A stretch of 64,000 nucleotides of DNA. Source: Novosphingobium profundi (lineage in GTDB: Bacteria; Pseudomonadota; Alphaproteobacteria; Sphingomonadales; Sphingomonadaceae). A program made the position numbers and the translations under genes. The stretch covers positions 1,054,001-1,118,000 of the forward strand of contig NZ_JAIVLF010000001.1 of the NCBI RefSeq assembly GCF_020524485.1, read 5' to 3'. Below the pieces are notes generated by a model. The model was not told the origin of the DNA. It did no database searches and saw only the letters and a list, made by a program, of their open reading frames with translations. Positions 1 to 64,000 of the stretch are shown here, one piece after another; within the stretch, counting starts at the first letter, position 1; each line of letters begins with the position of its first letter.

Positions 1-92
1 AGGCCGCCTACCCGTGCGAGAACATTGCGCCGGGCGCATGCGAGGCGTCTTGGCCCGCGCTCCGTTTGCACAGCCTATCTGGAGTACATGAT

Positions 93-2480
93 TTGAAAGC
101 CAGCCTCCCCACCGCACGCCGCACGCCGACGCGCCGCGTGCTCGGGCGTCTTCTCCTGATGGCCACCTGCCTGGTTCCGGCGGGCGCTCTCGTCGTGGGC
201 GGCATGGCGAACCGGGCCGAGGCGCGCGTGGCGGCAAGCTCCGAGGATGAGGCGGTCACGGCGCGTGCGAAGGCGCTGCTGGCGCAGATGACGCCGGAGG
301 AAAAGGCTGGGCAGCTGGTCCAGTACTTCTACCTTGGCGAAGCGTCGGCGACCTCGTCCGAAGCGATGACGAGCGCGATCAGCGTGGAAGATGCCGTGGC
401 GCGCGGCGAGGTGGGCTCGCTCCTGCTGATGACCGACCCGGTCGAGATCAACCGCCTGCAGAAGATCGCGGTCGAGAAGACCCGCCTTGGCATTCCCCTG
501 CTGTTCGGCTTTGACGTGATCCACGGTTTCCACACGATCATGCCGGTGCCGCTGGCAATGGCCGCGTCCTGGGATCCGTCCGTGGCCGAGAAGGGCCAGG
601 CGGTCGCGGCGGCTGAAGCGCGCGCGGCGGGCGTCAACTGGACCTTCGCGCCGATGGTCGACATCGCGCGCGATGCGCGCTGGGGCCGTATCGTCGAGGG
701 CGCGGGCGAAGACCCGGTGCTGGGCGCGGCGATGGCGGCCGCACAGGTGCGGGGCTTCCAGGGCGAGAAGATCGGAACGCCCGGGCGCATCCTGGCCGGT
801 CCCAAGCACTTTGCCGGTTACGGCGCGTCGCTTGGCGGACGCGACTACGACGAGGTCGACCTCTCCGACAACGAGCTGCGCAACGTCTACTTCCCACCCT
901 TCAAGGCGGCCATCGATGCGGGCGCGGGCAACATCATGGCGGCCTACATGCAGCTCAACGGCGTGCCCGCGACGACCAGTTCGTGGCTGCTGAACGAGGT
1001 CCTGCGCAAGGAATGGGGCTTTGACGGTTTCGTCGTCTCCGATGCCAACAACGTGTCCTCGCTCGTGCGTCAGGGCGCTGCGGCGAATCCGGAGGAGGCC
1101 GCGGTCCGCGCGATCCGTTCCGGGCTCGACCTGTCGATGGAGATGCCGGCCAAGAGCAGCCCGATGCTCTCGCTCGCGCAGTCGCTGAAGGACGGCACGC
1201 TCGATGCAAAGACGCTCGACACGGCCGTGCTGCGCCTGCTCGAAGCCAAGATCCGTCTTGGCCTGTTCGAACAGCCTTACGCGGATCCTGCGAAGGCAAA
1301 GTCCGTGGCCGCCAAGGCCGAGCACCGCGACATTGCGCGCATGGCCGCCGAGCGCGCCGCCGTCCTCCTGGAAAACGGCAAGGGCGTGCTTCCGCTCGAC
1401 ACCACGAAAACCAAGTCGATTGCGCTGATCGGCCCCTTCGCGAATGCGCCGCATGACCAGCTTGGCCCCTGGGTGTTCCCCGGCCCCAAGCCCGTCGGCG
1501 TCAGCGTCCTGGAAGGGCTCAAGGCCAAGCTGGGCGACACGGTCAAGGTGACCTACGCGCCGGGCGTGCCGATCCCCAAGCGCATCAATCGCTCCTTCTT
1601 CGACGACATCAACCCGCCCGTGGACCTGCCCGAGTTTGCTGAGGTCGACGAGGCGAAGACGGCGGCGGAGTTCGACCGTGCAGTGGCCGCGGCCAAGGGC
1701 GCGGACGTTGCCGTCCTGGTCCTGGGCGAGGCGCAGAACATGGCAGGGGAAGCCGCCTCGCGTGCCTCCTTCGAACTTCCCGGACACCAGCAGCGCCTGC
1801 TGGAAGAGGTCATTGCGACGGGCAAGCCGGTCGTCGTCGTCCTGATGAACGCGCGTCCGATCAACCTGCAGGGCGCCAAGCCCGATGCTGTGCTGGAAGC
1901 GTGGTATCCCGGCTCCGAGGGCGGCCCCGCCATCGCCAATCTCCTCACCGGTGACGCGGTGCCGGGCGGCAAGCTGCCGATCAGCTGGATCCGCGACGGC
2001 TCGCAGGCGCCCTTCAGCTATGATCGCATGATCTCGCACGCTCCCTGGGGGGCGGACACGCGCTACTGGGACCAGGCGAGCAACGCGCCGCTCTACGAGT
2101 TCGGCTATGGCCTGAGCTACACCACCTTCGAATACGGCAACCTCACCGTGGCGAAGGACGCGGTGGCCAAGGGCGAGCCGGTCGAGGTGTCCTTCGATCT
2201 CACCAACACCGGTTCGCGCGCCGCGGACGAGGTGGCCCAGCTCTACATCCACCAGCGTTCGGGCACGTCTTCGCGCCCGGAACGCCAGCTCAAGAAATTC
2301 CGCCGCATTGCCCTCCAGCCGGGCGAGACACAGCGCGTCACCTTCACGCTGACGGCGGACGATCTGCGCTACTGGAGTTCGGTCACCAAGGACTGGATTC
2401 AGGATGCCAGTGTCTTCGACGTTTGGGCAGGTGGCAGCTCCAAGGCCGATCTGGCAGGGGAGTTCACAGTTACGCTGTAA
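93..2480 (+). CDS. bglX: Periplasmic GH3 beta-glucosidase (BglX-like)
   Basis: Glycoside hydrolase family 3 enzyme expected to release terminal beta-linked glucose from oligosaccharides. The N-terminus has an Arg-rich stretch and a hydrophobic segment (about residues 16-38), a signal peptide for export to the periplasm. GH3 landmarks are KHFAGYG and the nucleophile loop GFVVSDANN, whose Asp is about residue 317; a second alpha/beta domain and a C-terminal fibronectin-III-like domain (about the last 110 residues) follow. At about 795 aa it is normal for BglX. The TTG at 93 is preferred because GGAG lies at 81-84, 8 nt upstream; the frame is open to the left edge and an earlier TTG at 66 has no good ribosome site. 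No partner sugar genes are seen beside it. Confidence 0.9.
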   Translation: MKASLPTARRTPTRRVLGRLLLMATCLVPAGALVVGGMANRAEARVAASSEDEAVTARAKALLAQMTPEEKAGQLVQYFYLGEASATSSEAMTSAISVEDAVARGEVGSLLLMTDPVEINRLQKIAVEKTRLGIPLLFGFDVIHGFHTIMPVPLAMAASWDPSVAEKGQAVAAAEARAAGVNWTFAPMVDIARDARWGRIVEGAGEDPVLGAAMAAAQVRGFQGEKIGTPGRILAGPKHFAGYGASLGGRDYDEVDLSDNELRNVYFPPFKAAIDAGAGNIMAAYMQLNGVPATTSSWLLNEVLRKEWGFDGFVVSDANNVSSLVRQGAAANPEEAAVRAIRSGLDLSMEMPAKSSPMLSLAQSLKDGTLDAKTLDTAVLRLLEAKIRLGLFEQPYADPAKAKSVAAKAEHRDIARMAAERAAVLLENGKGVLPLDTTKTKSIALIGPFANAPHDQLGPWVFPGPKPVGVSVLEGLKAKLGDTVKVTYAPGVPIPKRINRSFFDDINPPVDLPEFAEVDEAKTAAEFDRAVAAAKGADVAVLVLGEAQNMAGEAASRASFELPGHQQRLLEEVIATGKPVVVVLMNARPINLQGAKPDAVLEAWYPGSEGGPAIANLLTGDAVPGGKLPISWIRDGSQAPFSYDRMISHAPWGADTRYWDQASNAPLYEFGYGLSYTTFEYGNLTVAKDAVAKGEPVEVSFDLTNTGSRAADEVAQLYIHQRSGTSSRPERQLKKFRRIALQPGETQRVTFTLTADDLRYWSSVTKDWIQDASVFDVWAGGSSKADLAGEFTVTL

Positions 2481-2499
2481 GGGCGCTTAGTTACGCGAC

Positions 2500-2520
2500 C
2501 CCGGTCCCTCGTGGACCGGG
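2500..2520. terminator. Hairpin after the GH3 gene
   Basis: Perfect 8-bp inverted repeat (CCCGGTCC / GGACCGGG) with a 5-nt loop, 20 bp after the GH3 stop codon. There is no U tract, so termination is inferred only from position. Confidence 0.45.
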
Positions 2521-2580
2521 TGGAACGTCCGCCGGGCATGGTCTCATGGGGGTGAGGCCTTAGTGCCAGGCGGATCGCGA

Positions 2581-2617
2581 CGCGGCCAGGGGGCGGGGGG
2601 ATTGCCCCCTGGTCGCG
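2581..2617. terminator. Strong 14-bp stem-loop between convergent genes
   Basis: Arms 2581-2594 and 2604-2617 pair over 14 bp with one G-U, followed on the + strand by CTTTATT. It lies between the + strand GH3 gene and the minus-strand gene ending at 2692, so it could end transcription from both sides. A weaker hairpin (TCCCGAA / TTCGGGA, 2624-2647) follows. Confidence 0.55.
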
Positions 2618-2691
2618 CTTTATTCCCGAAAGTCCGGGCCTTCGGGATATGTCGGTGGGAATGAGTGCCCGGCCTCTGGCCAGGCCCGCGA

Positions 2692-3045
2692 TCAGGCCGC
2701 GACGCGCCGCAGTTCGGCAAGGCGCGCGGCAATATGCTCCTGCTCGCGCTGCATCGCGCCGGTGTTGCGATCGTTGAAGGCGTCGAGCATGCGCGCGATG
2801 CTGGGTTCCAGATGCTGCCAGGCCGCCTGCGGCAGGCGCGGTTGCAACTTTATCCAGGCATCGTGGATATCCATGACGTCGGGCCGTGCGCCGGAGTTTG
2901 TCGTGCTGGCGGCAAGCCGAACGGCGGCCTCAAGGTCGAGGACGTCTTCAAAAGTTTCGCCACTAAGCTGGTAATCTGTTGGAATCTGCATGACTTTCCG
3001 AAATGGGGCGGCTGGGGTGAGCCCTTCGGTCTTGGATAGGAACAT
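2692..3045 (-). CDS. Conserved-looking small hypothetical protein
   Basis: I do not recognise a family. The predicted protein is 117 aa, soluble, without signal peptide or membrane segment. From about residue 35 it reads as amphipathic helices rich in Ala, Leu, Glu and Arg and ends in a charged helix with AARLAELRRVAA. The ATG at 3045 is chosen because AAAGG lies 7 nt upstream; an internal ATG at 2991 would give 99 aa. The gene is divergent from the nitronate monooxygenase-like gene at 3177 and shares a 131-bp intergenic region holding a palindrome. The opposite strand is also open here, but its product is low-complexity and less protein-like. Confidence 0.55.
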   Translation of the reverse strand: MFLSKTEGLTPAAPFRKVMQIPTDYQLSGETFEDVLDLEAAVRLAASTTNSGARPDVMDIHDAWIKLQPRLPQAAWQHLEPSIARMLDAFNDRNTGAMQREQEHIAARLAELRRVAA

Positions 3046-3062
3046 GCAGCTGCCTTTGTAAA

Positions 3063-3078
3063 ATGAACGTCGGTTCAT
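3063..3078. promoter_or_regulatory. Palindromic operator candidate in a divergent promoter region
   Basis: ATGAAC-GTCG-GTTCAT has 6-bp arms and a 4-bp spacer, a geometry typical of TetR-family operators. It lies 18 bp upstream of the gene starting at 3045 and 99 bp upstream of the one starting at 3177. No regulator gene is adjacent. Confidence 0.35.
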
Positions 3079-3176
3079 AACGGAGGCGATCCGATTTGGT
3101 TCCCGCTTCGCGTCTTGTCGGGGACGATTCGTGCCCTTATGGCGCTTCGTTCGGCTTACCGCGCAAAGGACCTTCG

Positions 3177-4196
3177 ATGACCGCACACGACAAGACACTC
3201 GCCCTGATGGCTCGGGGGCGCGAATTCCTCGGGACCGAGACGGCGATCCTGTGCGGCGCCATGTCGTGGGTGTCCGAGCGCAACCTCGTCGCGGCAATCA
3301 GCAATGCGGGCGGCTTTGGCGTGATTGCCTGTGGGGCAATGACGCCCGAACTGCTCGACGCCGAGATCGCCGCCACGAAGACGCTGACACAAAAGCCTTT
3401 CGGCGTGAACCTTATCACCATGCACCCCCAGCTCTTCGAGCTGATCGCGATCTGCGCGCAGCACGGTGTGGGTCATGTCGTGTTGGCCGGTGGCATTCCG
3501 CCCAAGGGCAGTGTCGAGGCGATCAAGGAGGCCGGTGCCAAGGTGATCTGCTTTGCGCCCACGCTGGCGCTGGGCAAGAAGCTGCTGCGTTCGGGCGCCG
3601 ACGCGCTCGTGATCGAAGGCAACGAGGCGGGCGGCCACATCGGTCCGGTTTCCACCTCCGTTCTGGCGCAGGAAATCCTGCCGACGCTGGCCGAGGACAA
3701 CATCGTCTTCGTGGCAGGTGGTATCGGCCGCGGCGAGGCCATGGCAGGCTACCTCGAAATGGGCGCTTCGGGCGTGCAGCTGGGTACGCGCTTTGCCTGC
3801 GCCAGCGAATCCATCGCGCACCCTGATTTCAAGAAGATGTTCTTCCGTGCCTCGGCGCGCGATGCCATCGCCTCGGTCCAGGTCGACCCGCGCCTGCCGG
3901 TGATCCCCGTCCGCGCGCTGCGCAACAAGGGCACCGAGGCGTTCACCGCCAAGCAGATCGAAGTCGCCAAGAAGCTCGATGCGGGCGAGCTCGACATGGG
4001 CGAGGCGCAGCTGGCGATCGAACACTTCTGGGCGGGCGCCCTTCGCCGCGCGGTCATCGACGGCGATGTCGAGGGCGGCTCGGTCATGGCGGGCCAGTCG
4101 GTCGGCATGGTCAAGGCCGAGGAGCCGGTGGCCGAGATCATCGCGGCGCTCCTGGTCGAGAGCGAGGCTGCGCTTACCAAGCGTTCGGCCGCCTGA
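3177..4196 (+). CDS. Nitronate monooxygenase / 2-nitropropane dioxygenase-like flavin oxidoreductase
   Basis: FMN-dependent TIM-barrel enzyme of the NMO/FabK-like family, 339 aa. Family signs are the N-terminal AILCGAMSWVSERNLVAAIS segment, the glycine-rich EGNEAGGHIGP phosphate-binding stretch, and VAGGIGRGEAM followed by GASGVQLGTRFACASES, a typical FMN-binding ending. NMO members oxidise alkyl nitronates; other members act as enoyl-ACP reductases or unknown oxidoreductases, so the substrate is not fixed by sequence. The ATG at 3177 has AAGGA 7 nt upstream and gives the usual family length. Confidence is high for the family and moderate for the activity. Confidence 0.85.
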   Translation: MTAHDKTLALMARGREFLGTETAILCGAMSWVSERNLVAAISNAGGFGVIACGAMTPELLDAEIAATKTLTQKPFGVNLITMHPQLFELIAICAQHGVGHVVLAGGIPPKGSVEAIKEAGAKVICFAPTLALGKKLLRSGADALVIEGNEAGGHIGPVSTSVLAQEILPTLAEDNIVFVAGGIGRGEAMAGYLEMGASGVQLGTRFACASESIAHPDFKKMFFRASARDAIASVQVDPRLPVIPVRALRNKGTEAFTAKQIEVAKKLDAGELDMGEAQLAIEHFWAGALRRAVIDGDVEGGSVMAGQSVGMVKAEEPVAEIIAALLVESEAALTKRSAA

Positions 4197-4274
4197 GCGC
4201 CCAACCCGTGCCCCTGGCTGAGCCCGGCACCTGCCGGGAAGGCTGCGGGACGCCACATTTTTGCAGGTGATCAA

Positions 4275-4305
4275 GGCCGTCCCGGGCTCGACATCCGGGG
4301 CGGCC
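4275..4305. terminator. GC-rich hairpin upstream of purU
   Basis: An 11-bp stem (4275-4285 / 4295-4305, one G-U) in the 245-bp gap between the flavin oxidoreductase gene and purU. A shorter hairpin CCCGGCA / TGCCGGG lies at 4223-4238. Neither has a long U tract. Confidence 0.4.
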
Positions 4306-4441
4306 TATCGCATTCTGAACAGACAGGAATTCATGTTGCCGTTCGATGCGGGCAAGGGCGCGCAGTCAGCTGTGTGTCAGTCCTTGCCATCCCCCCGCTC
4401 GGTCGGCTCCTGGAACACGCTCAAGACGAGGAAAGAAAATA

Positions 4442-5296
4442 GTGTCGCAGCCCCTCATTCTCGCGCTGTCGTGTGCGGACAGGCCCGGTATCGTCGCGCG
4501 CGTAACCGGCTATCTCGCGCAGTGCGGGTGCAACATCGTCGAGGCGCAGCAGTTCGATGACCTGCTCGAAAACAAGTTCTTCATGCGCGTGGCCTTTGAT
4601 CCGGGCACGACCGACCGCGAAGAGATCCGCGAGGGCTTTGGCCCCATTGCGCTCGAATACGGCATGGCCTGGACGATGCAGCGCCGCGACCGTGCGCGCC
4701 GCGTCCTGCTCATGGTCAGCAAGTTCGACCATTGCCTCGCCGATCTGCTCTATCGCCAGCGCATCGGCGAGATCAACATGGACATCGTGGGCGTGGTCTC
4801 GAACCACCCGCGCGAGGCGGTGACGACGCACCTGCTCGACGGCATCCCCTTCCACCACCTCCCGATCACCAAGGAGACCAAGCCCGAGCAGGAAGCCAAA
4901 CTGCGTGCGCTGGTCGAAGAAACCCGTGCCGAGCTGGTCGTGCTGGCGCGCTACATGCAGGTCCTTTCGGATGACATGACCCGCTATCTTTCGGGTCGCT
5001 GCATCAATATTCACCACTCGTTCCTGCCCGGCTTCAAGGGCGCCAAGCCCTATCACCAGGCTCACGCGCGGGGCGTAAAGATGATCGGGGCGACCGCGCA
5101 CTATGTGACTGCGGACCTCGATGAAGGTCCGATCATCCACCAGGACGTGGAGGCCGTGACCCACGCCGCAACGCCCGAGGACATGGTGCGCAAGGGCCGC
5201 GACATCGAACGCCGCGTGCTGGCCGAAGCGGTGCGCCTGCACCTTGAGGAGCGCGTCCTTCTGAACGGTGGCCGCACGGTTGTCTTCAAGGGCTGA
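4442..5296 (+). CDS. purU: Formyltetrahydrofolate deformylase PurU
   Basis: Hydrolyses 10-formyl-THF to formate and THF, balancing one-carbon pools and feeding formate to purine synthesis. The N-terminal ACT domain starts with LILALSCADRPGIVARVTGY. The C-terminal formyltransferase fold has NIHHSFLPGFKGAKPYHQA and the catalytic Asp region ADLDEGPIIHQD. The product is 284 aa, the normal length. GTG at 4442 is chosen because GAGG sits 10 nt upstream and the protein then begins directly with the ACT domain; the frame continues upstream without family similarity. It stands alone between unrelated genes. Confidence 0.93.
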   Translation: MSQPLILALSCADRPGIVARVTGYLAQCGCNIVEAQQFDDLLENKFFMRVAFDPGTTDREEIREGFGPIALEYGMAWTMQRRDRARRVLLMVSKFDHCLADLLYRQRIGEINMDIVGVVSNHPREAVTTHLLDGIPFHHLPITKETKPEQEAKLRALVEETRAELVVLARYMQVLSDDMTRYLSGRCINIHHSFLPGFKGAKPYHQAHARGVKMIGATAHYVTADLDEGPIIHQDVEAVTHAATPEDMVRKGRDIERRVLAEAVRLHLEERVLLNGGRTVVFKG

Positions 5297-5446
5297 TTGC
5301 CCGGATTTCGCGTTTCGTGAAAGGCTCGCCCCGCGCCATCCGGCATGGGGCGGACCTTTTTGCAGGAGGGGGCAACTGTGGGCCTCGCCAGCGCGTTGCC
5401 CGCCCGATAGTCTGGTGCGAGCGCCAAGCGAGGGAGACGAGAATCC

Positions 5447-6322
5447 ATGTGCGACGAATTTACCGAGGCTGATGATGCGACGCGCCGCGAAGGCGGGCTC
5501 AACCGCCGCCAGTTCGCCGCGCTGGGCGCAGGAGCGGCGCTCGTCGGCTGTGCGGGCAAAGCGGGAAGTGCCGGCGAAGAGGGCTCGGACCTGCGCGAGC
5601 GGATGGTCTCGATCACCACCGAGGACGGTGTGTGCGATGCGTTCTTTGTCCACCCCTCGACCGGGCAGCATCCCGGTATCGTGATGTGGCCGGACATCGC
5701 AGGCCTTCGCGATGCCAAGAAGATCATGGCGCGGGCGCTGGCTGCAGAAGGCTACGCGGTCCTTGTTGTCAACCAGTACTACCGCTCCAGCCCCGCGCCG
5801 GTTCTGACCAGTTTTTCCGACTGGCGTACCGAGGAGGGCAAGGCGAAGATCGCCCCCATGCGTGAAGCGCTGAGCCCGGAGGCGGTGACCCGCGACGGCG
5901 CGGCCTTTGTCGCGTTTCTTGACGCGCGCGAGGAAGTCGACACCTCCCGCAAGATCGGCTCGAACGGCTATTGCATGGGCGGGCCTTTCACCGTGCGCAC
6001 GGCCATTGCCGCACCCGAACGGGTGGGGGCAGCCGCCTCGTTCCACGGGGCGGGGCTGGTGACGGGCGAGCCTGACAGTCCCGACGCGCTGCTGGACGAA
6101 ACCAAGGCATCCTATCTTTTTGCGATTGCGCGCAACGATGATGCGCGCCAGCCCGAGCAGAAGACGAAGCTGCGCGAAGCCGCGGCGAGCGCGGGCCGCG
6201 AGGCCGAGATCGAAGTTTACGACGCCGATCATGGCTGGTGCGTTCCCGATTCCCCGGCCTGGGATCCCGAAGAGGCCGACCGCGCGTGGAAGCGCATGAT
6301 GGTGCTGTTCGCCACTTTGTGA
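5447..6322 (+). CDS. Dienelactone hydrolase family protein with Tat lipoprotein-like leader
   Basis: Alpha/beta hydrolase of the dienelactone hydrolase family, 291 aa. The nucleophile motif GYCMGG carries Cys176, and the catalytic His262 lies in DADHGW, matching the family's Cys-His-Asp triad. The N-terminus has NRRQFAALGAGAALVGC, a twin-arginine followed by a hydrophobic stretch and a lipobox-like Cys, suggesting Tat export and lipid anchoring, although about 18 residues precede the RR. Dienelactone hydrolases open lactones in chloroaromatic breakdown, but many relatives have unknown esterase roles. No catabolic genes flank it, so the substrate is unknown. Confidence 0.8.
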   Translation: MCDEFTEADDATRREGGLNRRQFAALGAGAALVGCAGKAGSAGEEGSDLRERMVSITTEDGVCDAFFVHPSTGQHPGIVMWPDIAGLRDAKKIMARALAAEGYAVLVVNQYYRSSPAPVLTSFSDWRTEEGKAKIAPMREALSPEAVTRDGAAFVAFLDAREEVDTSRKIGSNGYCMGGPFTVRTAIAAPERVGAAASFHGAGLVTGEPDSPDALLDETKASYLFAIARNDDARQPEQKTKLREAAASAGREAEIEVYDADHGWCVPDSPAWDPEEADRAWKRMMVLFATL

Positions 6323-6382
6323 GCGCGCTTGGCATTTACGCGGCGATGCCCATATCGCGTGCCTGAGACAGCGGAGAAGCCG

Positions 6383-6790
6383 ATGACCGACGACAAGCTT
6401 GCCATGACCGAAGCCGAATGGCGCGAGAAGCTCACGCCCGAGCAGTACCATGTGCTGCGCGAGGCCGGAACCGAGCGCGCCTTTACCGGCAAGTACGACA
6501 AGAATTATGCGGACGGCACCTACTTCTGCGCCGGGTGCGGCGCGCCGCTCTTCACCAACGAGGCCAAGTACAACTCGGGCTGCGGCTGGCCCGCCTATAC
6601 CGCCCCGGTAGAGGAAGATGCCGTCGAGACGCGGCGCGACATGTCCCACGGTATGGTGCGCGTGGAAGTGCTCTGCTCGCGCTGCGAGGGGCACCTGGGT
6701 CACGTCTTTCCCGATGGCCCCGGTCCGACGGGCCTGCGCTATTGCATCAACAGCGCCTCGCTCGATTTCGAGCCCGAGGAGGGTGAGTAG
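6383..6790 (+). CDS. msrB: Peptide-methionine (R)-S-oxide reductase MsrB
   Basis: Reduces the R epimer of methionine sulfoxide in oxidised proteins, using thioredoxin. At 135 aa it is a single-domain, cytoplasmic MsrB without signal peptide. The zinc-binding pairs are CAGC and CSRC, the GWPAY motif is intact, and catalytic Cys121 lies in RYCINSASL near the C-terminus. The ATG at 6383 gives the usual family start ([22 protein letters not shown] soon follows). It is the last gene before a 298-bp repeat-rich gap. Confidence 0.95.
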
Positions 6791-6802
6791 GGGGTAGGAA
6801 AA

Positions 6803-6846
6803 GTGATCTCCGAGGGCCATCGCCCTCGGGCTCCCCGAACTGTCTA
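6803..6846 (-). repeat. REP-like intergenic palindrome, copy 1
   Basis: Contains CCGAGGGC-CATC-GCCCTCGG (6810-6829), a perfect 8-bp stem with a 4-nt loop, embedded in a roughly 43-bp segment. The segment recurs in inverted orientation at 60131-60173 with about 41 matching bases and a 2-nt indel. The rest of the 6791-7088 gap holds two more hairpins (6848-6885 and 6902-6923) and no gene. Confidence 0.6.
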
Positions 6847-6901
6847 CCTCACCTTCCGCGCGCCGCCTTGGCTGGGAAGGGTGAGGTCACCGATTGTGGG
6901 G

Positions 6902-6923
6902 TCAAGGGGTGATGACCCCTTGA
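6902..6923. terminator. Perfect 9-bp hairpin downstream of msrB
   Basis: TCAAGGGGT-GATG-ACCCCTTGA is a perfect 9-bp stem with a 4-nt loop and no U tract. It may be a terminator or another REP-like unit; CTCACCTTCC / GGAAGGGTGAG at 6848-6885 is an adjacent imperfect inverted repeat. Confidence 0.4.
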
Positions 6924-7088
6924 ATCCTGTTCTTCACTTTGGGGCTCCGGGATGTCCCGGCCCGCCCACTCGATGAAGTGCTGAACACGCTCGCCATGCG
7001 CTGTTAACGGCAGGTTACAATTCCTTCTGCAAGGTGTAGGGCGTCGAACGGACAATCGTCGTCCGCAAGAGGGAATTCCAGTACTCCG

Positions 7089-9308
7089 ATGGCCAAGAAA
7101 CCCGGCCGGCGCCCCGCATCCGGCGCGTCCCCCCGCAAGAAGTCGCCGTCCAAGCCGCCGCTGGCGCGTCGCATCGTGCGCGGCGTTCTCATCTGGGGCA
7201 CGGCGCTGGCGCTACTCGGCGCCATCTTCCTTGGCACGGCCGTGTTCTTCACCATGCGCGAGCTGCCGGGGATGACCTCGCTCAAGAGCAGTCAGAACGG
7301 GCAGATGATCGTGGTGCGGGCGAACGACGGCTCCGAGCTCGTCTCGCTGGGCCCCAGCTACGGCAAGTGGCTGAGTTACGACCAGATTCCCAAGGTGATG
7401 AAGGACGCCATCGTCTCCACCGAGGACCGGCGTTTCCGCGATCACATCGGTGTCGACCCGGTGGCGCTGGCGCGCATCTTCAAGGTCCGTGTGGAGCGCG
7501 GGCACTTCCGCGAAGGCGCTTCCACGATCACCCAGCAACTGGCGCGCAACATCTTCCTCAACAACGCCCGGACCTTCGGGCGCAAGGGCCGTGAGATGAT
7601 CCTGGCGCTCGCCATGGAGCGCAAGTTCAGCAAGGACCAGATCCTCGAGCTCTATCTCAACAAGGTCTACTTTGGCGGAGGTGCTTATGGCATCGACGCG
7701 GCAAGCCGCAAGTTCTTCGGCCACCCCGCGACCGAGCTCTCGACCGGCGAGGCGGCCATCATCGCAGGTCTGGTGAAGGCGCCGTCCCACTATTCCCCGA
7801 CCGCCGACGTCGAAGCCTCGATCGGGCGCGGCAAGGTCGTGCTCGGCCTCATGGCGGAAACGGGCGCGATTTCGCAGGCCGAAGCCAATTCGATCGACCT
7901 CACCCAGATCGAGATGGCGGTTGATGCCGGGCAGAACTCGGTGCGCTACTTCACCGACTGGGCGCTGCCCCAGCTCGACATGCTGCTGCCTGAAACCAGC
8001 GAGCCGATCGAAGTGTGGACGACGCTCGACCCCAAGATGCAGGAGGCCGCGACCAAGGCCGTCGATGCCAACGCGCCCAAGGGCGCACAGGGGGCACTCG
8101 TCAGCCTTGACCGCGATGGCGGCGTGCTGGCGATGGTGGGCGGCACCGACTACGTCACCTCGAACTACAACCGCGCGACGAGCGCGGTGCGCCAGCCCGG
8201 TTCGGCCTGGAAGCTGTTTGTCTACATGGCCGCGTTGGAAGCGGGCTACACACCCGATGACACCGTGGTCGACGAGCCGGTCACCATCGATGGCTGGAGC
8301 CCGCAGAACGCCAACCGCAAGTATTCGGGCGAGATCGACGTGCGCACGGCCTTTGCCTATTCCAAGAACACCATCGCGGCCAAGCTGGGTTCGGAAGTGG
8401 GCTTCGGGACGGTGGCCAGCATGGCGCGCCGCTTTGGTATCTCGACGCCGGTTTCCACCAATCCTTCGATGGTGCTGGGGACCTCGGAAGTGCGCGTGAT
8501 CGACATGACGCAGGCCTTTGCTGCCGTCTCGGCCGGGGGCACGTCGGTCGAACCCTTTGGTATCCGCAAGGTCACCACGACCTCGGGCGAAGTCCTCTAC
8601 GAGCACAAGTCGGTCCAGGGCCAGATGCTGGTCCCGCCCTATGTGGCCGCCGGTATCACCGACCTGCTCCAGACGACGGTGGCCACCGGCACTGGCCGAG
8701 CGGCGCAGATCGGACGCCCGGTCGCGGGCAAGACGGGTACGACGTCCTCCAACAAGGACGGCTGGTTCCTGGGCTTCTCGAGCGGGATCACGACAGGTGT
8801 ATGGATGGGCCGCGACGATGCCAAGCGCGTGGCGGGCCTGTCGGGCGGACACGCGCCCGCCCGCGCCTTCCATGACTACATGGCGGTCGCGGTAAAGGGC
8901 CGTCCGGTCGAGCAGTTCGAGACCGAGCTCAAGTTGCCCGAATGGCAGCTGGAGCCCGACGACGAATACCTCCAGGGTGATCCGGACGAGTACTATTACG
9001 TCGATGAGTACGGTAACGTCGTCTACCCCGACGCGCAGGGCCCTGGTGCGAACGGCGATGAGCCGCTTTACGAGGACGGTTCGGGAGTTGGCGATCCGGC
9101 CTATGGGCCAGGGCCCGCTCCGGCTTATGCCCCGGCACCCGCTCCGCAGGGACCGGCCGCGGCGACCGATGATTTCCTCAACCGCGCGACCGGCCGTCAG
9201 CCCAATGGGCCTCCTCCCGTCAACGTGACACGAGGGCAGGGCAGTCCGCGTCCGGTGCGCACACCCCCGCCTCCGGCGCCCGCAGCGCCGGGGCAGGTAC
9301 CTTACTAG
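7089..9308 (+). CDS. Bifunctional penicillin-binding protein 1A family (GT51 + transpeptidase)
   Basis: Class A PBP that polymerises lipid II and cross-links peptidoglycan on the periplasmic face of the inner membrane; 739 aa. It has a basic cytoplasmic tail, one membrane anchor (about residues 32-55), then the GT51 domain with STEDRRFRDH (catalytic Glu112) and GASTITQQLARN. The transpeptidase domain has SAWK (nucleophile Ser372), SKN in AYSKNTIA, and KTGT at Lys548. The last 110 residues or so are an acidic, Tyr/Pro/Ala-rich low-complexity tail. The ATG at 7089 is 27 nt after a purine-rich stretch; no better start is seen. It is transcribed alone and ends at a bidirectional terminator. Confidence 0.93.
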   Translation: MAKKPGRRPASGASPRKKSPSKPPLARRIVRGVLIWGTALALLGAIFLGTAVFFTMRELPGMTSLKSSQNGQMIVVRANDGSELVSLGPSYGKWLSYDQIPKVMKDAIVSTEDRRFRDHIGVDPVALARIFKVRVERGHFREGASTITQQLARNIFLNNARTFGRKGREMILALAMERKFSKDQILELYLNKVYFGGGAYGIDAASRKFFGHPATELSTGEAAIIAGLVKAPSHYSPTADVEASIGRGKVVLGLMAETGAISQAEANSIDLTQIEMAVDAGQNSVRYFTDWALPQLDMLLPETSEPIEVWTTLDPKMQEAATKAVDANAPKGAQGALVSLDRDGGVLAMVGGTDYVTSNYNRATSAVRQPGSAWKLFVYMAALEAGYTPDDTVVDEPVTIDGWSPQNANRKYSGEIDVRTAFAYSKNTIAAKLGSEVGFGTVASMARRFGISTPVSTNPSMVLGTSEVRVIDMTQAFAAVSAGGTSVEPFGIRKVTTTSGEVLYEHKSVQGQMLVPPYVAAGITDLLQTTVATGTGRAAQIGRPVAGKTGTTSSNKDGWFLGFSSGITTGVWMGRDDAKRVAGLSGGHAPARAFHDYMAVAVKGRPVEQFETELKLPEWQLEPDDEYLQGDPDEYYYVDEYGNVVYPDAQGPGANGDEPLYEDGSGVGDPAYGPGPAPAYAPAPAPQGPAAATDDFLNRATGRQPNGPPPVNVTRGQGSPRPVRTPPPPAPAAPGQVPY

Positions 9309-9321
9309 CGATGTTCAGGAG

Positions 9322-9351
9322 CGGGGGCGGACCGGACAGGATCCGCCCCCG
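9322..9351. terminator. Bidirectional terminator between PBP1A gene and astB
   Basis: A perfect 10-bp stem (9322-9331 / 9342-9351, CGGGGGCGGA and its complement) with a 10-nt loop in the 50-bp gap between two convergent genes. Confidence 0.65.
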
Positions 9352-9358
9352 TTGCCGT

Positions 9359-10621
9359 TCAGAAGCTGTCCCGGTCGAGCTCGGGAAGGTCGAGCGCGGT
9401 GCAAAGAGCCGCGCGCGCGGCGATGCACTGGGCCCAGAGCTCGGGGCTCGCGAGGTCGTCAGGCGCGATCGTCTCGGGCCAGTGGGCCTTGACCACGGCG
9501 GCGATGGCGTCGAGCTTCTCGGGCGTCGCAAGAAAACGTGGGTCCACGTCGGCCGGATCGGCGACCACGCGCAGGCGCAGGCAGGCAGGACCGCCGCCGT
9601 TCGCCATGGATTCGCGCAGGTCGTGCACGAAGAGCTGGCGGATTGGGCCATTGCCCGCGACATGGGCTTCCAGCCAGTTCCATACCGCAGGTGTCTCGCG
9701 CGCTTCGCCGGGGAGCACCAGCGCGGCCTCGCCCGAGGGCAGCGTCACCAACTGGGCGTTGAAGAGGTAGGACGTGATCGCATCGGCAAGGCTGACCGCG
9801 TGGGCGGGCACTTCGACAATCTCGATCTCGGGCAGCTTGGCGCGTAGTTCGGAATAAAGCGCGTCCTTGTTGGCAAAGGCCTGCTCGTGCGTGAAGAGCA
9901 CACGCTCGTTGGCGACCGCGACGACGTCGTTGTGGAAGGCGCCCGCCGCGATGGCCTCGGGCGACTGGAGCGCGAAGACGGTGCGGGCGGGATCGAGCCC
10001 GTGGCGCCGTGCGATGGCCTCACTCGCCTCACGGTGCTGGCGCGCGGGGAAGGGGCCGCCGGTCTCGCCGTAGACGAAGACCTCAATGCCCGGCGCGTCA
10101 TGGCGTGCGCACAGGCGCATGTGGTTGGCCGCGCCCTCGTCGCCGAACGGTGCCGGGACCGGCGCGTGAACGGCAAACGCCTCTTCGTCCGCAAAGGCGA
10201 GGAGGAGCTGTGCCAGTGTCTCGCGCCATTCGTGGCTGCGGTGGGGCATGGTGACCAGATTGGCGACGGTGATGTGGCATCGGCCATCGGCGCAATCCGA
10301 AGCCGGGCTGACCGTACCCGCGTTTGCGGCCCACATCGAGGAGGCGGACAGCGCGTTGGCGCGCAGCGCGGGACTGGCCGCTTCGATGGTCGTGCCCAGC
10401 TGCCTCAGCCAGCCCTCGTCGGGGCGGCGCTGGGGCAGGAACAGGCCCTGCGGCAAGCCGCGTTCAAGGTTCGCGCGCATCTTGGCAATGCCCTGGAGAG
10501 CAGCTTCGCGCGGACGGGCAATCTTGCCGGTGTTCTTGGCCGAGGCGAGATTGCCCAGGCTAAGACCGGCGTAGTTGTGGCTGGGGCCGACGATGCCGTC
10601 GAAGTTGATTTCGGTGATCAT
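9359..10621 (-). CDS. astB: N-succinylarginine dihydrolase AstB
   Basis: Second step of the arginine succinyltransferase pathway: converts N2-succinylarginine to N2-succinylornithine, two ammonia and CO2. The protein is 420 aa and soluble. Its start, EINFDGIVGPSHNYAGLSLG, and the GLPQGLFLPQRRP segment are characteristic of AstB in the guanidino-modifying amidinotransferase superfamily. It begins 14 bp after astA on the same strand, so the two are co-transcribed. Only astA and astB of the ast genes are in this window; astC, astD and astE must lie elsewhere or be replaced. Confidence 0.95.
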   Translation of the reverse strand: MITEINFDGIVGPSHNYAGLSLGNLASAKNTGKIARPREAALQGIAKMRANLERGLPQGLFLPQRRPDEGWLRQLGTTIEAASPALRANALSASSMWAANAGTVSPASDCADGRCHITVANLVTMPHRSHEWRETLAQLLLAFADEEAFAVHAPVPAPFGDEGAANHMRLCARHDAPGIEVFVYGETGGPFPARQHREASEAIARRHGLDPARTVFALQSPEAIAAGAFHNDVVAVANERVLFTHEQAFANKDALYSELRAKLPEIEIVEVPAHAVSLADAITSYLFNAQLVTLPSGEAALVLPGEARETPAVWNWLEAHVAGNGPIRQLFVHDLRESMANGGGPACLRLRVVADPADVDPRFLATPEKLDAIAAVVKAHWPETIAPDDLASPELWAQCIAARAALCTALDLPELDRDSF

Positions 10622-10635
10622 AGTGGGCGTCTTCC

Positions 10636-11658
10636 TCAGACGGGCGCGATGGTGACAGTGTCGCCGGGGGCGATTTGCAGGAGTGCGGCGCTTTCCGCGT
10701 CAAGCGTGATCGCGCCGCTGCCCGCTTCGTCGACCTGGGCAAGACAAGCCCGGAAATCGGCGAGCTTGCCGCACGAGACGATGTGGCTGGGCGGATCCTC
10801 GCTGGCCGCGCTCAGGCTGGCGACACGCACGTCCTGGGCGTCCTGGATGGTCCGAATGCGGTCGGTCTCGGCCATCATCGAGGGGCCCCCGTCGAAGATG
10901 TCGACATAGTTCTGGAAGGCAAAGCCCTCGCTCTCCAGCATGCGCTTGGCGGGGCGCCCGGAATAGTGCGGCTGGCCCATGACCTGCCGCGCGGCCTCGG
11001 AGAGGAGCGCGGTGTAAATCGGGTGCTTGGGCATGAGATCGGCGATGAACTGGTGGCCGTGGCGCGCGTTGAACTCGTCCGCGTCGCGAAAGGACATGTC
11101 GAAGAAGCGCCCGGCCAGCCCGTCCCAGAAGGGCGAGTTGCCGGCATCGTCAATGGCGCCGCGCAGTTCCGCCAGCGTGCGGTCGGCAAAGCGTGCGCGG
11201 TGCCCGCGCATGAACAGGTAACGGCTGCGTGCGAGCAGTTTGCCTACTCCGCTCGCGCGTTCGCCTGCATCGAGGAACAGGCCGCCCACCTCGCTCGACC
11301 CATCCAGGTCGGTGCACAGCGTCAGCATTTCGGCACGGAAAGTTCGGTCGAGCTCCTTGGAGTGCTGGGTGATGCGCCCGATGCGGTAGGAGTAGAAGGG
11401 GTACTTGATGCCCACCTGCGAGAAGATCTGGCAGGTCCCGGCAATGCGCCCGGTCTCGGTGTTTTCCAGGATGAAGAGAAAGAGATCGTCGCCCAGAGCC
11501 TCTTCGGTGCGGCCGAAGGAGGCGGCCGCCGTCTGCAGCTTGGTGCGCAGGGTGGGGCGGTCGGGCGGCAGATTGGTGAAGCCACCGCCCGTCGACTTGG
11601 CCATGCGGTAGAGCGCTTCGAGATCCTTTTCGCGGGCAGGGCGCAGAAGGAAGGTCAT
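10636..11658 (-). CDS. astA: Arginine N-succinyltransferase AstA
   Basis: First step of the arginine succinyltransferase pathway: transfers succinyl from succinyl-CoA to arginine. The protein is 340 aa; the start FLLRPAREKDLEALYRMA and STGGGFTNLPPDRPTL are typical of AstA, a GNAT-fold enzyme, as are GLFLDAGERASGVGKLLARS and PHYSGRPAKRMLESEGF. The start codon overlaps the stop of the M20 hydrolase gene by 4 bp (ATGA), implying translational coupling; astB follows 14 bp downstream. The gene lies in a minus-strand block directly after the Entner-Doudoroff genes. Confidence 0.96.
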   Translation of the reverse strand: MTFLLRPAREKDLEALYRMAKSTGGGFTNLPPDRPTLRTKLQTAAASFGRTEEALGDDLFLFILENTETGRIAGTCQIFSQVGIKYPFYSYRIGRITQHSKELDRTFRAEMLTLCTDLDGSSEVGGLFLDAGERASGVGKLLARSRYLFMRGHRARFADRTLAELRGAIDDAGNSPFWDGLAGRFFDMSFRDADEFNARHGHQFIADLMPKHPIYTALLSEAARQVMGQPHYSGRPAKRMLESEGFAFQNYVDIFDGGPSMMAETDRIRTIQDAQDVRVASLSAASEDPPSHIVSCGKLADFRACLAQVDEAGSGAITLDAESAALLQIAPGDTVTIAPV

Positions 11659-12860
11659 TCAGGCAGGCCTTTGCGGTCAATGCGGTGGAGAACAAGCGCA
11701 GTCAGCTGCGCGCGGGGGGCGAGCGAAGAGGCGAGCATGAACTCGTCGGGCGAATGGATAGCGCCGCCCAGAACCCCCATGGTGTCGAGGACAGGGACGC
11801 CAGTGGCCGCGATGTTGTTGCCATCGCACACCCCGCCTGTGTCTTTCCAGCTCATCGCCTGGCCCAGGTCCGCGGCGGCCTTCGAGACGACGCCATAGAG
11901 GGCATCGGTCCGGTTCGAGATCGGCTTGGGCGGGCGCGAGACGCCGCCGTGGACGTGGATCGCGACTTCGTGAAGGCGGGTGACCTCGGCAATCGCGGCC
12001 TCGACCAGCGCCTCGGCGGCTTCGGCCAGTTCGGGCGTGCGCGGGCGCAGGTTGAAGTGGAGGATGGCGAGGTCGGGCACGGTGTTGTTGGGGCCGCCAC
12101 CCTCGATCCGGGCGGGGTTCACCGACAAGCCGTCGCGCCGTCCCGCGGCAAGGCGCAGGGCCAGGTCGCTGGCGGCCAGGATGGCGTTGCGTCCGTCCTC
12201 CGGGTTGCGCCCTGCATGGGCCGAGCGGCCGTGGATCACCACCGCGTAGTTGCCTGAGCCGGGCCGCGCGCGGGCCATCGAGCCATCGGGAAGCGCAGGC
12301 TCGTAGGTAAGGGCAAAGAGCTTGTCCTTCGCAAGCCGGGCAATGAGCGCGTTCGAGGAGAGCGAGCCTGTCTCCTCATCGGCGTTGATCATCACGTCAT
12401 AGCCCAGCGTCGGCTGCGCCTTCTCGTAGGCCAGAAGCCCTTCGAGCATGAGCGCGAGGCCGCCCTTCATGTCCGCAGTGCCGGGGCCGTGCAGGGTGTC
12501 GCCATCCAGCCAGTCGCAGGTCTGGAAGGGGTGCTCCCGGGCATAGACCGTGTCCATATGGCCGGTCAGGATCACGCGGCGTGCCGCCTCGGGCCGGACC
12601 GAAAGGACGAGGTGGCGCCCGTGCGGCTGGGCCCGCGGCTTGCCTTCGCTGTCCACTTTCTCGACCGCGGTCGGTTCGACGAGCGAGAGCTCGCCGGGCA
12701 ACTGCGCGAAGGCTTCTCCCAGCTTGTCCGCCATGGTGGCGAGGCCGTCCAAGTTGGCGGTTCCGCTGTTCACACCTGCCCAGTCGAGCGTGCGCGCCTC
12801 GATCGGCGCGCGTTCGATGGGCGCGATCAGCGCCTGTTCCTCGTGGGTCAGTCCGGTCAT
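11655..12860 (-). CDS. M20 family metallohydrolase coupled to astA
   Basis: Zinc-dependent amidohydrolase/peptidase of the M20 family (carboxypeptidase G2 / ArgE / DapE type), 401 aa, no signal peptide. Metal ligands and catalytic residues are visible in LTGHMDTVY, PGTADMKGG, INADEETGS and IHSPDEF near the end; the dimerisation lid carries HGRSAHAGRNPEDGRNA. The ATG at 12860 has AAAGGAG 8 nt upstream. Its stop overlaps the astA start, so it belongs to the ast operon. A role in deacylating a succinylated intermediate is possible because no astE is adjacent, but that is inference from position; glutamate carboxypeptidase activity is the alternative. Confidence 0.8.
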   Translation of the reverse strand: MTGLTHEEQALIAPIERAPIEARTLDWAGVNSGTANLDGLATMADKLGEAFAQLPGELSLVEPTAVEKVDSEGKPRAQPHGRHLVLSVRPEAARRVILTGHMDTVYAREHPFQTCDWLDGDTLHGPGTADMKGGLALMLEGLLAYEKAQPTLGYDVMINADEETGSLSSNALIARLAKDKLFALTYEPALPDGSMARARPGSGNYAVVIHGRSAHAGRNPEDGRNAILAASDLALRLAAGRRDGLSVNPARIEGGGPNNTVPDLAILHFNLRPRTPELAEAAEALVEAAIAEVTRLHEVAIHVHGGVSRPPKPISNRTDALYGVVSKAAADLGQAMSWKDTGGVCDGNNIAATGVPVLDTMGVLGGAIHSPDEFMLASSLAPRAQLTALVLHRIDRKGLPE

Positions 12861-12957
12861 CCGGCGCGCTCCTTTCCCTGTTTGATCATTTTTCGAGTAC
12901 GAAACATAATTATAACGGGAGGGCAAGCACGGGGTTCCGGCTCAGATGTGAGTATGA

Positions 12958-15744
12958 TTAGCCATGGGCCCCGAACTCGTTGGCGATGGCGGTGGTGATG
13001 CGAAGGCCCAGTGCATGGCTGCGCTCGATCGGCTGGATGTAGTCCTCGTGGATCTGGCCATAGCCGGCCGCGCTGCCATCGGGGTATTCGCTGGGCTCGT
13101 CGATCTCGAAGTCCTGGATCGAGGGGAAGTGGATCGGGAAGGCCCGGCGCAGCTGCGCCAGAGCATCTTCGGTGCGCAGGGTGAAGACCATCTCCAGCAC
13201 GTCGTCGCGGCTGATGTCGTTGGCGCGGCTGAAGGCCGGGACCATGACCGCGCGCAGGAACATGTGCTTCATCAGCGCAATACGCAGGGCCTGGAGCACA
13301 CCGAGCGAGCGGCGGGTGTGCTCGCGGTCGGGGAGGGGCTGCTCGTCAGGGACAAGGTCCATAAGCTTGTGCAGCTTCATCGCGTCCACCCGCAGGCGCG
13401 AGGCGAGGCGGCGAAAGACGCCGGTGCGGTCATCCTTGGTTAGGTACTCGCCGATCTTGAGGCAGGCATCGGTGATGTACTGCTCATCGCCACGGTATGG
13501 ACGGCTGGCCCAGTAGGCAGAGTTGAACAGTTCGCCATAGGCGCCCACCGTCTTGATCGAGGCAATGGAATCGGCCGCGCGCACAAGGCGCATGATCTGG
13601 CGGCCGCGCGCGCTGTCCTTCAGGAGCTCGGCGATCTCCTCGACGTTGCCATCTGCCGCCGTGCCCACGCCCGCGATCACGTTGACCGGGTAGCCCAGCT
13701 GCTGGAGGATCGCGTTGTGCGGGATCGCGCGGATCTGGCGCAGGTTCATCGTGCGGTCCGAGGCGAGGTCGGACTGGCGGCGCGACTTGCGGCTGCCGGT
13801 GTCGTTCAGCATGCCCAGGCCAAAGGCCGTGATCGCGCGGGAATAAGTGCTCGATTCCAGGTGTGCGTGCTGCACGCTGCGGATGTTGCGGTAGAAGTCG
13901 AGGCTGAGGTCGGTCCGCCGGTAGAAGACGTCGGTCTGCGCGTCGGGGTCCGCGCCCCACAGCGGCCGCTCGGCCATGCGGGTAAGCGTTGCGAGCGCAA
14001 GCTCGTCCGAGCCGAACCACAAGTAGCCATCGCCGCCCTGGAAGGAGACTTCGGGTTCCAGCTTGATCCCGGCGCGCAGGAAGCGGCGGCGGGCCCAGGG
14101 CGACATCTGCCAGTCGAAACGGTCATCGACGCTGGAGGGATGGCAGCCGCGCCCCATGGATTCGCCGCCGGTGTTGAAGATGAGCGCGGCAACATCGGTC
14201 ATGGCGTTGGCCGCCATGGCTTCGGCCAAGCGTCCCTGCAGACGCTCGATGGCAAGCGCGGCCGGGATCTGCCCAACGAAGCGGCCCGCGTCGGAAAAAC
14301 CGGTCTGGATGCAGATCCGGCCGCGCAGGCGCGCGTAGTCGCGGAAGGCCGGTTCGGCGAGGACGGCGTCGAGGAAGCGGCCGCCATGTTCGAGCGCGGT
14401 CTCGGTCTCGAAGAGGGGCGAGACATCGACCATGTCCTCTATCCCGAACTTGCGCGCGAAATAGAGTGCGGCGAGCACTGTGGTGGGCTGTTCGCACTCG
14501 GCCACCAGCATACGGATCGGGGAATCGGCGTCGATGTGCGCCAGGATCTGCGCCATGGCGAGGAACTGGCGCACTGCGGTGCTGTTCTCGATGGCGAGGG
14601 CCGCGAAGTTGGACTTCACCGGCTTCACTTCGGCCAGCAGCTCGCGCATGCGCATGAGCGCGGCCTGGCTGGAGAGCGAGAGCTTGCCGTCGGGATCAAT
14701 GCGGCGGCGGATCGCGTTCTGGAGCTGGGAGGCGTTCACGCGAAAGTGAATGCCGCCCATGCCCAGGCCGTCGGCGCGCATCGCGGCGGCGACAACCAGC
14801 AGGTCGCGCGCGGTTTCATGCCCGGCGTGGCGGGCTTCCTCTTCCAGTTCGACGATGATGCCATCGAGGCTGACGAGCTTGTCGGGATGCGCGGCGGTGA
14901 GCGCGTTGGCCGCCTTGGACAGCGCGCCGGGATCGGAGAAATCCTCTGCAAAAAGGGTGGCCATCTCGGAGGTGTGGGCGGCCGCGCGCGCCAGACGCCC
15001 GGCGATCTCGGGTTCTAGCGCCTCGAGGCTGGCGGCATAGCCTTCGAGCCGCATCGCCTTTTCCTGAAGGCGGTAGCGGATCGAGGTGTTCCACGAGATG
15101 TCGGTGCGCCCGTCCATGTCGTAACCGACCCAGGTCGCAAAGCGCACGGGGCAGGGCTGGAGGCTCTTCCAGCGCTTGGGCCAGCGCGTAGCGGCGAGAT
15201 CAAAGAGGCGCCCGGCGATGCGGTCGCGCGCCTTCTGACCCCGCCCCAGCGCGGCCATGGCCTTGGTGTGTTCGTAGTCGAGAGTGATGGTGTCGCGGGT
15301 GGCATCGGCCGTGCAGACGCTGGCCTGCGAGAAGTCGCCGGTTGAGGCAGAGCCCGCGACCGCCTCGGTCTGGGCCTGCGTCAGCAGGAAGGTCGGGTGC
15401 GCGGTGAAGACGACGTGTCCGGCCGGGCGCTGCCAGCGCGCGGCAAAGGCAGTGAAGTCGTCCTCGCTGGCTGCGGTGTCGAGCGCGGTGTCGTTCGCTT
15501 CGGGGGTGAGCGTGCCCAGGATCCGGTCGAGCCGGGCGGCCCGGGCGCGCAGGCCCTCGCACTCCATTTCGGCGACCAGGGCCTCGATGTGGTCGAGCGA
15601 CATCTCCCCGTTTTCCAGCTTGCGCGAGAGTTCGAGCCCCAGCTGGAAAACGGGATTGTAGAGCGGCGTTTGCGCTGTGAGCTTGTGCAGTTCACGAAGG
15701 CGGGCGGTGAGGTCCTCGACGGTGGTGAGGGCGGGTCCGGTCAT
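12958..15744 (-). CDS. Divergent phosphoenolpyruvate carboxylase-like protein
   Basis: At 928 aa it has the length and overall pattern of PEP carboxylase, which adds bicarbonate to PEP to give oxaloacetate, but several signature motifs are changed. The canonical TAHPTE is TAHPTF here, GGDRDGNP becomes GYDMDGRTD, the GYSDS-type motif becomes TGFSDAGR, and the mobile loop HGRGG-GRGG becomes TGGESMGRGCHP. The usual C-terminal NTG is replaced by FGAHG. The second of two ATGs (15744) is preferred because AAGGAG lies 8 nt upstream; the other is 15750. It follows eda by about 50 bp in the Entner-Doudoroff run, suggesting an anaplerotic role. Enzyme activity is unproven. Confidence 0.65.
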   Translation of the reverse strand: MTGPALTTVEDLTARLRELHKLTAQTPLYNPVFQLGLELSRKLENGEMSLDHIEALVAEMECEGLRARAARLDRILGTLTPEANDTALDTAASEDDFTAFAARWQRPAGHVVFTAHPTFLLTQAQTEAVAGSASTGDFSQASVCTADATRDTITLDYEHTKAMAALGRGQKARDRIAGRLFDLAATRWPKRWKSLQPCPVRFATWVGYDMDGRTDISWNTSIRYRLQEKAMRLEGYAASLEALEPEIAGRLARAAAHTSEMATLFAEDFSDPGALSKAANALTAAHPDKLVSLDGIIVELEEEARHAGHETARDLLVVAAAMRADGLGMGGIHFRVNASQLQNAIRRRIDPDGKLSLSSQAALMRMRELLAEVKPVKSNFAALAIENSTAVRQFLAMAQILAHIDADSPIRMLVAECEQPTTVLAALYFARKFGIEDMVDVSPLFETETALEHGGRFLDAVLAEPAFRDYARLRGRICIQTGFSDAGRFVGQIPAALAIERLQGRLAEAMAANAMTDVAALIFNTGGESMGRGCHPSSVDDRFDWQMSPWARRRFLRAGIKLEPEVSFQGGDGYLWFGSDELALATLTRMAERPLWGADPDAQTDVFYRRTDLSLDFYRNIRSVQHAHLESSTYSRAITAFGLGMLNDTGSRKSRRQSDLASDRTMNLRQIRAIPHNAILQQLGYPVNVIAGVGTAADGNVEEIAELLKDSARGRQIMRLVRAADSIASIKTVGAYGELFNSAYWASRPYRGDEQYITDACLKIGEYLTKDDRTGVFRRLASRLRVDAMKLHKLMDLVPDEQPLPDREHTRRSLGVLQALRIALMKHMFLRAVMVPAFSRANDISRDDVLEMVFTLRTEDALAQLRRAFPIHFPSIQDFEIDEPSEYPDGSAAGYGQIHEDYIQPIERSHALGLRITTAIANEFGAHG

Positions 15745-15796
15745 CGTCATGTCTCCTTCGCGAACTGCAGGCAGGTGGGGAGGAAAAGAGGTGGGA

Positions 15797-16423
15797 TCAG
15801 GCCTTCAGGGCAGCGGCCTCGCGTGCATCGGCCTCGATCTTGGCGACATCGGGCGTGCCCTTGGGCACCATCCAGCTGCCGCCCACACATATGACCGCAT
15901 CGAGCGCGAGCCAGTCGGGCGCGTTGGCGAGCGAGACGCCGCCGGTTGGGCAGAACTTGGCCGTCGCGAGCGGCGCCGAAATGGCCTTCAGGGCCGGGGG
16001 GCCTCCTGCCGCCATCGCCGGGAAGAACTTGAGGCGCTCAAAGCCCATGTCGAGCGCGAGCATGACGTCGGTTGCGTTCGATGTGCCCGGAAGCAGCGGG
16101 GCATCGGCCTTGAGCGCGGCTTCGCCAAGTTGCGGGGTGAGGCCGGGCGAGACGAGGAACTCCGCGCCTGCATCGAGCGCCTTTTCCATGTCGGTGGGGT
16201 TGAGCACGGTGCCTGCGCCCACGGTCGCGCCGGGAACGGTCTTCATCGCCTTGATGACGTCGAGCGCGCAGGGTGTGCGCAGCGTGACCTCCAGGGCAGG
16301 CAGGCCACCGGCGACGAGCGCCTCGGCGATTGGCACGGCGTGGGCCACATCCTCGATCACGAGGACGGGGACGACGGGGGCGAGGCGCATCACGGCCTCG
16401 ACGCGGGCTGCGTAGTCGGACAT
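15797..16423 (-). CDS. eda: KDPG aldolase Eda
   Basis: Cleaves 2-keto-3-deoxy-6-phosphogluconate to pyruvate and glyceraldehyde 3-phosphate, the last step specific to the Entner-Doudoroff pathway. The 208-aa class I aldolase has the acid/base Glu45 in ALEVTLRT and the Schiff-base Lys132 in RLKFFPA, plus CPTGGVS. The start codon overlaps the glk stop by one base (TGATG), so translation is coupled. Gene order zwf-edd-glk-eda gives the whole route from glucose to triose phosphate and pyruvate. Confidence 0.96.
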   Translation of the reverse strand: MSDYAARVEAVMRLAPVVPVLVIEDVAHAVPIAEALVAGGLPALEVTLRTPCALDVIKAMKTVPGATVGAGTVLNPTDMEKALDAGAEFLVSPGLTPQLGEAALKADAPLLPGTSNATDVMLALDMGFERLKFFPAMAAGGPPALKAISAPLATAKFCPTGGVSLANAPDWLALDAVICVGGSWMVPKGTPDVAKIEADAREAAALKA

Positions 16424-17403
16424 CAGGAAAGGTGCTCCCGGACATAGGCCGCGGCGGCTCCGAAGAGACCGGGCTGGGGATGGGTGATAAGCTTGACGGG
16501 AAGGTTCGCCATCATGTTGGCAAAGCGCCCCTTGGCGCAGAACTTCTCCGAGAAGCCGGACTTGAGGATGGTTTCGCGGATGCGATAGCCAAGGCCGCCC
16601 GCGATGACGACGCCGCTGGCGCCCTGAGCAAGGGCATAGTCGCCCGCCGCGGCGCCCAACGAAAGGCAGAACCGGTCCACCGCGGCGGCGGCCAGTGGAT
16701 CGTCCTTGGAATCGGACGTACCGGCCGTCCAGATCTCGATGTCGGTCTTGTCGACATGCGGGGTCTGCTGCATCGCGGCCAGAGTCTCGTAGATATCGAC
16801 GATGGCGGGGCCCGAAACCACCCGTTCGACCGAGACGCGGTTGTGGCGCTTGCGCAGCCGCGCCAGGATCGCATCGTCGATGAGGTCGAGCGGCGAGAAG
16901 TCGATGTGGCCGCCCTCGGTCGCCTGAACGTGGTAGCCCTTCACGCCGTCGCGCCAGACATGGGCGACGCCAAGGCCGGTGCCGGGACCCAGAACGCTGA
17001 GGGTTCCGCGCGGGGGCAGGGGCGTGTCGGGACCTGCAAGGTGGACGAACTCGCTTTCCTCCGCGCAGGCGACCGCGTGGCCCACGGCCTCGAAATCGTT
17101 GACGATGGTGAAGCTGGTGGCGCCCAGGCGCTCCTCGATCATGGCCGGGCGGATGATCCAGGGGTTGTTGGTGAACTTGATCACCTCGCCCCCGACTGGC
17201 CCCGCCACGGCGAAGGAGACGGCCTTGGGAAGCGTGCCCCCGTTCATCTGGGCAAAGGCCTGCCAGGCGAGCTGGAAGCTGCCGTGGTCCTTGGTGTGGA
17301 GCGTGGCCGGTTCACCCAGCGTGATCGCGCCATCGGCATCGACCGTGGCAATGGCAAAGCGGGCATGGGTTCCGCCGATATCGACGGAGACAAGCTGGAT
17401 CAT
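16423..17403 (-). CDS. glk: Glucokinase Glk
   Basis: ATP-dependent glucose 6-phosphotransferase of the bacterial glucokinase (non-ROK) family, 326 aa. It begins with LVSVDIGGTHARFAIA (phosphate-binding loop), followed by TNNPWII, the catalytic Asp in IVNDFEAVGH, LGPGTGLGVA and EGGHIDF. The ATG at 17403 is chosen because GGAGAG sits just upstream and the protein then begins at the family start; a GTG at 17478 would overlap the edd stop by 4 bp (GTGA) and add 25 residues with no family match. It is located between edd and eda. Confidence 0.93.
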   Translation of the reverse strand: MIQLVSVDIGGTHARFAIATVDADGAITLGEPATLHTKDHGSFQLAWQAFAQMNGGTLPKAVSFAVAGPVGGEVIKFTNNPWIIRPAMIEERLGATSFTIVNDFEAVGHAVACAEESEFVHLAGPDTPLPPRGTLSVLGPGTGLGVAHVWRDGVKGYHVQATEGGHIDFSPLDLIDDAILARLRKRHNRVSVERVVSGPAIVDIYETLAAMQQTPHVDKTDIEIWTAGTSDSKDDPLAAAAVDRFCLSLGAAAGDYALAQGASGVVIAGGLGYRIRETILKSGFSEKFCAKGRFANMMANLPVKLITHPQPGLFGAAAAYVREHLS

Positions 17404-17474
17404 CTCTCTCTCCGGTTGCCCGGCCATGCCGCTCTTCGGCGTGGCTTCGGGCCGTGCGATGGTCCCGGCCGCGC

Positions 17475-19304
17475 TCACAGGCCTGCGACCTGGAGCATGG
17501 CCGAACCGCCCTGTTCCGCGCCGCTGGCGGACAAGCGGAACATGGCGAAGAGCTCGCGGCCCATGCCCATTGCGGGCTTGGGCGCTTCGGCGGGCGCGCG
17601 GCTGGCAAGATCGGCGGTGGTCGAAAGTTCGCCGGTCTCGGCGCAGACCTTCACGATATCACCATCCTGGAGGTAGGCGAGCGGGCCCCAGTTGCCATCG
17701 ACATCCGCGAGGGCTTCGGGAGTGACGTGGATCGCGGCCGGGACCTTGCCCGAAGCGCCCGACATGCGGCCATCGGTCACGAGCGCGACCTTGTAGCCTC
17801 GGTCCTGCAGAATGCCGAGCGGCGGGGTCAACTTGTGCAGTTCGGGCATGCCGTTGGCGCGCGGTCCCTGGAAACGCACGACGACGACGACATCGCGGTC
17901 GAGCTCGCCCGCCTTGAACGCTGCGGAGACGGCCTCCTGGGTGTCGAAGACGCGGGCCGGGGCCTCGATCGTCCAGCGTTCCTTCTCGACCGCGCTGGTC
18001 TTGAAGGTGGCGCGTCCGATGTTGCCTTCGACCAGGCGCATGCCGCCGTCGGGCTGGAAGGGATTGGCAACGGGGCGCAGCATGGTGTCATCGCCCGAAG
18101 TTTCGGGGGCGGGCTTCCAGGTCAGCTGGTCGCCGTCCATCGTCGGCTCGGTGGCATAGGCGCGCATGCCGCCCTCCGCGATGGTCAGGACGTCCTCGTG
18201 GGCGAGCCCTGCATCGAGCAGTTCGCGCACGACCCAGGCCATGCCGCCCGCGGCGTGGAAGTGGTTCACGTCGCCCGAGCCGTTGGGGTAGACGCGGGTG
18301 AGGAGGGGGACGGCGGAGGACAGCTCGGAAAGGTCCTGCCAGTCAACAAGGATACCCGCCGCGCGTGCCATGGCCGGAATGTGGATGGCGTGGTTGGTCG
18401 AGCCGCCGGTGGCGAGCAGGCCGACCATGGCGTTGACGATGGCCTTTTCATCGACGACTTCGGCCATCGGGCGGTAATCGTCGCCCTTGCGGCTCATGGC
18501 CGCGACGCGCTGGGTGGCTGCGCGGGTGACGGCCTGGCGCAGCGGCGTGTTGGGCGGCACGAAGGCGGCGCCCGGCATGTGCAGGCCCATCATCTCCATC
18601 ATCATCTGGTTGGAGTTGGCGGTGCCGTAGAAGGTGCAGGTGCCTGCCGAGTGATAGCTGGCGCTTTCACTGGCGAGCAGTTCCTCGCGGCCGACCTTGC
18701 CCTCGGCGTAGAGCTGGCGGGTTTTCTGCTTCTCCTTGTTGGAGATGCCGCTGGGCATCGGCCCTGAAGGAATGAACGCGGCCGGGAGGTGTCCGAAGCG
18801 CAGCGCGCCGATGACGAGGCCAGGCACGATCTTGTCGCAGATGCCCAGCAGGGTCATGCCGTCGAACATCGCGTGGGACAGCGCGACGGAGGTCGAGAGC
18901 GCGATGGTGTCGCGGCTGAAGAGCGAGAGCTCCATGCCATCGAAGCCTTGCGTCACGCCATCGCACATGGCCGGGACGCCGCCTGCAACCTGCGCGGTGG
19001 CGCCCACTTCACGGGCATAGAGCTTCATCTGCTCGGGGTAGCGGCCATAGGGCTGGTGGGCCGAGAGCATGTCGTTGAAGGCGGTGACGATGCCGATGTT
19101 GATCGTGCTCATCGCCGCTATGGCGCCCTTGTCCTCGCCGCTGGCGGCAAAGCCGTGGGCCAGGTTCGAGCAGGACAGGAACGAGCGGTCCGAGTGCTTT
19201 CCGGCTTCTCCGCGCACCATCTCCAGATACGCCGCGCGGCTTTCCTTCGAGCGTTCGATGATGCGGTCGGTGACGCGGTCTACCACGGGGGCGAGGTTGG
19301 TCAT
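17475..19304 (-). CDS. edd: 6-phosphogluconate dehydratase Edd
   Basis: Dehydrates 6-phosphogluconate to KDPG, the committed Entner-Doudoroff step. The protein is 609 aa, normal for Edd of the IlvD/Edd Fe-S dehydratase family. Cluster-ligand regions are recognisable: [52 protein letters not shown], and near the C-terminus [20 protein letters not shown]. It follows zwf with a 117-bp gap and precedes glk, so it is probably in one transcript with them. Confidence 0.96.
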
Positions 19305-19421
19305 GGGTCTTCTCCTGATCGCGCTTCACGCCGCCTGCCCGGCCGAGCGGTGCGGCGCGTGCGCGTGCAATCTTCATGTTTCCGGCCCTAAAGACGGGCC
19401 GCGAGAGGTCGCGGGACGGCC

Positions 19422-20864
19422 TTATTCGTGCCAGGTCACGCCATCGCGCTCGGCAAGGGCGATGGCGGCGGACGGTCCCCAGCTCCCAGCCGTATAAGTC
19501 TTGGGCTCGATGCGGTGTTCCTCCCAGGTGGCGCGGATCGCGTCGATCCACTCCCACTGGGCCTCCACTTCATCGCGGCGCACGAACAGGGTCTGGTCGC
19601 CCTCGATCAGGTCGAGCCAGAGACGTTCGTAGGCGATGCGCCGCTGCGGGCCGGCAAAGGCGTCGGGCATCGATATGGCAAGCGGAATCGCGCGCAGGCC
19701 GAAGCCCTCACGGTCGAGTCCGGGCATCTTGGCCATGAGCGAAAGCGTGATGTTCTCGTCCGGCTGGAGCGAGATGACGAGGCGGTTGGGCACGGTCTTG
19801 GCGCCCCGTCCGGTGAAGATCGAGTGGGGCACGTCGCGGAACTGGACGACGACCTCGGTCGTGCGCTTGGGCATGCGCTTGCCGGTGCGCATGTAGAAGG
19901 GCACGCCCTGCCAGCGCCAGTTGTCGATATGGGCCTTGATCGCGACGAAGGTTTCGGTGTCGGAAGGCTTGCCTAGTTCCTCGTCGTAGCCGGGGACGGC
20001 TTCGCCGTTGATGGCGCCCGCGCGGTACTGTCCGGTGACGGTTTCCTCGGCCTTGATCTGGCGCAGCGAGCGCAGGACCTTGACCTTTTCATCGCGCACG
20101 GTCGTCGCTTCGTAGGAGACGGGCGGCTCCATCGCGACGAGCGCGAGAAGCTGGAGCATGTGGTTCTGCACCATGTCGCGCAGCGCGCCCGAATCGTCGT
20201 AGTAGCCCACGCGCGATTCGAGGCCGACGGTCTCGGAGACGGTGATCTGGACATGATCGATGTGCGCCGCGTTCCACAGTGGTTCGAACATGAGGTTGGC
20301 AAAGCGCAGCGCGATCAGGTTCTGGACGGTTTCCTTGCCCAGATAGTGGTCGATGCGGAAGATGCGGTCCTCGGGGAAGGCCGAGGCGACGGCGTCGTTG
20401 ATGACCTTGCTGGATTCCAGGTCGACGCCCAGCGGCTTTTCAAGCGCGATGCGCACGTTGGGTCCAGCGAGGCCGTTCTGTTCAAGTCCCCGGATCGTCG
20501 GCTCGAACAGGCTGGGCGCGGTCGAGAGGAAGATCGAGAGGCCCTGTTTGGGTTCGCCCACCTTGGCCGCGAGCGCCTTGTAGCCATCCGGGTCGTTGGC
20601 ATCGAGTTGCTGGTAGAACAGGCGGTTGAGAAAGGTCGCCATGCCGCCGCGGCGTTCGGGCGCGAGGAACTGCTCCAGCGATTCGCGCGCGAAGTTGCGG
20701 AATGCCTGGTCGTCCATCTCGGAGCGCGCGGTGGCGATGATCTGGATATCGGGATCGAGCAGCCCTTCGGCATCCAGCGCGCAGAGCGAGGGCAGGAGCA
20801 TTCGACGCGAAAGGTCGCCCGTCGCGCCGAACAGGAGGAGTCGATCGGAAGTGAATTTGGTCAC
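19422..20864 (-). CDS. zwf: Glucose-6-phosphate 1-dehydrogenase Zwf
   Basis: Oxidises glucose 6-phosphate to 6-phosphogluconolactone with NAD(P)+, entering the Entner-Doudoroff and pentose-phosphate routes. The 480-aa protein starts with a Rossmann dinucleotide loop LLLFGATGDLSRRMLLPSL and has the substrate-binding/catalytic RIDHYLGKE. The start is taken as GTG 20864, with AAAGG 6 nt upstream; an earlier in-frame ATG at 20957 would add an unrelated basic extension. First gene of zwf-edd-glk-eda. No pgl (lactonase) gene is present in the cluster. No HexR-type palindrome was found upstream. Confidence 0.95.
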   Translation of the reverse strand: MTKFTSDRLLLFGATGDLSRRMLLPSLCALDAEGLLDPDIQIIATARSEMDDQAFRNFARESLEQFLAPERRGGMATFLNRLFYQQLDANDPDGYKALAAKVGEPKQGLSIFLSTAPSLFEPTIRGLEQNGLAGPNVRIALEKPLGVDLESSKVINDAVASAFPEDRIFRIDHYLGKETVQNLIALRFANLMFEPLWNAAHIDHVQITVSETVGLESRVGYYDDSGALRDMVQNHMLQLLALVAMEPPVSYEATTVRDEKVKVLRSLRQIKAEETVTGQYRAGAINGEAVPGYDEELGKPSDTETFVAIKAHIDNWRWQGVPFYMRTGKRMPKRTTEVVVQFRDVPHSIFTGRGAKTVPNRLVISLQPDENITLSLMAKMPGLDREGFGLRAIPLAISMPDAFAGPQRRIAYERLWLDLIEGDQTLFVRRDEVEAQWEWIDAIRATWEEHRIEPKTYTAGSWGPSAAIALAERDGVTWHE

Positions 20865-21204
20865 GTAAGCCTTTCCACCTGAGGCCGAGCTCCTCCTCCC
20901 GGCCATCGTGAATCTTGTGTCACGGCCTCTTTGGACCACGCGGGCGCAGCATATCAAGGGTATATGTCATCCGCTAGGCAGTTGCTCCGTTTTGAACGCA
21001 GCTTGCGCCCTCCATGCGGTCAGGATGTGCAAGATCTACGCAGCGTGCGTGCAGCCTGCCACAGGACTGTCGTCTTGCGCCTCTAGCAAGGCTTGCTGAT
21101 CGCACGGCGGCGTTGCATGACGGTGTGTCCGCTGCGGCGTCGTACGGGGGGGTGAGAGCCCCGGCGCTGGAAGGCCCATTGGGGCAGGGGCGGACAGCTG
21201 GTGG
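20865..21204. other. Divergent zwf / phoR intergenic region
   Basis: 340 bp without a convincing gene; it must hold the promoters of zwf (minus) and phoR (plus). It is slightly less GC-rich around 20950-20980 and contains one isolated TGTCAT (20965-20970) but no phased Pho-type repeats. No riboswitch or RNA gene was recognised. Confidence 0.4.
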
Positions 21205-22215
21205 ATGAAGATTGAGGATACGCGATTGATGGTCATTGAAGGGGTGGATCTGCTGGAGCATCTCCAGACACCGGCGGTCATGGTCGCGCGCGGGCAGGTG
21301 CGCTTTGCCAATTCGGCGGCGAAGGACCTGTTGGGCGCGCACATCGTCGGGCAGGACGTGCGCATTGCGATCCGCGATCCCAAGGCGGTGGCCGCGATCC
21401 TCAGTGAGAGCGGTGGCACGGCACGGATCTCGGGGCTTTCCACCGGGGGCAGCGTGTGGGAAGTGGACTGCAAGGTGCTGCCGGGCGGTGACCGGATCGT
21501 CAGCCTCTATGACCTGTCCGAGCGGGTGAGCGTGGCCAAGTCGCACGCCGACTTCGTCGCCAATGCCAGCCACGAACTGCGCACCCCGCTCGCCAACGTG
21601 ATCGGCTATGTGGAAACGCTGATGAACCTCAAGGCGGGCGGCAACGAGGAACTGCGCGAACGCTTCCTCGGCACGATCCGCCACGAAGCGCAGCGTATGC
21701 AGGCCCTGATCTCGGACCTCATGTCGCTCTCGCGGATCGAGGCGGTCAAGCACGAAGTCCCTTCGGACAGTGTCGACATGGTGCAGCTCGCCCAGGAAGT
21801 TGCCGGGGAATTCCGGAGTAGCGCCACGATCGAGCTGGTCGTCAACGCCGAGCACGCGGTGATTGCAGGAGACAAGGGGCAATTGCTGCAGGTCCTGCGC
21901 AATCTCATCGACAACGCGCTCAAGTACGGCAAGGCGGATGGTACCGTGCACCTCTCGGTGGAGGTCGCGCGCACCGGCTGGGTGCTGGTCATGGTGCGCG
22001 ACGAGGGAGAGGGCATTTCGCCCGAACACCTGCCCCGCGTGACCGAGCGTTTCTACCGCGCCGACAACAGCCGTAGCCGTGCGGCGGGGGGCACTGGGCT
22101 TGGACTTTCCATCGTCAAGCACATCGTCGAGCGTCACCGGGGCCGATTCGATATCGACAGCCGACCCGGCGCGGGCACGACCGCATCCCTGATGCTGCCG
22201 CTGCGTGAAAATTGA
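21205..22215 (+). CDS. phoR: PhoR-like sensor histidine kinase without membrane segments
   Basis: Histidine kinase of the phosphate-starvation two-component system, 336 aa. A PAS-like N-terminal region (about residues 15-110) is followed by the H-box FVANASHELRTPLANVIGY with phospho-acceptor His123 and the HATPase domain with NLIDNALKYG, DEGEGI and GGTGLGLSIVKHI. I see no hydrophobic stretch long enough to span the membrane, whereas many PhoR proteins have an N-terminal anchor; this one should be soluble or depend on PstB/PhoU contacts. It precedes the porin and pst genes, with phoB at the far end of the block, which supports the PhoR assignment. Confidence 0.88.
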   Translation: MKIEDTRLMVIEGVDLLEHLQTPAVMVARGQVRFANSAAKDLLGAHIVGQDVRIAIRDPKAVAAILSESGGTARISGLSTGGSVWEVDCKVLPGGDRIVSLYDLSERVSVAKSHADFVANASHELRTPLANVIGYVETLMNLKAGGNEELRERFLGTIRHEAQRMQALISDLMSLSRIEAVKHEVPSDSVDMVQLAQEVAGEFRSSATIELVVNAEHAVIAGDKGQLLQVLRNLIDNALKYGKADGTVHLSVEVARTGWVLVMVRDEGEGISPEHLPRVTERFYRADNSRSRAAGGTGLGLSIVKHIVERHRGRFDIDSRPGAGTTASLMLPLREN

Positions 22216-22291
22216 TTTGAGTACGAAGACAAGCACTTGAGCATTTGAACGCGTCGCTTTGTCGGTCGCGGGCGCCTCTGTTTCCACTCCA

Positions 22292-22320
22292 TGTCATCAA
22301 AGTGACATTTGCTGGTCATA
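22292..22320 (+). promoter_or_regulatory. Candidate PhoB box upstream of the porin gene
   Basis: Three 7-bp blocks at 11-bp phase: TGTCATC (22292), TGACATT (22303) and GGTCATA (22314), each separated by 4 bp. The site ends 49 bp before the porin start. The layout matches the PhoB box (7-bp repeats, 4-bp spacers). Confidence 0.75.
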
Positions 22321-22369
22321 GTGGCGTCGCCCGACAGACACATCGACGTTATAAAAATGAGGTCTCGGG

Positions 22370-23806
22370 TTGCGTTCAGTTCTTGGAATTTCGGCAGCGG
22401 CCGTTGCACTTGTGCTGGCTGGTGGTGCCCCCATCGATGCCTATGCGGCCGACGGTGCGCAAGCAGGTGCGGATAGTTCCGTCGCGCGCGAGCTTGCGGA
22501 AATGCGTGCGCAGATGGCGCGCATGGCGGCGCGTATCGCGGATCTGGAAGCCCAGGTGGCCCAAGGCAATGGCGCGCCTGCGGCCGTTCCCTCGGCAGTT
22601 GCGCCTGCGCTGGCGGCCAACGCTGCGGCAAGCCCGGCTCCTGTCGTGACCGCTGCCGCCGCGCCTGCAAAGGCGGCCGGGCCCGACGTGAAGGTCAAGT
22701 TCAAGGGCGGTCCCGAGGTCACGACCTCGGATGGCTGGGCCTTCAAGCTGGGCGGGCGTCTCAACCTCGATGCCGGGTACATTGATGCGCCCGACAGCCT
22801 GGGCCCGAGCGACGGCTTCGGCAGCGAAGTGCGCCGTGCGCGTCTGCGTGTGACCGGCAAGATCCCGGGCGGCTTCGGCTACAAGTTCGAGACCGAATTC
22901 GCACCGGGCGCCGCCGACTTTACCGACGCCTACGTCAGCTACCAGGACGGTGGTCTCACCATCGAGGCGGGCCAGCACAACACCTTCCAGGGCCTGGAAG
23001 AACTCTCGAGCAGCCTCAACACCTCGTTCATCGAGCGTGCGGCCTATACCGACGCCTTCAACTTCGAGCGCCGCATCGGCATCTCGGCCCAGTACAGCAC
23101 CGGCGACCTGCTGCTGCAGGGCGGCATCTTCTCGGACAACGCCGAGGATACGCCCAACAAGAACTTCAGCGTGGACACGCGCGTGGTCTATGCCCCGAAG
23201 ATCGGCTCGGCCCAGGTGCACCTGGGCGGCTCGTACCATTATGCCAAGCTGCCCGAGCAGGGTTCGGCCGTGCGCTACCGCCAGCGGCCCTTCGAGCACT
23301 TCACTTCGACCCGCTACATCAACACCGGGCTCTTCTCGGCCGACGCCGAGATCGGCTATGGCCTCGAGAGCGCGGTCATTGCCGGGCGCTTCCACGCCAG
23401 CGCGGAAGGCCACTGGCAGCATGTCTCACGCCCGGTGGGCGATGCCGACCCGACCTTCTTCGGTGGCGCCATCGAAGTGGGCTACTTCCTCACCAAGGGT
23501 GACACACGCGGCTACAAGCACGGCACCTTCGACCGCGTGAAGCCCGCGCGTCCGGTGGGCGAGGGCGGCTTCGGGGCGCTTCAACTGAACTTGCGCTACG
23601 ACTACCTCGACCTCACTGATGCGGGCATCGTGGGCGGCAGCCAGAAGGGCTATGAGGCTTCGCTGATCTGGACTCAGACCGACTACACCCGCCTCATGCT
23701 CAACTACGCGCGCCTCGACTACACCGATGCGTTCTATCAGACCGCGGATGGCAGCCGTTCCTACGGTGTGGATGTGATCGCGATGCGCGCGCAGGTCGAC
23801 TTCTGA
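22370..23806 (+). CDS. OprO/OprP-type phosphate-selective porin
   Basis: Outer-membrane beta-barrel of the phosphate-selective porin family, expected to admit phosphate or polyphosphate under starvation. The 478-aa protein has a signal peptide (hydrophobic stretch about residues 6-25), a coiled-coil-like segment (about 38-65, AEMRAQMARMAARIADLEAQ), an Ala/Pro-rich linker and then the barrel starting GWAFKLGGRLNLDAGY. It ends in Phe (RAQVDF), as barrel proteins do. The start is TTG 22370 with GAGG 7 nt upstream. Position between phoR and pstS and the Pho box upstream support a role in phosphate uptake. Confidence 0.88.
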   Translation: MRSVLGISAAAVALVLAGGAPIDAYAADGAQAGADSSVARELAEMRAQMARMAARIADLEAQVAQGNGAPAAVPSAVAPALAANAAASPAPVVTAAAAPAKAAGPDVKVKFKGGPEVTTSDGWAFKLGGRLNLDAGYIDAPDSLGPSDGFGSEVRRARLRVTGKIPGGFGYKFETEFAPGAADFTDAYVSYQDGGLTIEAGQHNTFQGLEELSSSLNTSFIERAAYTDAFNFERRIGISAQYSTGDLLLQGGIFSDNAEDTPNKNFSVDTRVVYAPKIGSAQVHLGGSYHYAKLPEQGSAVRYRQRPFEHFTSTRYINTGLFSADAEIGYGLESAVIAGRFHASAEGHWQHVSRPVGDADPTFFGGAIEVGYFLTKGDTRGYKHGTFDRVKPARPVGEGGFGALQLNLRYDYLDLTDAGIVGGSQKGYEASLIWTQTDYTRLMLNYARLDYTDAFYQTADGSRSYGVDVIAMRAQVDF

Positions 23807-24060
23807 TCCTGTCCTGACAAACGGGAGGCGTGCGCCCGAGCCATTGGCACCGCCTGCGCCTCCCGGTTCCTCGCCTTGCGGGTTTTCCTGTCCAAAAGGA
23901 GGAGGAAATCCCGACCTTTGCGTGCCCGGTGCAGCTTGCATCGCTTCGGGGCACGCCCTAGACCCGCAGCAGGATGGCCAGTCCAGGAGGGGTGGTCACC
24001 TGCGCGGAAGACCGACTTAGACCGAACCTGATACGACCTATTCCGGGCCCCGCCGAAGAA

Positions 24061-24089
24061 TGTCATGCTTTCGTCATGGAAGTGTCATT
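24061..24089 (+). promoter_or_regulatory. PhoB box upstream of pstS
   Basis: Three near-identical 7-bp blocks with 4-bp spacers: TGTCATG (24061), CGTCATG (24072) and TGTCATT (24083). It ends 46 bp before the pstS start. This is the clearest Pho box in the window and the best template for judging the others. Confidence 0.88.
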
Positions 24090-24135
24090 CAAGGCCAATA
24101 GGGGCGTCGGCACGTCCAGACCAAGGGATATCTTC

Positions 24136-25182
24136 ATGCGATCCATCAGTTCTCTCGTCCTCGCCGCGGCTTCGGTGCTCGCGCTCAGCGCCTGCGGTAG
24201 CTCGGGCGGCGGCGCCTCGGGTGCGCGCGACTACGTGACCGCCGTCGGCTCCTCGACGGTCTATCCCTTCGCGACCGCTGTCGCCGAGGACTTCGCCCGC
24301 AGCTCGGGCAGCAAGTCGCCGGTCATCGAATCGACCGGCACCGGCGCAGGGATGGAGCTCTTCTGCCAGGGCGTCGGCTTCGACTTCCCCGATGTCGAGG
24401 ACGCCTCGCGCCGGATGAAGAAGTCCGAATACGAAACCTGCAAGGCCAATGGCGTCACCGAGATCATGGAGATCCAGGTCGGCATCGACGGCATCGCCTT
24501 TGCCGAGGCCAAGGATGGCCCCGGCATGGAGCTGACGCCGGCCGACATCTACAAGGCGCTCGCCGCCAATCCGTTCGGCAAGCCCAACACCGCCAAGACC
24601 TGGAAGGACGTGAACCCGGCGCTGCCCGACATGCCCATCCTCGTCTATGGTCCGCCCTCGACCTCGGGCACGCGCGATGCGCTCAAGGAACTGATCCTGG
24701 AAGCGGGCTGCAAGACCGACGCGGCGACCAAGGCGCTCAAGGACAGCGACAAGGACAAGTACGAGGCGACCTGCCACCAGATCCGCGAAGACGGCCCCTA
24801 TGTCGATGCGGGTGAGAACGACAACCTGATCGTTCAGAAGATCTCGCAGAATTCCAAGGCCGTGGGCATCTTCGGCTACTCGTTCCTCGAAGAGAACGGC
24901 GATGTGCTGAAGGGCATCCCGATGTCGGGCGTGACCCCGACCTACGCCTCGATCTCCGACTTCTCCTATCCCGGCGCACGTCCGCTTTACATCTACGTGA
25001 AGAAGCAGCACATGGCCCCGATCAAGGGCCTTGCCGACTACGTCGCCGCCTGGCCCAAGGCCTGGGGCCCCGACGGCATTCTCAAGGCAAAGGGCATGGT
25101 GATCTCGCCCGATGACGTGCGCGAAAAGAACGCGAAGGTCATCGCCGAGGGCACGCTCCTCGACCCGAGCGAACTGAAGTAA
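24136..25182 (+). CDS. pstS: Phosphate-binding lipoprotein PstS
   Basis: High-affinity periplasmic phosphate receptor of the Pst ABC transporter, 348 aa. The signal peptide ends in a lipobox (LALSAC), so it is likely membrane-anchored. The phosphate-binding loops are visible in AVGSSTVYPFA, ESTGTGAGMELFCQG, IDGIAF and GPPSTSGTRDALKEL. ATG 24136 has AAGGGA 8 nt upstream and follows the Pho box. Together with pstC, pstA and pstB it forms the import system; its expression should rise when phosphate is scarce. Confidence 0.95.
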   Translation: MRSISSLVLAAASVLALSACGSSGGGASGARDYVTAVGSSTVYPFATAVAEDFARSSGSKSPVIESTGTGAGMELFCQGVGFDFPDVEDASRRMKKSEYETCKANGVTEIMEIQVGIDGIAFAEAKDGPGMELTPADIYKALAANPFGKPNTAKTWKDVNPALPDMPILVYGPPSTSGTRDALKELILEAGCKTDAATKALKDSDKDKYEATCHQIREDGPYVDAGENDNLIVQKISQNSKAVGIFGYSFLEENGDVLKGIPMSGVTPTYASISDFSYPGARPLYIYVKKQHMAPIKGLADYVAAWPKAWGPDGILKAKGMVISPDDVREKNAKVIAEGTLLDPSELK

Positions 25183-25201
25183 GAAGGACCGGCTGCCGGC
25201 C

Positions 25202-26575
25202 ATGATTTTGACAGGAATTCTCCTGGCCGTAGTGGGCCTCGGCCTCATCGGCTGGTTCGTGGGGAGGGGGCGTGCGCGCCTCCTCTACGACGGGCGCGGA
25301 TCGATGCACTCGATGCCCAACTATCATGGCTGGCACCTGGCGCTGTGGATCGTGGTCCCGGCGCTTGTCGTCTGGGCCGTGTGGTCGGGCATCCAGCCCG
25401 GTCTTGTCGAAGGCGCGCTGCTGGCCGATCCGGCCGCGTCAGCGCTCCCCGACAACGCCATGCACCGCAGCGCAATCATCTCGCAGGCCTACCTTCTGGC
25501 CAATGATCCGGGCGCGGCCGTCTTCGCTTCCGAGGCGCAGGCCCTTGCCGCGCCGCTGCGCGCGATCATCACCCGCTTCTCGCTGATTGGCGCGCTGCTG
25601 GTCGCGATTGTCGCCTTCACCGGGGGTGCCTATGGTTTTACCCGTATCCGCGCGCGCTTCGAGGCGCGTACCCAGGTTGAACGCGTGGTCATGGGCGTGC
25701 TCCTGCTCGCCTCATTGATGGCGATCCTGACCACCTTCGGCATCGTCGCCTCGCTGGTGTTCGAGGCCGGGCTGTTCTTCAAGGACGTCTCGCCGATCGT
25801 GTTTCTTACCGGCACCCACTGGTCGCCGGGCAACGCGATGGGCGCCGACATCGACGAAAACTTCGGTGCAGTTCCGCTGTTCTGGGGCACGATCTACATT
25901 GGCGCGATCATCGCCATGGCGGTTGCCATTCCGCTCGGCCTGATGAGCGCGGTCTACCTCACGCAGTACGCCTCGCGCCGCGTGCGCAAGTGGCTCAAGC
26001 CCATCCTCGAGATCCTCGCGGGTATCCCGACCGTGGTCTACGGCTACTTTGCCGCGCTGACGGTGGCGCCGATGATCCGCGACTTCGCCGCTTCGATGGG
26101 GGCGGACAACCCCTCCACCGAAAGCGCGCTGGCTGCAGGCCTCGTCATGGGCGTGATGATCATTCCCTTCGTGTCCTCGATGGCCGACGACGCGCTGGCC
26201 GCCGTGCCGCGCGCGATGAGCGACGGCTCGCTGGCGCTGGGCGCAACCCGCTCCGAGACGATCAAGAAGGTGCTGCTTCCTGCCGCGCTTCCGGGCATCG
26301 TTGCAGGTGTCATGCTGGCGATCAGCCGCGCCATCGGTGAGACGATGATAGTCGTCATGGCCGCGGGCGCAGCCGCCAACCTTTCGGCCAACCCCCTCGA
26401 TTCGATGACCACGGTCACCTTCCAGATCGTCCAGCTCCTGACGGGCGACCAGGAATTCAACAGCCCCAAGACCCTCTCGGCCTTCGCGCTGGGTCTGATC
26501 CTGTTCATCGTCACCCTCGTCCTCAACATCATCGCGCTGCGCGTGGTGAAGCGGTTCCGGGAAGCTTATGAGTAA
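25202..26575 (+). CDS. pstC: Phosphate ABC transporter permease PstC
   Basis: One of the two membrane subunits of the Pst transporter, 457 aa. Several hydrophobic segments are seen (about residues 3-20, 40-60, 120-140, 165-190, 235-260 and through the C-terminal half). The permease EAA-type loop lies near ALGATRSETIKKVLLPAALP. It carries the longer N-terminal region common in alphaproteobacterial PstC. It starts 19 bp after pstS and overlaps pstA by 8 bp, so translation is coupled. Confidence 0.94.
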   Translation: MILTGILLAVVGLGLIGWFVGRGRARLLYDGRGSMHSMPNYHGWHLALWIVVPALVVWAVWSGIQPGLVEGALLADPAASALPDNAMHRSAIISQAYLLANDPGAAVFASEAQALAAPLRAIITRFSLIGALLVAIVAFTGGAYGFTRIRARFEARTQVERVVMGVLLLASLMAILTTFGIVASLVFEAGLFFKDVSPIVFLTGTHWSPGNAMGADIDENFGAVPLFWGTIYIGAIIAMAVAIPLGLMSAVYLTQYASRRVRKWLKPILEILAGIPTVVYGYFAALTVAPMIRDFAASMGADNPSTESALAAGLVMGVMIIPFVSSMADDALAAVPRAMSDGSLALGATRSETIKKVLLPAALPGIVAGVMLAISRAIGETMIVVMAAGAAANLSANPLDSMTTVTFQIVQLLTGDQEFNSPKTLSAFALGLILFIVTLVLNIIALRVVKRFREAYE

Positions 26576-27455
26576 TCCAACCTGGCAATCGCCCGAGGCG
26601 CAAAAGCGCCTCGCGAAGCGGCACGCCGCCGAACGCCGGTTCAAGGCTCTGGGCCTTGGCGCGGTCGTCCTCTCGGTCGCGTTCCTGGCGCTGCTCCTTG
26701 TCATCATGCTCAAGAACGGGCTGGGCGGCCTTGACTGGTCGTTCCTCTCGGGCGCGGACTCTACGAACCCCGACATCGCGGGCGTGTGGGGCGCGGCCAA
26801 GGGCTCGCTCCTCACCATGCTGGTGACGCTGCTGCTGGCTTTCCCGATGGGCGTGCTCGCCGCGATCTACCTTGAGGAGTTCGCGCCCAGGAACAAGTGG
26901 ATCGACATCGTCGAGGTCTCGATCAACAACCTGGCTGCCGTGCCCTCGATCATCTTCGGCCTGCTGGGTCTTGCTGTCTTCATCAACACGCTGCACCTGC
27001 CGCGTTCCTCGCCGATGGTCGGCGGCCTGACGCTGGCCCTGATGACGATGCCGGTCATCGTCATTTCCGGGCGCAACGCGATCAAGGCCGTTCCGCCCTC
27101 GATCCGCGAGGCCGCCTACGGCATCGGGGCGAGCAAGGTGCAGACGACCTTCCACCACGTGCTGCCGCTGGCGCTTCCGGGCATTCTCACCGGCACGATC
27201 ATCGGCATGGCCCGTGCGCTGGGGGAAACCGCGCCGCTGCTGATGATCGGCATGCGCGCCTTCGTCGCCACCCCTCCGGGCGGCGTCACCGACCCTTCGA
27301 GCGTGCTTCCGATGCAGATCTTCCTGTGGTCGGACGAGATCGACAAGGGCTTTGTCCAGAACACCTCGGCTGCCATCATCGTCCTGCTGGTCTTCCTGCT
27401 GGCGATGAACGGCCTGGCCATATACCTTCGAAACAAATTCGAGGTCCGCTGGTAG
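26568..27455 (+). CDS. pstA: Phosphate ABC transporter permease PstA
   Basis: Second membrane subunit of the Pst transporter, 295 aa. About six hydrophobic segments are present, with the cytoplasmic coupling loop at [23 protein letters not shown] (written here as [12 protein letters not shown] and HVLPLALPG). It starts inside the end of pstC (8-bp overlap) and stops 4 bp before pstB, so it is co-translated with both. It has no long periplasmic loop. Confidence 0.94.
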
Positions 27456-27459
27456 GATT

Positions 27460-28221
<762 letters not shown>

Positions 28222-28278
28222 TAGCTTCAGTCCCGCTGGACCCCTGCAAAAGGGGCGCGGGCCAACAGGGACATTCGT

Positions 28279-28974
28279 ATGGTTGATCATACCGTCAAGG
28301 CCTTCGATTCCGAGATCGGTCAGCTGCGCGGCCTCGTCGCCGAAATGGGCGGGCTGGCCGAAGTGGCCATTCGCGACGCGATCAAGGCGCTGACCCAACA
28401 CGACGACGAACTCGCCCGCGAGGTCGTGGCCAACGACGCCAAGCTCGACGCGCTCGAGGCCGAGGTGGACCGCCTTGCCGTGCGCACCATTGCCCTTCGC
28501 GCGCCGATGGCCGACGATCTTCGCGACGTCATCGCCGCGCTCAAGATCTCGGGCGTGATCGAGCGTATCGGCGACTACGCCAAGAACATCGCCAAGCGCA
28601 TCGACGCGCTTGACCGTGCGGCCAACATCGATCCCGTGACCCTGGTCCCGACCATGGCCGAGATCGCCGAAGGCATGGTGCGCGACGTTCTCAACGCCTA
28701 TGGCTCGCGCGATGCGCAGCTGGCGGTCGAGGTCATTCGCCGCGACGCCAAGCTCGACCATTTCTACAACACGCTGTTCCGTTCGCTGCTCACGCACATG
28801 ATGGAGAACCCTTCCACCATCACCGTGGCCGCGCAGATGCTGTTCATCGCGCGCAACCTCGAACGCATCGGCGACCACGCGACCAACGTCGCCGAGATGG
28901 TCTATTACGCCGCAACGGGTGAATACTGCACCGAGCGCGACAGCCAGACCGACGATACCGGCGGCTTCGCCTGA
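28279..28974 (+). CDS. phoU: Phosphate signalling protein PhoU
   Basis: Negative regulator linking Pst transport to the PhoR-PhoB pair, 231 aa, all-helical with two PhoU repeats. Each repeat has the metal-binding E-x3-D type acidic pattern, for example near LKISGVIERIGDYAKNIAKR and FIARNLERIGDHATNVAEM. It lies 57 bp after pstB and 61 bp before phoB, so it is probably in the same operon. Confidence 0.95.
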   Translation: MVDHTVKAFDSEIGQLRGLVAEMGGLAEVAIRDAIKALTQHDDELAREVVANDAKLDALEAEVDRLAVRTIALRAPMADDLRDVIAALKISGVIERIGDYAKNIAKRIDALDRAANIDPVTLVPTMAEIAEGMVRDVLNAYGSRDAQLAVEVIRRDAKLDHFYNTLFRSLLTHMMENPSTITVAAQMLFIARNLERIGDHATNVAEMVYYAATGEYCTERDSQTDDTGGFA

Positions 28975-29035
28975 ACCTTGTGAACCTGATCCGGGGGGCG
29001 CCGGGCAGGTGCCTCCCCCAGCTAGGGAAGATCCG

Positions 29036-29722
29036 ATGAACCCCTCGGTCCTTGTTGTCGAAGACGATGTCGCCTTGTGCGAACTGCTCACCTGGAACCT
29101 CTCCGCCGAAGGCTATGACGTGCGCAGCACGGGCGATGGCGAGGAAGCCCTTGTCATGGTCCGCGAGCAGGCGCCCGACGCCATCGTGCTCGACTGGATG
29201 ATCGAGCAGATCCCGGGCATCGAGGTCTGCCGCCAGCTGCGCAAGAGCCAGGAAACCGCGCAGATCCCGGTCATCATGGTCACTGCGCGCGGCGAGGAAG
29301 AGGACATGATCCGCGGCCTCAAGACGGGCGCCGACGACTACATGACCAAGCCCTTTTCCCCGCGCGAGCTGATGGCCCGGATCGAGGCGCTGCTGCGCCG
29401 CTCGCGACCGAGCCTTGCGGGCAACGTCCTGCAGTGGGGGGATATCGAGCTTGACGCGACGAGCCACCGCGTGCGCCGCGGCGGTGAGCCGCTGCACCTG
29501 GGCCCCACCGAGTTTCGTCTCCTGCGCTACTTCATGGAGCGCCCCAACCGTGTGGTCTCGCGCCAGCAGATCCTTGACGGGGTGTGGGGCATGGATTCCG
29601 ATATCGACGAGCGCACGGTCGATGTCCACATCCGGCGCCTGCGCAAGGCGATCAACCGCGACGGCGAGGCTGATCCCATCCGCACGGTCCGTGCGGCGGG
29701 TTACGCGATGGACGTCAACTGA
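29036..29722 (+). CDS. phoB: Phosphate regulon response regulator PhoB
   Basis: OmpR-family transcription factor that binds Pho boxes when phosphorylated, 228 aa. The receiver has the acidic pair in LVVEDDVALC, phospho-acceptor Asp53 (IVLDWM) and Lys105 (MTKPF). The C-terminal winged helix has LGPTEFRLLRYFMERPNRVV and ERTVDVHIRRLRKAI. ATG 29036 has AGGGAAG 5 nt upstream. It closes the phoR-porin-pst-phoU-phoB block and is followed at once by a strong terminator. Confidence 0.95.
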   Translation: MNPSVLVVEDDVALCELLTWNLSAEGYDVRSTGDGEEALVMVREQAPDAIVLDWMIEQIPGIEVCRQLRKSQETAQIPVIMVTARGEEEDMIRGLKTGADDYMTKPFSPRELMARIEALLRRSRPSLAGNVLQWGDIELDATSHRVRRGGEPLHLGPTEFRLLRYFMERPNRVVSRQQILDGVWGMDSDIDERTVDVHIRRLRKAINRDGEADPIRTVRAAGYAMDVN

Positions 29723-29727
29723 ATATC

Positions 29728-29757
29728 CGCCGGGGGCCGAAAGGCTCCCGGCGTTTT
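29728..29757 (+). terminator. Rho-independent terminator of the pst-phoB operon
   Basis: An 11-bp GC-rich stem (29728-29738 / 29743-29753, one G-U) with a GAAA tetraloop, followed by TTTT. It begins 5 bp after the phoB stop codon. Confidence 0.9.
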
Positions 29758-29799
29758 CATATCAGGAAGAGAGGAAGCCAGGGGCGGTAAAGCTGCCTC

Positions 29800-30873
29800 T
29801 CAAGCCGCTTCGTGCGCGCGGCCGTCCTCGGCCGCCGCGACGGCGCGGGTGATGGCGGTCAGGAACTGGTCCGTCGCCCGCTCCCAGGAGTAAAGGCTGC
29901 CCAGTGTCGCGGCATCCTCGCGCGGGATGGCCAGTGCGCCCTCGATGGCCCGCGAAAGATCGGTGTCGAGCACACCTGCGGGGCAGACGACTGGAAGATC
30001 CACGCCGCACCCATCTTCGCCCAGAATGTCGATAGGGCCGGTTACCGGGTAGGCGGCCACGGGCACACCGCAGGCGAGGGCCTCGATCACGACGAGGCCG
30101 AAGGTGTCGGTGCGGCTGGGGAATACGAAGCAATCGGCCGCACGGTAGGCGCTCGCCAGTTCGTTGCCGCGCATGGGGCCCAGGAAATGGGCATCGGGAT
30201 AGCGGCGCTTGAGACTTTCCAGAGCCGGGCCATCGCCTACGACGACCTTGCTGCCCGGAACGTCGGCGTCGAGGAAGGCTTCCAGGTTCTTCTCAGGTGC
30301 GACGCGCCCGACGTTGAGAAGGATCGGGCCCGGCAGCTTGGCCATCAAGGGATGGCGCGGTCCTTCCGGGCGGAACAGGTCATGATCGATCCCCCGGCTC
30401 CAGGGCATGGTCCTGGTGATCCCGCGTCCCGCCAGTTCGCACGCGAAGCTGCGGGTCGAGACGAGGACCCCGCTTGAAGGCGCGTGGAAGCGCTGCATGA
30501 TCGGCCAGAAACGATCGGCGCTGATTCCGGTGCGCACGGCGGCGTACTCGGGAAAGCGGGTGTGGAAGGCGCTGGTGAAGGGCACCCCGCGCGAGAGGCA
30601 CCAGCCACGCGCGGCCCAGCCGATGGGGCCTTCGGTGGCGATGTGGACGAGCTGCGGCTGCGCGGCATCGAGCATGCGGCGCACGCCAAAGCGCGGGGCC
30701 ATCGCCAGCCGGATCTCGGCATAGCCAGGCATGGGAACGGTGAGGAACTTGTCGGGGGTGACCGTCTCGACACTGTGGCCGCGGGCTGTCAGTTCCTCGA
30801 GCGTTGCGCGAAGGGAACGGACGACCCCGTTGACCTGCGGCAGCCAGGCATCGGTTGCAAGCGCCAGTCTCAT
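29800..30873 (-). CDS. GT4-family glycosyltransferase, Agt-like (glycolipid synthesis)
   Basis: Retaining glycosyltransferase of the GT4 / group 1 type, 357 aa. Its N-terminal nucleotide-fold domain has DAWLPQVNGVVRSL, and the donor-binding domain has ILLNVGRVAPEKNLEAFLDA and the E-x7-E region FGLVVIEALACGVPVAA. Relatives include alpha-mannosyltransferases and the Agt enzymes that make glycosyl-diacylglycerols. The start overlaps the stop of the upstream phosphoesterase gene by 4 bp (ATGA). The pairing with a PlcP-like phosphoesterase, plus the Pho box upstream of the pair, supports phosphorus-free lipid synthesis during starvation. Lipid product and sugar donor are not determined by sequence. 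Confidence 0.8.
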   Translation of the reverse strand: MRLALATDAWLPQVNGVVRSLRATLEELTARGHSVETVTPDKFLTVPMPGYAEIRLAMAPRFGVRRMLDAAQPQLVHIATEGPIGWAARGWCLSRGVPFTSAFHTRFPEYAAVRTGISADRFWPIMQRFHAPSSGVLVSTRSFACELAGRGITRTMPWSRGIDHDLFRPEGPRHPLMAKLPGPILLNVGRVAPEKNLEAFLDADVPGSKVVVGDGPALESLKRRYPDAHFLGPMRGNELASAYRAADCFVFPSRTDTFGLVVIEALACGVPVAAYPVTGPIDILGEDGCGVDLPVVCPAGVLDTDLSRAIEGALAIPREDAATLGSLYSWERATDQFLTAITRAVAAAEDGRAHEAA

Positions 30874-31799
30874 GCGAGGGCTCCGGTGGCCGCAGGGGCA
30901 GGCAGGGGCGCGGGTGTGGGCGGTTCGGCGCCTTGGGGGACGTGCTCGGGCGCGGCGGCAGGCGCTGTGCGTCCGCCCGTCTCGGCCACCCAGTCGACGA
31001 TCGAGATTGCACCGGTGAAGTCCTCGACCAGCGCGGTGCAGCTCTCCACCCAATCGCCGTCATTGTAGTAGGTGATGCCGCCGAATTCGCGGATCTCGGC
31101 GCAGTGAATGTGGCCGCAGACGACCCCGTCGAAGCCGCGCTGGGTGGCCTCGGAGGCAACCGCTTCCTCGAATGAAGAGATATAGGCCACCGCGTTCTTC
31201 ACGCGCTTCTTCATATAGGCCGAGAGCGACCAGTAGGGCATCTTGAGGCGGCGGCGCACCGCATTGAACACGATGTTGGCGCGCAGCAGCAGCCCGTAAG
31301 CCTGGTCACCAAGGTAGGCGAGCCACTTGTGGTAGAGGACGACGCCGTCATAGGCATCGCCATGGGTGACAAGGAGGCGCCGGCCGTCCCGGGTCTCGTG
31401 GATCGCTTCCATGACCAGTTCGACCCCGCCGAAGGTGAGGCCTGCGTAGTCGCGCAGCATCTCGTCGTGGTTGCCCGCGATGAAGACCACGCGCGTGCCG
31501 CGGTGCGCCATCTTGAGGATGCGGCGGATCACTTCGTTGTGGGCGTCGGGCCAGTACCAGTTCTTGCGCAGGCGCCAGCCATCGACGATGTCGCCCACGA
31601 GGTAAAGCGTGCGGCACTCGACCGAGCGCAGGAAGTCGACGAGCATGTCGGCGTTGCAGCCGCGCGTGCCCAGGTGCACGTCGGAAATCCAGATCGTCTC
31701 GTACTTGCGCTTGGGGCGAAAGCCCTTGGGGTCGGGCAGGTCGAGCCACTCGGGGATCTTGCCTGCCATCTCGAAAAGTGCGTCCACGTCCTTGGCCAT
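30870..31799 (-). CDS. Calcineurin-like phosphoesterase, PlcP-like phospholipase C
   Basis: Metallophosphoesterase, 309 aa, related to UDP-2,3-diacylglucosamine hydrolases. Metal-binding motifs occur in order: SDVHLG, GDIVDG, AGNHDE, THGDAYDG and CGHIHCAE. The last 40 residues or so are Pro/Ala-rich. The start at 31799 has GGGGAGG 6-7 nt upstream. In Sinorhizobium and other alphaproteobacteria, PlcP of this family removes phospho-headgroups from phospholipids and sits beside a glycosyltransferase gene. The same pair is here, next to the pst-phoB block and behind a Pho-type box. LpxH-like or other phosphatase activity is the alternative. Confidence 0.78.
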   Translation of the reverse strand: MAKDVDALFEMAGKIPEWLDLPDPKGFRPKRKYETIWISDVHLGTRGCNADMLVDFLRSVECRTLYLVGDIVDGWRLRKNWYWPDAHNEVIRRILKMAHRGTRVVFIAGNHDEMLRDYAGLTFGGVELVMEAIHETRDGRRLLVTHGDAYDGVVLYHKWLAYLGDQAYGLLLRANIVFNAVRRRLKMPYWSLSAYMKKRVKNAVAYISSFEEAVASEATQRGFDGVVCGHIHCAEIREFGGITYYNDGDWVESCTALVEDFTGAISIVDWVAETGGRTAPAAAPEHVPQGAEPPTPAPLPAPAATGALA

Positions 31800-31860
31800 G
31801 TGCGGCCTCCCCGGTTGCTCCAGCGTGTCCCTGTGGACTGCCATGACGGAGTTGCGTGGG

Positions 31861-31889
31861 CGTGACGATTGGGCGGCACTTGTGTGACA
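31861..31889 (-). promoter_or_regulatory. Candidate PhoB box for the plcP-agt pair
   Basis: Read on the minus strand: TGTCACA, TGCCGCC and CGTCACG at 11-bp phase with 4-bp spacers. The outer two blocks match well, the middle one weakly. It ends 61 bp before the phosphoesterase start. Confidence 0.55.
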
Positions 31890-31919
31890 ATCTGTACCTG
31901 TGTGCCAAATTCACGCGGA

Positions 31920-31948
31920 CGTCGCCGATTTGTCACCTGTCCGTCACA
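31920..31948 (+). promoter_or_regulatory. Candidate PhoB box for the atypical regulator gene
   Basis: Three blocks at 11-bp phase: CGTCGCC (31920), TGTCACC (31931) and CGTCACA (31942). It ends 44 bp before the regulator start and lies back-to-back with the minus-strand site at 31861-31889, so one divergent region may serve both transcripts. Confidence 0.6.
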
Positions 31949-31992
31949 CTTCGCCTGCAAGTAGCCGCGGAACCTTAGGGGAAAAGGGGCCA

Positions 31993-32667
31993 ATGCGGCG
32001 TATTGATATCCTGTTGGCCAGCGAACTCTCAGGCGGCTACGCGCCGTTTCGCCACGACGATTTCGACGTGGTGCTGCATCGCTGGACAGACTATTGCGAA
32101 CTGCCGCTGATCGAGGGCGCCTTATGGGTCTTCGTGGATTGGGTGCTCCCCGAAATGTCGGGTCTGGAGCTGTGCCGCCGCCTGCGCGCCGATGCGCTGA
32201 CCGCCCATGCGCATGTGACGATGGTGCTAGAAGAGGACAATGTCGAGGATCGCAAGCGCGCGCTGCGCATGGGGGCGGATGACTACATGGTTGGTCCGCT
32301 CATGCGCAATGCGCTGCTCGACCGGGTGCTGGGAGCCAATGTCAGTGAGCATGATGCCACCGGTATCCGGACTGTGGCCCAGGGGGACCTTACGGTCGAT
32401 GTTGCGGCCTTCCAGGCGCGCTGGCAGGGCAAGCCCATTTCACTCATGCCCAACGAGCTGCGTCTCCTGCGCTACTTCATCGAGCATCCGGGGCGGGTCT
32501 TTACCCGCGCGCAGCTGATCGCGGCGCTGGGCAAGCAGGAGCCGCCGGTCGACGAGCGCACCGTGGACGTATGGATCGGCCGCCTGCGCCGTGCCCTCAA
32601 GGGCGTGGGGGCGGGCAATCCGCTGCGCACCGTGCGCTCGCTCGGTTACGTGTTCGACGCGGCCTGA
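31993..32667 (+). CDS. Atypical OmpR/PhoB-family response regulator
   Basis: 225-aa regulator with a receiver-like N-terminus and a clear winged-helix DNA-binding domain (LMPNELRLLRYFIEHPGRVF, ERTVDVWIGRLRRAL). The receiver keeps Asp49 (FVDWVLPEM) but lacks the acidic pair at its start (ILLASELSGG instead of a DD/ED pair), and the conserved Lys is replaced by Gly101 (DYMVGPLM). Such receivers usually work without normal phosphorylation. ATG 31993 has AAGGGG just upstream. No histidine kinase gene is adjacent. A Pho-type box precedes it and its C-terminal domain resembles PhoB, so it may act as a second-tier regulator; target genes are unknown. Confidence 0.8.
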   Translation: MRRIDILLASELSGGYAPFRHDDFDVVLHRWTDYCELPLIEGALWVFVDWVLPEMSGLELCRRLRADALTAHAHVTMVLEEDNVEDRKRALRMGADDYMVGPLMRNALLDRVLGANVSEHDATGIRTVAQGDLTVDVAAFQARWQGKPISLMPNELRLLRYFIEHPGRVFTRAQLIAALGKQEPPVDERTVDVWIGRLRRALKGVGAGNPLRTVRSLGYVFDAA

Positions 32668-32699
32668 GCGGGCCGCGCCGTCACGCGCATTTCAGGCTG

Positions 32700-33164
32700 T
32701 CAGACCGCGCCCAGCGCGTGCTCGCCTGCGTTCTTGGCGTGGATCGGCTTGCCGGTGATGAGCTTGTAGACCTGCTTCAGGCCCATGTCGGCGGTCCACA
32801 CTTCGCCGTCATCGATGTCGAAGCGCAGCATGACAACGTCGGGATCGTCCTTGCCTTCGGGAAACCAGGCCTCGACCGCGTTGTTCCAGAGGTCGCCCCG
32901 GCGCGTGACGCTGGTGTCCTCGGTGAGGGTGCCCGACAGGCAGGCGAAGACGTCGTGACCCTTGGTCATGACCTGGCCCATCGCCTTGCCGCCGCCCGCG
33001 ATGCGGTTGGAGCGGCGCGCGAAGAACCAGATCGAATGGGTCGCCTCCTTGTCGAGCATCGCCGTCATCGGCTCGGCGTGGCCGGGGGCATCGGACAGCT
33101 TCATCATGATGAAGGGGCTGTCGGCAAAGGCCTTCCAGAAGCTGTGCTGAACCTTGTCGTCCAT
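32700..33164 (-). CDS. PPOX-fold general stress protein (pyridoxamine 5'-phosphate oxidase-like)
   Basis: 154-aa split-barrel flavin-binding protein of the general stress protein 26 type. Family signs are HSFWKAFADSPFIMMKL, MTAMLDKEATHSIWFF and LWNNAVEAWFPEGKDDPDVV. Members bind FMN/FAD or F420 and are linked to stress, but the reaction is usually unknown. ATG 33164 gives the normal family start. It ends close to the end of the atypical regulator gene (convergent, about 32-bp gap) and lies downstream of the GDT1-type gene. Confidence 0.8.
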   Translation of the reverse strand: MDDKVQHSFWKAFADSPFIMMKLSDAPGHAEPMTAMLDKEATHSIWFFARRSNRIAGGGKAMGQVMTKGHDVFACLSGTLTEDTSVTRRGDLWNNAVEAWFPEGKDDPDVVMLRFDIDDGEVWTADMGLKQVYKLITGKPIHAKNAGEHALGAV

Positions 33165-33234
33165 GGCGTGTCTCCTCGTGTTGGTGTTTGAAACCTCAAC
33201 GCGAGGAAGACGCCATGCGTTCCGACAGGAAAGC

Positions 33235-33813
33235 TCAGCCGAGCCAGCCCGCGGTCTGGACGAGGAGCCACAGGCCGATGGCAACGAACAGCAGTGCCGC
33301 GATCATGTGGACCACGCGCATGGGGACGCGTTCGATGAGCGCATTGCCAAGGAATACGGCCGGCGCATTGGCGATCATCATGCCCAGTGTCGTGCCGAGC
33401 ATGACCGGGATGACACTCTCGAAGCGGGCGGCGAGCGCCACGGTCGCGATCTGGGTCTTGTCGCCCATCTCGACGAGGAAGAAGGCGATCACGGTGGCGA
33501 GGAATGGCCCGAAGCGGCCCGGCTTGGGCTCGTCGTCCTCGTCGAACGTGTCCGGGATCAGCGTCCACAGGCCCATGACGATGAAGCTGGCGGCCACGAG
33601 GTAGCGGAACCACAGGCCGTCGAGGAAGGCTGCGGCCTGTTCGCCGACGAGCGCGGCAAGGAAGTGGTTGGCAAGCGTGGCGACGAGAATGCCCGCGACG
33701 ATCGGCCAGGGCTTCTTGAAGCGGGTGGCGAGCACGATCGCAAGCAGTTGCGTCTTGTCGCCGACTTCGGCGAGCGCAACGACCGCGCTCGAGGTGAGAA
33801 AGGCTTCCATCAT
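33235..33813 (-). CDS. TMEM165/GDT1 family manganese exporter
   Basis: 192-aa membrane protein with six hydrophobic segments and two copies of the family motif: EVGDKTQ near residue 16 and EMGDKTQ in the second half. This inverted-repeat UPF0016 family exports Mn2+ (or exchanges Ca2+/Mn2+ for protons in eukaryotes). An acidic linker (FDEDDEPKPGR) separates the halves. Two ATGs start the gene (33813 and 33810). The upstream leader carries a yybP-ykoY manganese riboswitch, which strongly supports Mn2+ efflux induced by excess Mn2+. Confidence 0.92.
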   Translation of the reverse strand: MMEAFLTSSAVVALAEVGDKTQLLAIVLATRFKKPWPIVAGILVATLANHFLAALVGEQAAAFLDGLWFRYLVAASFIVMGLWTLIPDTFDEDDEPKPGRFGPFLATVIAFFLVEMGDKTQIATVALAARFESVIPVMLGTTLGMMIANAPAVFLGNALIERVPMRVVHMIAALLFVAIGLWLLVQTAGWLG

Positions 33814-33889
33814 GTCGAATTTCCATCAGGGCCGGGCGGGCATTGAACGCAAAGAGGCCATCGGCCCCCGCCCGGCCAGGCGATGGCGT

Positions 33890-34052
33890 CCGGCGTCTCT
33901 GGTCTTGCCCGAAGCGCGCTGGGAAGGTCCCTGGACCCTTCCGCGCGAACTCCTGTGCGCCATGGCCTCTCGGCCAAGTATGTTGACGACAGGGCCTGCC
34001 GGAACCCGTGCCAGGAAGCAGGGGCGGGAGGGCAGGCGGCTACTCCCCGTGT
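33890..34052 (-). ncRNA. yybP-ykoY manganese riboswitch
   Basis: The leader of the GDT1-type gene, read on the minus strand, has the conserved aptamer pieces in order: GGGGAGTAGCCG (from 34048), GTCAACATACTTGGCC, and GGGCAAGACC (ending near 33901). They match the two-loop Mn2+ sensor known from the alx and mntP leaders of E. coli. Downstream, GGCCGGGCGGG and CCCGCCCGGCC form a perfect 11-bp pair that reaches the translation start region and is a likely expression platform. Confidence 0.88.
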
Positions 34053-34129
34053 GACGAACCCGCCTCCTAGCGGCGTGATCGGTGCGGCGCAAGACGGGCG
34101 TGGAGGCCCTGTTCGAAGGGCGGTAAACC

Positions 34130-34163
34130 AAAAAAGGCCCGGCCGCATTGCTGCAGCCGGGCT
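34130..34163 (-). terminator. Rho-independent terminator of the TonB-receptor operon
   Basis: On the minus strand a GCCCGGC / GCCGGGC stem (34156-34162 / 34137-34143) is followed by six T residues (34135-34130). It lies about 56 bp after the receptor stop codon. Confidence 0.85.
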
Positions 34164-34218
34164 GTGAGGTCACGCGGGGGAAGGGGGCTTCCCGGCGTGT
34201 TCGCAAGAAACGGTCAGG

Positions 34219-36906
34219 TCAGAACTTGATCGAGGCGGACGCCTTGAACACCCGGCCCAGGTCGTAGGTATTGAACTGGACGTCGCCGTCTTCGAAGCTC
34301 TGGTATTCCTTGTGGGCGCGGCCCGTGAGGTTGCGGCCCTCGAACTTCAGTTCCAGTTCGCTCGCCCCGATCATGATGCCCTGGCGCACGATCACGTCGA
34401 TGGTGAAGCCGGGGTGCTCGAAGATGTCGGGCTGGCGGATGGTGCCATTGACGCCGCGGCTGGTCACGCGCTTGGAGGCGTAGTTGAGCATGATCGTCTG
34501 CTGCGAGAGGCTGTCGGTGTCTTCCAGGCCGAACTGCAGGTTGGCGATGTGCTTGGACTGGCCGGTCAGCGGCGCGCCGTCGACGAAGTAGTTGGTCGCG
34601 GCCGAGAGGAAGCCGTTGACGTTGGTGACGTCATCGGCGGTCACGTTGAGCTGCGACTTGGTGTAGGTGTAGTTCGCGTTGACGGCGATGCGGCGGGTCT
34701 CGAAGAACGAGCCCAGGTTGTAGAGGTCGAAGTACTTCTGCAGTTCGACTTCCGCACCGTAAAGATCGGCGCTGGGCGCGTTGGCGTAGCGGGTGAAGTA
34801 GCCGTTCGAGTAGAGCAGGTAGCTCTCGATCGGGTTCTTGATGTGCTTGTAGAAGCCACCCAGCGAGACATGCTCGTCGCGGTTGAAGTACCACTCCCAG
34901 CGCGCTTCGGCGTTGTAGAGCTGGCTGTCGATGAGCTGCGGGTTGCCCTGGTAGGTGCGGTTGGTTTCCGGATCGAAGAAGTTCTGGAAGATCAGCTCGC
35001 GGAACTGGGGGCGGGCGATGGTCTTCGAGCCGTTGATGCGGATCTGCATCTCGGGATCGATCTCGTAGGTCAGCGTGGCGGCCGGCAGGAAGTACTCGTT
35101 CTTCAGCGTCACGCCGCTTTCGGCCACGCCTTCGACCGGGACCAGCAGCGACTGCTCCTTGGCCCATTCCCAGCGCACACCTGCATCGAGGGTGAGGCCG
35201 TCGGCGAGCGTACCGTCGACCTTGCCGTAGAAGGCATGGTTGAGCAGGCGCGCGCGGTAATTGGCGTAAGGCGCGGTCGGGTCCTGGAGCTGCAGGTCGT
35301 AGTCGAGCCCGGTGCGATCAAGGTACCACTGGCCGGTCTGGAGCAGCACGTCGAGACGCGCGGTGCCCAGCGCTTCGATCAGTTCGGAATCGCCGTTGGC
35401 AATGACGAGGAACTGGCGCTGGCGGCTCTCGCGCGAGTTGATCTGGTAGGCATAGCCCACCGTGCCCGACCAGTTGGTCGAGAAACGATGGCTGACGTCG
35501 GCGCCCGCCGACCAGACATCCTCGTTGAGGCGCGAGAAGGAGATCGAGGTCGGCGCCGATCCGGTGCCGCTGCCCAGCGCGTTGGTGAACAGGTCACCCA
35601 CGCCGCCATCGCCGGTGTTGCGACGGATGTAGCGCGAGACGATCTCGTAGGGCGCGAGGCGCTTGGAGTTGGCGTACCCGGCGCGCAGGTCGATCGTGGT
35701 GTCGTCGGTGGGCTTGAACTCGCCGGTGAACTGGCTGTCGATCAACTGGCGTTCGTACCAGCCCGTGCTCTGTTCCATGAAGTCCCAGTCATCGTTCTGC
35801 TGGGGCTGCTTGAAGGAGGCGAGGGCCGCGTACTTGTCGGTGTCGTGGATATAGACGTTGGTCCAGCGGATCGAGTTGTCACCCCATTCGAGGCCCAGGC
35901 CAAGAAGGCCGTTGACGATCACGCGGTTGTCGCTCTGGACGGTGGTGCCGTCCTGGTCGCGGTCCTCGTAAGCGCCCGAGAGAAGCTGCGTCGACTGGCG
36001 CAGCGCCTGGCGGGTCTGCGTGGTGTTCGAGTAGCCCGCAGTCGCGATCACGCCGAGCGTCGCGCCGCCAAGGTCGAAGGAGGTGCCCGCCGAAAGATCG
36101 GCGCTGAAATTGGGCTGCGTGTTCTCGATGGTCTGGATCACCGAGTTGCGCGGCGTGAACAGGATCGAGCCGATGTCGTCGGCCAGCTCGCTGGTGGGGT
36201 TGAGCGCCAGGTTGCTGTCGAACAGCGCCTGCATGTCGTAGGGCACGCGGCGCAGGCCATTGTCGTAGCCCGTCCAGTCGGTCTTGGAGCCGTAGTAGGA
36301 ATAGCTCAGCTTGTTGGTTGTCTCGCTGTCCCAGCCAATGCCGCCGCCGATCTTGAGGAAGCTTTCCTCGGGCACGGCCTGGGTGGTCAGGTTGATCACG
36401 CCGCCGCCGAATTCACCCGGGAAGTTCACCGAGTAGCTCTTCTGGACCATCGAGGAGGCCACGACGCTGGTCGGGAAGAGGTCGAGGGGAACCACGCGCT
36501 TGAGCGGCTCGGGGCTGGGAAGGGGGGAGCCGTTGAGCAGCGCGAGCGAGTAGCGATCGCCCAGGCCACGCACGTAGACATAGCCATTGCCCACGACCGA
36601 AAGGCCGGTGACGTGGCCCAGAGCGCCTGCAATGTCGCCTTCACCGGTGCGCGCGATGTCTTCGCTGGAGAGAACCGAGAGGACCTCGGTCGCGGAACGC
36701 TCGACGTTGACGATACGCCGCCCGGTCACGATGATCGCGCCGCCGGGGATCGAAACGTCGGGGGCATCGCCTTCGGTTTCGTCCTGCGCCGTTTCGGCGG
36801 GAGCGGCAAGGGTTTCAGGCGTTGTATCGCTGTCCTGCGCTTGCGCGATACCCGGCGTCATCACCGTGGAGAGAAGCAGGAGCGGGACGAGCCGCGACTT
36901 GGTCAT
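34219..36906 (-). CDS. TonB-dependent outer-membrane receptor
   Basis: Outer-membrane transporter of 895 aa. The signal peptide (MTKSRLVPLLLLSTVMTPGIAQA) is given here by position, residues 1-23. A mature N-terminus with a TonB-box-like AIIVTGRR is followed by the plug domain (ALGHVTGLSVVGNGYVYVRG, then FPGEFGGGVINL) and a 22-strand barrel ending in Phe (ASASIKF). ATG 36906 has GAGGGGGAA about 8 nt upstream. It follows a secreted lipoprotein gene by 91 bp, and an 11-bp hairpin lies in that gap. The transported ligand is not evident; phased Pho-type sites upstream of the operon suggest a phosphorus-containing substrate (inference). Confidence 0.93.
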   Translation of the reverse strand: MTKSRLVPLLLLSTVMTPGIAQAQDSDTTPETLAAPAETAQDETEGDAPDVSIPGGAIIVTGRRIVNVERSATEVLSVLSSEDIARTGEGDIAGALGHVTGLSVVGNGYVYVRGLGDRYSLALLNGSPLPSPEPLKRVVPLDLFPTSVVASSMVQKSYSVNFPGEFGGGVINLTTQAVPEESFLKIGGGIGWDSETTNKLSYSYYGSKTDWTGYDNGLRRVPYDMQALFDSNLALNPTSELADDIGSILFTPRNSVIQTIENTQPNFSADLSAGTSFDLGGATLGVIATAGYSNTTQTRQALRQSTQLLSGAYEDRDQDGTTVQSDNRVIVNGLLGLGLEWGDNSIRWTNVYIHDTDKYAALASFKQPQQNDDWDFMEQSTGWYERQLIDSQFTGEFKPTDDTTIDLRAGYANSKRLAPYEIVSRYIRRNTGDGGVGDLFTNALGSGTGSAPTSISFSRLNEDVWSAGADVSHRFSTNWSGTVGYAYQINSRESRQRQFLVIANGDSELIEALGTARLDVLLQTGQWYLDRTGLDYDLQLQDPTAPYANYRARLLNHAFYGKVDGTLADGLTLDAGVRWEWAKEQSLLVPVEGVAESGVTLKNEYFLPAATLTYEIDPEMQIRINGSKTIARPQFRELIFQNFFDPETNRTYQGNPQLIDSQLYNAEARWEWYFNRDEHVSLGGFYKHIKNPIESYLLYSNGYFTRYANAPSADLYGAEVELQKYFDLYNLGSFFETRRIAVNANYTYTKSQLNVTADDVTNVNGFLSAATNYFVDGAPLTGQSKHIANLQFGLEDTDSLSQQTIMLNYASKRVTSRGVNGTIRQPDIFEHPGFTIDVIVRQGIMIGASELELKFEGRNLTGRAHKEYQSFEDGDVQFNTYDLGRVFKASASIKF

Positions 36907-36946
36907 GGGAAGGTTCCCCCTCAGAAACACATAAATTCGGATCAGC

Positions 36947-36977
36947 GAAAGGGGCGGCCCGACAGACCGCCCCTTTC
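36947..36977. other. Intercistronic hairpin between lipoprotein and TonB-receptor genes
   Basis: GAAAGGGGCGG (36947-36957) pairs perfectly with CCGCCCCTTTC (36967-36977). There is no U tract after it on the minus strand, so it looks more like an mRNA-stabilising or attenuating element than a full terminator. Confidence 0.5.
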
Positions 36978-36997
36978 CCCGTTCAACGGGCGATCGT

Positions 36998-38623
36998 TCA
37001 GGCGACCGGAAGACCGGTGCACAGGCTGCCGGTGCCGAAATCGGCGGTGGCGTTGTCGCAGGTCCAGCCGCGGAACCAGGTGTCGTTCGCGTCGCGCACG
37101 GCACCGATGTAGTCGACCACGTCGAAGAAGCTCGAGAAGTCAGTGATGTTGGCGTAGGCCACCACACCGCTCTCGTTCGAGCCGTTGACGAAGGTGCTGG
37201 TCAGCGTCGAGGTGATCGAGGCGTTGTTGTTGGTGCCGGCATTGAACATGTCTTCGGCCGTGTTCGTGCCCGAGTACTGGCTGCCCGTGCTCAGGAACGG
37301 ACCGGTGTCACCGCAGGTCATGACGACCGAGTTGGCGGTGAAGGTAGCCGAACCGGTGGCGGTACGGCCATCGACGCGGATGCACTCGTTGCTCGGCGTG
37401 TTGATGATGCCGTTGACGAAGTTGATGTCCGAGTCGCCGCGCACCAGGATGCTGGCTTCGTCCGAGTTGTCCGGACGGTTGCCCGACTGGATCGCGGTGA
37501 AGTTGGCGAAGGTCGAGCGCTGGCGGTCGGCCGGATCGGAGTTGATGTTGTTGTTCGAATCGATCTCGAAGAAGGCATCGCCTGCACCCGCACGCTGGAG
37601 CAGCAGCAGGTACTGGAAGTTGCCCTTGAGGCCGGTGTCGGTGTCGAGGCTGTCATCGTCGGCGTTGACCGCGATGTAGTGCTTCATGTTGACCGCGCCG
37701 CCGAAGAACTCCGAACCGTCGTCCGAGCTGTTGACGGTCTGGATGTAGTCGAGCGTGGTGCCCGTGCCCAGGCCGCCGCCGGTGAGCGACTGGAGTTCGG
37801 CATCGGGTGCCAGGTTGTAGCCCGAGTAACGGATCTGCACGTAGCGCATCGAACCGGCGCTGTAGCCGTTGTTGCGCCCGCCGAACGTGGCGGGGGTCGC
37901 TGCGCCTTCGGTCTCGCGCTGGCAGTCCTGCGTGGCGACGCTGCCGCCCGCGGTGCAGTCGGTGATGATGCCGCGGCCGAGCAGCACGATGCCGCCCCAC
38001 TGGCGGTCCGAGCTGTCGGTGGCCGAGCCGACGACGTTCTGGCGGCTGGTGAAGACGATCGGCGAGGAGGCGGTGCCGTTGGCCTGGATCGTGTTGCCGC
38101 GGTTGACGGCGAGCCAGGCGGGATCGGCGGCGTTCTCGGCGTAGACGATGACGCCCGGATCGATGGTCAGCTCAACTGCGGTGTCCGAGCTCAGGCTCGA
38201 GATGCCGGCGTTGAGGCACGAGGCAGTGGTGGTGGTGTAGGGCGAGCCCGAGGACGGGACCGAGAAACCGCCATCGCAGCCCACGTCCACGCGGCCGTTG
38301 ATGCGATAGAGAACGCCCGCTTCGTTGGGCAGACTGGAGCTGGCATCGACCAGCGCGGGCAGGGTGCAGATGCGCCAGGAATTGCCGTTGGGGTCCTCGA
38401 TGGTGCCGTCGTTCGACAGGCCGCCCGTCGCGTTGAAGGTCGGGCATTCGGCGGCCGCTTCGATCAGGCCCGTGGTCGGCGTGGGCGTGGGCGTCGGCGT
38501 GGTGCCGCCACCGTTGTTGACCACGACGCTTCCGGCGCCGGGCGAGGCAATGTCATCGGCCCCGCAGCCCGCAAGAGCGAGAGCGCTGCAGCCCAGGAGC
38601 ATCAGGCCAGAGAATTTCTTCAC
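36998..38623 (-). CDS. Exported lipoprotein, predicted right-handed beta-helix fold
   Basis: 541-aa lipoprotein: the signal peptide ends in the lipobox LALAGC, then a Gly/Thr/Pro-rich linker (PTPTPTPTT). The body is rich in Gly, Asn, Ser, Thr and Asp with repeated short strands such as LTIDPGVIVYAE and IQANGTASSPIVFTSRQN, typical of a parallel beta-helix; about ten Cys residues could form disulfides. No catalytic motif is recognised. The start is GTG 38623 with GGGGGAA 7 nt upstream. It is the first gene of the unit with the TonB receptor. A role as a surface or periplasmic ligand-capture partner is an inference from this pairing. Confidence 0.75.
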   Translation of the reverse strand: MKKFSGLMLLGCSALALAGCGADDIASPGAGSVVVNNGGGTTPTPTPTPTTGLIEAAAECPTFNATGGLSNDGTIEDPNGNSWRICTLPALVDASSSLPNEAGVLYRINGRVDVGCDGGFSVPSSGSPYTTTTASCLNAGISSLSSDTAVELTIDPGVIVYAENAADPAWLAVNRGNTIQANGTASSPIVFTSRQNVVGSATDSSDRQWGGIVLLGRGIITDCTAGGSVATQDCQRETEGAATPATFGGRNNGYSAGSMRYVQIRYSGYNLAPDAELQSLTGGGLGTGTTLDYIQTVNSSDDGSEFFGGAVNMKHYIAVNADDDSLDTDTGLKGNFQYLLLLQRAGAGDAFFEIDSNNNINSDPADRQRSTFANFTAIQSGNRPDNSDEASILVRGDSDINFVNGIINTPSNECIRVDGRTATGSATFTANSVVMTCGDTGPFLSTGSQYSGTNTAEDMFNAGTNNNASITSTLTSTFVNGSNESGVVAYANITDFSSFFDVVDYIGAVRDANDTWFRGWTCDNATADFGTGSLCTGLPVA

Positions 38624-38716
38624 GTGTATTCCCCCGTTGGATCGGTTTCGATCGAGTGGATCAAATTCGACGATCGCGGCGGGCCCGCCATCGTTGGCGG
38701 CGTCCTAGGGGTGGGG

Positions 38717-38777
38717 GGTGACAATTTGTTGGCGTTGCCATGACAGAAATATGGACTTTTCTGACGATGGTGTGACT
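38717..38777 (-). promoter_or_regulatory. Cluster of phased Pho-type half-sites upstream of the lipoprotein/TonB-receptor operon
   Basis: On the minus strand, AGTCACA and CGTCAGA are 11 bp apart (38777-38760). Then, after a 3-bp spacer, GTCCATA, TGTCATG, CGCCAAC and TGTCACC continue at 11-bp phase (38756-38717). TGTCATG and TGTCACC are strong blocks, the others partial. The nearest edge is 93 bp from the GTG start, further than at the other sites. Confidence 0.5.
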
Positions 38778-38945
38778 TTCATGTGTCAAGGTGGGCGCGC
38801 GCGGAAATTGGGCTGAGACGACTCACGTATTTCTGCGGGGTTCGGATCAAGATTGCAGTTTTATGACACTCCTGTCATTTTGCTTGAGGGCTGTGGCTTT
38901 TCGCGCACAATCGGCCGCATTGATGAACTCGAGGGAGAAAAACAC

Positions 38946-39323
38946 ATGTCCTTGACCGCCGCAGCCCTGGCTCTCCTTGCTGGCCAGTCCGCCCTTTCGC
39001 TCACGGTCGAGCTGCCGCGCGCCGAATCGCAGGATGTCGCCTACGCCGAACTCGTGGCCGGGCAGGACCAGGCGGCGCTTGCCAAGCTGCTGGCCGCGCG
39101 CGAGGTGCGCGGGGAGGACCCTGCGCTCCTGATCAACCTGGGGGCGGCCTACACCCGCCTTGGCCGCGTCCATGACGCGCGCAAGGCCTACGATGCCGCC
39201 ATTGTCAGCGACGAGCGCTATGATCTCGAAACCGGCAGCGGCAAGTGGATCGATTCGCGCTACATCGCCCGCACCGCCAAGCGCGAAGGGCTCGACGCGC
39301 AGCGCACGCTCGCCATGCTCTGA
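38946..39323 (+). CDS. Small exported TPR-like protein
   Basis: 125 aa with an N-terminal hydrophobic segment (LTAAALALLAGQSALSL), probably a signal peptide, and one TPR-like helix pair: DPALLINLGAAYTRLGRVHDARKAYDAAI. The rest is a charged tail. ATG 38946 has GGGAG 8 nt upstream. It is divergent from the lipoprotein/TonB-receptor operon with a 322-bp shared region. One good Pho-type block (TGTCATT, 38873) lies upstream, but its neighbours are weak. Function unknown; position suggests a partner of that uptake system. Confidence 0.7.
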   Translation: MSLTAAALALLAGQSALSLTVELPRAESQDVAYAELVAGQDQAALAKLLAAREVRGEDPALLINLGAAYTRLGRVHDARKAYDAAIVSDERYDLETGSGKWIDSRYIARTAKREGLDAQRTLAML

Positions 39324-39727
39324 GGTTTCGCCTCCCTTTTTCGAGTACCGGGCCCACCGCCCGACACGCGCGCACGCGCGAATCTTTGACCTTAGGTGGG
39401 CCCTTGTCTGCGTCCTCTTCCTTTCCCGATCAGGTGCGCTAGCGCACGCCTGTGATTGCCTTGCACGCGGCTCAACGATGTGGCCGCGGCTGGACGCCTC
39501 ATCCCTTTTGGTCCTGCTCCTACCCCCGATGCCCTACCTCGGATGGTCGCCTTTCGGGTCGCGCCGGCACCATCTAGAATGGGCTCCTGCTTCGTCAGCG
39601 CCTGCGTCGCCAGCCGGGCCCCGTGGGCGCTCTGGCGCAGGGGAGATGGGAGAATGACGTCTTCGCCGTGTGATCGTCACAAGCTTGTCACAAGATTCGC
39701 GCAATCCGCCCCCAGACACAGGGCAGG
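39324..39727. other. Intergenic region upstream of the VirB cluster
   Basis: 404 bp without a convincing gene. It holds a perfect 9-bp inverted repeat GGGCCCACC / GGTGGGCCC (about 39351-39406) after the TPR-like gene, which may act in termination, and the phased sites at 39675-39692 before virB2. Confidence 0.5.
39675..39692 (+). promoter_or_regulatory. Candidate PhoB box upstream of the virB cluster
   Basis: CGTCACA (39675) and TGTCACA (39686) are 11 bp apart with a 4-bp spacer, 35 bp before the virB2 start. A third in-phase block (TCGCGCA) is weak. Spacing and sequence match the better Pho-type sites in this window. Confidence 0.5.
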
Positions 39728-40081
39728 ATGATTCGAGTTATGACGTTCGTTTGCGTTTCACGGCGATCGCTTTCCAAGGTTTTTTCGGGGCTCCTGGCCC
39801 TTGCAACGATGCTTCTCAGCCCCGTGCGCGCTTTCGCGCAGGTGGCCGGTCAGCAGGACCCTGCCGGTTCGGGCCCCATCGTCAACGCGCTCACCTGGTT
39901 GCAGGGTACCCTGCTTGGCAATGTGGCGACGGCGGTGGCCGTTATGGCGGTGGCGGCCGTGGGCTTTGGCATGCTGACAGGCCGCATGAACTGGCGCTTT
40001 GGCGCGACGGTCATCATTGGCGTCTTCGTGCTGTTCGGTGCGGGCGCGATCGTATCGGGCATCCAGCAGGTCGCAGGCTGA
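39728..40081 (+). CDS. virB2: VirB2/TrbC-family pilin-like subunit
   Basis: 117-aa precursor of a type IV secretion pilin. A long signal sequence (about residues 1-38, ending AFAQ) is followed by two hydrophobic helices (about 62-85 and 90-115) separated by a short basic loop (GRMNWRFG), the normal VirB2 topology. ATG 39728 has AGGG 4 nt upstream; ATG 39740 is an alternative. First gene of virB2-B3-B4-B6-B9-B10-B11. The product is probably processed and assembled in the inner membrane. Confidence 0.85.
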   Translation: MIRVMTFVCVSRRSLSKVFSGLLALATMLLSPVRAFAQVAGQQDPAGSGPIVNALTWLQGTLLGNVATAVAVMAVAAVGFGMLTGRMNWRFGATVIIGVFVLFGAGAIVSGIQQVAG

Positions 40082-40087
40082 GCCGCG

Positions 40088-40369
40088 ATGGCACTTGCCC
40101 GCTTCCCGGTTCACAGGGCGCTGACCCGGCCGCAGATGTTTGCCGGAGTGACCTTCAGCTACTTCATCATCAACGGGATGGTGACGACCGAGGTCTTCCT
40201 GCTCACCAAGAACTTTGCGGCGTTGCTCGCTTTCGCGGTGATGCACGCGATCGGGTACCTCGCCTGCCTGCGTGAACCGCGGGTCTTCGATCTCTGGCTC
40301 AAGAAAGTCAGCAAGTGTCCCCGCGTGCGCAACTGGAAGCGCTGGGGCTGCAACAGTTACGCGCCCTGA
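40088..40369 (+). CDS. virB3: VirB3-family inner-membrane protein
   Basis: 93 aa, with the family start ALTRPQMFAGVTFSYF and two hydrophobic segments (about residues 18-35 and 43-60), then a basic C-terminal tail. VirB3 works with the VirB4 ATPase in pilus assembly. It begins 6 bp after virB2 and ends 17 bp before virB4; no fusion to virB4, unlike some systems. Confidence 0.88.
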   Translation: MALARFPVHRALTRPQMFAGVTFSYFIINGMVTTEVFLLTKNFAALLAFAVMHAIGYLACLREPRVFDLWLKKVSKCPRVRNWKRWGCNSYAP

Positions 40370-40386
40370 GGGGCGCTCGCGGGGGA

Positions 40387-42828
40387 ATGACAATGGGTCG
40401 TCGTTTCAAGGACGTGCTGACGGGCTGGGCCGCCAAGGAAGCGGCGGCGGGTGACCGTCTGCCCTATGCGCAGCTTGTCGATGAAAGCGTGGTGCGCCTG
40501 CGTGATGGTTCGCTGGCGCTGGCGCTGATGGTGCCGGGGCTCGCGTTCGAGACGGCCGACACCGATGAGCTCAACGCCCATGTGGCGACGCGCGAGGTGC
40601 TGCTGCGCTCCTCGCTTGATGCGCGCTTCGTGCTCTATCACCACGTCATCCGCCGCCGCGTCGAAGTCGAACTCGACGGCCACTTCGAGGACCCGCTCGC
40701 CGCGCATATTGACGCACGCTGGCGTGAGCGGACGCGCTCGGGCGACCTGTTCGTCAACGACCAGTTCATTGCGCTGGTGCGCCGTCCTGCACGCGGCAAG
40801 GCGGGCTGGGCCGATCGCCTTTCGCGCAGCTTGCGTGGCAAGAAGGGCGAAGATGGCACCGGTATCGACCCCGCCGACGTGCGCGCGCTGCGCGCCGCTG
40901 CCACCGCCATGGTGGCCTCGCTCGGCGCTTACGGGGCGCGACTTCTGGGCGATTACGAAGGGACCACGGGGACCTGTTCGGAAGTCCTCGAACTGTTGAG
41001 CGCGCTCTACAACGGTGAGATGCGGCCCGTGCGCCGCCCGGCTGCGGGCACCGACATCGGCCACATGCTGCCCTATCGCCGCATCAACTTCGGGCTCGAC
41101 GCGCTGGAGCTGCGCGGGGCGGATGGCCGTCCTGCCTTCGGCGCCATGGTCAGCCTGAAGGAATACCCCGATGCGACTTCGCCCGGGCTGACCGATGCGC
41201 TGCTGCGCCTGCCCGCCGAGATGGTGCTGACCGAAACCTACGCTCCGTGTGATCGCCAGATCGCGCGCGAGCGCATCGATCTTGCCATTCGCCGCCTGCG
41301 CTCGGCCGACGAAGAGGCCATGGCCGAGCGTTCCGAGATGGTCTCCGCGCGCGATGCGCTGGGCACTGGCGCGGTCGGTTTCGGCGACCATCACCTCTCG
41401 GTACTGGTCCGCGCGGACACGCTCGACGAACTCGATACATTGAGCGCGGCCTGCGCGGCCTCGCTCGCCGATGCGGGCGCGGTCGCGGTGCGCGAGGATG
41501 CGAACCTGGAGCCCGCTTTCTGGGGGCAGTTCCCCGGGAACGAAGAGTTCCTTGTGCGCCGCGCGCTCATCTCCAGCGCCAACATGGCCTGTTTCGGCTC
41601 GCTCCATGGCTTTTCGCTGGGGCAGGCGAGCGGCAACCACTGGGGCAATGCAGTCACGCTGCTGGCGACCACCAGTTCGACCCCGTTCTTCTTCAACTTC
41701 CACCAGGGCGATCTTGGTAACTTCACCGTCATCGGACCGTCGGGTTCGGGCAAGACAGTTGTCATGAACTTCCTCGCCGCGCAGGCGCAGAAGTTCGCGC
41801 CCCGCACGATCCTCTTCGACAAGGATCGCGGCGCCGAGGTTTTCCTGCGCGGTATCGGTGGCACCTACAGCCGTATCGCGGCGGGGCACCCGACCGGCTT
41901 CAACCCGCTCGCGCTGCCCGATACTGACACGAACCGCGCGTTCCTGCGCGACTGGCTGGGCGTCCTGCTCGAGGCCAAGGGCGCGGAGGAGATGGCGACG
42001 ATCGCAAGCGCGGTCGATGCGGCCTACCACAACGATGCCTCGCTGCGCCGTCTCTCGCATTTCCGCGAACTGCTGGCCGGAGCCCGTCGTCCCGAACCGG
42101 GCGATCTCGCCTCGCGTCTCGATGCCTGGATTGCAGGGGGCGAACACGGCTGGCTCTTCGACAACGCCGAGGACCGGCTCGATCTCGACACCCGCGTCCT
42201 GGGCTTCGACATGACCGCGCTTCTGGAAAGCCCGCGCCTGCGCACGCCGGTGATGATGTACCTGTTCCACCGCATCGATGAGCGTCTGGACGGCGAGCCG
42301 ACCATGATCCTCATCGACGAGGGCTGGAAGGCGCTCGATGATGAGGTCTTCGCCGCGCGCATCCGAGACTGGCTCAAGACCCTGCGCAAGCGCAACGCGC
42401 TCGTGGGTTTTGCCACCCAGTCGGCGCGCGACGCGCTCGACAGCCGCATTTCGACCGCGCTGGTCGAGCAGACCGCGACCATGCTCTTCATGCCCAACTC
42501 GCGCGCGCGGCCCGAGGATTACTGCGAGGGCTTTGGTCTTTCGCTCCACGAACTGGAAGTGATCCGCACGCTGCCCGCGCATTCGCGCTGTTTCCTCATC
42601 CGCCAGAGCGATGCCTCGGTCGTGGTGCGTCTCGATCTTTCGGGCAGTCCCGAGGTGCTGACCGTCCTGTCGGGCCGCGAGAGCACCGTGCGCAAGCTCG
42701 ATGCCCTGCGCGAGCGCTATGGCGATGCGCCGCGCGCCTGGTACCCCGCGCTTACCGGCCAGCCCTGGCCGGGTGACGGCGATGCCGCTGCGGCTGATGA
42801 CGCGCTCTGGATCGAGGCGGCCGAGTAA
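40387..42828 (+). CDS. virB4: VirB4-family type IV secretion ATPase
   Basis: 813-aa AAA+-like ATPase that energises pilus biogenesis and substrate transfer. The N-terminal CagE/TrbE/VirB domain (about residues 1-400) is followed by the ATPase domain with Walker A GPSGSGKT (Lys456) and Walker B TMILIDEGWKAL; FATQSARDALDS follows. ATG 40387 is used; ATG 40393 is nearly as good. It follows virB3 by 17 bp and precedes virB6 by 5 bp. Confidence 0.93.
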   Translation: MTMGRRFKDVLTGWAAKEAAAGDRLPYAQLVDESVVRLRDGSLALALMVPGLAFETADTDELNAHVATREVLLRSSLDARFVLYHHVIRRRVEVELDGHFEDPLAAHIDARWRERTRSGDLFVNDQFIALVRRPARGKAGWADRLSRSLRGKKGEDGTGIDPADVRALRAAATAMVASLGAYGARLLGDYEGTTGTCSEVLELLSALYNGEMRPVRRPAAGTDIGHMLPYRRINFGLDALELRGADGRPAFGAMVSLKEYPDATSPGLTDALLRLPAEMVLTETYAPCDRQIARERIDLAIRRLRSADEEAMAERSEMVSARDALGTGAVGFGDHHLSVLVRADTLDELDTLSAACAASLADAGAVAVREDANLEPAFWGQFPGNEEFLVRRALISSANMACFGSLHGFSLGQASGNHWGNAVTLLATTSSTPFFFNFHQGDLGNFTVIGPSGSGKTVVMNFLAAQAQKFAPRTILFDKDRGAEVFLRGIGGTYSRIAAGHPTGFNPLALPDTDTNRAFLRDWLGVLLEAKGAEEMATIASAVDAAYHNDASLRRLSHFRELLAGARRPEPGDLASRLDAWIAGGEHGWLFDNAEDRLDLDTRVLGFDMTALLESPRLRTPVMMYLFHRIDERLDGEPTMILIDEGWKALDDEVFAARIRDWLKTLRKRNALVGFATQSARDALDSRISTALVEQTATMLFMPNSRARPEDYCEGFGLSLHELEVIRTLPAHSRCFLIRQSDASVVVRLDLSGSPEVLTVLSGRESTVRKLDALRERYGDAPRAWYPALTGQPWPGDGDAAAADDALWIEAAE

Positions 42829-42833
42829 AGATC

Positions 42834-44069
42834 ATGGCCAGCGACACCTGCCAGCGCCTGACCGAACTTGCCTCTGAGGGGGTGGCCCCGGCTCTGCGCG
42901 CGGTCGACTGCGTGGCGAACGAGATGGCCGCGGGCGCATTCGGACGCCTGTTTGGAAGCGACGGCGCGCTCGTGCCCGCAATCTCGATCCTGCTCGCGCT
43001 CTACATCGCGCTCTTTGCCTTCCTCCTGATGACCGGCCGCGCTTCGGTGGGCGTGTCCTCGCTCATGCCGCGCATGATCACGATCGGCGTGGTGCTCCTC
43101 TTCACCAGCAGCTGGCTTGCCTACCAGGGCATGGTCTGGAGCTTTGCGCTCGCCGGTCCCGACTGGATTGCGGGGCAACTGATGGGGGCGGACGGTTCGG
43201 CCACGCAGATCTTCGCGGACCGCATCGACATCGTCTTTGGTGTCATCAATGAGATTGGCACCAATGCCGGATCGGGCAGCGGCTCGGCCGGAGAGGCGGC
43301 CAAGGACGCGGCTGACGCGGCCTCGATGATGTCGCCCGAAGGGCTGATGTGGATGGGCGCGATCCTGCTTCTGCTGGGGACCGTGGGCATTCTCCTCACC
43401 GCGCGCATTGCGCTGGGCATCCTCATCGCTCTGGGGCCGCTCTTTGTCATTCTTGGGCTTTTTGGTGCAACCCGCGGGCTCACCGCAGGCTGGTTGCGTG
43501 GCATGGTGCTGACCGCCTTTACGCCCCTTTTCGTGGTCATGGGCGGAGGGATCATCCTGGAACTGCTCGTGCCCATCGTCTCCGCGCTCGTCAGTTCGGC
43601 GCAGATGGGGGAGATCGACGGGCGCGCGGCCATGGCATTCTTCACGGTCGCGGCGGTCCACGTCGCGCTCATGGTGATGGTGTTCAAGGTCGCGGGCACG
43701 ATGGTCTCGGGCTGGCGCGTCTTCGGACTGGCATCTGCCCGCGAAGAGCGTGCGGGATCGAGCGCCGCCGCGCCCGCGCCTGCGCCTGTGGCCCCGATGC
43801 TCCAGCCGCTGGGCGTTGCCACCTCGCGCACCGGGCACATGAGCGCGATGGCCGCCAGCCAGGCTGCGCAGGCTGGCCCGGGCGGCAACGGCGGGGAGGG
43901 CGCCTCGGGCCGCTCGGGTGAGCGGCGCACCGTGACCACTCACGTCACCGGTGGTGGCATTGCGCCCGCCGGAGCCGGACAGGACATGCGCGCGAAGGGC
44001 ATTGGCAGCCGCTTTCGCAGCGCTTCGAACGACACCGGCCGCGCGCCGGTCAAGGAGAAGACACGATGA
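42834..44069 (+). CDS. virB6: VirB6/TrbL-family polytopic membrane protein
   Basis: 411 aa with about six hydrophobic segments between residues 40 and 310, including LVPAISILLALYIALFAFLL and the later LGILIALGPLFVILGLFG. A Gly/Ser/Ala-rich region lies between segments. The last 100 residues are an Ala/Gly/Pro-rich cytoplasmic or periplasmic tail. VirB6 is part of the inner-membrane channel. Its stop codon overlaps the virB9 start (ATGA). Confidence 0.85.
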   Translation: MASDTCQRLTELASEGVAPALRAVDCVANEMAAGAFGRLFGSDGALVPAISILLALYIALFAFLLMTGRASVGVSSLMPRMITIGVVLLFTSSWLAYQGMVWSFALAGPDWIAGQLMGADGSATQIFADRIDIVFGVINEIGTNAGSGSGSAGEAAKDAADAASMMSPEGLMWMGAILLLLGTVGILLTARIALGILIALGPLFVILGLFGATRGLTAGWLRGMVLTAFTPLFVVMGGGIILELLVPIVSALVSSAQMGEIDGRAAMAFFTVAAVHVALMVMVFKVAGTMVSGWRVFGLASAREERAGSSAAAPAPAPVAPMLQPLGVATSRTGHMSAMAASQAAQAGPGGNGGEGASGRSGERRTVTTHVTGGGIAPAGAGQDMRAKGIGSRFRSASNDTGRAPVKEKTR

Positions 44070-44914
44070 CGCACGCCTTCACGCTGCGCACCACACTTTC
44101 GCGCCTGATGCTGGGATCGGTTCTCGCCGCAGGGCTGCTGAGCGCCCCTGTCCGCGCCGATGACCGCCTGGTCGAACACGCCTACCGGGCGGACGAGGTC
44201 GTTACCATTCCGGGGCGCACCACGGTTCAGGCCACCATCGCCTTTGGCCGCAACGAAGCGATCGAGAACGTCGCGGTGGGCGATAGCTCGCAGTGGCAGA
44301 TCACGCCCAACAAGCGCGCCGACCTCCTGTTCGTGAAGCCGCTGGAGACCAGCGCGCGCACCAACATGACGGTTGTCACGAACAAGCGCACGTACTTCTT
44401 CGACCTTGTCGCAGGAGCCAAGGCCAAGCCGCTCTACATGCTGCGTTTCACGTACGCGGACGAGGAGGAGCCGGTGGAGGACACGCCGCTTGCCCGTCCC
44501 AGCGAGGCGGAGCGCCTGGCCCATCTCGATCCGGCCGAGCGCGCTGTCGCCGAGGGCGATCCCCTGGCGATGCCCGCCGAGGCGTCCGCGCTCAACTTCG
44601 CGTGGGAGCGCAAGGGCGCGGCCAAGCTGCAGCCCGTGCGGGTCTACGACGACGGGCAGTCGACCTACCTCGTCTGGCCCGAGCAGACACCGAACCTGCC
44701 CGCCATCCTTGTCGAGAACGAGAAGGGCGACGAAGGGCCGGTCAACTATGCCGTGCGCGGCCCCACCATCGTGGTGAGCGATGTGCCCGACCGCATCATC
44801 CTGCGCCGGGGCAAGGACGTGGCTGAGCTGCTCAACACCGTTCCGCTCGGCGAACGGCCCGCACCGGCTCTCGCACAGCGTGCAGGTACAACCCCGCCGG
44901 TCTCGGCGCAGTGA
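44066..44914 (+). CDS. virB9: VirB9/CagX-family outer-membrane core protein
   Basis: 282 aa with a signal peptide (about residues 1-31). The N-terminal domain has YRADEVVTIPGRTTVQATIA and the C-terminal CagX domain has FAWERKGAAKLQPVRVYDDG (SFAW-like fold) and VVSDVPDRIILRRGK. With VirB7 and VirB10 it forms the outer-membrane ring; no virB7-like lipoprotein gene is seen nearby. Coupled to virB6 by 4-bp overlap; virB10 starts 14 bp later. Confidence 0.92.
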   Translation: MTHAFTLRTTLSRLMLGSVLAAGLLSAPVRADDRLVEHAYRADEVVTIPGRTTVQATIAFGRNEAIENVAVGDSSQWQITPNKRADLLFVKPLETSARTNMTVVTNKRTYFFDLVAGAKAKPLYMLRFTYADEEEPVEDTPLARPSEAERLAHLDPAERAVAEGDPLAMPAEASALNFAWERKGAAKLQPVRVYDDGQSTYLVWPEQTPNLPAILVENEKGDEGPVNYAVRGPTIVVSDVPDRIILRRGKDVAELLNTVPLGERPAPALAQRAGTTPPVSAQ

Positions 44915-44928
44915 AAAGGGCCTGAACG

Positions 44929-46029
44929 ATGGCGCCTCATTCCTCTTCCGTTTCCGCTCTGCACGAGCGTCGCTTTGGCGCCAACGCGACCGACCCGCGC
45001 GAGGGTGAGGGGGGCGAGGTTATCGACCTTGCCACGCGTAACGTCCTGCCCCAGGTCTCGCAGCGCAAGAAAGCCGATGGCCTGGGCCTCGTGGCGGGGA
45101 TCGTCTTCGTCGCGGCCTTGGGCGGCCTTACCTTGTGGATGATGGACGGCGCGCGCAACGCCGCGCCCGAGCAGGACCTTGCCGCCGCGCCCGTGCCGGT
45201 TCCCGAAGCGCCTGTAGCGCCCCCCTCGGCGCGCCCCGCTCCGGCGCCGGTGCCGCGTCCCGCCGCTCCGCTGGCCGCACCTGCGCCTGCGCCCGTTCTT
45301 GCCAACGATCCCAACGCCCAAGCGGGGCCTCAGGGCAACCCTTACGCCAACCCGACGGTCGTCTATGACGCCAGTGCAGGCGCGGTCGGCGCGCCGGGCC
45401 CTGCCGGGGGAGAGGGGAAGGCGGGCAGCGCCCCGAACGATGACTTTGCCTCGCGCCTTGCAGGTACGAACTCGACCGCTGCGGCCGCACGTACCTTCAA
45501 CCCCGCGACCACGGTGACACAGGGCACACTGATCCCGGCCGTCCTTGAAACCGCGATCGACACCGAAGTGCCCGGCTACGTGCGCGCCATCGTTTCGACC
45601 GACGTGCGCAGCTTCGATGGCAAGAAGGTGCTGATCCCGCGCTCCTCGCGCCTCATCGGCCAGTACAAGAGCGGCCTGACCGCCGGACAGAAGCGCGCCT
45701 ACGTGATCTGGACCCGCGTGATCCGCCCCGATGGCGTTTCGGTCGACATCGGTTCGCCCGCAATTGCCTTTGGCGGTGAGACGGGCCTTCCGGGCAAGGT
45801 CAACACCCACTTCTTCGAACGCTTCGGTTCGGCCATGCTGCTTTCGGTCGTCGATGGCCTGACGACGCTGGCAACCGGCGGCGCGTCGGTCGTCGTGGCA
45901 GGCGGTTCTTCGGCGGCCGCGCAGGCCGTCCAGGGCAGCTCGAACATCGGCCCCACGATCCGCGTGCGCCAGGGTGAGCCGATCCGCGTCTTCACCGCCA
46001 AGGACCTCGACTTCGGTCCGGTGCAGTGA
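44929..46029 (+). CDS. virB10: VirB10/TrbI-family channel protein
   Basis: 366 aa, spanning both membranes. A short cytoplasmic tail, one transmembrane helix (about residues 52-72, GLVAGIVFVAALGGLTLWM) and an Ala/Pro-rich periplasmic linker precede the TrbI domain. The domain has GTLIPAVLETAIDTEVPGYV, VLIPRSSRLIGQY and FFERFGSAMLLSVVDG. It senses ATP use by VirB4/B11 and gates the outer ring in known systems. It lies between virB9 and virB11. Confidence 0.93.
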   Translation: MAPHSSSVSALHERRFGANATDPREGEGGEVIDLATRNVLPQVSQRKKADGLGLVAGIVFVAALGGLTLWMMDGARNAAPEQDLAAAPVPVPEAPVAPPSARPAPAPVPRPAAPLAAPAPAPVLANDPNAQAGPQGNPYANPTVVYDASAGAVGAPGPAGGEGKAGSAPNDDFASRLAGTNSTAAAARTFNPATTVTQGTLIPAVLETAIDTEVPGYVRAIVSTDVRSFDGKKVLIPRSSRLIGQYKSGLTAGQKRAYVIWTRVIRPDGVSVDIGSPAIAFGGETGLPGKVNTHFFERFGSAMLLSVVDGLTTLATGGASVVVAGGSSAAAQAVQGSSNIGPTIRVRQGEPIRVFTAKDLDFGPVQ

Positions 46030-46062
46030 TCGTCCACGCAATTACCAAGGCAGGATTTCGCC

Positions 46063-47127
46063 ATGGCCGACGTTCTTTCGCTGGTGCCTGCGGCTGCGGG
46101 CGCGCCAATGTCTGAGAACATGCCCGAGGTGCAGGTGGAGGCGTCCGTTCCGCGCAGCGTCTATCTCGACGCCTACCTGGCTCCTTTACGCCCCTGGCTC
46201 GACCGCGAGACGGTGACCGAGATCCTGGTCAACCGTCCTGGCGAGATCTGGGTGGAGGATGCCGCGCACGCCGATGGCAGCGCGGGGATGAAGTGCATTG
46301 CGCTTCCCGAGATGGACAACCGCCTGCTCCAGCGCCTCGCGGAGCAGGTCGCGCGGATCAGCCATCAGGGCATCAACCGCGAGCATCCGCTGCTCTCGGC
46401 CACGCTTCCAGCCTATGCCGGGCAGTCCGGTGCGCGCATCCAGCTGGTCGGGCCGCCCGCGACGCGCAGCAACTGGGCGATGGCGATCCGTCGTCACCGT
46501 CTGTTGAACCTGCCGCTCGACGCTTATGACCGTGGCCCCATTACTCCGCCGCAAGAGGCGCCGACGCCCGATCCGATGGCGCAGCCCATCGCCTTCCTCA
46601 AGGACGCGATCCAGCGCCGCCGCACGATCCTGATTTCGGGCGGCACCTCGACGGGCAAGACCACCTTTCTCAACGCCATGCTGGCCGAGATCCCGCAGGA
46701 CGAGCGGGTCGTGCTGGTGGAGGACACCGCGGAACTCAAGCTGCCGGGCGCCAATGGTGTCGGCCTTATCGCGGTCAAGGGTGAGTTGGGGGAGGCCAAG
46801 GTCTCGGCCAACGACCTGCTTCAGGCCGCATTGCGCCTGCGCCCCGACCGCATCGTGCTGGGCGAGCTGCGCGGGACCGAGACGGTCTCGTTCCTGCGCG
46901 CCATCAACACCGGGCACCCCGGCTCGTTCTCGACCGTCCACGCCAACACGCCGCGCGGCGCGCTGGAGCAGATCGCGCTCATGGCGATGCAGTCGAATAT
47001 CGGCCTCACCCGCGCCGAGACGCTGGAGTACGCCGCCAGCGTGATCGACATCGTCGTCCAGCTGGATCGTCAGGGCGGCAAGCGCGGGATCGGCCAGATC
47101 GCCGAGAGCCGCACACTGGTCGCGTGA
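46063..47127 (+). CDS. virB11: VirB11-family traffic ATPase
   Basis: 354-aa hexameric ATPase of the secretion-ATPase family. The N-terminal domain has VTEILVNRPGEIWVED, the ATPase domain Walker A SGGTSTGKTTFLNAML (Lys199), the Asp box VEDTAELKL, Walker B RPDRIVLGELRG and the His box TGHPGSFSTVHAN. Last gene of the cluster; a perfect hairpin follows 7 bp after the stop. No virD4 coupling protein, relaxase or virB8 follows in the window. Confidence 0.95.
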   Translation: MADVLSLVPAAAGAPMSENMPEVQVEASVPRSVYLDAYLAPLRPWLDRETVTEILVNRPGEIWVEDAAHADGSAGMKCIALPEMDNRLLQRLAEQVARISHQGINREHPLLSATLPAYAGQSGARIQLVGPPATRSNWAMAIRRHRLLNLPLDAYDRGPITPPQEAPTPDPMAQPIAFLKDAIQRRRTILISGGTSTGKTTFLNAMLAEIPQDERVVLVEDTAELKLPGANGVGLIAVKGELGEAKVSANDLLQAALRLRPDRIVLGELRGTETVSFLRAINTGHPGSFSTVHANTPRGALEQIALMAMQSNIGLTRAETLEYAASVIDIVVQLDRQGGKRGIGQIAESRTLVA

Positions 47128-47133
47128 TGCAAA

Positions 47134-47158
47134 GAGAGGGCGCACCGGGCGCCCTCTC
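47134..47158. terminator. Hairpin between virB11 and the sulfatase gene
   Basis: Perfect 10-bp stem GAGAGGGCGC / GCGCCCTCTC with a 5-nt loop, between two convergent genes; can serve both strands. Confidence 0.7.
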
Positions 47159-47188
47159 GTCTCTCGATATTGCCGAAGCGGTGCGCGA

Positions 47189-48796
47189 TCAGTTGGTCTG
47201 GGCGCTGTAGGCCGAGCTCATCATCTCATCGACGTCGAGGTCGAAGCTCTTCTGACGGGGCGGGAATTCCTGCAAAGTCGCCATGAACTTGGCGACTTGC
47301 TGCCCGGCCGCACCCAGCGTCCAGGAATGGTTTTCCTGCCATTCGTCATATCCGCGCGCGTCGAGGAAGCGCTCGAAGGGATCGAGCTTGAGGTTGATGA
47401 TGTAGGGGGTGACGAGCTGCTCCTGCACGCCGTTGAACCACTTGTCCTGGCTCTTGAACAGGAACTTCCAGTCCCCGTAGCGCAGCCCGTGCAGGGTGGT
47501 CTCGGTGAAGTAATAGAACTCCTTGCGCTTGGTGGGGCCACGCCCGGAGACCAGGTCGGTCTGGTCGACGCCATCGAGATGGACCTTGTAGGTCATGTTG
47601 CCGATGCGCTTGCCGCTCTTGAGTTCGGCGACCAGATTGGGCTGCCCGAGGTGGGACATGATGGTGGGGACCCAGTCCTCCATGGTCATGAATTCGCCGG
47701 TCGTGGTGCCCGCCGGAATGTGCCCGGGCCAGGACACCATCATGGGGACGCGAAAGCCGCCTTCCCAGCCGCCCACGCCTTTTTCGCCATGGAACGGGGT
47801 GTTGCCGCCATCGGGCCAGGAATTGCAGGCCGGGCCGTTGTCGGTCGAGAACATGACCATGGTGTTGTCGGCCACGCCTAGTTCCTCGAGGTGGTCGAGC
47901 AACTGGCCGACCTGATCGTCGAGCTGTTCCATGCCATCGGCGTAGAGACCATAGCCCGTGACGCCGTCGTACTCGGGCGGCAGGTTGGTGCGGTAGTGCA
48001 TGCGCGTGGTGTTGTGCCACACGAAGAAGGGCGTGCCAGCGCGGGCAGCATCGCTTATGAAGCGTTTGGATTCCTTGAGGAACTCATCGTCGAGATGGCG
48101 TTGGCGCTCCTGTCCGAAGGGCCCCAGGTCCTCGATCTTCTGGCCGCCGTTGCCATCGGCCCAGGTATGGACGACACCGCGTTGCTGGAAGGCGGGGCTG
48201 TCCTTGGGGTAGTCGTACTGCTCGGGATATTCGCCCGCGTTCAGGTGGTAGAGAATTCCCATGAACTCGTCGAAGCCATGCGCGGTGGGCAGGTGTTCAT
48301 CCCGGTCGCCCAGGTGGTTCTTGCCGAACTGGCCGGTCGCATAGCCCAGCGGCTTGAGCATCTCGGCGAGCGTCGGGTCTTCCTTCTGGAGGCCGAGCTC
48401 GGAGCCGGGCAGGCCGACCGTGCTCATGCCGGTGCGGATCGGGTACTGGCCGGTGATGAAGGCGGCGCGGCCCGCAGTGCACGAGGCCTGCGCGTAGTGG
48501 TCCATGAACAGCATGCCCTTCTGGGCGATGCGGTCGATGTTGGGGGTCTTGTGGCCCATCATGCCGCGGTGGTAGGCGCTGAGGTTCCACATGCCCACGT
48601 CATCGGCCCAGATGATCAGGATGTTGGGGCGGCTGGCGCTACCCGACTGGGCGAGCGCCCGGCGCGGGGAGGCGAGCTTGCCGATCACGGGCAGCGCGGC
48701 CAGCAGGCTGGAGCCCTGGAGCAGCTTGCGCCGTGAGACGTCGGACGGCGCGCGCTTTTCGGTAAGTGTGAGGGGAGGGCGGTTCTCTGTGTCCAT
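47189..48796 (-). CDS. Tat-exported arylsulfatase-family hydrolase
   Basis: 535-aa sulfatase with twin-arginine leader SRRKLLQGSSLLAALP, so exported folded to the periplasm. The metal site begins with ILIIWADDVGMWN; the active-site residue is Cys106 in ASCTAGRAAFITGQ, to be converted to formylglycine. The motif is C-T-A-G-R (CxAxR) instead of the classical CxPxR. FGKNHLGDRDE, STDNGPACNSWPDGG and HYRTNL follow. ATG 48796 removes an unlikely N-terminal extension. Substrate unknown (sulfate ester or phosphonate ester are both possible in this family). It stands alone between the VirB cluster and ppx. No formylglycine-generating enzyme gene is nearby. Confidence 0.87.
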   Translation of the reverse strand: MDTENRPPLTLTEKRAPSDVSRRKLLQGSSLLAALPVIGKLASPRRALAQSGSASRPNILIIWADDVGMWNLSAYHRGMMGHKTPNIDRIAQKGMLFMDHYAQASCTAGRAAFITGQYPIRTGMSTVGLPGSELGLQKEDPTLAEMLKPLGYATGQFGKNHLGDRDEHLPTAHGFDEFMGILYHLNAGEYPEQYDYPKDSPAFQQRGVVHTWADGNGGQKIEDLGPFGQERQRHLDDEFLKESKRFISDAARAGTPFFVWHNTTRMHYRTNLPPEYDGVTGYGLYADGMEQLDDQVGQLLDHLEELGVADNTMVMFSTDNGPACNSWPDGGNTPFHGEKGVGGWEGGFRVPMMVSWPGHIPAGTTTGEFMTMEDWVPTIMSHLGQPNLVAELKSGKRIGNMTYKVHLDGVDQTDLVSGRGPTKRKEFYYFTETTLHGLRYGDWKFLFKSQDKWFNGVQEQLVTPYIINLKLDPFERFLDARGYDEWQENHSWTLGAAGQQVAKFMATLQEFPPRQKSFDLDVDEMMSSAYSAQTN

Positions 48797-48974
48797 GAGC
48801 CGGTTTCCAGTCCTTGCAATGGGCGTGCCGTCGATGCCGACGACCGACAGCAAGGCTGGCGCAGGGCTGGAGTGCGCCCCATCGGGATAAACCCTGATGC
48901 GAGCGGGGGATGTACTGGAGAGACCGAAAGTAAACGATTTTCGTGTGTGGAGTGGGCGAAGCCGAAGGGGGGGA

Positions 48975-50492
48975 TCAGCCTTCGGCGATCACTTCGTCGT
49001 CCGGGCCCAGCACGCGCCAGGAGCGGCCCAGCCACTCGCCCAGCGCCTTGATGTCCTTGGCGGCGGCCGGGTTGAACAGCGGCAGGCCCCGCTCGCGTAG
49101 AGAGAGCGTGATGTTTTCGGGCGTAGAGGAGAGCTGGCTGAGATCGAGCGCGGTGTGACACCCGCCGTGGAGGCGGCGGCACAGGCGGATGGCAAGGCCC
49201 CAGCCGATCGCGCGGTCGAGATCGGCGCGCGTTGCCAGCCGGTCGAAGGGATCGGGAATGCCCGAGAGACCCGCGTTGGCAAAGACGGTCATCGCCATCA
49301 TCCCGCGCCCGCGCATGTCGAGCCCGATCCAGCGCTTGCGCAGCGCCCAGGTGGTGGCTTCCTCGGTGCGCAGGTTGGGCTCTGTGCGCATGGCGGCCAG
49401 GGCCAGAAGCGTGGAGGCCTGGCGCAGGATGCGGTCGTTTTCGTTCCCCGGGCCGTGCCCGTTGCTGTCCTCGCCATCGTCGCACACGGGCGCGGTCCAC
49501 TTCGCCACCGCGACCGCTTCCTCGGCCGAGACCCGCACGCCAAGCGCAAAACCGGCGACGCTGGCGAGCATCGGCGGTTCGGCCTGCACTTCGGGTTCGA
49601 GCTGGGCGTAGAGCAGGCCTTCGCGAAGGCCCCAGGAGGAGAACACGATCTCGCTGGGCTGGAGGGCGATCACCAGTTCGGCGAGCAGCGCGGCCGCGTC
49701 TGGCAGGCTGGCGAGGCGCGAGGAGGAAATGCGCGGGTCCGGGTTCTCGATCCGGCCCTTGGCGAACTGGCGCGCGATGCGCAGCACATCGTCGGCGGGA
49801 AGCGCAAAGCCGTGCGGATCATCGACCGGCCACTTCAACTCGCGCATGGCCTGCTGGGCAAGCGCGCGCCAGGAGCCGCCCACAATGTAGAGTGGCTCGT
49901 CCTTGCCGCCGTTCCAGCCGTTGGCCTTGAGCCGTTCGTGCACCACGGTGGAGAAGGCCTTGGCGTCATTGCTGCGCAGGCCGGGCAGGCGCAGGGTGCC
50001 GAACGGCATGGTGATGCCGCGTGGGCTGATAGTGCCGTTCTCCACGCCGATCAGTTCGAGGCTGCCGCCGCCAAGGTCGGCCACCGTGCCATGCGCGCCG
50101 GGAAACGCGGCGATGACCGCATGGGCGCTGGCGCGCGCTTCCTCATTGCCCGAAAGCAGGCGGGGCGAAAGGCCAAAGCCGCGCACGGCCTCCAGAAACT
50201 GGGGGCCATTGCTGGCATCGCGCGCGGCGGCTGTCGCCACGCAATCGACATCGCGCACCTTGTGCAGGGCCAGCAGGCGCGAAAAGCGTTCCAGCGCGCC
50301 CAGCGCGGTCTTCAAGGCTTTTTCCGAAAGCGTGCCGTCACGGTCGAGGTCACGGCCAAGGCGCGCGTTGACCTTCTCGTTCAGCATGACGACGGGCGCG
50401 CGCAGCGGCCCGTTGTAGATGACGAGGCGCACGGTGTTCGAACCGATGTCGATAATCGCGCGCTTTTCGCTCGAGTGGCTGATGCCGATCAT
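48975..50492 (-). CDS. ppx: Exopolyphosphatase Ppx/GppA family
   Basis: Releases phosphate from polyphosphate ends (or hydrolyses pppGpp). The 505-aa protein has the actin-like phosphate loop AIIDIGSNTVRLVIYNG near its start, then ATAAARDASNG, LLSGNEEARAS and VADLGGGSLELIGV, and a C-terminal helical extension. The ATG at 50492 is preferred; a GTG at 50531 is an alternative. It follows ppk on the same strand (gap 65 bp), which strongly favours Ppx over GppA. With ppk it sets polyphosphate levels, fitting the phosphate theme of the region. Confidence 0.92.
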   Translation of the reverse strand: MIGISHSSEKRAIIDIGSNTVRLVIYNGPLRAPVVMLNEKVNARLGRDLDRDGTLSEKALKTALGALERFSRLLALHKVRDVDCVATAAARDASNGPQFLEAVRGFGLSPRLLSGNEEARASAHAVIAAFPGAHGTVADLGGGSLELIGVENGTISPRGITMPFGTLRLPGLRSNDAKAFSTVVHERLKANGWNGGKDEPLYIVGGSWRALAQQAMRELKWPVDDPHGFALPADDVLRIARQFAKGRIENPDPRISSSRLASLPDAAALLAELVIALQPSEIVFSSWGLREGLLYAQLEPEVQAEPPMLASVAGFALGVRVSAEEAVAVAKWTAPVCDDGEDSNGHGPGNENDRILRQASTLLALAAMRTEPNLRTEEATTWALRKRWIGLDMRGRGMMAMTVFANAGLSGIPDPFDRLATRADLDRAIGWGLAIRLCRRLHGGCHTALDLSQLSSTPENITLSLRERGLPLFNPAAAKDIKALGEWLGRSWRVLGPDDEVIAEG

Positions 50493-50557
50493 GCTTTCCA
50501 GACGAATCCGAGAGGGACTTTGTTCCGACACTCTTGTGTCAGAACTTGGGCCCTATG

Positions 50558-52813
50558 TCAGATATTCCCCCGTCGAAGCGAGAGCTTGGGCACTTTTCGT
50601 CCACTGGCAAGCGAAGCACCGCGTCCTGAAAGCGAGGGATTGGTCATGAAATAGCGGTGCAGGTTGAAGGGCTCCTCGACCTCGCCCACGCGCTCGGAGG
50701 TGCCGTCGGGGTGAAGCAGCCAGGACTGCTCGGTGTCGATGAAGTTGGCCAGCATGACCTGGTCGAGCACCTGGTCGTGGACGGTCTTGTTGCGCATCGG
50801 GATCATGATCTCGACGCGCCGGTCGAGGTTGCGGCTCATCCCGTCGGCCGAGGTGATGAGCACTTCGGCCTGGCGGCTGGGCAGGTCCGCGCCGTTGGCG
50901 AAGGCCCAGATGCGGCTGTGTTCGAGGAAGCGGCCGATCACCGACTTGACCGAGATGTTCTCCGAGAAGCCCTCGATGCCAGGCCTGAGGCAACAGATGC
51001 CGCGGATCACGAGGTCGACATCCACGCCCGCCTGGCTGGCGGTGTAGAGGTGGTCGATCAGCTCGGGATCGGTGAGTGAGTTCATCTTGGCCCAGATCGC
51101 GGCGGGCTTGCCCGCTTTCGCGTTGGCGGTTTCGGTCGCAATCAACTCGTAGAGCCGCGAGCGCAGCGTCATGGGCGAGATGGAGAGCAGCTCGGTCTCG
51201 TCTGGCTCGACATAGCCGGTGACGAAGTTGAACAGCTTGCCCGCATCGCGCCCCGCCGCCGGATCGGCGGTGAAATAGGAAAGGTCGGTGTAGATGCGCG
51301 CAGTGATCGGGTGGTAGTTGCCCGTGCCGAAGTGGCAATAGGTGCGATAGCCGCCCCGGCCATTGCCCAGATCGCTTTCGCGGCGCACCACCATCGAGAC
51401 CTTGCCGTGGGTCTTCCAGTCGATGAAGCCGTAGATCACCTGGACGCCCGCGCGTTCGAGCTGGCCAGCCCACAGCAGGTTCTGCTCCTCGTCGAAGCGG
51501 GCCTTGATCTCCACCACGGCGGTCACCGACTTGCCCTGTTCGGCCGCCGCGATGAGCGCGGAGATGATCGCGGATTGCTTGCCCGCGCGGTAGAGCGTCT
51601 GCTTGATCGCGATCACGTCCGGATCGCGCGCGGCCTGGCGCAGGAAATCGATCACCACCTCGAAGCTCTCGTAAGGGTGGTGGATGATGATGTCCTTCTC
51701 GCGGATCGCGGCGAAGATGTCGCCGTCATGCTCCAGGACGCGTTCGGGATAGCGGGGTGAATAGGGTTCGAACTTGAGCTCCGGGCGGTCTTCGTCGCAG
51801 ATTGCCGAGACGCCCGAGAAGCCGATGAGCCCCTCGGTCTTCATGATCAGCGCCTGGTCGAGGCCGAGCTGGCCGCGCAGCATTTCCTCGGCAGCCGGGT
51901 CGAACTTGCCCTGGAGCTGGAGCACGATGACAAGGCCGCGGCGGCGGCGCTGGATCGCCGAGCGGAAGTAGCGCACGAGGTCCTCGGCGTCTTCCTCGAT
52001 CTCAAGGTCGGAGTCGCGCAGGATGCGGAACACGCCGTGCCCGCCCACCTTGAAGCCGGGAAAGAGGGTCCCTGCGTTGCGGCAGATGAGGTCCTCGATG
52101 GAGATCCACGCCGCCTCCTCGCCCGGAATGCGCACGAAGCGCGGCAGCGGCGCGGGGATCAGCACCATCTCCATGACGGGCGCGTTGTCGGCGATGCGGT
52201 TCAGTGAGAAGAGCACGCCGATCCCCTGGTTCGCAACGAAGGGGAAGGGGTGTGCCGGGTCAATCGCCTGGGGCGTGATGACCGGCATGATGTCGGTCGC
52301 GAAATAGTCCTTGAGCCACTGCTCGCGCTCAGGGTCGAGCGTTTCATCGCCAATGACCGCGATGCCCGCCTCGGCCATCTCGGCCTTGAGTCCGGCCCAG
52401 GTCTTCTGCTGGATCGTTTCCAGCTCGAGCACTTTCTCGTGCGTGGCGGCCAGCGCCTGCCCGGGGGTGAGCCCGTCGATTGAGGCTTCCTCGATCTGGC
52501 GGCGCACTTGCCCGGCAAGGCCCGCCACGCGCACCATCAAGAATTCGTCGATGTTGCTGCCTGAGATCGAGAGGAAGCGCAGGCGTTCGAGCAGGGGGTA
52601 GTTCATGTTCGAGGCTTCGGCGAGAACGCGCTCGTTGAAGGCCAGCCAGCTCAGCTCGCGGTTGAAGAAGCGCGAGGGGCAGGACGCGAGCGCTGCAGGA
52701 TCGAACGGGGCAGGCGCGTCGGTTTGCGCAGGTGTGGGCACCTGCGCACGGGCGGGCGACGTCGTATCCGTATCTCCGGTCGGCTGCATAACGGTACCTG
52801 TCGTCTCGTCCAT
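50558..52813 (-). CDS. ppk: Polyphosphate kinase 1 Ppk
   Basis: Makes polyphosphate from ATP reversibly. The 751-aa protein begins with a 40-residue Pro/Thr/Ala-rich extension, then RFFNRELSWLAFNERVLAEA. The autophosphorylated His469 is in WKTHGKVSMVVRRE, and a second conserved His is in YCHFGTGNYHPITARIYTD; EIKARFDEEQNLLWA lies just before. ATG 52813 has AGAGGG 5-6 nt upstream. It heads a ppk-ppx unit and is divergent from the transglutaminase operon. Only one weak Pho-type block (52911-52917) lies upstream, so Pho control is not supported by sequence. Confidence 0.95.
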   Translation of the reverse strand: MDETTGTVMQPTGDTDTTSPARAQVPTPAQTDAPAPFDPAALASCPSRFFNRELSWLAFNERVLAEASNMNYPLLERLRFLSISGSNIDEFLMVRVAGLAGQVRRQIEEASIDGLTPGQALAATHEKVLELETIQQKTWAGLKAEMAEAGIAVIGDETLDPEREQWLKDYFATDIMPVITPQAIDPAHPFPFVANQGIGVLFSLNRIADNAPVMEMVLIPAPLPRFVRIPGEEAAWISIEDLICRNAGTLFPGFKVGGHGVFRILRDSDLEIEEDAEDLVRYFRSAIQRRRRGLVIVLQLQGKFDPAAEEMLRGQLGLDQALIMKTEGLIGFSGVSAICDEDRPELKFEPYSPRYPERVLEHDGDIFAAIREKDIIIHHPYESFEVVIDFLRQAARDPDVIAIKQTLYRAGKQSAIISALIAAAEQGKSVTAVVEIKARFDEEQNLLWAGQLERAGVQVIYGFIDWKTHGKVSMVVRRESDLGNGRGGYRTYCHFGTGNYHPITARIYTDLSYFTADPAAGRDAGKLFNFVTGYVEPDETELLSISPMTLRSRLYELIATETANAKAGKPAAIWAKMNSLTDPELIDHLYTASQAGVDVDLVIRGICCLRPGIEGFSENISVKSVIGRFLEHSRIWAFANGADLPSRQAEVLITSADGMSRNLDRRVEIMIPMRNKTVHDQVLDQVMLANFIDTEQSWLLHPDGTSERVGEVEEPFNLHRYFMTNPSLSGRGASLASGRKVPKLSLRRGNI

Positions 52814-53022
52814 GTGACCCTCTTCTGGTGGTCTTGGGGTGCGGCCAGGGGCGCGGATTTCGGCCCGTGGCACGCACGTGTCTTTAAAAACGCGGCCCTT
52901 GCCAGTTCTCGATGACGCTTTTGCGGCAAATGGTACACGTAAAGGGCACTGTAACGAAAACTCTTTCTAGGCCAAGTGAACAGCGTTGCAGTGCAGCAGC
53001 GTTTCGCGCAAAGTCACCCGCG

Positions 53023-56000
53023 ATGATAAAAGCGGCACTGCACCACCTCACTCGCTACCGCTACTCCAAGCGGATCAAGCTCGGCCCACAGGTGATCCGG
53101 CTTCGTCCGGCGCCGCATTCGCGCACGCAGGTGCCGAATTATTCGCTCAAGATCTCTCCGCCTGAGCATTTCATCAACTGGCAGCAGGACCCGCACGGCA
53201 ACTGGCTGGCGCGGATCGTCTTCCCCGATCCGGTCGACCATTTCCAGATCGAGGTCGATCTCCTTGCCGAACTCGCGGTCATCAACCCCTTCGATTTCTT
53301 CGTTGAGCCCGACGCCGAGGAATACCCGTTCCAGTACACCGACGCGATGAAGGCGGACCTTGCTGCCTATTTCGACGTGGAAGAGCAGGGCCCGCTCTTC
53401 GAGGAGCTGGTCAAGCAGTACGAAGGCCACGAGGGGCGCACGGTCGACTTCCTGGTCGAGATCAACCGCCAGCTTGAACGGCGCATCGACTACGTGATCC
53501 GCATGGAGCCGGGCGTGATGACGCCCGAGGAAACGCTGGAGGCGGGGCGGGGCTCGTGCCGCGATTCGGCCTGGCTGCTCGTCCACCTGCTGCGCCGCCT
53601 GGGCTTTGCCGCGCGCTTTGTCTCGGGCTACTCGATCCAGCTGGTCGCCGACGTGATCCCCAAGGAAGGCCCGCAGGGCGTGCTCCAGGACGTGACCGAC
53701 CTTCACGCCTGGGCCGAGGCCTTCGTGCCGGGGGCGGGGTGGATCGCGCTCGATGCGACTTCGGGCATGTTCGCGGGCGAGGGGCACATTCCCCTGTGTG
53801 CGACGCCCCACTACCGTTCGGCCACGCCCATCGAGGGACTGGCCGAGCCCGCCGAAGTCGACTTCGATTTCAAGATGGACGTCAGCCGCATCGCCGAAGC
53901 GGTGCGCATCACCAAGCCTTTCACGCCCGAGCGTTGGGAGAACATGCTGGCGCTGGGCGACAAGGTCGATGCCGATCTGGTGGCGAACGGCGTCAATCTG
54001 ACCATGGGCGGCGAGCCGACCTTCATTGCCGACGGCGATTTTGAAGCGGGTGAGTGGAACGGCGAGGCAGTCGGTCCGACCAAGGCGGCCTACGCCGACC
54101 AGTTGATCCGTCTCCTGCGTCACAAGTTCGCGCCCGGCTCGCTGCTCCACCACGGGCAGGGCAAGTGGTACCCGGGCGAGACGCTGCCGCGCTGGGGCTA
54201 TTCGATCTACTGGCGCAAGGACGGCGAGCCGATCTGGCGCGACGATGCGCTGCTTGCGGGGGAAAAGCCGCTCGAAAAGGGGGGCGACCCCGATCCGGTG
54301 CCTTCCATCGATGTGCAGCAGGCCGCGAAAGTCCTGAAGCAGGCCGCCGCGAACCTCGGGGTCGAGCCCGAGTTCGTCCAGCCGGTCTACGAGGACACCG
54401 GCGTGTGGATGCTGCGCGAGGACGAGCTTCCGGTGAACACCTCGCCGATGGACCCGGCCATCGAGGACGAGGAACTGGCCCGCCGCTTCAAGCGCACCTA
54501 CCGCCGGGGTCTCGAAAAGCCGGTGGGCTTCGTGCTTCCGATCCAGCGCTGGCAGACCAAGGTCGCCCCGATCCAGCGCCATTGGCAGAGCGAGCTGTGG
54601 CGCGTGCGAAAGGGCGTGCTTACCGCCGTGCCGGGTGACGGCTCACTCGGCTATCGCCTGCCGCTTGGCTCGCTGCCGCACGTACCACCTGGCGAGTACC
54701 CCTACATCCATCCGCGCGATACCGCCGAGCAACACGAACCTCTGGCCGATATCCGCACGCAGGTGACCCAGCGCGGCCGCCAGATGCGCGAGGAACTGGC
54801 CAGCCAGCGCTTCGAGACCGTCCCCGAACCCGCCCAGTTCGGTCCGCAGTTGGTCGAACAGGACATCATCGAGGGCGCGGTGCGCACCGCGCTCACGGTC
54901 GAGCCACGCGGGGATTACCTTGCCGTCTTCATTCCGCCGACCGAGTGGCTGGAGGACTACCTCGAACTCGTCGCCGCGATCGAGCAGGTGGCCGAGGACA
55001 TGGGCCTTCCGGTCCGCATCGAGGGCTATCCCCCGCCGCCCGACCCGCGTCTCACCGTCCTCAAGGTCACCCCCGATCCGGGCGTGATCGAGGTCAACAT
55101 CCACCCGAGCGCCTCCTGGCGCGAGACGGTGGAGATCACCGAGACGCTGTACGACTGCGCGCGCGAGATCGGCCTTACCGCCGACAAGTTCATGGTCGAT
55201 GGGCGCTCGATCGGGACAGGCGGTGGCAACCACATCGTGCTGGGCGGGCCGAGCCTGCTCGACAGCCCCTTCATCCGCCGCCCGGACCTGCTCAAGAGCT
55301 TCGTGCTTTACTGGCAGCGCCACCCCTCGCTTTCCTACCTCTTCTCCGGGCTGTTCATCGGCCCGACGAGCCAGGCCCCGCGCATCGACGAGGCGCGCCA
55401 TGACGCGCTGTACGAACTGGAAATTGCGCTGGCGCAGGTGCCCGGACCCGACGCCCCGCAGCCCGCGCCCTGGATGGTCGACCGCCTGTTCCGCAATCTC
55501 CTGGTCGATGTTACGGGCAACACCCACCGCACCGAGATCTGCATCGACAAGATGTTCTCGCCCGATGGGCCCACGGGGCGCCTCGGCCTGGTCGAATTCC
55601 GCGGCTTCGAGATGCCGCCAGACGGCAAGATGAGCCTGGCTCAGCAATTGCTCCTGCGCGCGCTCACCGCCTGGTTCTGGAAGGAGCCGCAGCAAGGTGA
55701 CCTCGTGCGCTGGGGCACGCAGCTCCACGACAAGTTCATGCTCGGCCACTTCGTCTGGGACGATTTCCTCGACGTCCTCGCCGACCTTGGCCGCGCGGGC
55801 TACCATTTCGACCCGGCCTGGTTCGAGGCACAGCGCATGTTCCGCTTCCCCGTCCACGGCGAAGTCGAGGGCGGCGGCGTGAGCCTGGAAATCAGCCACG
55901 CGCTCGAACCCTGGAACGTGCTCGGCGAGACCGGCGCGATCGGGGGCACCGTGCGCTATGTCGACAGCTCGACCGAGCGTTTGCAGGTCAAGGCCACGGG

Positions 56001-56394
56001 GCTCGTCAAGGGACGTCACGTCATCACCTGCAATGGGCGCCGTGTGCCGATGACGATGACCGGGCCGGAAGAAGGCGTGGGCGGCGTGCGCTACAAGGCG
56101 TGGTGGCCGGCCGAGTGTCTGCACCCGCTGCTGGAACCGCACACTCCGCTCACCTTCGACATCTTCGACACCTGGAACGGACGCTCGCTGGGCGGCTGTG
56201 TCTACGAGGTCGCCCATCCGGGTGGGCGCAACTACGATACGGTGCCCGTCAACGGCTACGAGGCCGAAGCGCGGCGCAAGGCGCGCTTCACGCCGCACGG
56301 CCATTCGCCGGGACCCATGGCGCCGCCGCCCGAAGAGATGCCGGGTGAATTTCCCCATGCCCTCGATCTGAGACGTCCGCCGCGTGTCCACTAG
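53023..56394 (+). CDS. Transglutaminase-like protein fused to DUF2126 domain
   Basis: 1123 aa. The N-terminal half (about residues 1-300) is a transglutaminase-like cysteine-protease fold with a complete catalytic triad: Cys179 ([10 protein letters not shown]), His228 (DLHAWAEAF) and Asp244 (ALDATSG). The C-terminal half is the DUF2126 (COG4196) domain with [13 protein letters not shown] and [12 protein letters not shown]. This architecture is known in a widespread operon type with ATP-grasp/alpha-E and a second transglutaminase, predicted to make or modify peptides. No signal peptide. ATG 53023 gives the family start. It overlaps the next gene by 11 bp. Confidence 0.85.
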
Positions 56395-58879
56395 CCCCTC
56401 TTCCCGGCGGCCGGTGCGGGCGCGGGGCTGGCTCGATCGCTATTCCGCAGGGCCCGAGGGCGGCGATCTCTACACCGACGCACCGCGCTGGGTGGGGGAG
56501 CGCTGGTGCGCGGTTGCCTCCGAACTCGCGCGGCTGGGGGAAAACGACGCCGCCGCGCTGCAGGAGGCGACCAGCCGCAACGCCGCCGACCTGGGCCTGA
56601 CTTTTCGCGTCACCGGCGACGAGGAAGAGCGCGCCTGGCCGGTCAATGCCATGCCGCTCGTCATCGGCGCGGACGAATGGGCTAAGCTCGAACGCGGCCT
56701 CGTCCAGCGCGCCGACATGCTCGAGAAGCTCGCGGCGGACATATATGGCGAGCAGAAGCTGGTGAAGGACGGGCATCTGCCCGCGGCCGTCATCGCTGGA
56801 AATCCCTTCTTCGTGCGCCGCATGATCGGCCATCCCCCGGCCTGCGGGCGCTTCCTGCAGGTCTATTCGGCCGAGCTGGCGCGCGGACCGCGCGGGCAAT
56901 GGCGGATTCTTCAGGACCGGGTGCGGCTGGCGAGCGGCATCGGCTATACGCTGGAGAACCGCCTTGCCCTCTCGCGCACGACGGGCGATCTGCTCGCGGC
57001 AAGCCATGTGCGTCGTACCGCGGGGTTCTTTGGGGCGATGCGCGAGGGCATGGCCGCGGCCTGCGGGCGTGAGCGGCCGCGCGTTGCGCTGCTGACCCCG
57101 GGCCGCTTCAACCAGACTTACGCCGAACAGGCGCACCTTGCGCGCTATCTCGGCCTGCCTCTGGTCGAGGGACGCGACCTCTCGGTGCTCGACAATCGCC
57201 TCTACGTCGGCACCATCGCGGGGCCCAAGCGGGTCGATGGTATCTGGCGCTGGATCAACACCGATCTGCTCGACCCGCTGGCCTTCGATGCGCGCTCGCA
57301 GATTGGCGTCGCCAACCTCTTCGAAGCCTGGACTTCGGGCGGGGTGGGCATGGCGAATGCACCGGGAAGCGAGGTCCTGGAGTCGGCAGCATTGGCCGCC
57401 TTCATGCCGCGCCTGTGCCGCCTCCTGATGGACGAGGAACCGCTTCTCCCCAGTATCGCGACCTGGTGGTGCGGGCAGGCCAGCGAGGGCGCCACCGTGG
57501 CCCGCCGTTTCGACGACCTGGCACTTCTTCCCGCCTTCGGGCAGCCGGTGGAAGGGCTGGCAGGGCGCGATCCGGTGGCCGGAGCGTCGCTTACGGAAGA
57601 AGAGCGCGCGCTCTTTGCCGAGGCGCTGCGCCGCCGTCCCATGGACTATTGCGGGCAGGAGATCGTCCAGCTCTCCACCGCGCCTGCGATCATCGACGGC
57701 GAAATCGTGCCGCGCCCCTTCACGCTGCGTGCCTTCGTCGCGCGCCGTGCGGATGGCGGCTGGACGGTCATGCCCGGCGGGTTCGCCCGTCTGTCCTCCA
57801 GCCGCGACTTGCCGACCACGATGATGGGGGCGGGCGATCTTTCCGCCGATGTCTGGGTGGTCGACGAGAAGGCGGCGGAACAGCACCAGCGCACCACGCT
57901 CCAGGGCTCACCGCCCATCTCGCGCGGGGGCGGCATTCTCGCCAGCCAGGCAGCGGACAACCTCTATTGGTTCGGGCGCTACAACCAGCGTGCCGAACTG
58001 GTGCTGCGCGTGATCCGCTCGCTGCTGGGCAATTCGATGGAAGGGGAAAGCGGGCCAACCGGGGGCGGGGCGGTCGCGGCAAGCCTTGTCGGCCTGCTCG
58101 AATACTGGGGCGCGGCCGATGCGGGGTCGGTCGGCAAGAAGCTGGAAGACGTCTGCGCGCAGGCCTTGCTCTCGTCCAACCTGCCGGGCTCGGTGGCCAC
58201 GCTTCTGAAACGCCGCATGGACGTGGGCATGAGCCTGCGTGAGCGTTTTGCGCGCGATTTCTGGCGCATCGTCAGCCGTCCGATGCCGCCGGTCACTGTC
58301 TCGCGCCCGCAGGCCATGCTCGAAAGCGCGCGCTGGCTGGGCGAGCATTTCAGTGCGCTCTCGGGCCTTGTCGCCGAGAACATGGTACGCTCCTCGGCCT
58401 GGCGCTTTCTCAAGATCGGCGAGCGGATCGAGCGCGCGCAGGCGATCTGCCGCATGACGCACGACCTTTCCGCCTTCACGGGCGAGAGCGAGGACGTGGC
58501 AAGCGGCGTCCTCCTTGACCTGTGCGACAGCCAGATCGTCTACCGTACCCGCTACCTCACCGCGCCAATGCCGGATCCGGTGCGCGATCTGGTGCTGCTC
58601 GATCCTGACAATCCGCGTGCCCTGGCCTTCCAGATTGCCGATATCGCCACGCACCTCCAGGCGCTACCGAGTGTGCGGGACGACAACGTGCCCGAAGCTC
58701 CCTTGCGTTCGGCCCGGGCGTTGCAGGGCGAGCTTCAGGCCGCGCTGGTCGAAGACATGACCCGTGCGCGCCTGCGCACTCTTGAGGGGCGCCTGTTCGC
58801 GCTTTCAGACGCGATCTCGCAGCGCTATTTTCTCCAGTTCGACCGCGAAGGCGCCGAACGCCGCACGAGACTTCTGTGA
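56384..58879 (+). CDS. Circularly permuted ATP-grasp protein fused to alpha-E domain
   Basis: 831 aa. Residues about 1-500 form the circularly permuted ATP-grasp type 2 domain (COG2308), with [32 protein letters not shown] and [15 protein letters not shown]; residues about 510-831 are the alpha-helical alpha-E / DUF403 domain (COG2307), beginning [20 protein letters not shown]. The two are separate genes in many genomes; here they are fused. Ligase activity on an amino acid or peptide is predicted but the substrate is unknown. It starts with GTG inside the end of the previous gene and its stop overlaps the next start (TGATG). Confidence 0.85.
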
Positions 58880-59760
58880 TGCGCTATGCCGTCAGCCACA
58901 AGACCACGCTGTCCTACGCAGCGCCTGTGCGCCTCGCCCAGTTCAACGTGCGCTTGCGTCCGGCGGCCTGGCCCGGGCAGAGCGTCTCCGACTATTCCCT
59001 CAGCGTAGATCCCCGGCCTGCTGCGATCTCCGAAGGGGAGGGCAGCTACCACGTCAACGAAGCGCGCTTCGGGCTTCAGGAACCTATCGATCGCCTGGTC
59101 ATCGAGAGCCGCTTCAAGGTCGAGCGCGAGGATGCCCCCTTTTTCTTCGCCGAAGCCAAGGGACCCACGCTTGTCGAACTGCGCGAAAAGGCGATGGCGC
59201 TTCCCGACCTTTCTGCGCTGGGGCCCGCCTCCTACAGCTTTGCCTCGCCCATTGCGGTGCCCGAACACGAGATCGCCGTCTGGGCGGCCGAACATCTTGT
59301 CGAAGGGATGGCGGTGATGGATGCGGGGCGCACGCTGATGGAGGCGATCCATACTGAATTCAGCTTTGATTCGCGCGCAACGGCCACCGATACGCCGCCG
59401 ATCGAGGCCTTCCGCAACCGCCACGGCGTGTGCCAGGATTTCACCCATGTCATGATCATCGCGGCGCGCGCACGCGGTATCCCGGCGGCCTACGTCAGCG
59501 GCTACCTGCGTACGATCCCGCCTGCGGGGAAGGCGCGGTTGGTCGGCGCGGATGCCATGCACGCCTGGGTCAACCTGTGGTGCGGGGAGGAGCTGGGCTG
59601 GGTGGGCTTCGATCCGACCAACAACAAGCTGGCCGATGCCGACCATATCTTCATCGGCATGGGGCGTGACTATTCCGATGTCGCTCCGCTCGACGGCACG
59701 TTTCGGGGAAGCTCGGAGCAGACGATGCACTTCGCCGTCGACGTCGCACCGCTGGACTGA
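58879..59760 (+). CDS. Second transglutaminase-like protein
   Basis: 293 aa, COG1305 transglutaminase-like with an N-terminal beta domain and a complete triad: Cys185 (RHGVCQDFTHVM), His228 (DAMHAWVNLWC) and Asp245 (VGFDPTNNK). It is cytoplasmic with no signal peptide. It is coupled to the ATP-grasp/alpha-E gene by a TGATG overlap and completes the set of three. Such proteins may hydrolyse or form isopeptide bonds on the product of the ATP-grasp partner; the reaction is not known. Confidence 0.88.
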   Translation: MRYAVSHKTTLSYAAPVRLAQFNVRLRPAAWPGQSVSDYSLSVDPRPAAISEGEGSYHVNEARFGLQEPIDRLVIESRFKVEREDAPFFFAEAKGPTLVELREKAMALPDLSALGPASYSFASPIAVPEHEIAVWAAEHLVEGMAVMDAGRTLMEAIHTEFSFDSRATATDTPPIEAFRNRHGVCQDFTHVMIIAARARGIPAAYVSGYLRTIPPAGKARLVGADAMHAWVNLWCGEELGWVGFDPTNNKLADADHIFIGMGRDYSDVAPLDGTFRGSSEQTMHFAVDVAPLD

Positions 59761-59772
59761 GCGGCACGCATC

Positions 59773-60066
59773 ATGTCTTCGTCTGTTGAGCCAGCCTTTC
59801 TTCTGGTGGGCGCCCTTGCGGCGATTAACGCTCTGACGTTTCTGCTTTTCGGCTGGGACAAGCGCCAGGCCCGGCGCGGTGGTCGGCGTGTGCCCGAGGC
59901 CCGGCTGCTGCTGCTCGCCGCACTTGGTGGCACGCCCGGCGCCTACGGGGCGCGCCGCCATTTCCGCCACAAGACCAGCAAGAAACCGTTCGTGGGCCAA
60001 TTGCATGCGCTAGCTGTGTTGCAGGTCCTGGCGATGGTGGCGTGGATCGGCTGGGGCACTGGCTAG
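59773..60066 (+). CDS. DUF1294 small membrane protein
   Basis: 97 aa with two or three hydrophobic segments (about residues 8-26, 44-58 and 77-94). The family pattern is visible: FGWDKRQARRGGRRVPEARL, then LGGTPGAYGARRHFRHKTSKKPF. Function unknown; some fusions link DUF1294 to cold-shock domains. It starts 12 bp after the second transglutaminase gene and may be read through from that operon. Confidence 0.82.
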   Translation: MSSSVEPAFLLVGALAAINALTFLLFGWDKRQARRGGRRVPEARLLLLAALGGTPGAYGARRHFRHKTSKKPFVGQLHALAVLQVLAMVAWIGWGTG

Positions 60067-60130
60067 CGCCCCTTCGTTTTGCAGAACGCACCCACCGTCA
60101 TCGTCCAAGCTGGCATGCGCAAGGTGCGCC

Positions 60131-60173
60131 CGACAGTTCGGGGAGCCCAAGGGCGATGGCCCTCGGATCACTT
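60131..60173 (+). repeat. REP-like intergenic palindrome, copy 2
   Basis: Inverse complement of the segment at 6803-6846, with about 41 matching bases and a 2-nt deletion; the core is AAGGGCGATGGCCCTCGG. It fills the 124-bp gap between convergent genes (59773-60066 and 60191-60637), where it may also work as a terminator. Confidence 0.65.
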
Positions 60174-60190
60174 GGTCTCCTCCTGCAGAT

Positions 60191-60637
60191 TCAGTCGCGC
60201 GAACCGCGCACAGGCGCGATCTCACCCGGGAAGATCCCGGCGATGGCCATGGCCGCGCCGATCCGGGTGAGGGTGTCGAGCAGGTCGCCCACCGCGTCTT
60301 CGGCGACGACGAGTTCGAGCGTCTGGCGTGTCTCACCAGCTCCACGTTCGCGCAGGGACGTGACCAGTTCGAGGAGGATCGCCTCGTGTTCGGAGACGTG
60401 GTTGCAGCCCACCGGGCAGAACTGGAGCGTATCGAGCGCCTCGCGGTTGAGAATCAGCATGAGGCGGTGGAAGGGCTGAAGCGCGCCGATCAGGCGCCAG
60501 TGGGCGAAGGCGGGCGCGAGCATCTGCGCGGGGCAGTTGCGCTTGGAAATCGCGGTGACCCAACCGCGCATGGAAGCAACGAGAAAGCGGCAGCCTTCAT
60601 CGAGCGTGCTGAGCGGGCGGTCGACATACTTGTACAT
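60191..60637 (-). CDS. Unknown protein with Cys/His motif, behind a Fur-box-like site
   Basis: 148 aa, no recognised family. Starts MYKYVDRPLSTLDEG; the central part has a Cys/His cluster (LQFCPVGCNHVSEHEA) that could bind a metal, followed by helices and a hydrophobic C-terminal segment (IGAAMAIAGIFPGEI). The ATG at 60637 has GGAGAGA about 8 nt upstream. A Fur-like palindrome lies 115 bp upstream, so iron control is possible. No signal peptide. It stands alone. Confidence 0.65.
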   Translation of the reverse strand: MYKYVDRPLSTLDEGCRFLVASMRGWVTAISKRNCPAQMLAPAFAHWRLIGALQPFHRLMLILNREALDTLQFCPVGCNHVSEHEAILLELVTSLRERGAGETRQTLELVVAEDAVGDLLDTLTRIGAAMAIAGIFPGEIAPVRGSRD

Positions 60638-60751
60638 GCGAGTCTCTCCATCGGGGCTCTGGCCGCGGGTGCGGGCTGCGATTCAAAACGACAATTTCTC
60701 AGCGACTTGGCTTAATTTCACGGTGATGTGATTTTAGGGGTTGTAGCTGCG

Positions 60752-60764
60752 AATGATTATCATT
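60752..60764. promoter_or_regulatory. Fur-box-like palindrome
   Basis: AATGATTATCATT is a perfect inverted repeat (AATGAT-T-ATCATT) matching the core of the Fur consensus GATAATGATAATCATTATC at every position except the symmetric centre base. It lies upstream of the gene starting at 60637. Confidence 0.55.
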
Positions 60765-60941
60765 AGCTATTGATACGCGGCTTGATGCTTCCGTCAAGCC
60801 CCCGGGAAACGAAGTCAGAGCCGTCCGGCTCGCGTCATGGGGCTTCGATTTTCCCATCCTGTGTCCTTGGCCGGGGCGGCTCCTTGCCTTGCCCGCCCCG
60901 GCCATTTTTTCGGCAAGGACTGCAGGTCATCAGCACACAGC

Positions 60942-61078
60942 TTATCCCACCTTGATCACCATGTTGTGCACGATCTATCCACAAGGTTGCTCACATTGTG
61001 TGTTCGCCCGAAGATATTCACGGCTTACGCACATACTGTGCGCACCTCTCAAACATCTTATGCACAGCTTTATGCTCA
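60942..61078. other. Low-GC segment with DnaA-box-like 9-mers; possible replication origin
   Basis: Within a 580-bp non-coding gap the base composition drops. Compared with TTATNCACA, there is one exact match (TTATGCACA, 61058-61066) and three single-mismatch matches, all on the + strand: CTATCCACA (60975), TTACGCACA (61025) and TTATGCTCA (61070). Several two-mismatch copies lie between. No CtrA-type TTAA-N7-TTAA was found. This could be oriC or a DnaA-titrating site. Confidence 0.4.
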
Positions 61079-61111
61079 GTCTGAGGGGCTAAGGAGGACA
61101 CCCCTGCCAGG

Positions 61112-61133
61112 GCCCATGGTCCCTCGGCGACTT
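61112..61133. repeat. REP-like palindrome, divergent copy
   Basis: CCAGGGCCCATGGTCCCTCGG resembles the core of the two good copies (CCGAGGG-CAT-CCCTCGG pattern) with several differences. It lies next to the DnaA-box-like segment. Confidence 0.35.
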
Positions 61134-61170
61134 TATCTCTCAGGGGCAAGGCCGCGTGCGCATGGTGGGT

Positions 61171-61209
61171 CAGGCAGCTAAGGGAGCCGGGGCGCGATAG
61201 CCCTCGGAT
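61171..61209 (+). repeat. REP-like palindrome, partial copy 3
   Basis: The stretch GGGAGCCGGGGCGCGATAGCCCTCGGATC (61181-61209, split here as GGGAGCCGGGG and CGCGATAGCCCTCGGATC) follows copy 2 (60131-60173) in order, with substitutions in the central stem. It lies just before the ccmB stop. Confidence 0.45.
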
Positions 61210-61217
61210 CGAAACTC

Positions 61218-61877
61218 TCAGCCGCGTGCGGCGCGCACTGCGGCCCCGCCTGCAAACGGGGCGATCGCCAGCAGGACCAGGCTGGCCGCCGCGGTCAGGG
61301 CAAGACCGCTTTCCCCGCCGATGGCAAGGCTTCCAGCGCCGAAGATCAGGATGGGGACAGCCATCGGAATGACGAGAAGACCGGCAAGGGCAGTGCCGCC
61401 CCGCAGTCCTGCGGTCAGGGCGGCCACGGTCACGCCGAGCGCGGCGAGACCCGGGGTTCCGGCCAGCAGCCCTAGTTCGACGATAGCCAGCGTCCCGGCC
61501 TCAAGCCCGAGCAGGGCCGCTGCGGGGAGGGTGGCCAGCATGAGCGGCGGCCCGAAGCTGAGCCAGTGGGCAAGGACGCGCACCGCGATCACCAGTTCCT
61601 CGGAAATGCCGCGCAAGGCCCACTGGTCGAACTGGCCCTGTTCGATGTCGGGCTCCACCAGCCGGTCGAGTGGCAGGATCGCGGCAAGGAGCGCTGCCAC
61701 CCAGATCACGCCGCCTCCGGTGCGGGCTAACAGAGGCGCGTCCGGCCCGACCGCGAAGGGGTAGAGCATCGCGACCGAGAGAAAGAACAGCACCGGCATC
61801 AGCGCACCGCCGCCGCGCCCGCCCAGCAGCAGGCGCGCAAGGTCGCGTTTCAGGAGGGCAAAGACCCGGCCGGTCAC
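61218..61877 (-). CDS. ccmB: Heme exporter permease CcmB
   Basis: Membrane subunit of the CcmABCD system that handles heme for cytochrome c maturation; 219 aa with six hydrophobic helices and no signal peptide. FALLKRDLARLLLGGRGG near the start and PLDRLVEPDIEQGQFDQW in the first loop are typical. The start is GTG 61877, overlapping the ccmA stop by 4 bp (GTGA), so translation is coupled. ccmC and the other ccm genes are not in the window. Confidence 0.92.
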   Translation of the reverse strand: MTGRVFALLKRDLARLLLGGRGGGALMPVLFFLSVAMLYPFAVGPDAPLLARTGGGVIWVAALLAAILPLDRLVEPDIEQGQFDQWALRGISEELVIAVRVLAHWLSFGPPLMLATLPAAALLGLEAGTLAIVELGLLAGTPGLAALGVTVAALTAGLRGGTALAGLLVIPMAVPILIFGAGSLAIGGESGLALTAAASLVLLAIAPFAGGAAVRAARG

Positions 61878-62464
61878 AGGGCGAAGTCCGCAAGGGCAAG
61901 GCGCTGGAGTCCCTCGATCCGGAAGGGCTGGTGCGAGGCGACCAGGGCGATGCCCCCGCCTGCGCAATGCTCGGCGACGATCGCTTCGGTCAGTTCGACC
62001 GCATGGACATCGAGACCGTTGAGGGGTTCGTCCAGAAGCCAGAGCGGGGCGGCCTGGCCGATCAGGCGGGCAAGCGCTGCGCGCTTCTTCTGGCCGGTCG
62101 ACAAGTAGCGCACGGGTACGTCCAGAAGGTCGGCGAGGCCGAGCCGGTCGCGCGCGGCCTGCGCCGCATCCTGCGAAGTGCCATCGATCCGGGCCCAGAA
62201 GGCCAGGGCATCGCCGAGCGCCTGCGAGGTGTCGAGCGCGGGGCGTTCGTCGACGAGGCCGATGGCGCCCTCGCGCTCTACCGTGCCGGCGAAGGCCGGG
62301 GCGAGCCCGGCGACGATGCGCAGCAGGCTCGACTTGCCAATTCCGTTGCCGCCCGCAACCTGCAGCGCCTCGCCCGCGTTGAGGGCAAGCGACAGGCCGC
62401 GAAAAAGCACCCTGTCGCCGCGGCGACAGGCAAGGTCACGGATCGCGATCTTGGCTTCCTGCAT
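61874..62464 (-). CDS. ccmA: Heme exporter ATP-binding protein CcmA
   Basis: ABC ATPase partner of CcmB, 196 aa, releasing holo-CcmE during cytochrome c biogenesis. Walker A GGNGIGKSS, signature LSTGQKKRAALARL and Walker B WLLDEPLNGLD are present, with the H-loop His in LVASHQP. First gene of ccmA-ccmB on the minus strand; divergent from the pterin dehydratase gene with a 77-bp gap. Confidence 0.95.
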   Translation of the reverse strand: MQEAKIAIRDLACRRGDRVLFRGLSLALNAGEALQVAGGNGIGKSSLLRIVAGLAPAFAGTVEREGAIGLVDERPALDTSQALGDALAFWARIDGTSQDAAQAARDRLGLADLLDVPVRYLSTGQKKRAALARLIGQAAPLWLLDEPLNGLDVHAVELTEAIVAEHCAGGGIALVASHQPFRIEGLQRLALADFAL

Positions 62465-62541
62465 GACGCCGTGCCCTAGTGGAAAGGCCCTGATCTGCCA
62501 AGCGTCCTGACGCGGCAGGGAATTTAAGGAAGGTATCGCGC

Positions 62542-62850
62542 ATGTCTGTCACCCCGCTCTCCGACACCGAATTGAAATCGCTGCTGGAAACGCACAGCGC
62601 ATGGGCGTTGCGCGGCGATGGCAAGGCGATCGAACGCACGCTGAAGTTCGCCGATTTCAACGCAGCCTTCGGCTTCATGACCCGGGTTGCGCTACACGCG
62701 GACAAGGCTGATCACCACCCCGAGTGGTCGAATGTCTACAACACCGTGGAGATCGCGCTGACGACCCACGACTGCGGCGGCCTGTCGGGCCGCGACGCGG
62801 ACATGGCGCAGTTTATCGACGCCGCGGCGAAGGCTGCCGGAGCCGTCTGA
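62542..62850 (+). CDS. phhB: Pterin-4a-carbinolamine dehydratase PhhB
   Basis: 102-aa dehydratase that regenerates the pterin cofactor of aromatic amino acid hydroxylases. The active-site signature is intact: [21 protein letters not shown], here as [10 protein letters not shown] and [13 protein letters not shown] 62542 gives the usual family start. No phenylalanine hydroxylase gene is adjacent; some bacterial members have other pterin or regulatory roles. Confidence 0.92.
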
Positions 62851-62921
62851 GCGTTTTCGGTCCGATGGCTGCTCCTGGCCAGCCTTTGCATCGCGCGAGG
62901 GTCGACGCTAAGGCGCGGGCC

Positions 62922-63281
62922 ATGCGCACCTTCGACAAGATCATTTCCGATAGAGGCTCGAAATACGCCGTCTCGGGTGCGCCGTGCCGCGATGCGGACG
63001 AGGCGCGCAAGCTCATCGAAGGGCTCAAGAAGGTCAAGAAGTTCGCCAAGGCGACGCACAATTCGTGGGGGCTCCTGGGAGCGGACGGCCCGGTCAAGAA
63101 CGACGATGGCGAAAGCGGGGCAGGGATGATCATCCTTCAGCAGCTCGAAGCGGCGAGGCTGGAGGGGCATCTTGTCGTGGTGACCCGCTGGTATGGGGGC
63201 AAGCACCTTGGCGGCGACCGCTTTCGCCATGTGCGCGATGCGGTCGCCCATTATCTGGACGCGTTGAAAAGGGAAGGCTGA
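62922..63281 (+). CDS. YigZ/IMPACT-family protein, N-terminal domain only
   Basis: 119 aa. Matches the UPF0029 N-terminal domain: MRTFDKIISDRGSKYAVSG, the conserved KATHNSWG, DDGESGAGM and VVTRWYGGKHLGGDRF. Typical YigZ proteins are near 200 aa with a second C-terminal domain, which is missing here. The stop codon is followed at once by a convergent gene, so this is a compact variant and not an assembly truncation. Function unknown, thought to relate to translation. Confidence 0.85.
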   Translation: MRTFDKIISDRGSKYAVSGAPCRDADEARKLIEGLKKVKKFAKATHNSWGLLGADGPVKNDDGESGAGMIILQQLEAARLEGHLVVVTRWYGGKHLGGDRFRHVRDAVAHYLDALKREG

Positions 63282-63287
63282 GGCGCC

Positions 63288-63530
63288 TTAGCCCGCGAGC
63301 GCGCTTTCTCGCACGGGGACATGCACCAGCGGTGGGACCCGGTCGGTCGCAGGCGCGCGCACGCGGCGAATGGTGCACAGCCGGGTTTCGTTCAGCCACA
63401 ATTCGGCGTTGCGATCCTGAGCTTCCTTGTGCGCGAAGATCAGGGCTTCGCTCGAATCGGCGGCGGTGAACTCAAGTCGCTGGGCAAGGCCCACTTCGTC
63501 TTCGGCGAAGCGCAACTGGTAGACTGGCAT
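63288..63530 (-). CDS. Small hypothetical protein
   Basis: 80 aa, no recognised family with certainty. Starts MPVYQLRFAEDEVGLAQRLE, then a predicted helix (ADSSEALIFAHKEAQ) and ELWLNETRLCTIRRV; a short alpha/beta layout like the small DUF6894-type proteins of alphaproteobacteria, but this is only a resemblance. ATG 63530 is used; longer open reading upstream has no protein character. It is convergent with the YigZ-like gene (6-bp gap) and downstream of the partial alkA-like gene. Confidence 0.55.
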   Translation of the reverse strand: MPVYQLRFAEDEVGLAQRLEFTAADSSEALIFAHKEAQDRNAELWLNETRLCTIRRVRAPATDRVPPLVHVPVRESALAG

Positions 63531-63785
63531 CGGGCATCCTCGGGTTTCCACCGTACGCGCCCGGTTCCGGGCCGCGCACTCTCTCTCACTCTTGGCGATG
63601 GCACATGGAGCAGGCCCACTCCTTGACCTTGCGCAATTTGCCATCGCGGCGGGAATGCGAGCGGGCGGAAATTGGTTCCCGCCCGAGACGAGGGAGGAGA
63701 GGGCGCGCGACAGGTCGTGGCAGGCCTGCGCCGGACGCGAGAAGGCACCGTGCTTTCAGCGGCTTGGCGCGTGTTGGGGCGCGTG

Positions 63786-64000
63786 TCAGAGCGCTGCGTT
63801 GTTGTAGCAGTGCCAGGTGAAGATCGCCGCGGCGCCCCGGTGCGGACGCCAGTCTTCGGCAAGCTCGCGGGTTGCCTTCTCGCTTGGCCGTTCGGGAAGG
63901 CCCAGGATCTTGCCGATGCCGACTTGTACGGCAAGGTCGCCCGCAGGCCAGATGTCGGGGCGTCCTTCAGCGAAGAGTAGGTAGATCTCGGCCGACCAGC
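63786..64000 (-). CDS. DNA-3-methyladenine glycosylase II family (AlkA-like), 3' part only
   Basis: The 5' part lies beyond the right edge; 70 residues and the stop codon (TCA at 63786-63788 on the + strand) remain. They read as the end of an HhH-GPD base-excision glycosylase: WSAEIYLLFAEGRPDIWPAG, then DLAVQVGIGKILGLPERPSE and LAEDWRPHRGAAAIFTWHCY. The Asp in WPAGDLA corresponds to the catalytic Asp of AlkA. It removes alkylated purines in this family. The 255-bp gap to the next gene on this strand holds a hairpin near 63660-63690. Confidence 0.82.
   Translation of the reverse strand, partial: WSAEIYLLFAEGRPDIWPAGDLAVQVGIGKILGLPERPSEKATRELAEDWRPHRGAAAIFTWHCYNNAAL

Follow-up and report, generated by a model that had tools for sequence, protein, structure and literature searches.

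A VirB-type secretion cluster without virB8 and virD4, with a predicted Pho box, as a possible stand-in for the type II secretion system in sphingomonads

Introduction

Type IV secretion systems (T4SSs) are generally regarded as dependent on VirB8, and the Bordetella Ptl system, which has no VirD4 and whose substrate is first exported by Sec, keeps a VirB8 homologue. The seven-gene virB set studied here has been described in two Citromicrobium genomes, with DNA import as the proposed function (PMC3338782), and two Erythrobacter strains are marked "Lacks VirB8" in PMC2702493. In Erythrobacter, the virB4 tree follows the genomes, and a TonB-dependent transporter neighbours the virB cluster (PMC4919336).

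A second group of described systems concerns surface lipoproteins and the type II secretion system (T2SS). In Caulobacter, elpS-cc0171 adjoins gspC-N (PMC2996285), and the T2SS belongs to the PhoB regulon (PMC11208175), its production being described elsewhere as constitutive (PMC2996285). Passage of Caulobacter ElpS through the outer membrane is reported not to depend on the T2SS, which is needed only for ElpS release, probably via a secreted protease (PMC2996285). Other lipoproteins, in which the acylated Cys is followed by a stretch rich in Gly and Asp, surface via the T2SS by the GspN route (PMC12802150).

The virB cluster and its missing parts

The window, the whole stretch of 64,000 nucleotides analysed here from Novosphingobium profundi, holds seven intact genes in the order virB2-B3-B4-B6-B9-B10-B11, each above its Pfam gathering cut-off, and with them the hallmarks of a type IVA system (VirB4 and VirB11 ATPases, VirB3, VirB6, VirB9, VirB10, and a VirB2 pilin):

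39728..40081, + strand: virB2, pilin (PF04956, 3.6e-19)
40088..40369, + strand: virB3 (PF05101, 5.9e-28)
40387..42828, + strand: virB4, ATPase (TIGR00929, 8.9e-214, above cut-off)
42834..44069, + strand: virB6 (PF04610, 2e-30)
44066..44914, + strand: virB9 (PF03524, 3.5e-50)
44929..46029, + strand: virB10 (PF03743, 4.6e-50)
46063..47127, + strand: virB11, ATPase (TIGR02788, 2.2e-85, above cut-off)

The virB4 gene starts at ATG 40387 and encodes a product of 813 aa (the VirB4 query sequence started at 40390), and both ATPases have an intact Walker A motif, GPSGSGKT in VirB4 and GGTSTGKTT in VirB11. Because virB6 overlaps virB9 by 4 bp and stands 5 bp from virB4, there is no space in the cluster for virB8, virB7, or virB5. 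By neighbourhood comparison, the gene order is identical in relatives of many genera, and among 95 measured loci the virB6-virB9 gap is at most 147 bp in 92, and the cluster of these 92 contains no virB8. The initial annotation had described seven intact, tightly packed chromosomal genes that may form a dedicated system; Pfam matches, Walker A motifs, and gene spacing agree with the first point, and conservation in relatives (genome survey and shared neighbourhood) with the second.

To place the cluster among its relatives, we used a sample of 296 Sphingomonadales genomes, taking a VirB4 at least 64% identical as a T4SS orthologue and a GspD over the TIGR02517 cut-off as a T2SS. A genome-wide profile search for VirB8, which the initial annotation had suggested together with one for VirD4, found the sole VirB8 over cut-off in the window's genome within a Trb-type element of a different contig, which also holds the genome's sole VirD4-type protein over cut-off. 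Among the products of this element are a tyrosine integrase, ATPases of the VirB4 and VirB11 types, and a TraG-type protein. In the 89 sampled genomes with the T4SS, a VirB8 match is absent anywhere in 62, and a VirD4 match is absent in 69 at E 1e-50 or better and in 46 at E 1e-5. The Trb-type element, with its VirB8 and TraG-type protein, formally fits the objection that the initial annotation had raised against its own reading, namely absent genes turning up in a mobile element. Both a VirB8 match and a strong VirD4 match are absent, however, in 59 of the 89, which argues that supply in trans is not general. The VirD4 coupling protein is not in the virB cluster, and no relaxase is found among the cluster neighbours given Pfam hits. 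A VirB1-like transglycosylase is part of the T4SS locus in many relatives, and its close homologue in the window's genome (69% identity over 175 aa) is unlinked to the cluster. Of the genes first listed as absent, virB5, virB7, and virB8 have no room and virD4 is not in the cluster, but many relatives do count a VirB1-like protein among the parts of the system; the view that this is not a conjugation system fits a conserved cluster with no coupling protein.

Predicted Pho boxes and neighbouring genes

Three predicted Pho boxes, scored against the PhoB-box consensus, lie in this part of the window:

39674..39691, + strand: virB operon, TCGTCACAAGCTTGTCAC (TCGTCAC-AAGC-TTGTCAC), virB2 ATG 36 bp downstream of its end, conserved in relatives
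38852..38869, - strand: upstream of the lipoprotein gene u541, GTGTCATAAAACTGCAAT, 11/14
31930..31947, + strand: PhoB-like regulator gene, TTGTCACCTGTCCGTCAC, 12/14, likely ATG at 31993, 45 bp downstream

By score alone, a box of the virB type is unremarkable in the window, where 13 sites reach at least 11/14 against about 11 expected. Of 67 loci in relatives, 50 have a box of at least 12/14 ahead of the VirB1-like gene that opens the cluster (0.14 expected), compared with 1 of 574 internal-start controls. It is this conservation, and not the score in the window, that bears out the possible Pho box first pointed out before virB2, and from it we predict that the virB operon is under PhoB control. 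In 70 of 77 T4SS loci (3.1 expected), the 300 bp upstream of u541 also contain a box of at least 11/14, those of the regulator are weakly conserved (at least 11/14 in 9 of 61 relatives, 1.0 expected), and none precedes the TonB receptor in 75 loci.

The genes that accompany the cluster are as follows:

31993..32667, + strand: rr, PhoB-like response regulator (Pfam Trans_reg_C, 1.3e-20; receiver match incomplete, only from profile position 46)
34219..36906, - strand: TonB-dependent receptor, TonB-Xanth-Caul type (Pfam TonB receptor; TIGR01782, 7.2e-48, below its cut-off)
36998..38623, - strand: u541, ElpS-like lipoprotein (parallel beta-helix predicted; Thr/Pro linker; LAGC lipobox by eye)
38946..39323, + strand: small TPR-like protein, divergent from u541 (TPR matches below Pfam cut-offs; signal-like N-terminus by eye)

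The lipobox lipoprotein u541, which adjoins the TonB receptor, is assigned to its family through homologues, the nearest of which (P0005, 98% identical) carries PF28492, the ElpS family, in the protein database; from the acylation site on, its residues read CGADDIAS by eye. The receptor neighbours u541 both in T4SS loci and in T2SS loci, and many T4SS loci have rr on the upstream side of this receptor. The TPR-like gene adjoins u541 in many loci of the T4SS and in some of the T2SS. Linkage to the secretion genes is close on both sides: of the 79 T4SS genomes with listed coordinates, 70 have u541 no more than 10 kb from virB4, and in 52 of 71 T2SS genomes it is no more than 12 kb from gspD. In 11 of 20 hand-chosen sphingomonad loci, u541 and the receptor are beside gspC and gspD, and a Brevundimonas locus (L174) has the order u541-receptor-gspC-gspD, which matches that of the Caulobacter genes. 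The virB cluster thus travels with Pho-boxed u541 and its TonB receptor, a pair that stands beside the T2SS elsewhere.

Distribution of T4SS and T2SS in Sphingomonadales

Counted per genome with kinship ignored, and with the T4SS clustering in some genera, the T4SS occurs in 89 of 296 genomes, GspD in 139, and both in a single one (G030). The GspD secretin is therefore found in 1 of the 89 genomes with the T4SS, whereas 138 of the 207 without it have one. The lipoprotein u541 is present in 82 of the 89 T4SS genomes, in 116 of the 138 with the T2SS only, and in 1 of the 69 with neither; this last genome, G092, is in about 430 contigs. The pattern also appears within one genus, since GspD occurs in none of 8 Novosphingobium genomes with the T4SS versus 5 of 8 others. 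The window's genome has no GspD match at 1e-40, and its one secretin over cut-off lies inside a Tad pilus locus.

On the u541 tree, in which named T4SS loci were labelled by the T4SS alone, without a GspD search, the T4SS/T2SS label switches 7 times, at least 5 of them forced by starred branches. In one case (G110), u541 nests among T4SS bearers in a genome with GspD and no T4SS match. The association has exceptions. Three genomes (G181, G079, and G054) have VirB8-less relatives of the cluster (52-59% VirB4 identity) together with GspD. Qipengyuania, for which an over-representation of both T2SS and T4SS is reported (PMC9241875), may be a further exception. A u541 match is absent in 7 of the 89 T4SS genomes, and six of these have no u541, TPR gene, or receptor beside the locus, so that the T4SS must serve another use there. 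At one locus, L184, there is a weak receptor match about 6 kb away. Among the matches listed in the open-access literature, there is no report of T2SS exclusion, a Pho box, or a lipoprotein link.

Discussion

The near restriction of this T4SS to sampled genomes without the T2SS suggests that it likely does the T2SS job of surfacing a phosphate-starvation lipoprotein. On the strength of gene content and distribution, we consider it somewhat probable that a VirB-derived T4SS without VirB8 and VirD4 genes, predicted to be switched by PhoB, takes the place of the T2SS in bringing u541 to the surface. A more detailed version, which we hold tentatively and rate short of probable, is that a conjugation-type machine was rebuilt as a T2SS replacement: it would have shed VirB8 and VirD4, would pull Sec-exported periplasmic proteins through a VirB9-VirB10 channel with a VirB2 fibre under PhoB control, and would have been swapped with the T2SS several times in sphingomonads.

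Under phosphate starvation, PhoB would turn on u541 and virB2-B11. The lipoprotein would exit the cytoplasm by Sec and become acylated, and the VirB machine, without VirD4, would pick it up in the periplasm as the T2SS takes its substrates; the VirD4-less Ptl system, which takes a Sec-exported protein, is the analogy for this step. The VirB2 fibre, powered by VirB4 and VirB11, would do the pseudopilus job of the T2SS, and surface u541 would act together with its TonB receptor to scavenge phosphate. We include an indirect form, in which the T4SS would export a protein acting on u541. Against T2SS replacement stand the T4SS genomes without u541, the three genomes that pair VirB8-less kin with GspD, and the findings that Caulobacter ElpS surfaces without the T2SS and that the T2SS is made constitutively there (PMC2996285).

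The same three genomes would suit an unlikely account in which lineages with a T4SS of old vertical descent chanced to lose the T2SS, with no functional replacement. The concentration of T4SS genomes in some genera and the match of virB4 tree and genomes in Erythrobacter (PMC4919336) also favour such an accident of lineage, but it does not sit well with the label changes that the u541 tree forces, the contrast within Novosphingobium, the nesting of the G110 u541 among T4SS bearers, and the link of both systems to the same Pho-boxed lipoprotein. The missing VirB8, VirB5, VirB7, and VirD4 genes could instead mark a degenerate conjugation operon retained by chance, which we find barely credible for a cluster whose gene order is kept across many genera, with a conserved Pho box and intact ATPase motifs.

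Chromosomal T4SSs elsewhere deliver effectors, and a contact-dependent system against other bacteria or hosts might be induced by phosphate starvation; with VirD4 absent from the cluster and none of the Pfam-annotated neighbours resembling an effector or immunity gene, this is very improbable. We regard as quite unlikely a machine by which the reduced virB set imports or frees DNA, for instance to obtain phosphorus when the cell is starved. Pho control would suit that use, and DNA import was proposed for the same seven genes in Citromicrobium (PMC3338782), but VirD4 is again missing from the cluster, no DNA-handling gene occurs among Pfam-annotated neighbours or in the shared neighbourhood, and T2SS exclusion and the u541 tie would be left unexplained. 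The initial proposal of a secretion or DNA uptake/release machine for phosphate starvation accordingly retains its secretion half, with which the conserved predicted Pho box and the pattern of a T2SS niche and an ElpS-like lipoprotein agree; for DNA uptake or release, nothing was found.

If T2SS replacement is true, one secretion machine has been replaced by an unrelated one with the same client and the same regulon. A conserved T4SS persists in 62 of 89 sampled genomes without any VirB8 match, though VirB8 is usually held essential. T2SS replacement would also give a role to the virB cluster of Erythrobacteraceae and Novosphingobium, so far called an incomplete DNA-transfer operon (PMC3338782).

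Like the window's cluster, Bordetella Ptl is VirD4-less, and its substrate is Sec-exported, as that of the window would be if it is u541; unlike it, Ptl keeps a VirB8 homologue, has another substrate, and is not known to be phosphate-linked. The Citromicrobium clusters have a gene set identical to that of the window (PMC3338782), and one of our loci, L109, is Erythrobacter sp. NAP1, one of the two "Lacks VirB8" strains (PMC2702493). As described in the relevant parts of these reports, DNA import or gene exchange is proposed for the Citromicrobium and Erythrobacter clusters, and a Pho box, T2SS exclusion, and a lipoprotein go unmentioned. The stretch after the u541 lipobox (by eye) resembles that of lipoproteins taking the T2SS/GspN route (PMC12802150), but the window's genome has no T2SS secretin. 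For the same reason the locus differs from elpS-cc0171-gspC..N of Caulobacter crescentus, its secretion neighbour being a VirB T4SS, and the likeness of u541 to ElpS is one of family assignment of homologues and gene context. What the two loci share is a lipoprotein and a TonB receptor beside a secretion system, and phosphate control, which in the window is predicted.

A conserved VirB8-less cluster in a phosphate-gene neighborhood

The type IV secretion system (T4SS) without VirB8 and VirD4 genes is real, conserved, and under predicted Pho control, and the best reading of the sequence comparisons is that it would stand in for a type II secretion system (T2SS). The seven virB genes are intact and densely packed, and their neighborhood is one of phosphate genes, both as the initial annotation had it: phoR-, phosphate-porin-, pstSCAB-, phoU-, and phoB-type genes lie on one flank, and the opposite flank carries ppx and ppk. 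The cluster itself is bordered by a small TPR gene at one end and a sulfatase gene at the other. The relevant features are as follows:

24060-24088, three Pho half-sites with 11-bp spacing, at pstS
31993-32667, PhoB-like response regulator gene
34219..36906, minus strand, TonB-dependent receptor gene
36998..38623, minus strand, u541, ElpS-like lipoprotein gene
39674..39691, plus strand, predicted Pho box before virB2
39728-47127, plus strand, virB2-B3-B4-B6-B9-B10-B11
47189-48853, sulfatase gene between virB11 and ppx
52912-59760, DUF2126 amidoligase, circularly permuted ATP-grasp with Alpha-E domain, and transglutaminase-like genes in series

Among the relatives, only the nearest (L040) has a match to the sulfatase gene at the equivalent position; the gene is probably a recent insertion.

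VirB4 orthologues (at least 64% identity) occur in 89 of the 296 sampled Sphingomonadales genomes. A named-genome collection yielded 285 stretches encoding a VirB4 relative, of which the 80 best were retained; the closest by VirB4 is Novosphingobium sp. BW1 (98%), and the closest u541 protein, titled N. decolorationis, is also 98% identical, both of which suggest a Novosphingobium host. Comparison of synteny across sphingomonads revealed a common order of PhoB-like regulator, TonB-dependent receptor, u541, TPR gene, and virB genes, with pieces missing from some loci. The receiver of the regulator in the window is matched by Pfam only from profile position 46 and, by eye, has seemingly lost both the acidic residues customary near the N-terminus and the late Lys; regulators of this type accompany many T4SS/u541 loci. 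One T4SS locus with u541 and a TonB receptor (L070), titled Phenylobacterium deserti of the Caulobacteraceae, nests within the sphingomonad trees, which suggests that the whole module moved by horizontal transfer. In other families of the order, two VirB8-less T4SSs (L133 and L138) adjoin a two-component system with phoR/phoB-like matches, and their genomes hold GspD.

Missing components

The genome of the window (15 contigs, 99.99% complete) encodes, over the cut-offs and across all contigs, one VirB8 (C4:733826-734437) and one VirD4-type protein (C4:741507-742871). Both lie within a Trb-type element on contig C4 (L006:14778-16097 to L007:6135-8222) with a tyrosine integrase, VirB4- and VirB11-type ATPases, and a TraG-type protein; a TonB receptor is found farther along (L007:13089-15479). 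The possibility raised earlier, that the missing genes reside in a mobile element, thus holds in form here but fails as a general rule, since 59 of the 89 T4SS genomes have neither a VirB8 match nor a strong VirD4 match. VirB8 is matched at E 1e-3 in 27/89, and VirD4 at 1e-50 or better in 20/89 and at 1e-5 in 43/89. Moreover, virB6 and virB9 are at most 147 bp apart in 92 of 95 measurable loci; the three exceptions have virB8-sized gaps (684-827 bp) and VirB4 identities of 53-55%.

The reported absence of virB1 is correct for the window, where no VirB1-like gene was found, but not for the system: a VirB1-like transglycosylase gene (SLT domain) was detected in 63 loci, lies on the same strand as virB4 and within 6 kb of it in 67 of 100 loci examined, and ends immediately before virB2 in the loci read out. 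An unlinked homologue in the same genome shows 69% identity over 175 aa.

Predicted Pho boxes

The Pho-box motif is not significant in the window alone; the possible box before virB2 is borne out as a predicted box by its conservation across relatives. None of the 29 loci with this box has a VirB1-like gene, and almost all bear the title Novosphingobium (L053 is titled Sphingomonas and L065 Sphingomonadaceae). In loci with a VirB1-like gene, the box precedes that gene, mostly 50-60 bp ahead of the aligned start. Among 574 control regions around internal starts, 1 scored at least 12 and 4 at least 11. A fair internal reference is the half-site array of pstS, upstream of its likely start, which falls inside the longest ORF.

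Predicted Pho boxes (matches out of 14 to the usual Pho-box consensus; expected counts come from shuffles preserving base composition only, and the loci are related to one another)
Region; loci with box; expected
110 bp before virB2, at least 11; 29/91; 1.9
VirB1-like gene, at least 12; 50/67; 0.14
VirB1-like gene, at least 11; 59/67; 1.24
u541 in T4SS loci, at least 11; 70/77; 3.1
u541 in T2SS loci, at least 11; 8/13; 0.7
gspC in T2SS loci; 6/13; 0.1
TonB receptor in T4SS loci; 0/75
TonB receptor in T2SS loci; 0/13

Exclusion of T4SS and T2SS

Scoring T2SS by a GspD secretin over the TIGR02517 cut-off, we found T4SS and GspD together in 1 of the 296 genomes (G030), T4SS alone in 88, GspD alone in 138, and neither in 69 (Fisher p 2.7e-30, a statistic that ignores phylogeny). 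The u541 gene is present in 82/89 T4SS genomes, 116/138 GspD-only genomes, and 1/69 with neither system (G092, about 430 contigs), so that 198 of 199 u541 genomes hold one of the two systems. Among genomes with both coordinates available, it lies within 10 kb of virB4 in 70/79 and no more than 12 kb from gspD in 52/71. Two T4SS genomes (G194 and G220) have GspD-like matches near 1e-82, under the cut-off, and the only secretin over the cut-off in the window's genome is at a Tad pilus locus (RcpC/CpaB and a pilus-type secretin). In the u541 tree, bearers of the T4SS and of the T2SS are intermixed: the label changes 7 times, and starred branches force at least 5 of these changes. Some branches of this gene tree are long, u541 transfer could add changes to it, and its named T4SS loci are labelled by their T4SS alone.

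The T4SS has other uses where u541 is absent (7/89), since the six such genomes examined keep the cluster with a VirB1-like gene and without u541 or the TPR gene. VirB8-less relatives (52-59% identity) occur together with GspD in three genomes. G213, a 7-Mb genome from the window's own genus, has two VirB8-less T4SS loci on contigs C107 and C59 (L131 and L132; VirB4 identities 69% and 65%, the second match running across a stop) and has no match over the cut-off for u541 or for GspD.

Comparison with ElpS and the T2SS

Both this set of genes and its lack of VirB8 are already noted in PMC3338782 and PMC2702493; no earlier report of the Pho box, the ElpS-like partner, or the T2SS exclusion for this T4SS was found in the open-access literature searched. 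A T2SS draws Sec-exported substrates from the periplasm, and a periplasmic client would likewise fit a VirD4-less T4SS, because it has no coupling protein for loading cytoplasmic substrates. That client need not be u541: as described in sections of PMC2996285, Caulobacter ElpS passes the outer membrane without the T2SS, which is required only for release. The client shared by the two systems may therefore be some enzyme that acts on u541; alternatively, the systems may be linked through regulation.

The proposed replacement of the T2SS by the T4SS agrees with gene order in Caulobacter, where T2SS genes are directly preceded by cc0170, encoding ElpS, a lipoprotein of phosphate starvation, and by the TonB receptor gene cc0171; a similar arrangement is described for Sphingomonas alaskensis and others (PMC2996285). 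The T2SS is assigned to the PhoB regulon in PMC11208175. Likewise, u541 and the receptor lie beside gspC and gspD in 11 of 20 u541 loci hand-picked away from the T4SS, and in Brevundimonas (L174), of the same family as Caulobacter. The u541 proteins from the two kinds of locus, T4SS and T2SS, can be aligned from end to end; the lipobox Cys is invariant, as are several Cys, Gly, and Asp positions. A signal sequence with its lipobox can be recognized by eye in u541, whose predicted fold is a parallel beta-helix (mean pLDDT 87.9, good confidence). PMC12802150 shows T2SS-dependent delivery to the surface for lipoproteins in which the Cys is followed by a Gly/Asp-type stretch, and compared with these, the u541 stretch CGADDIAS appears by eye to be of the same Gly/Asp kind.
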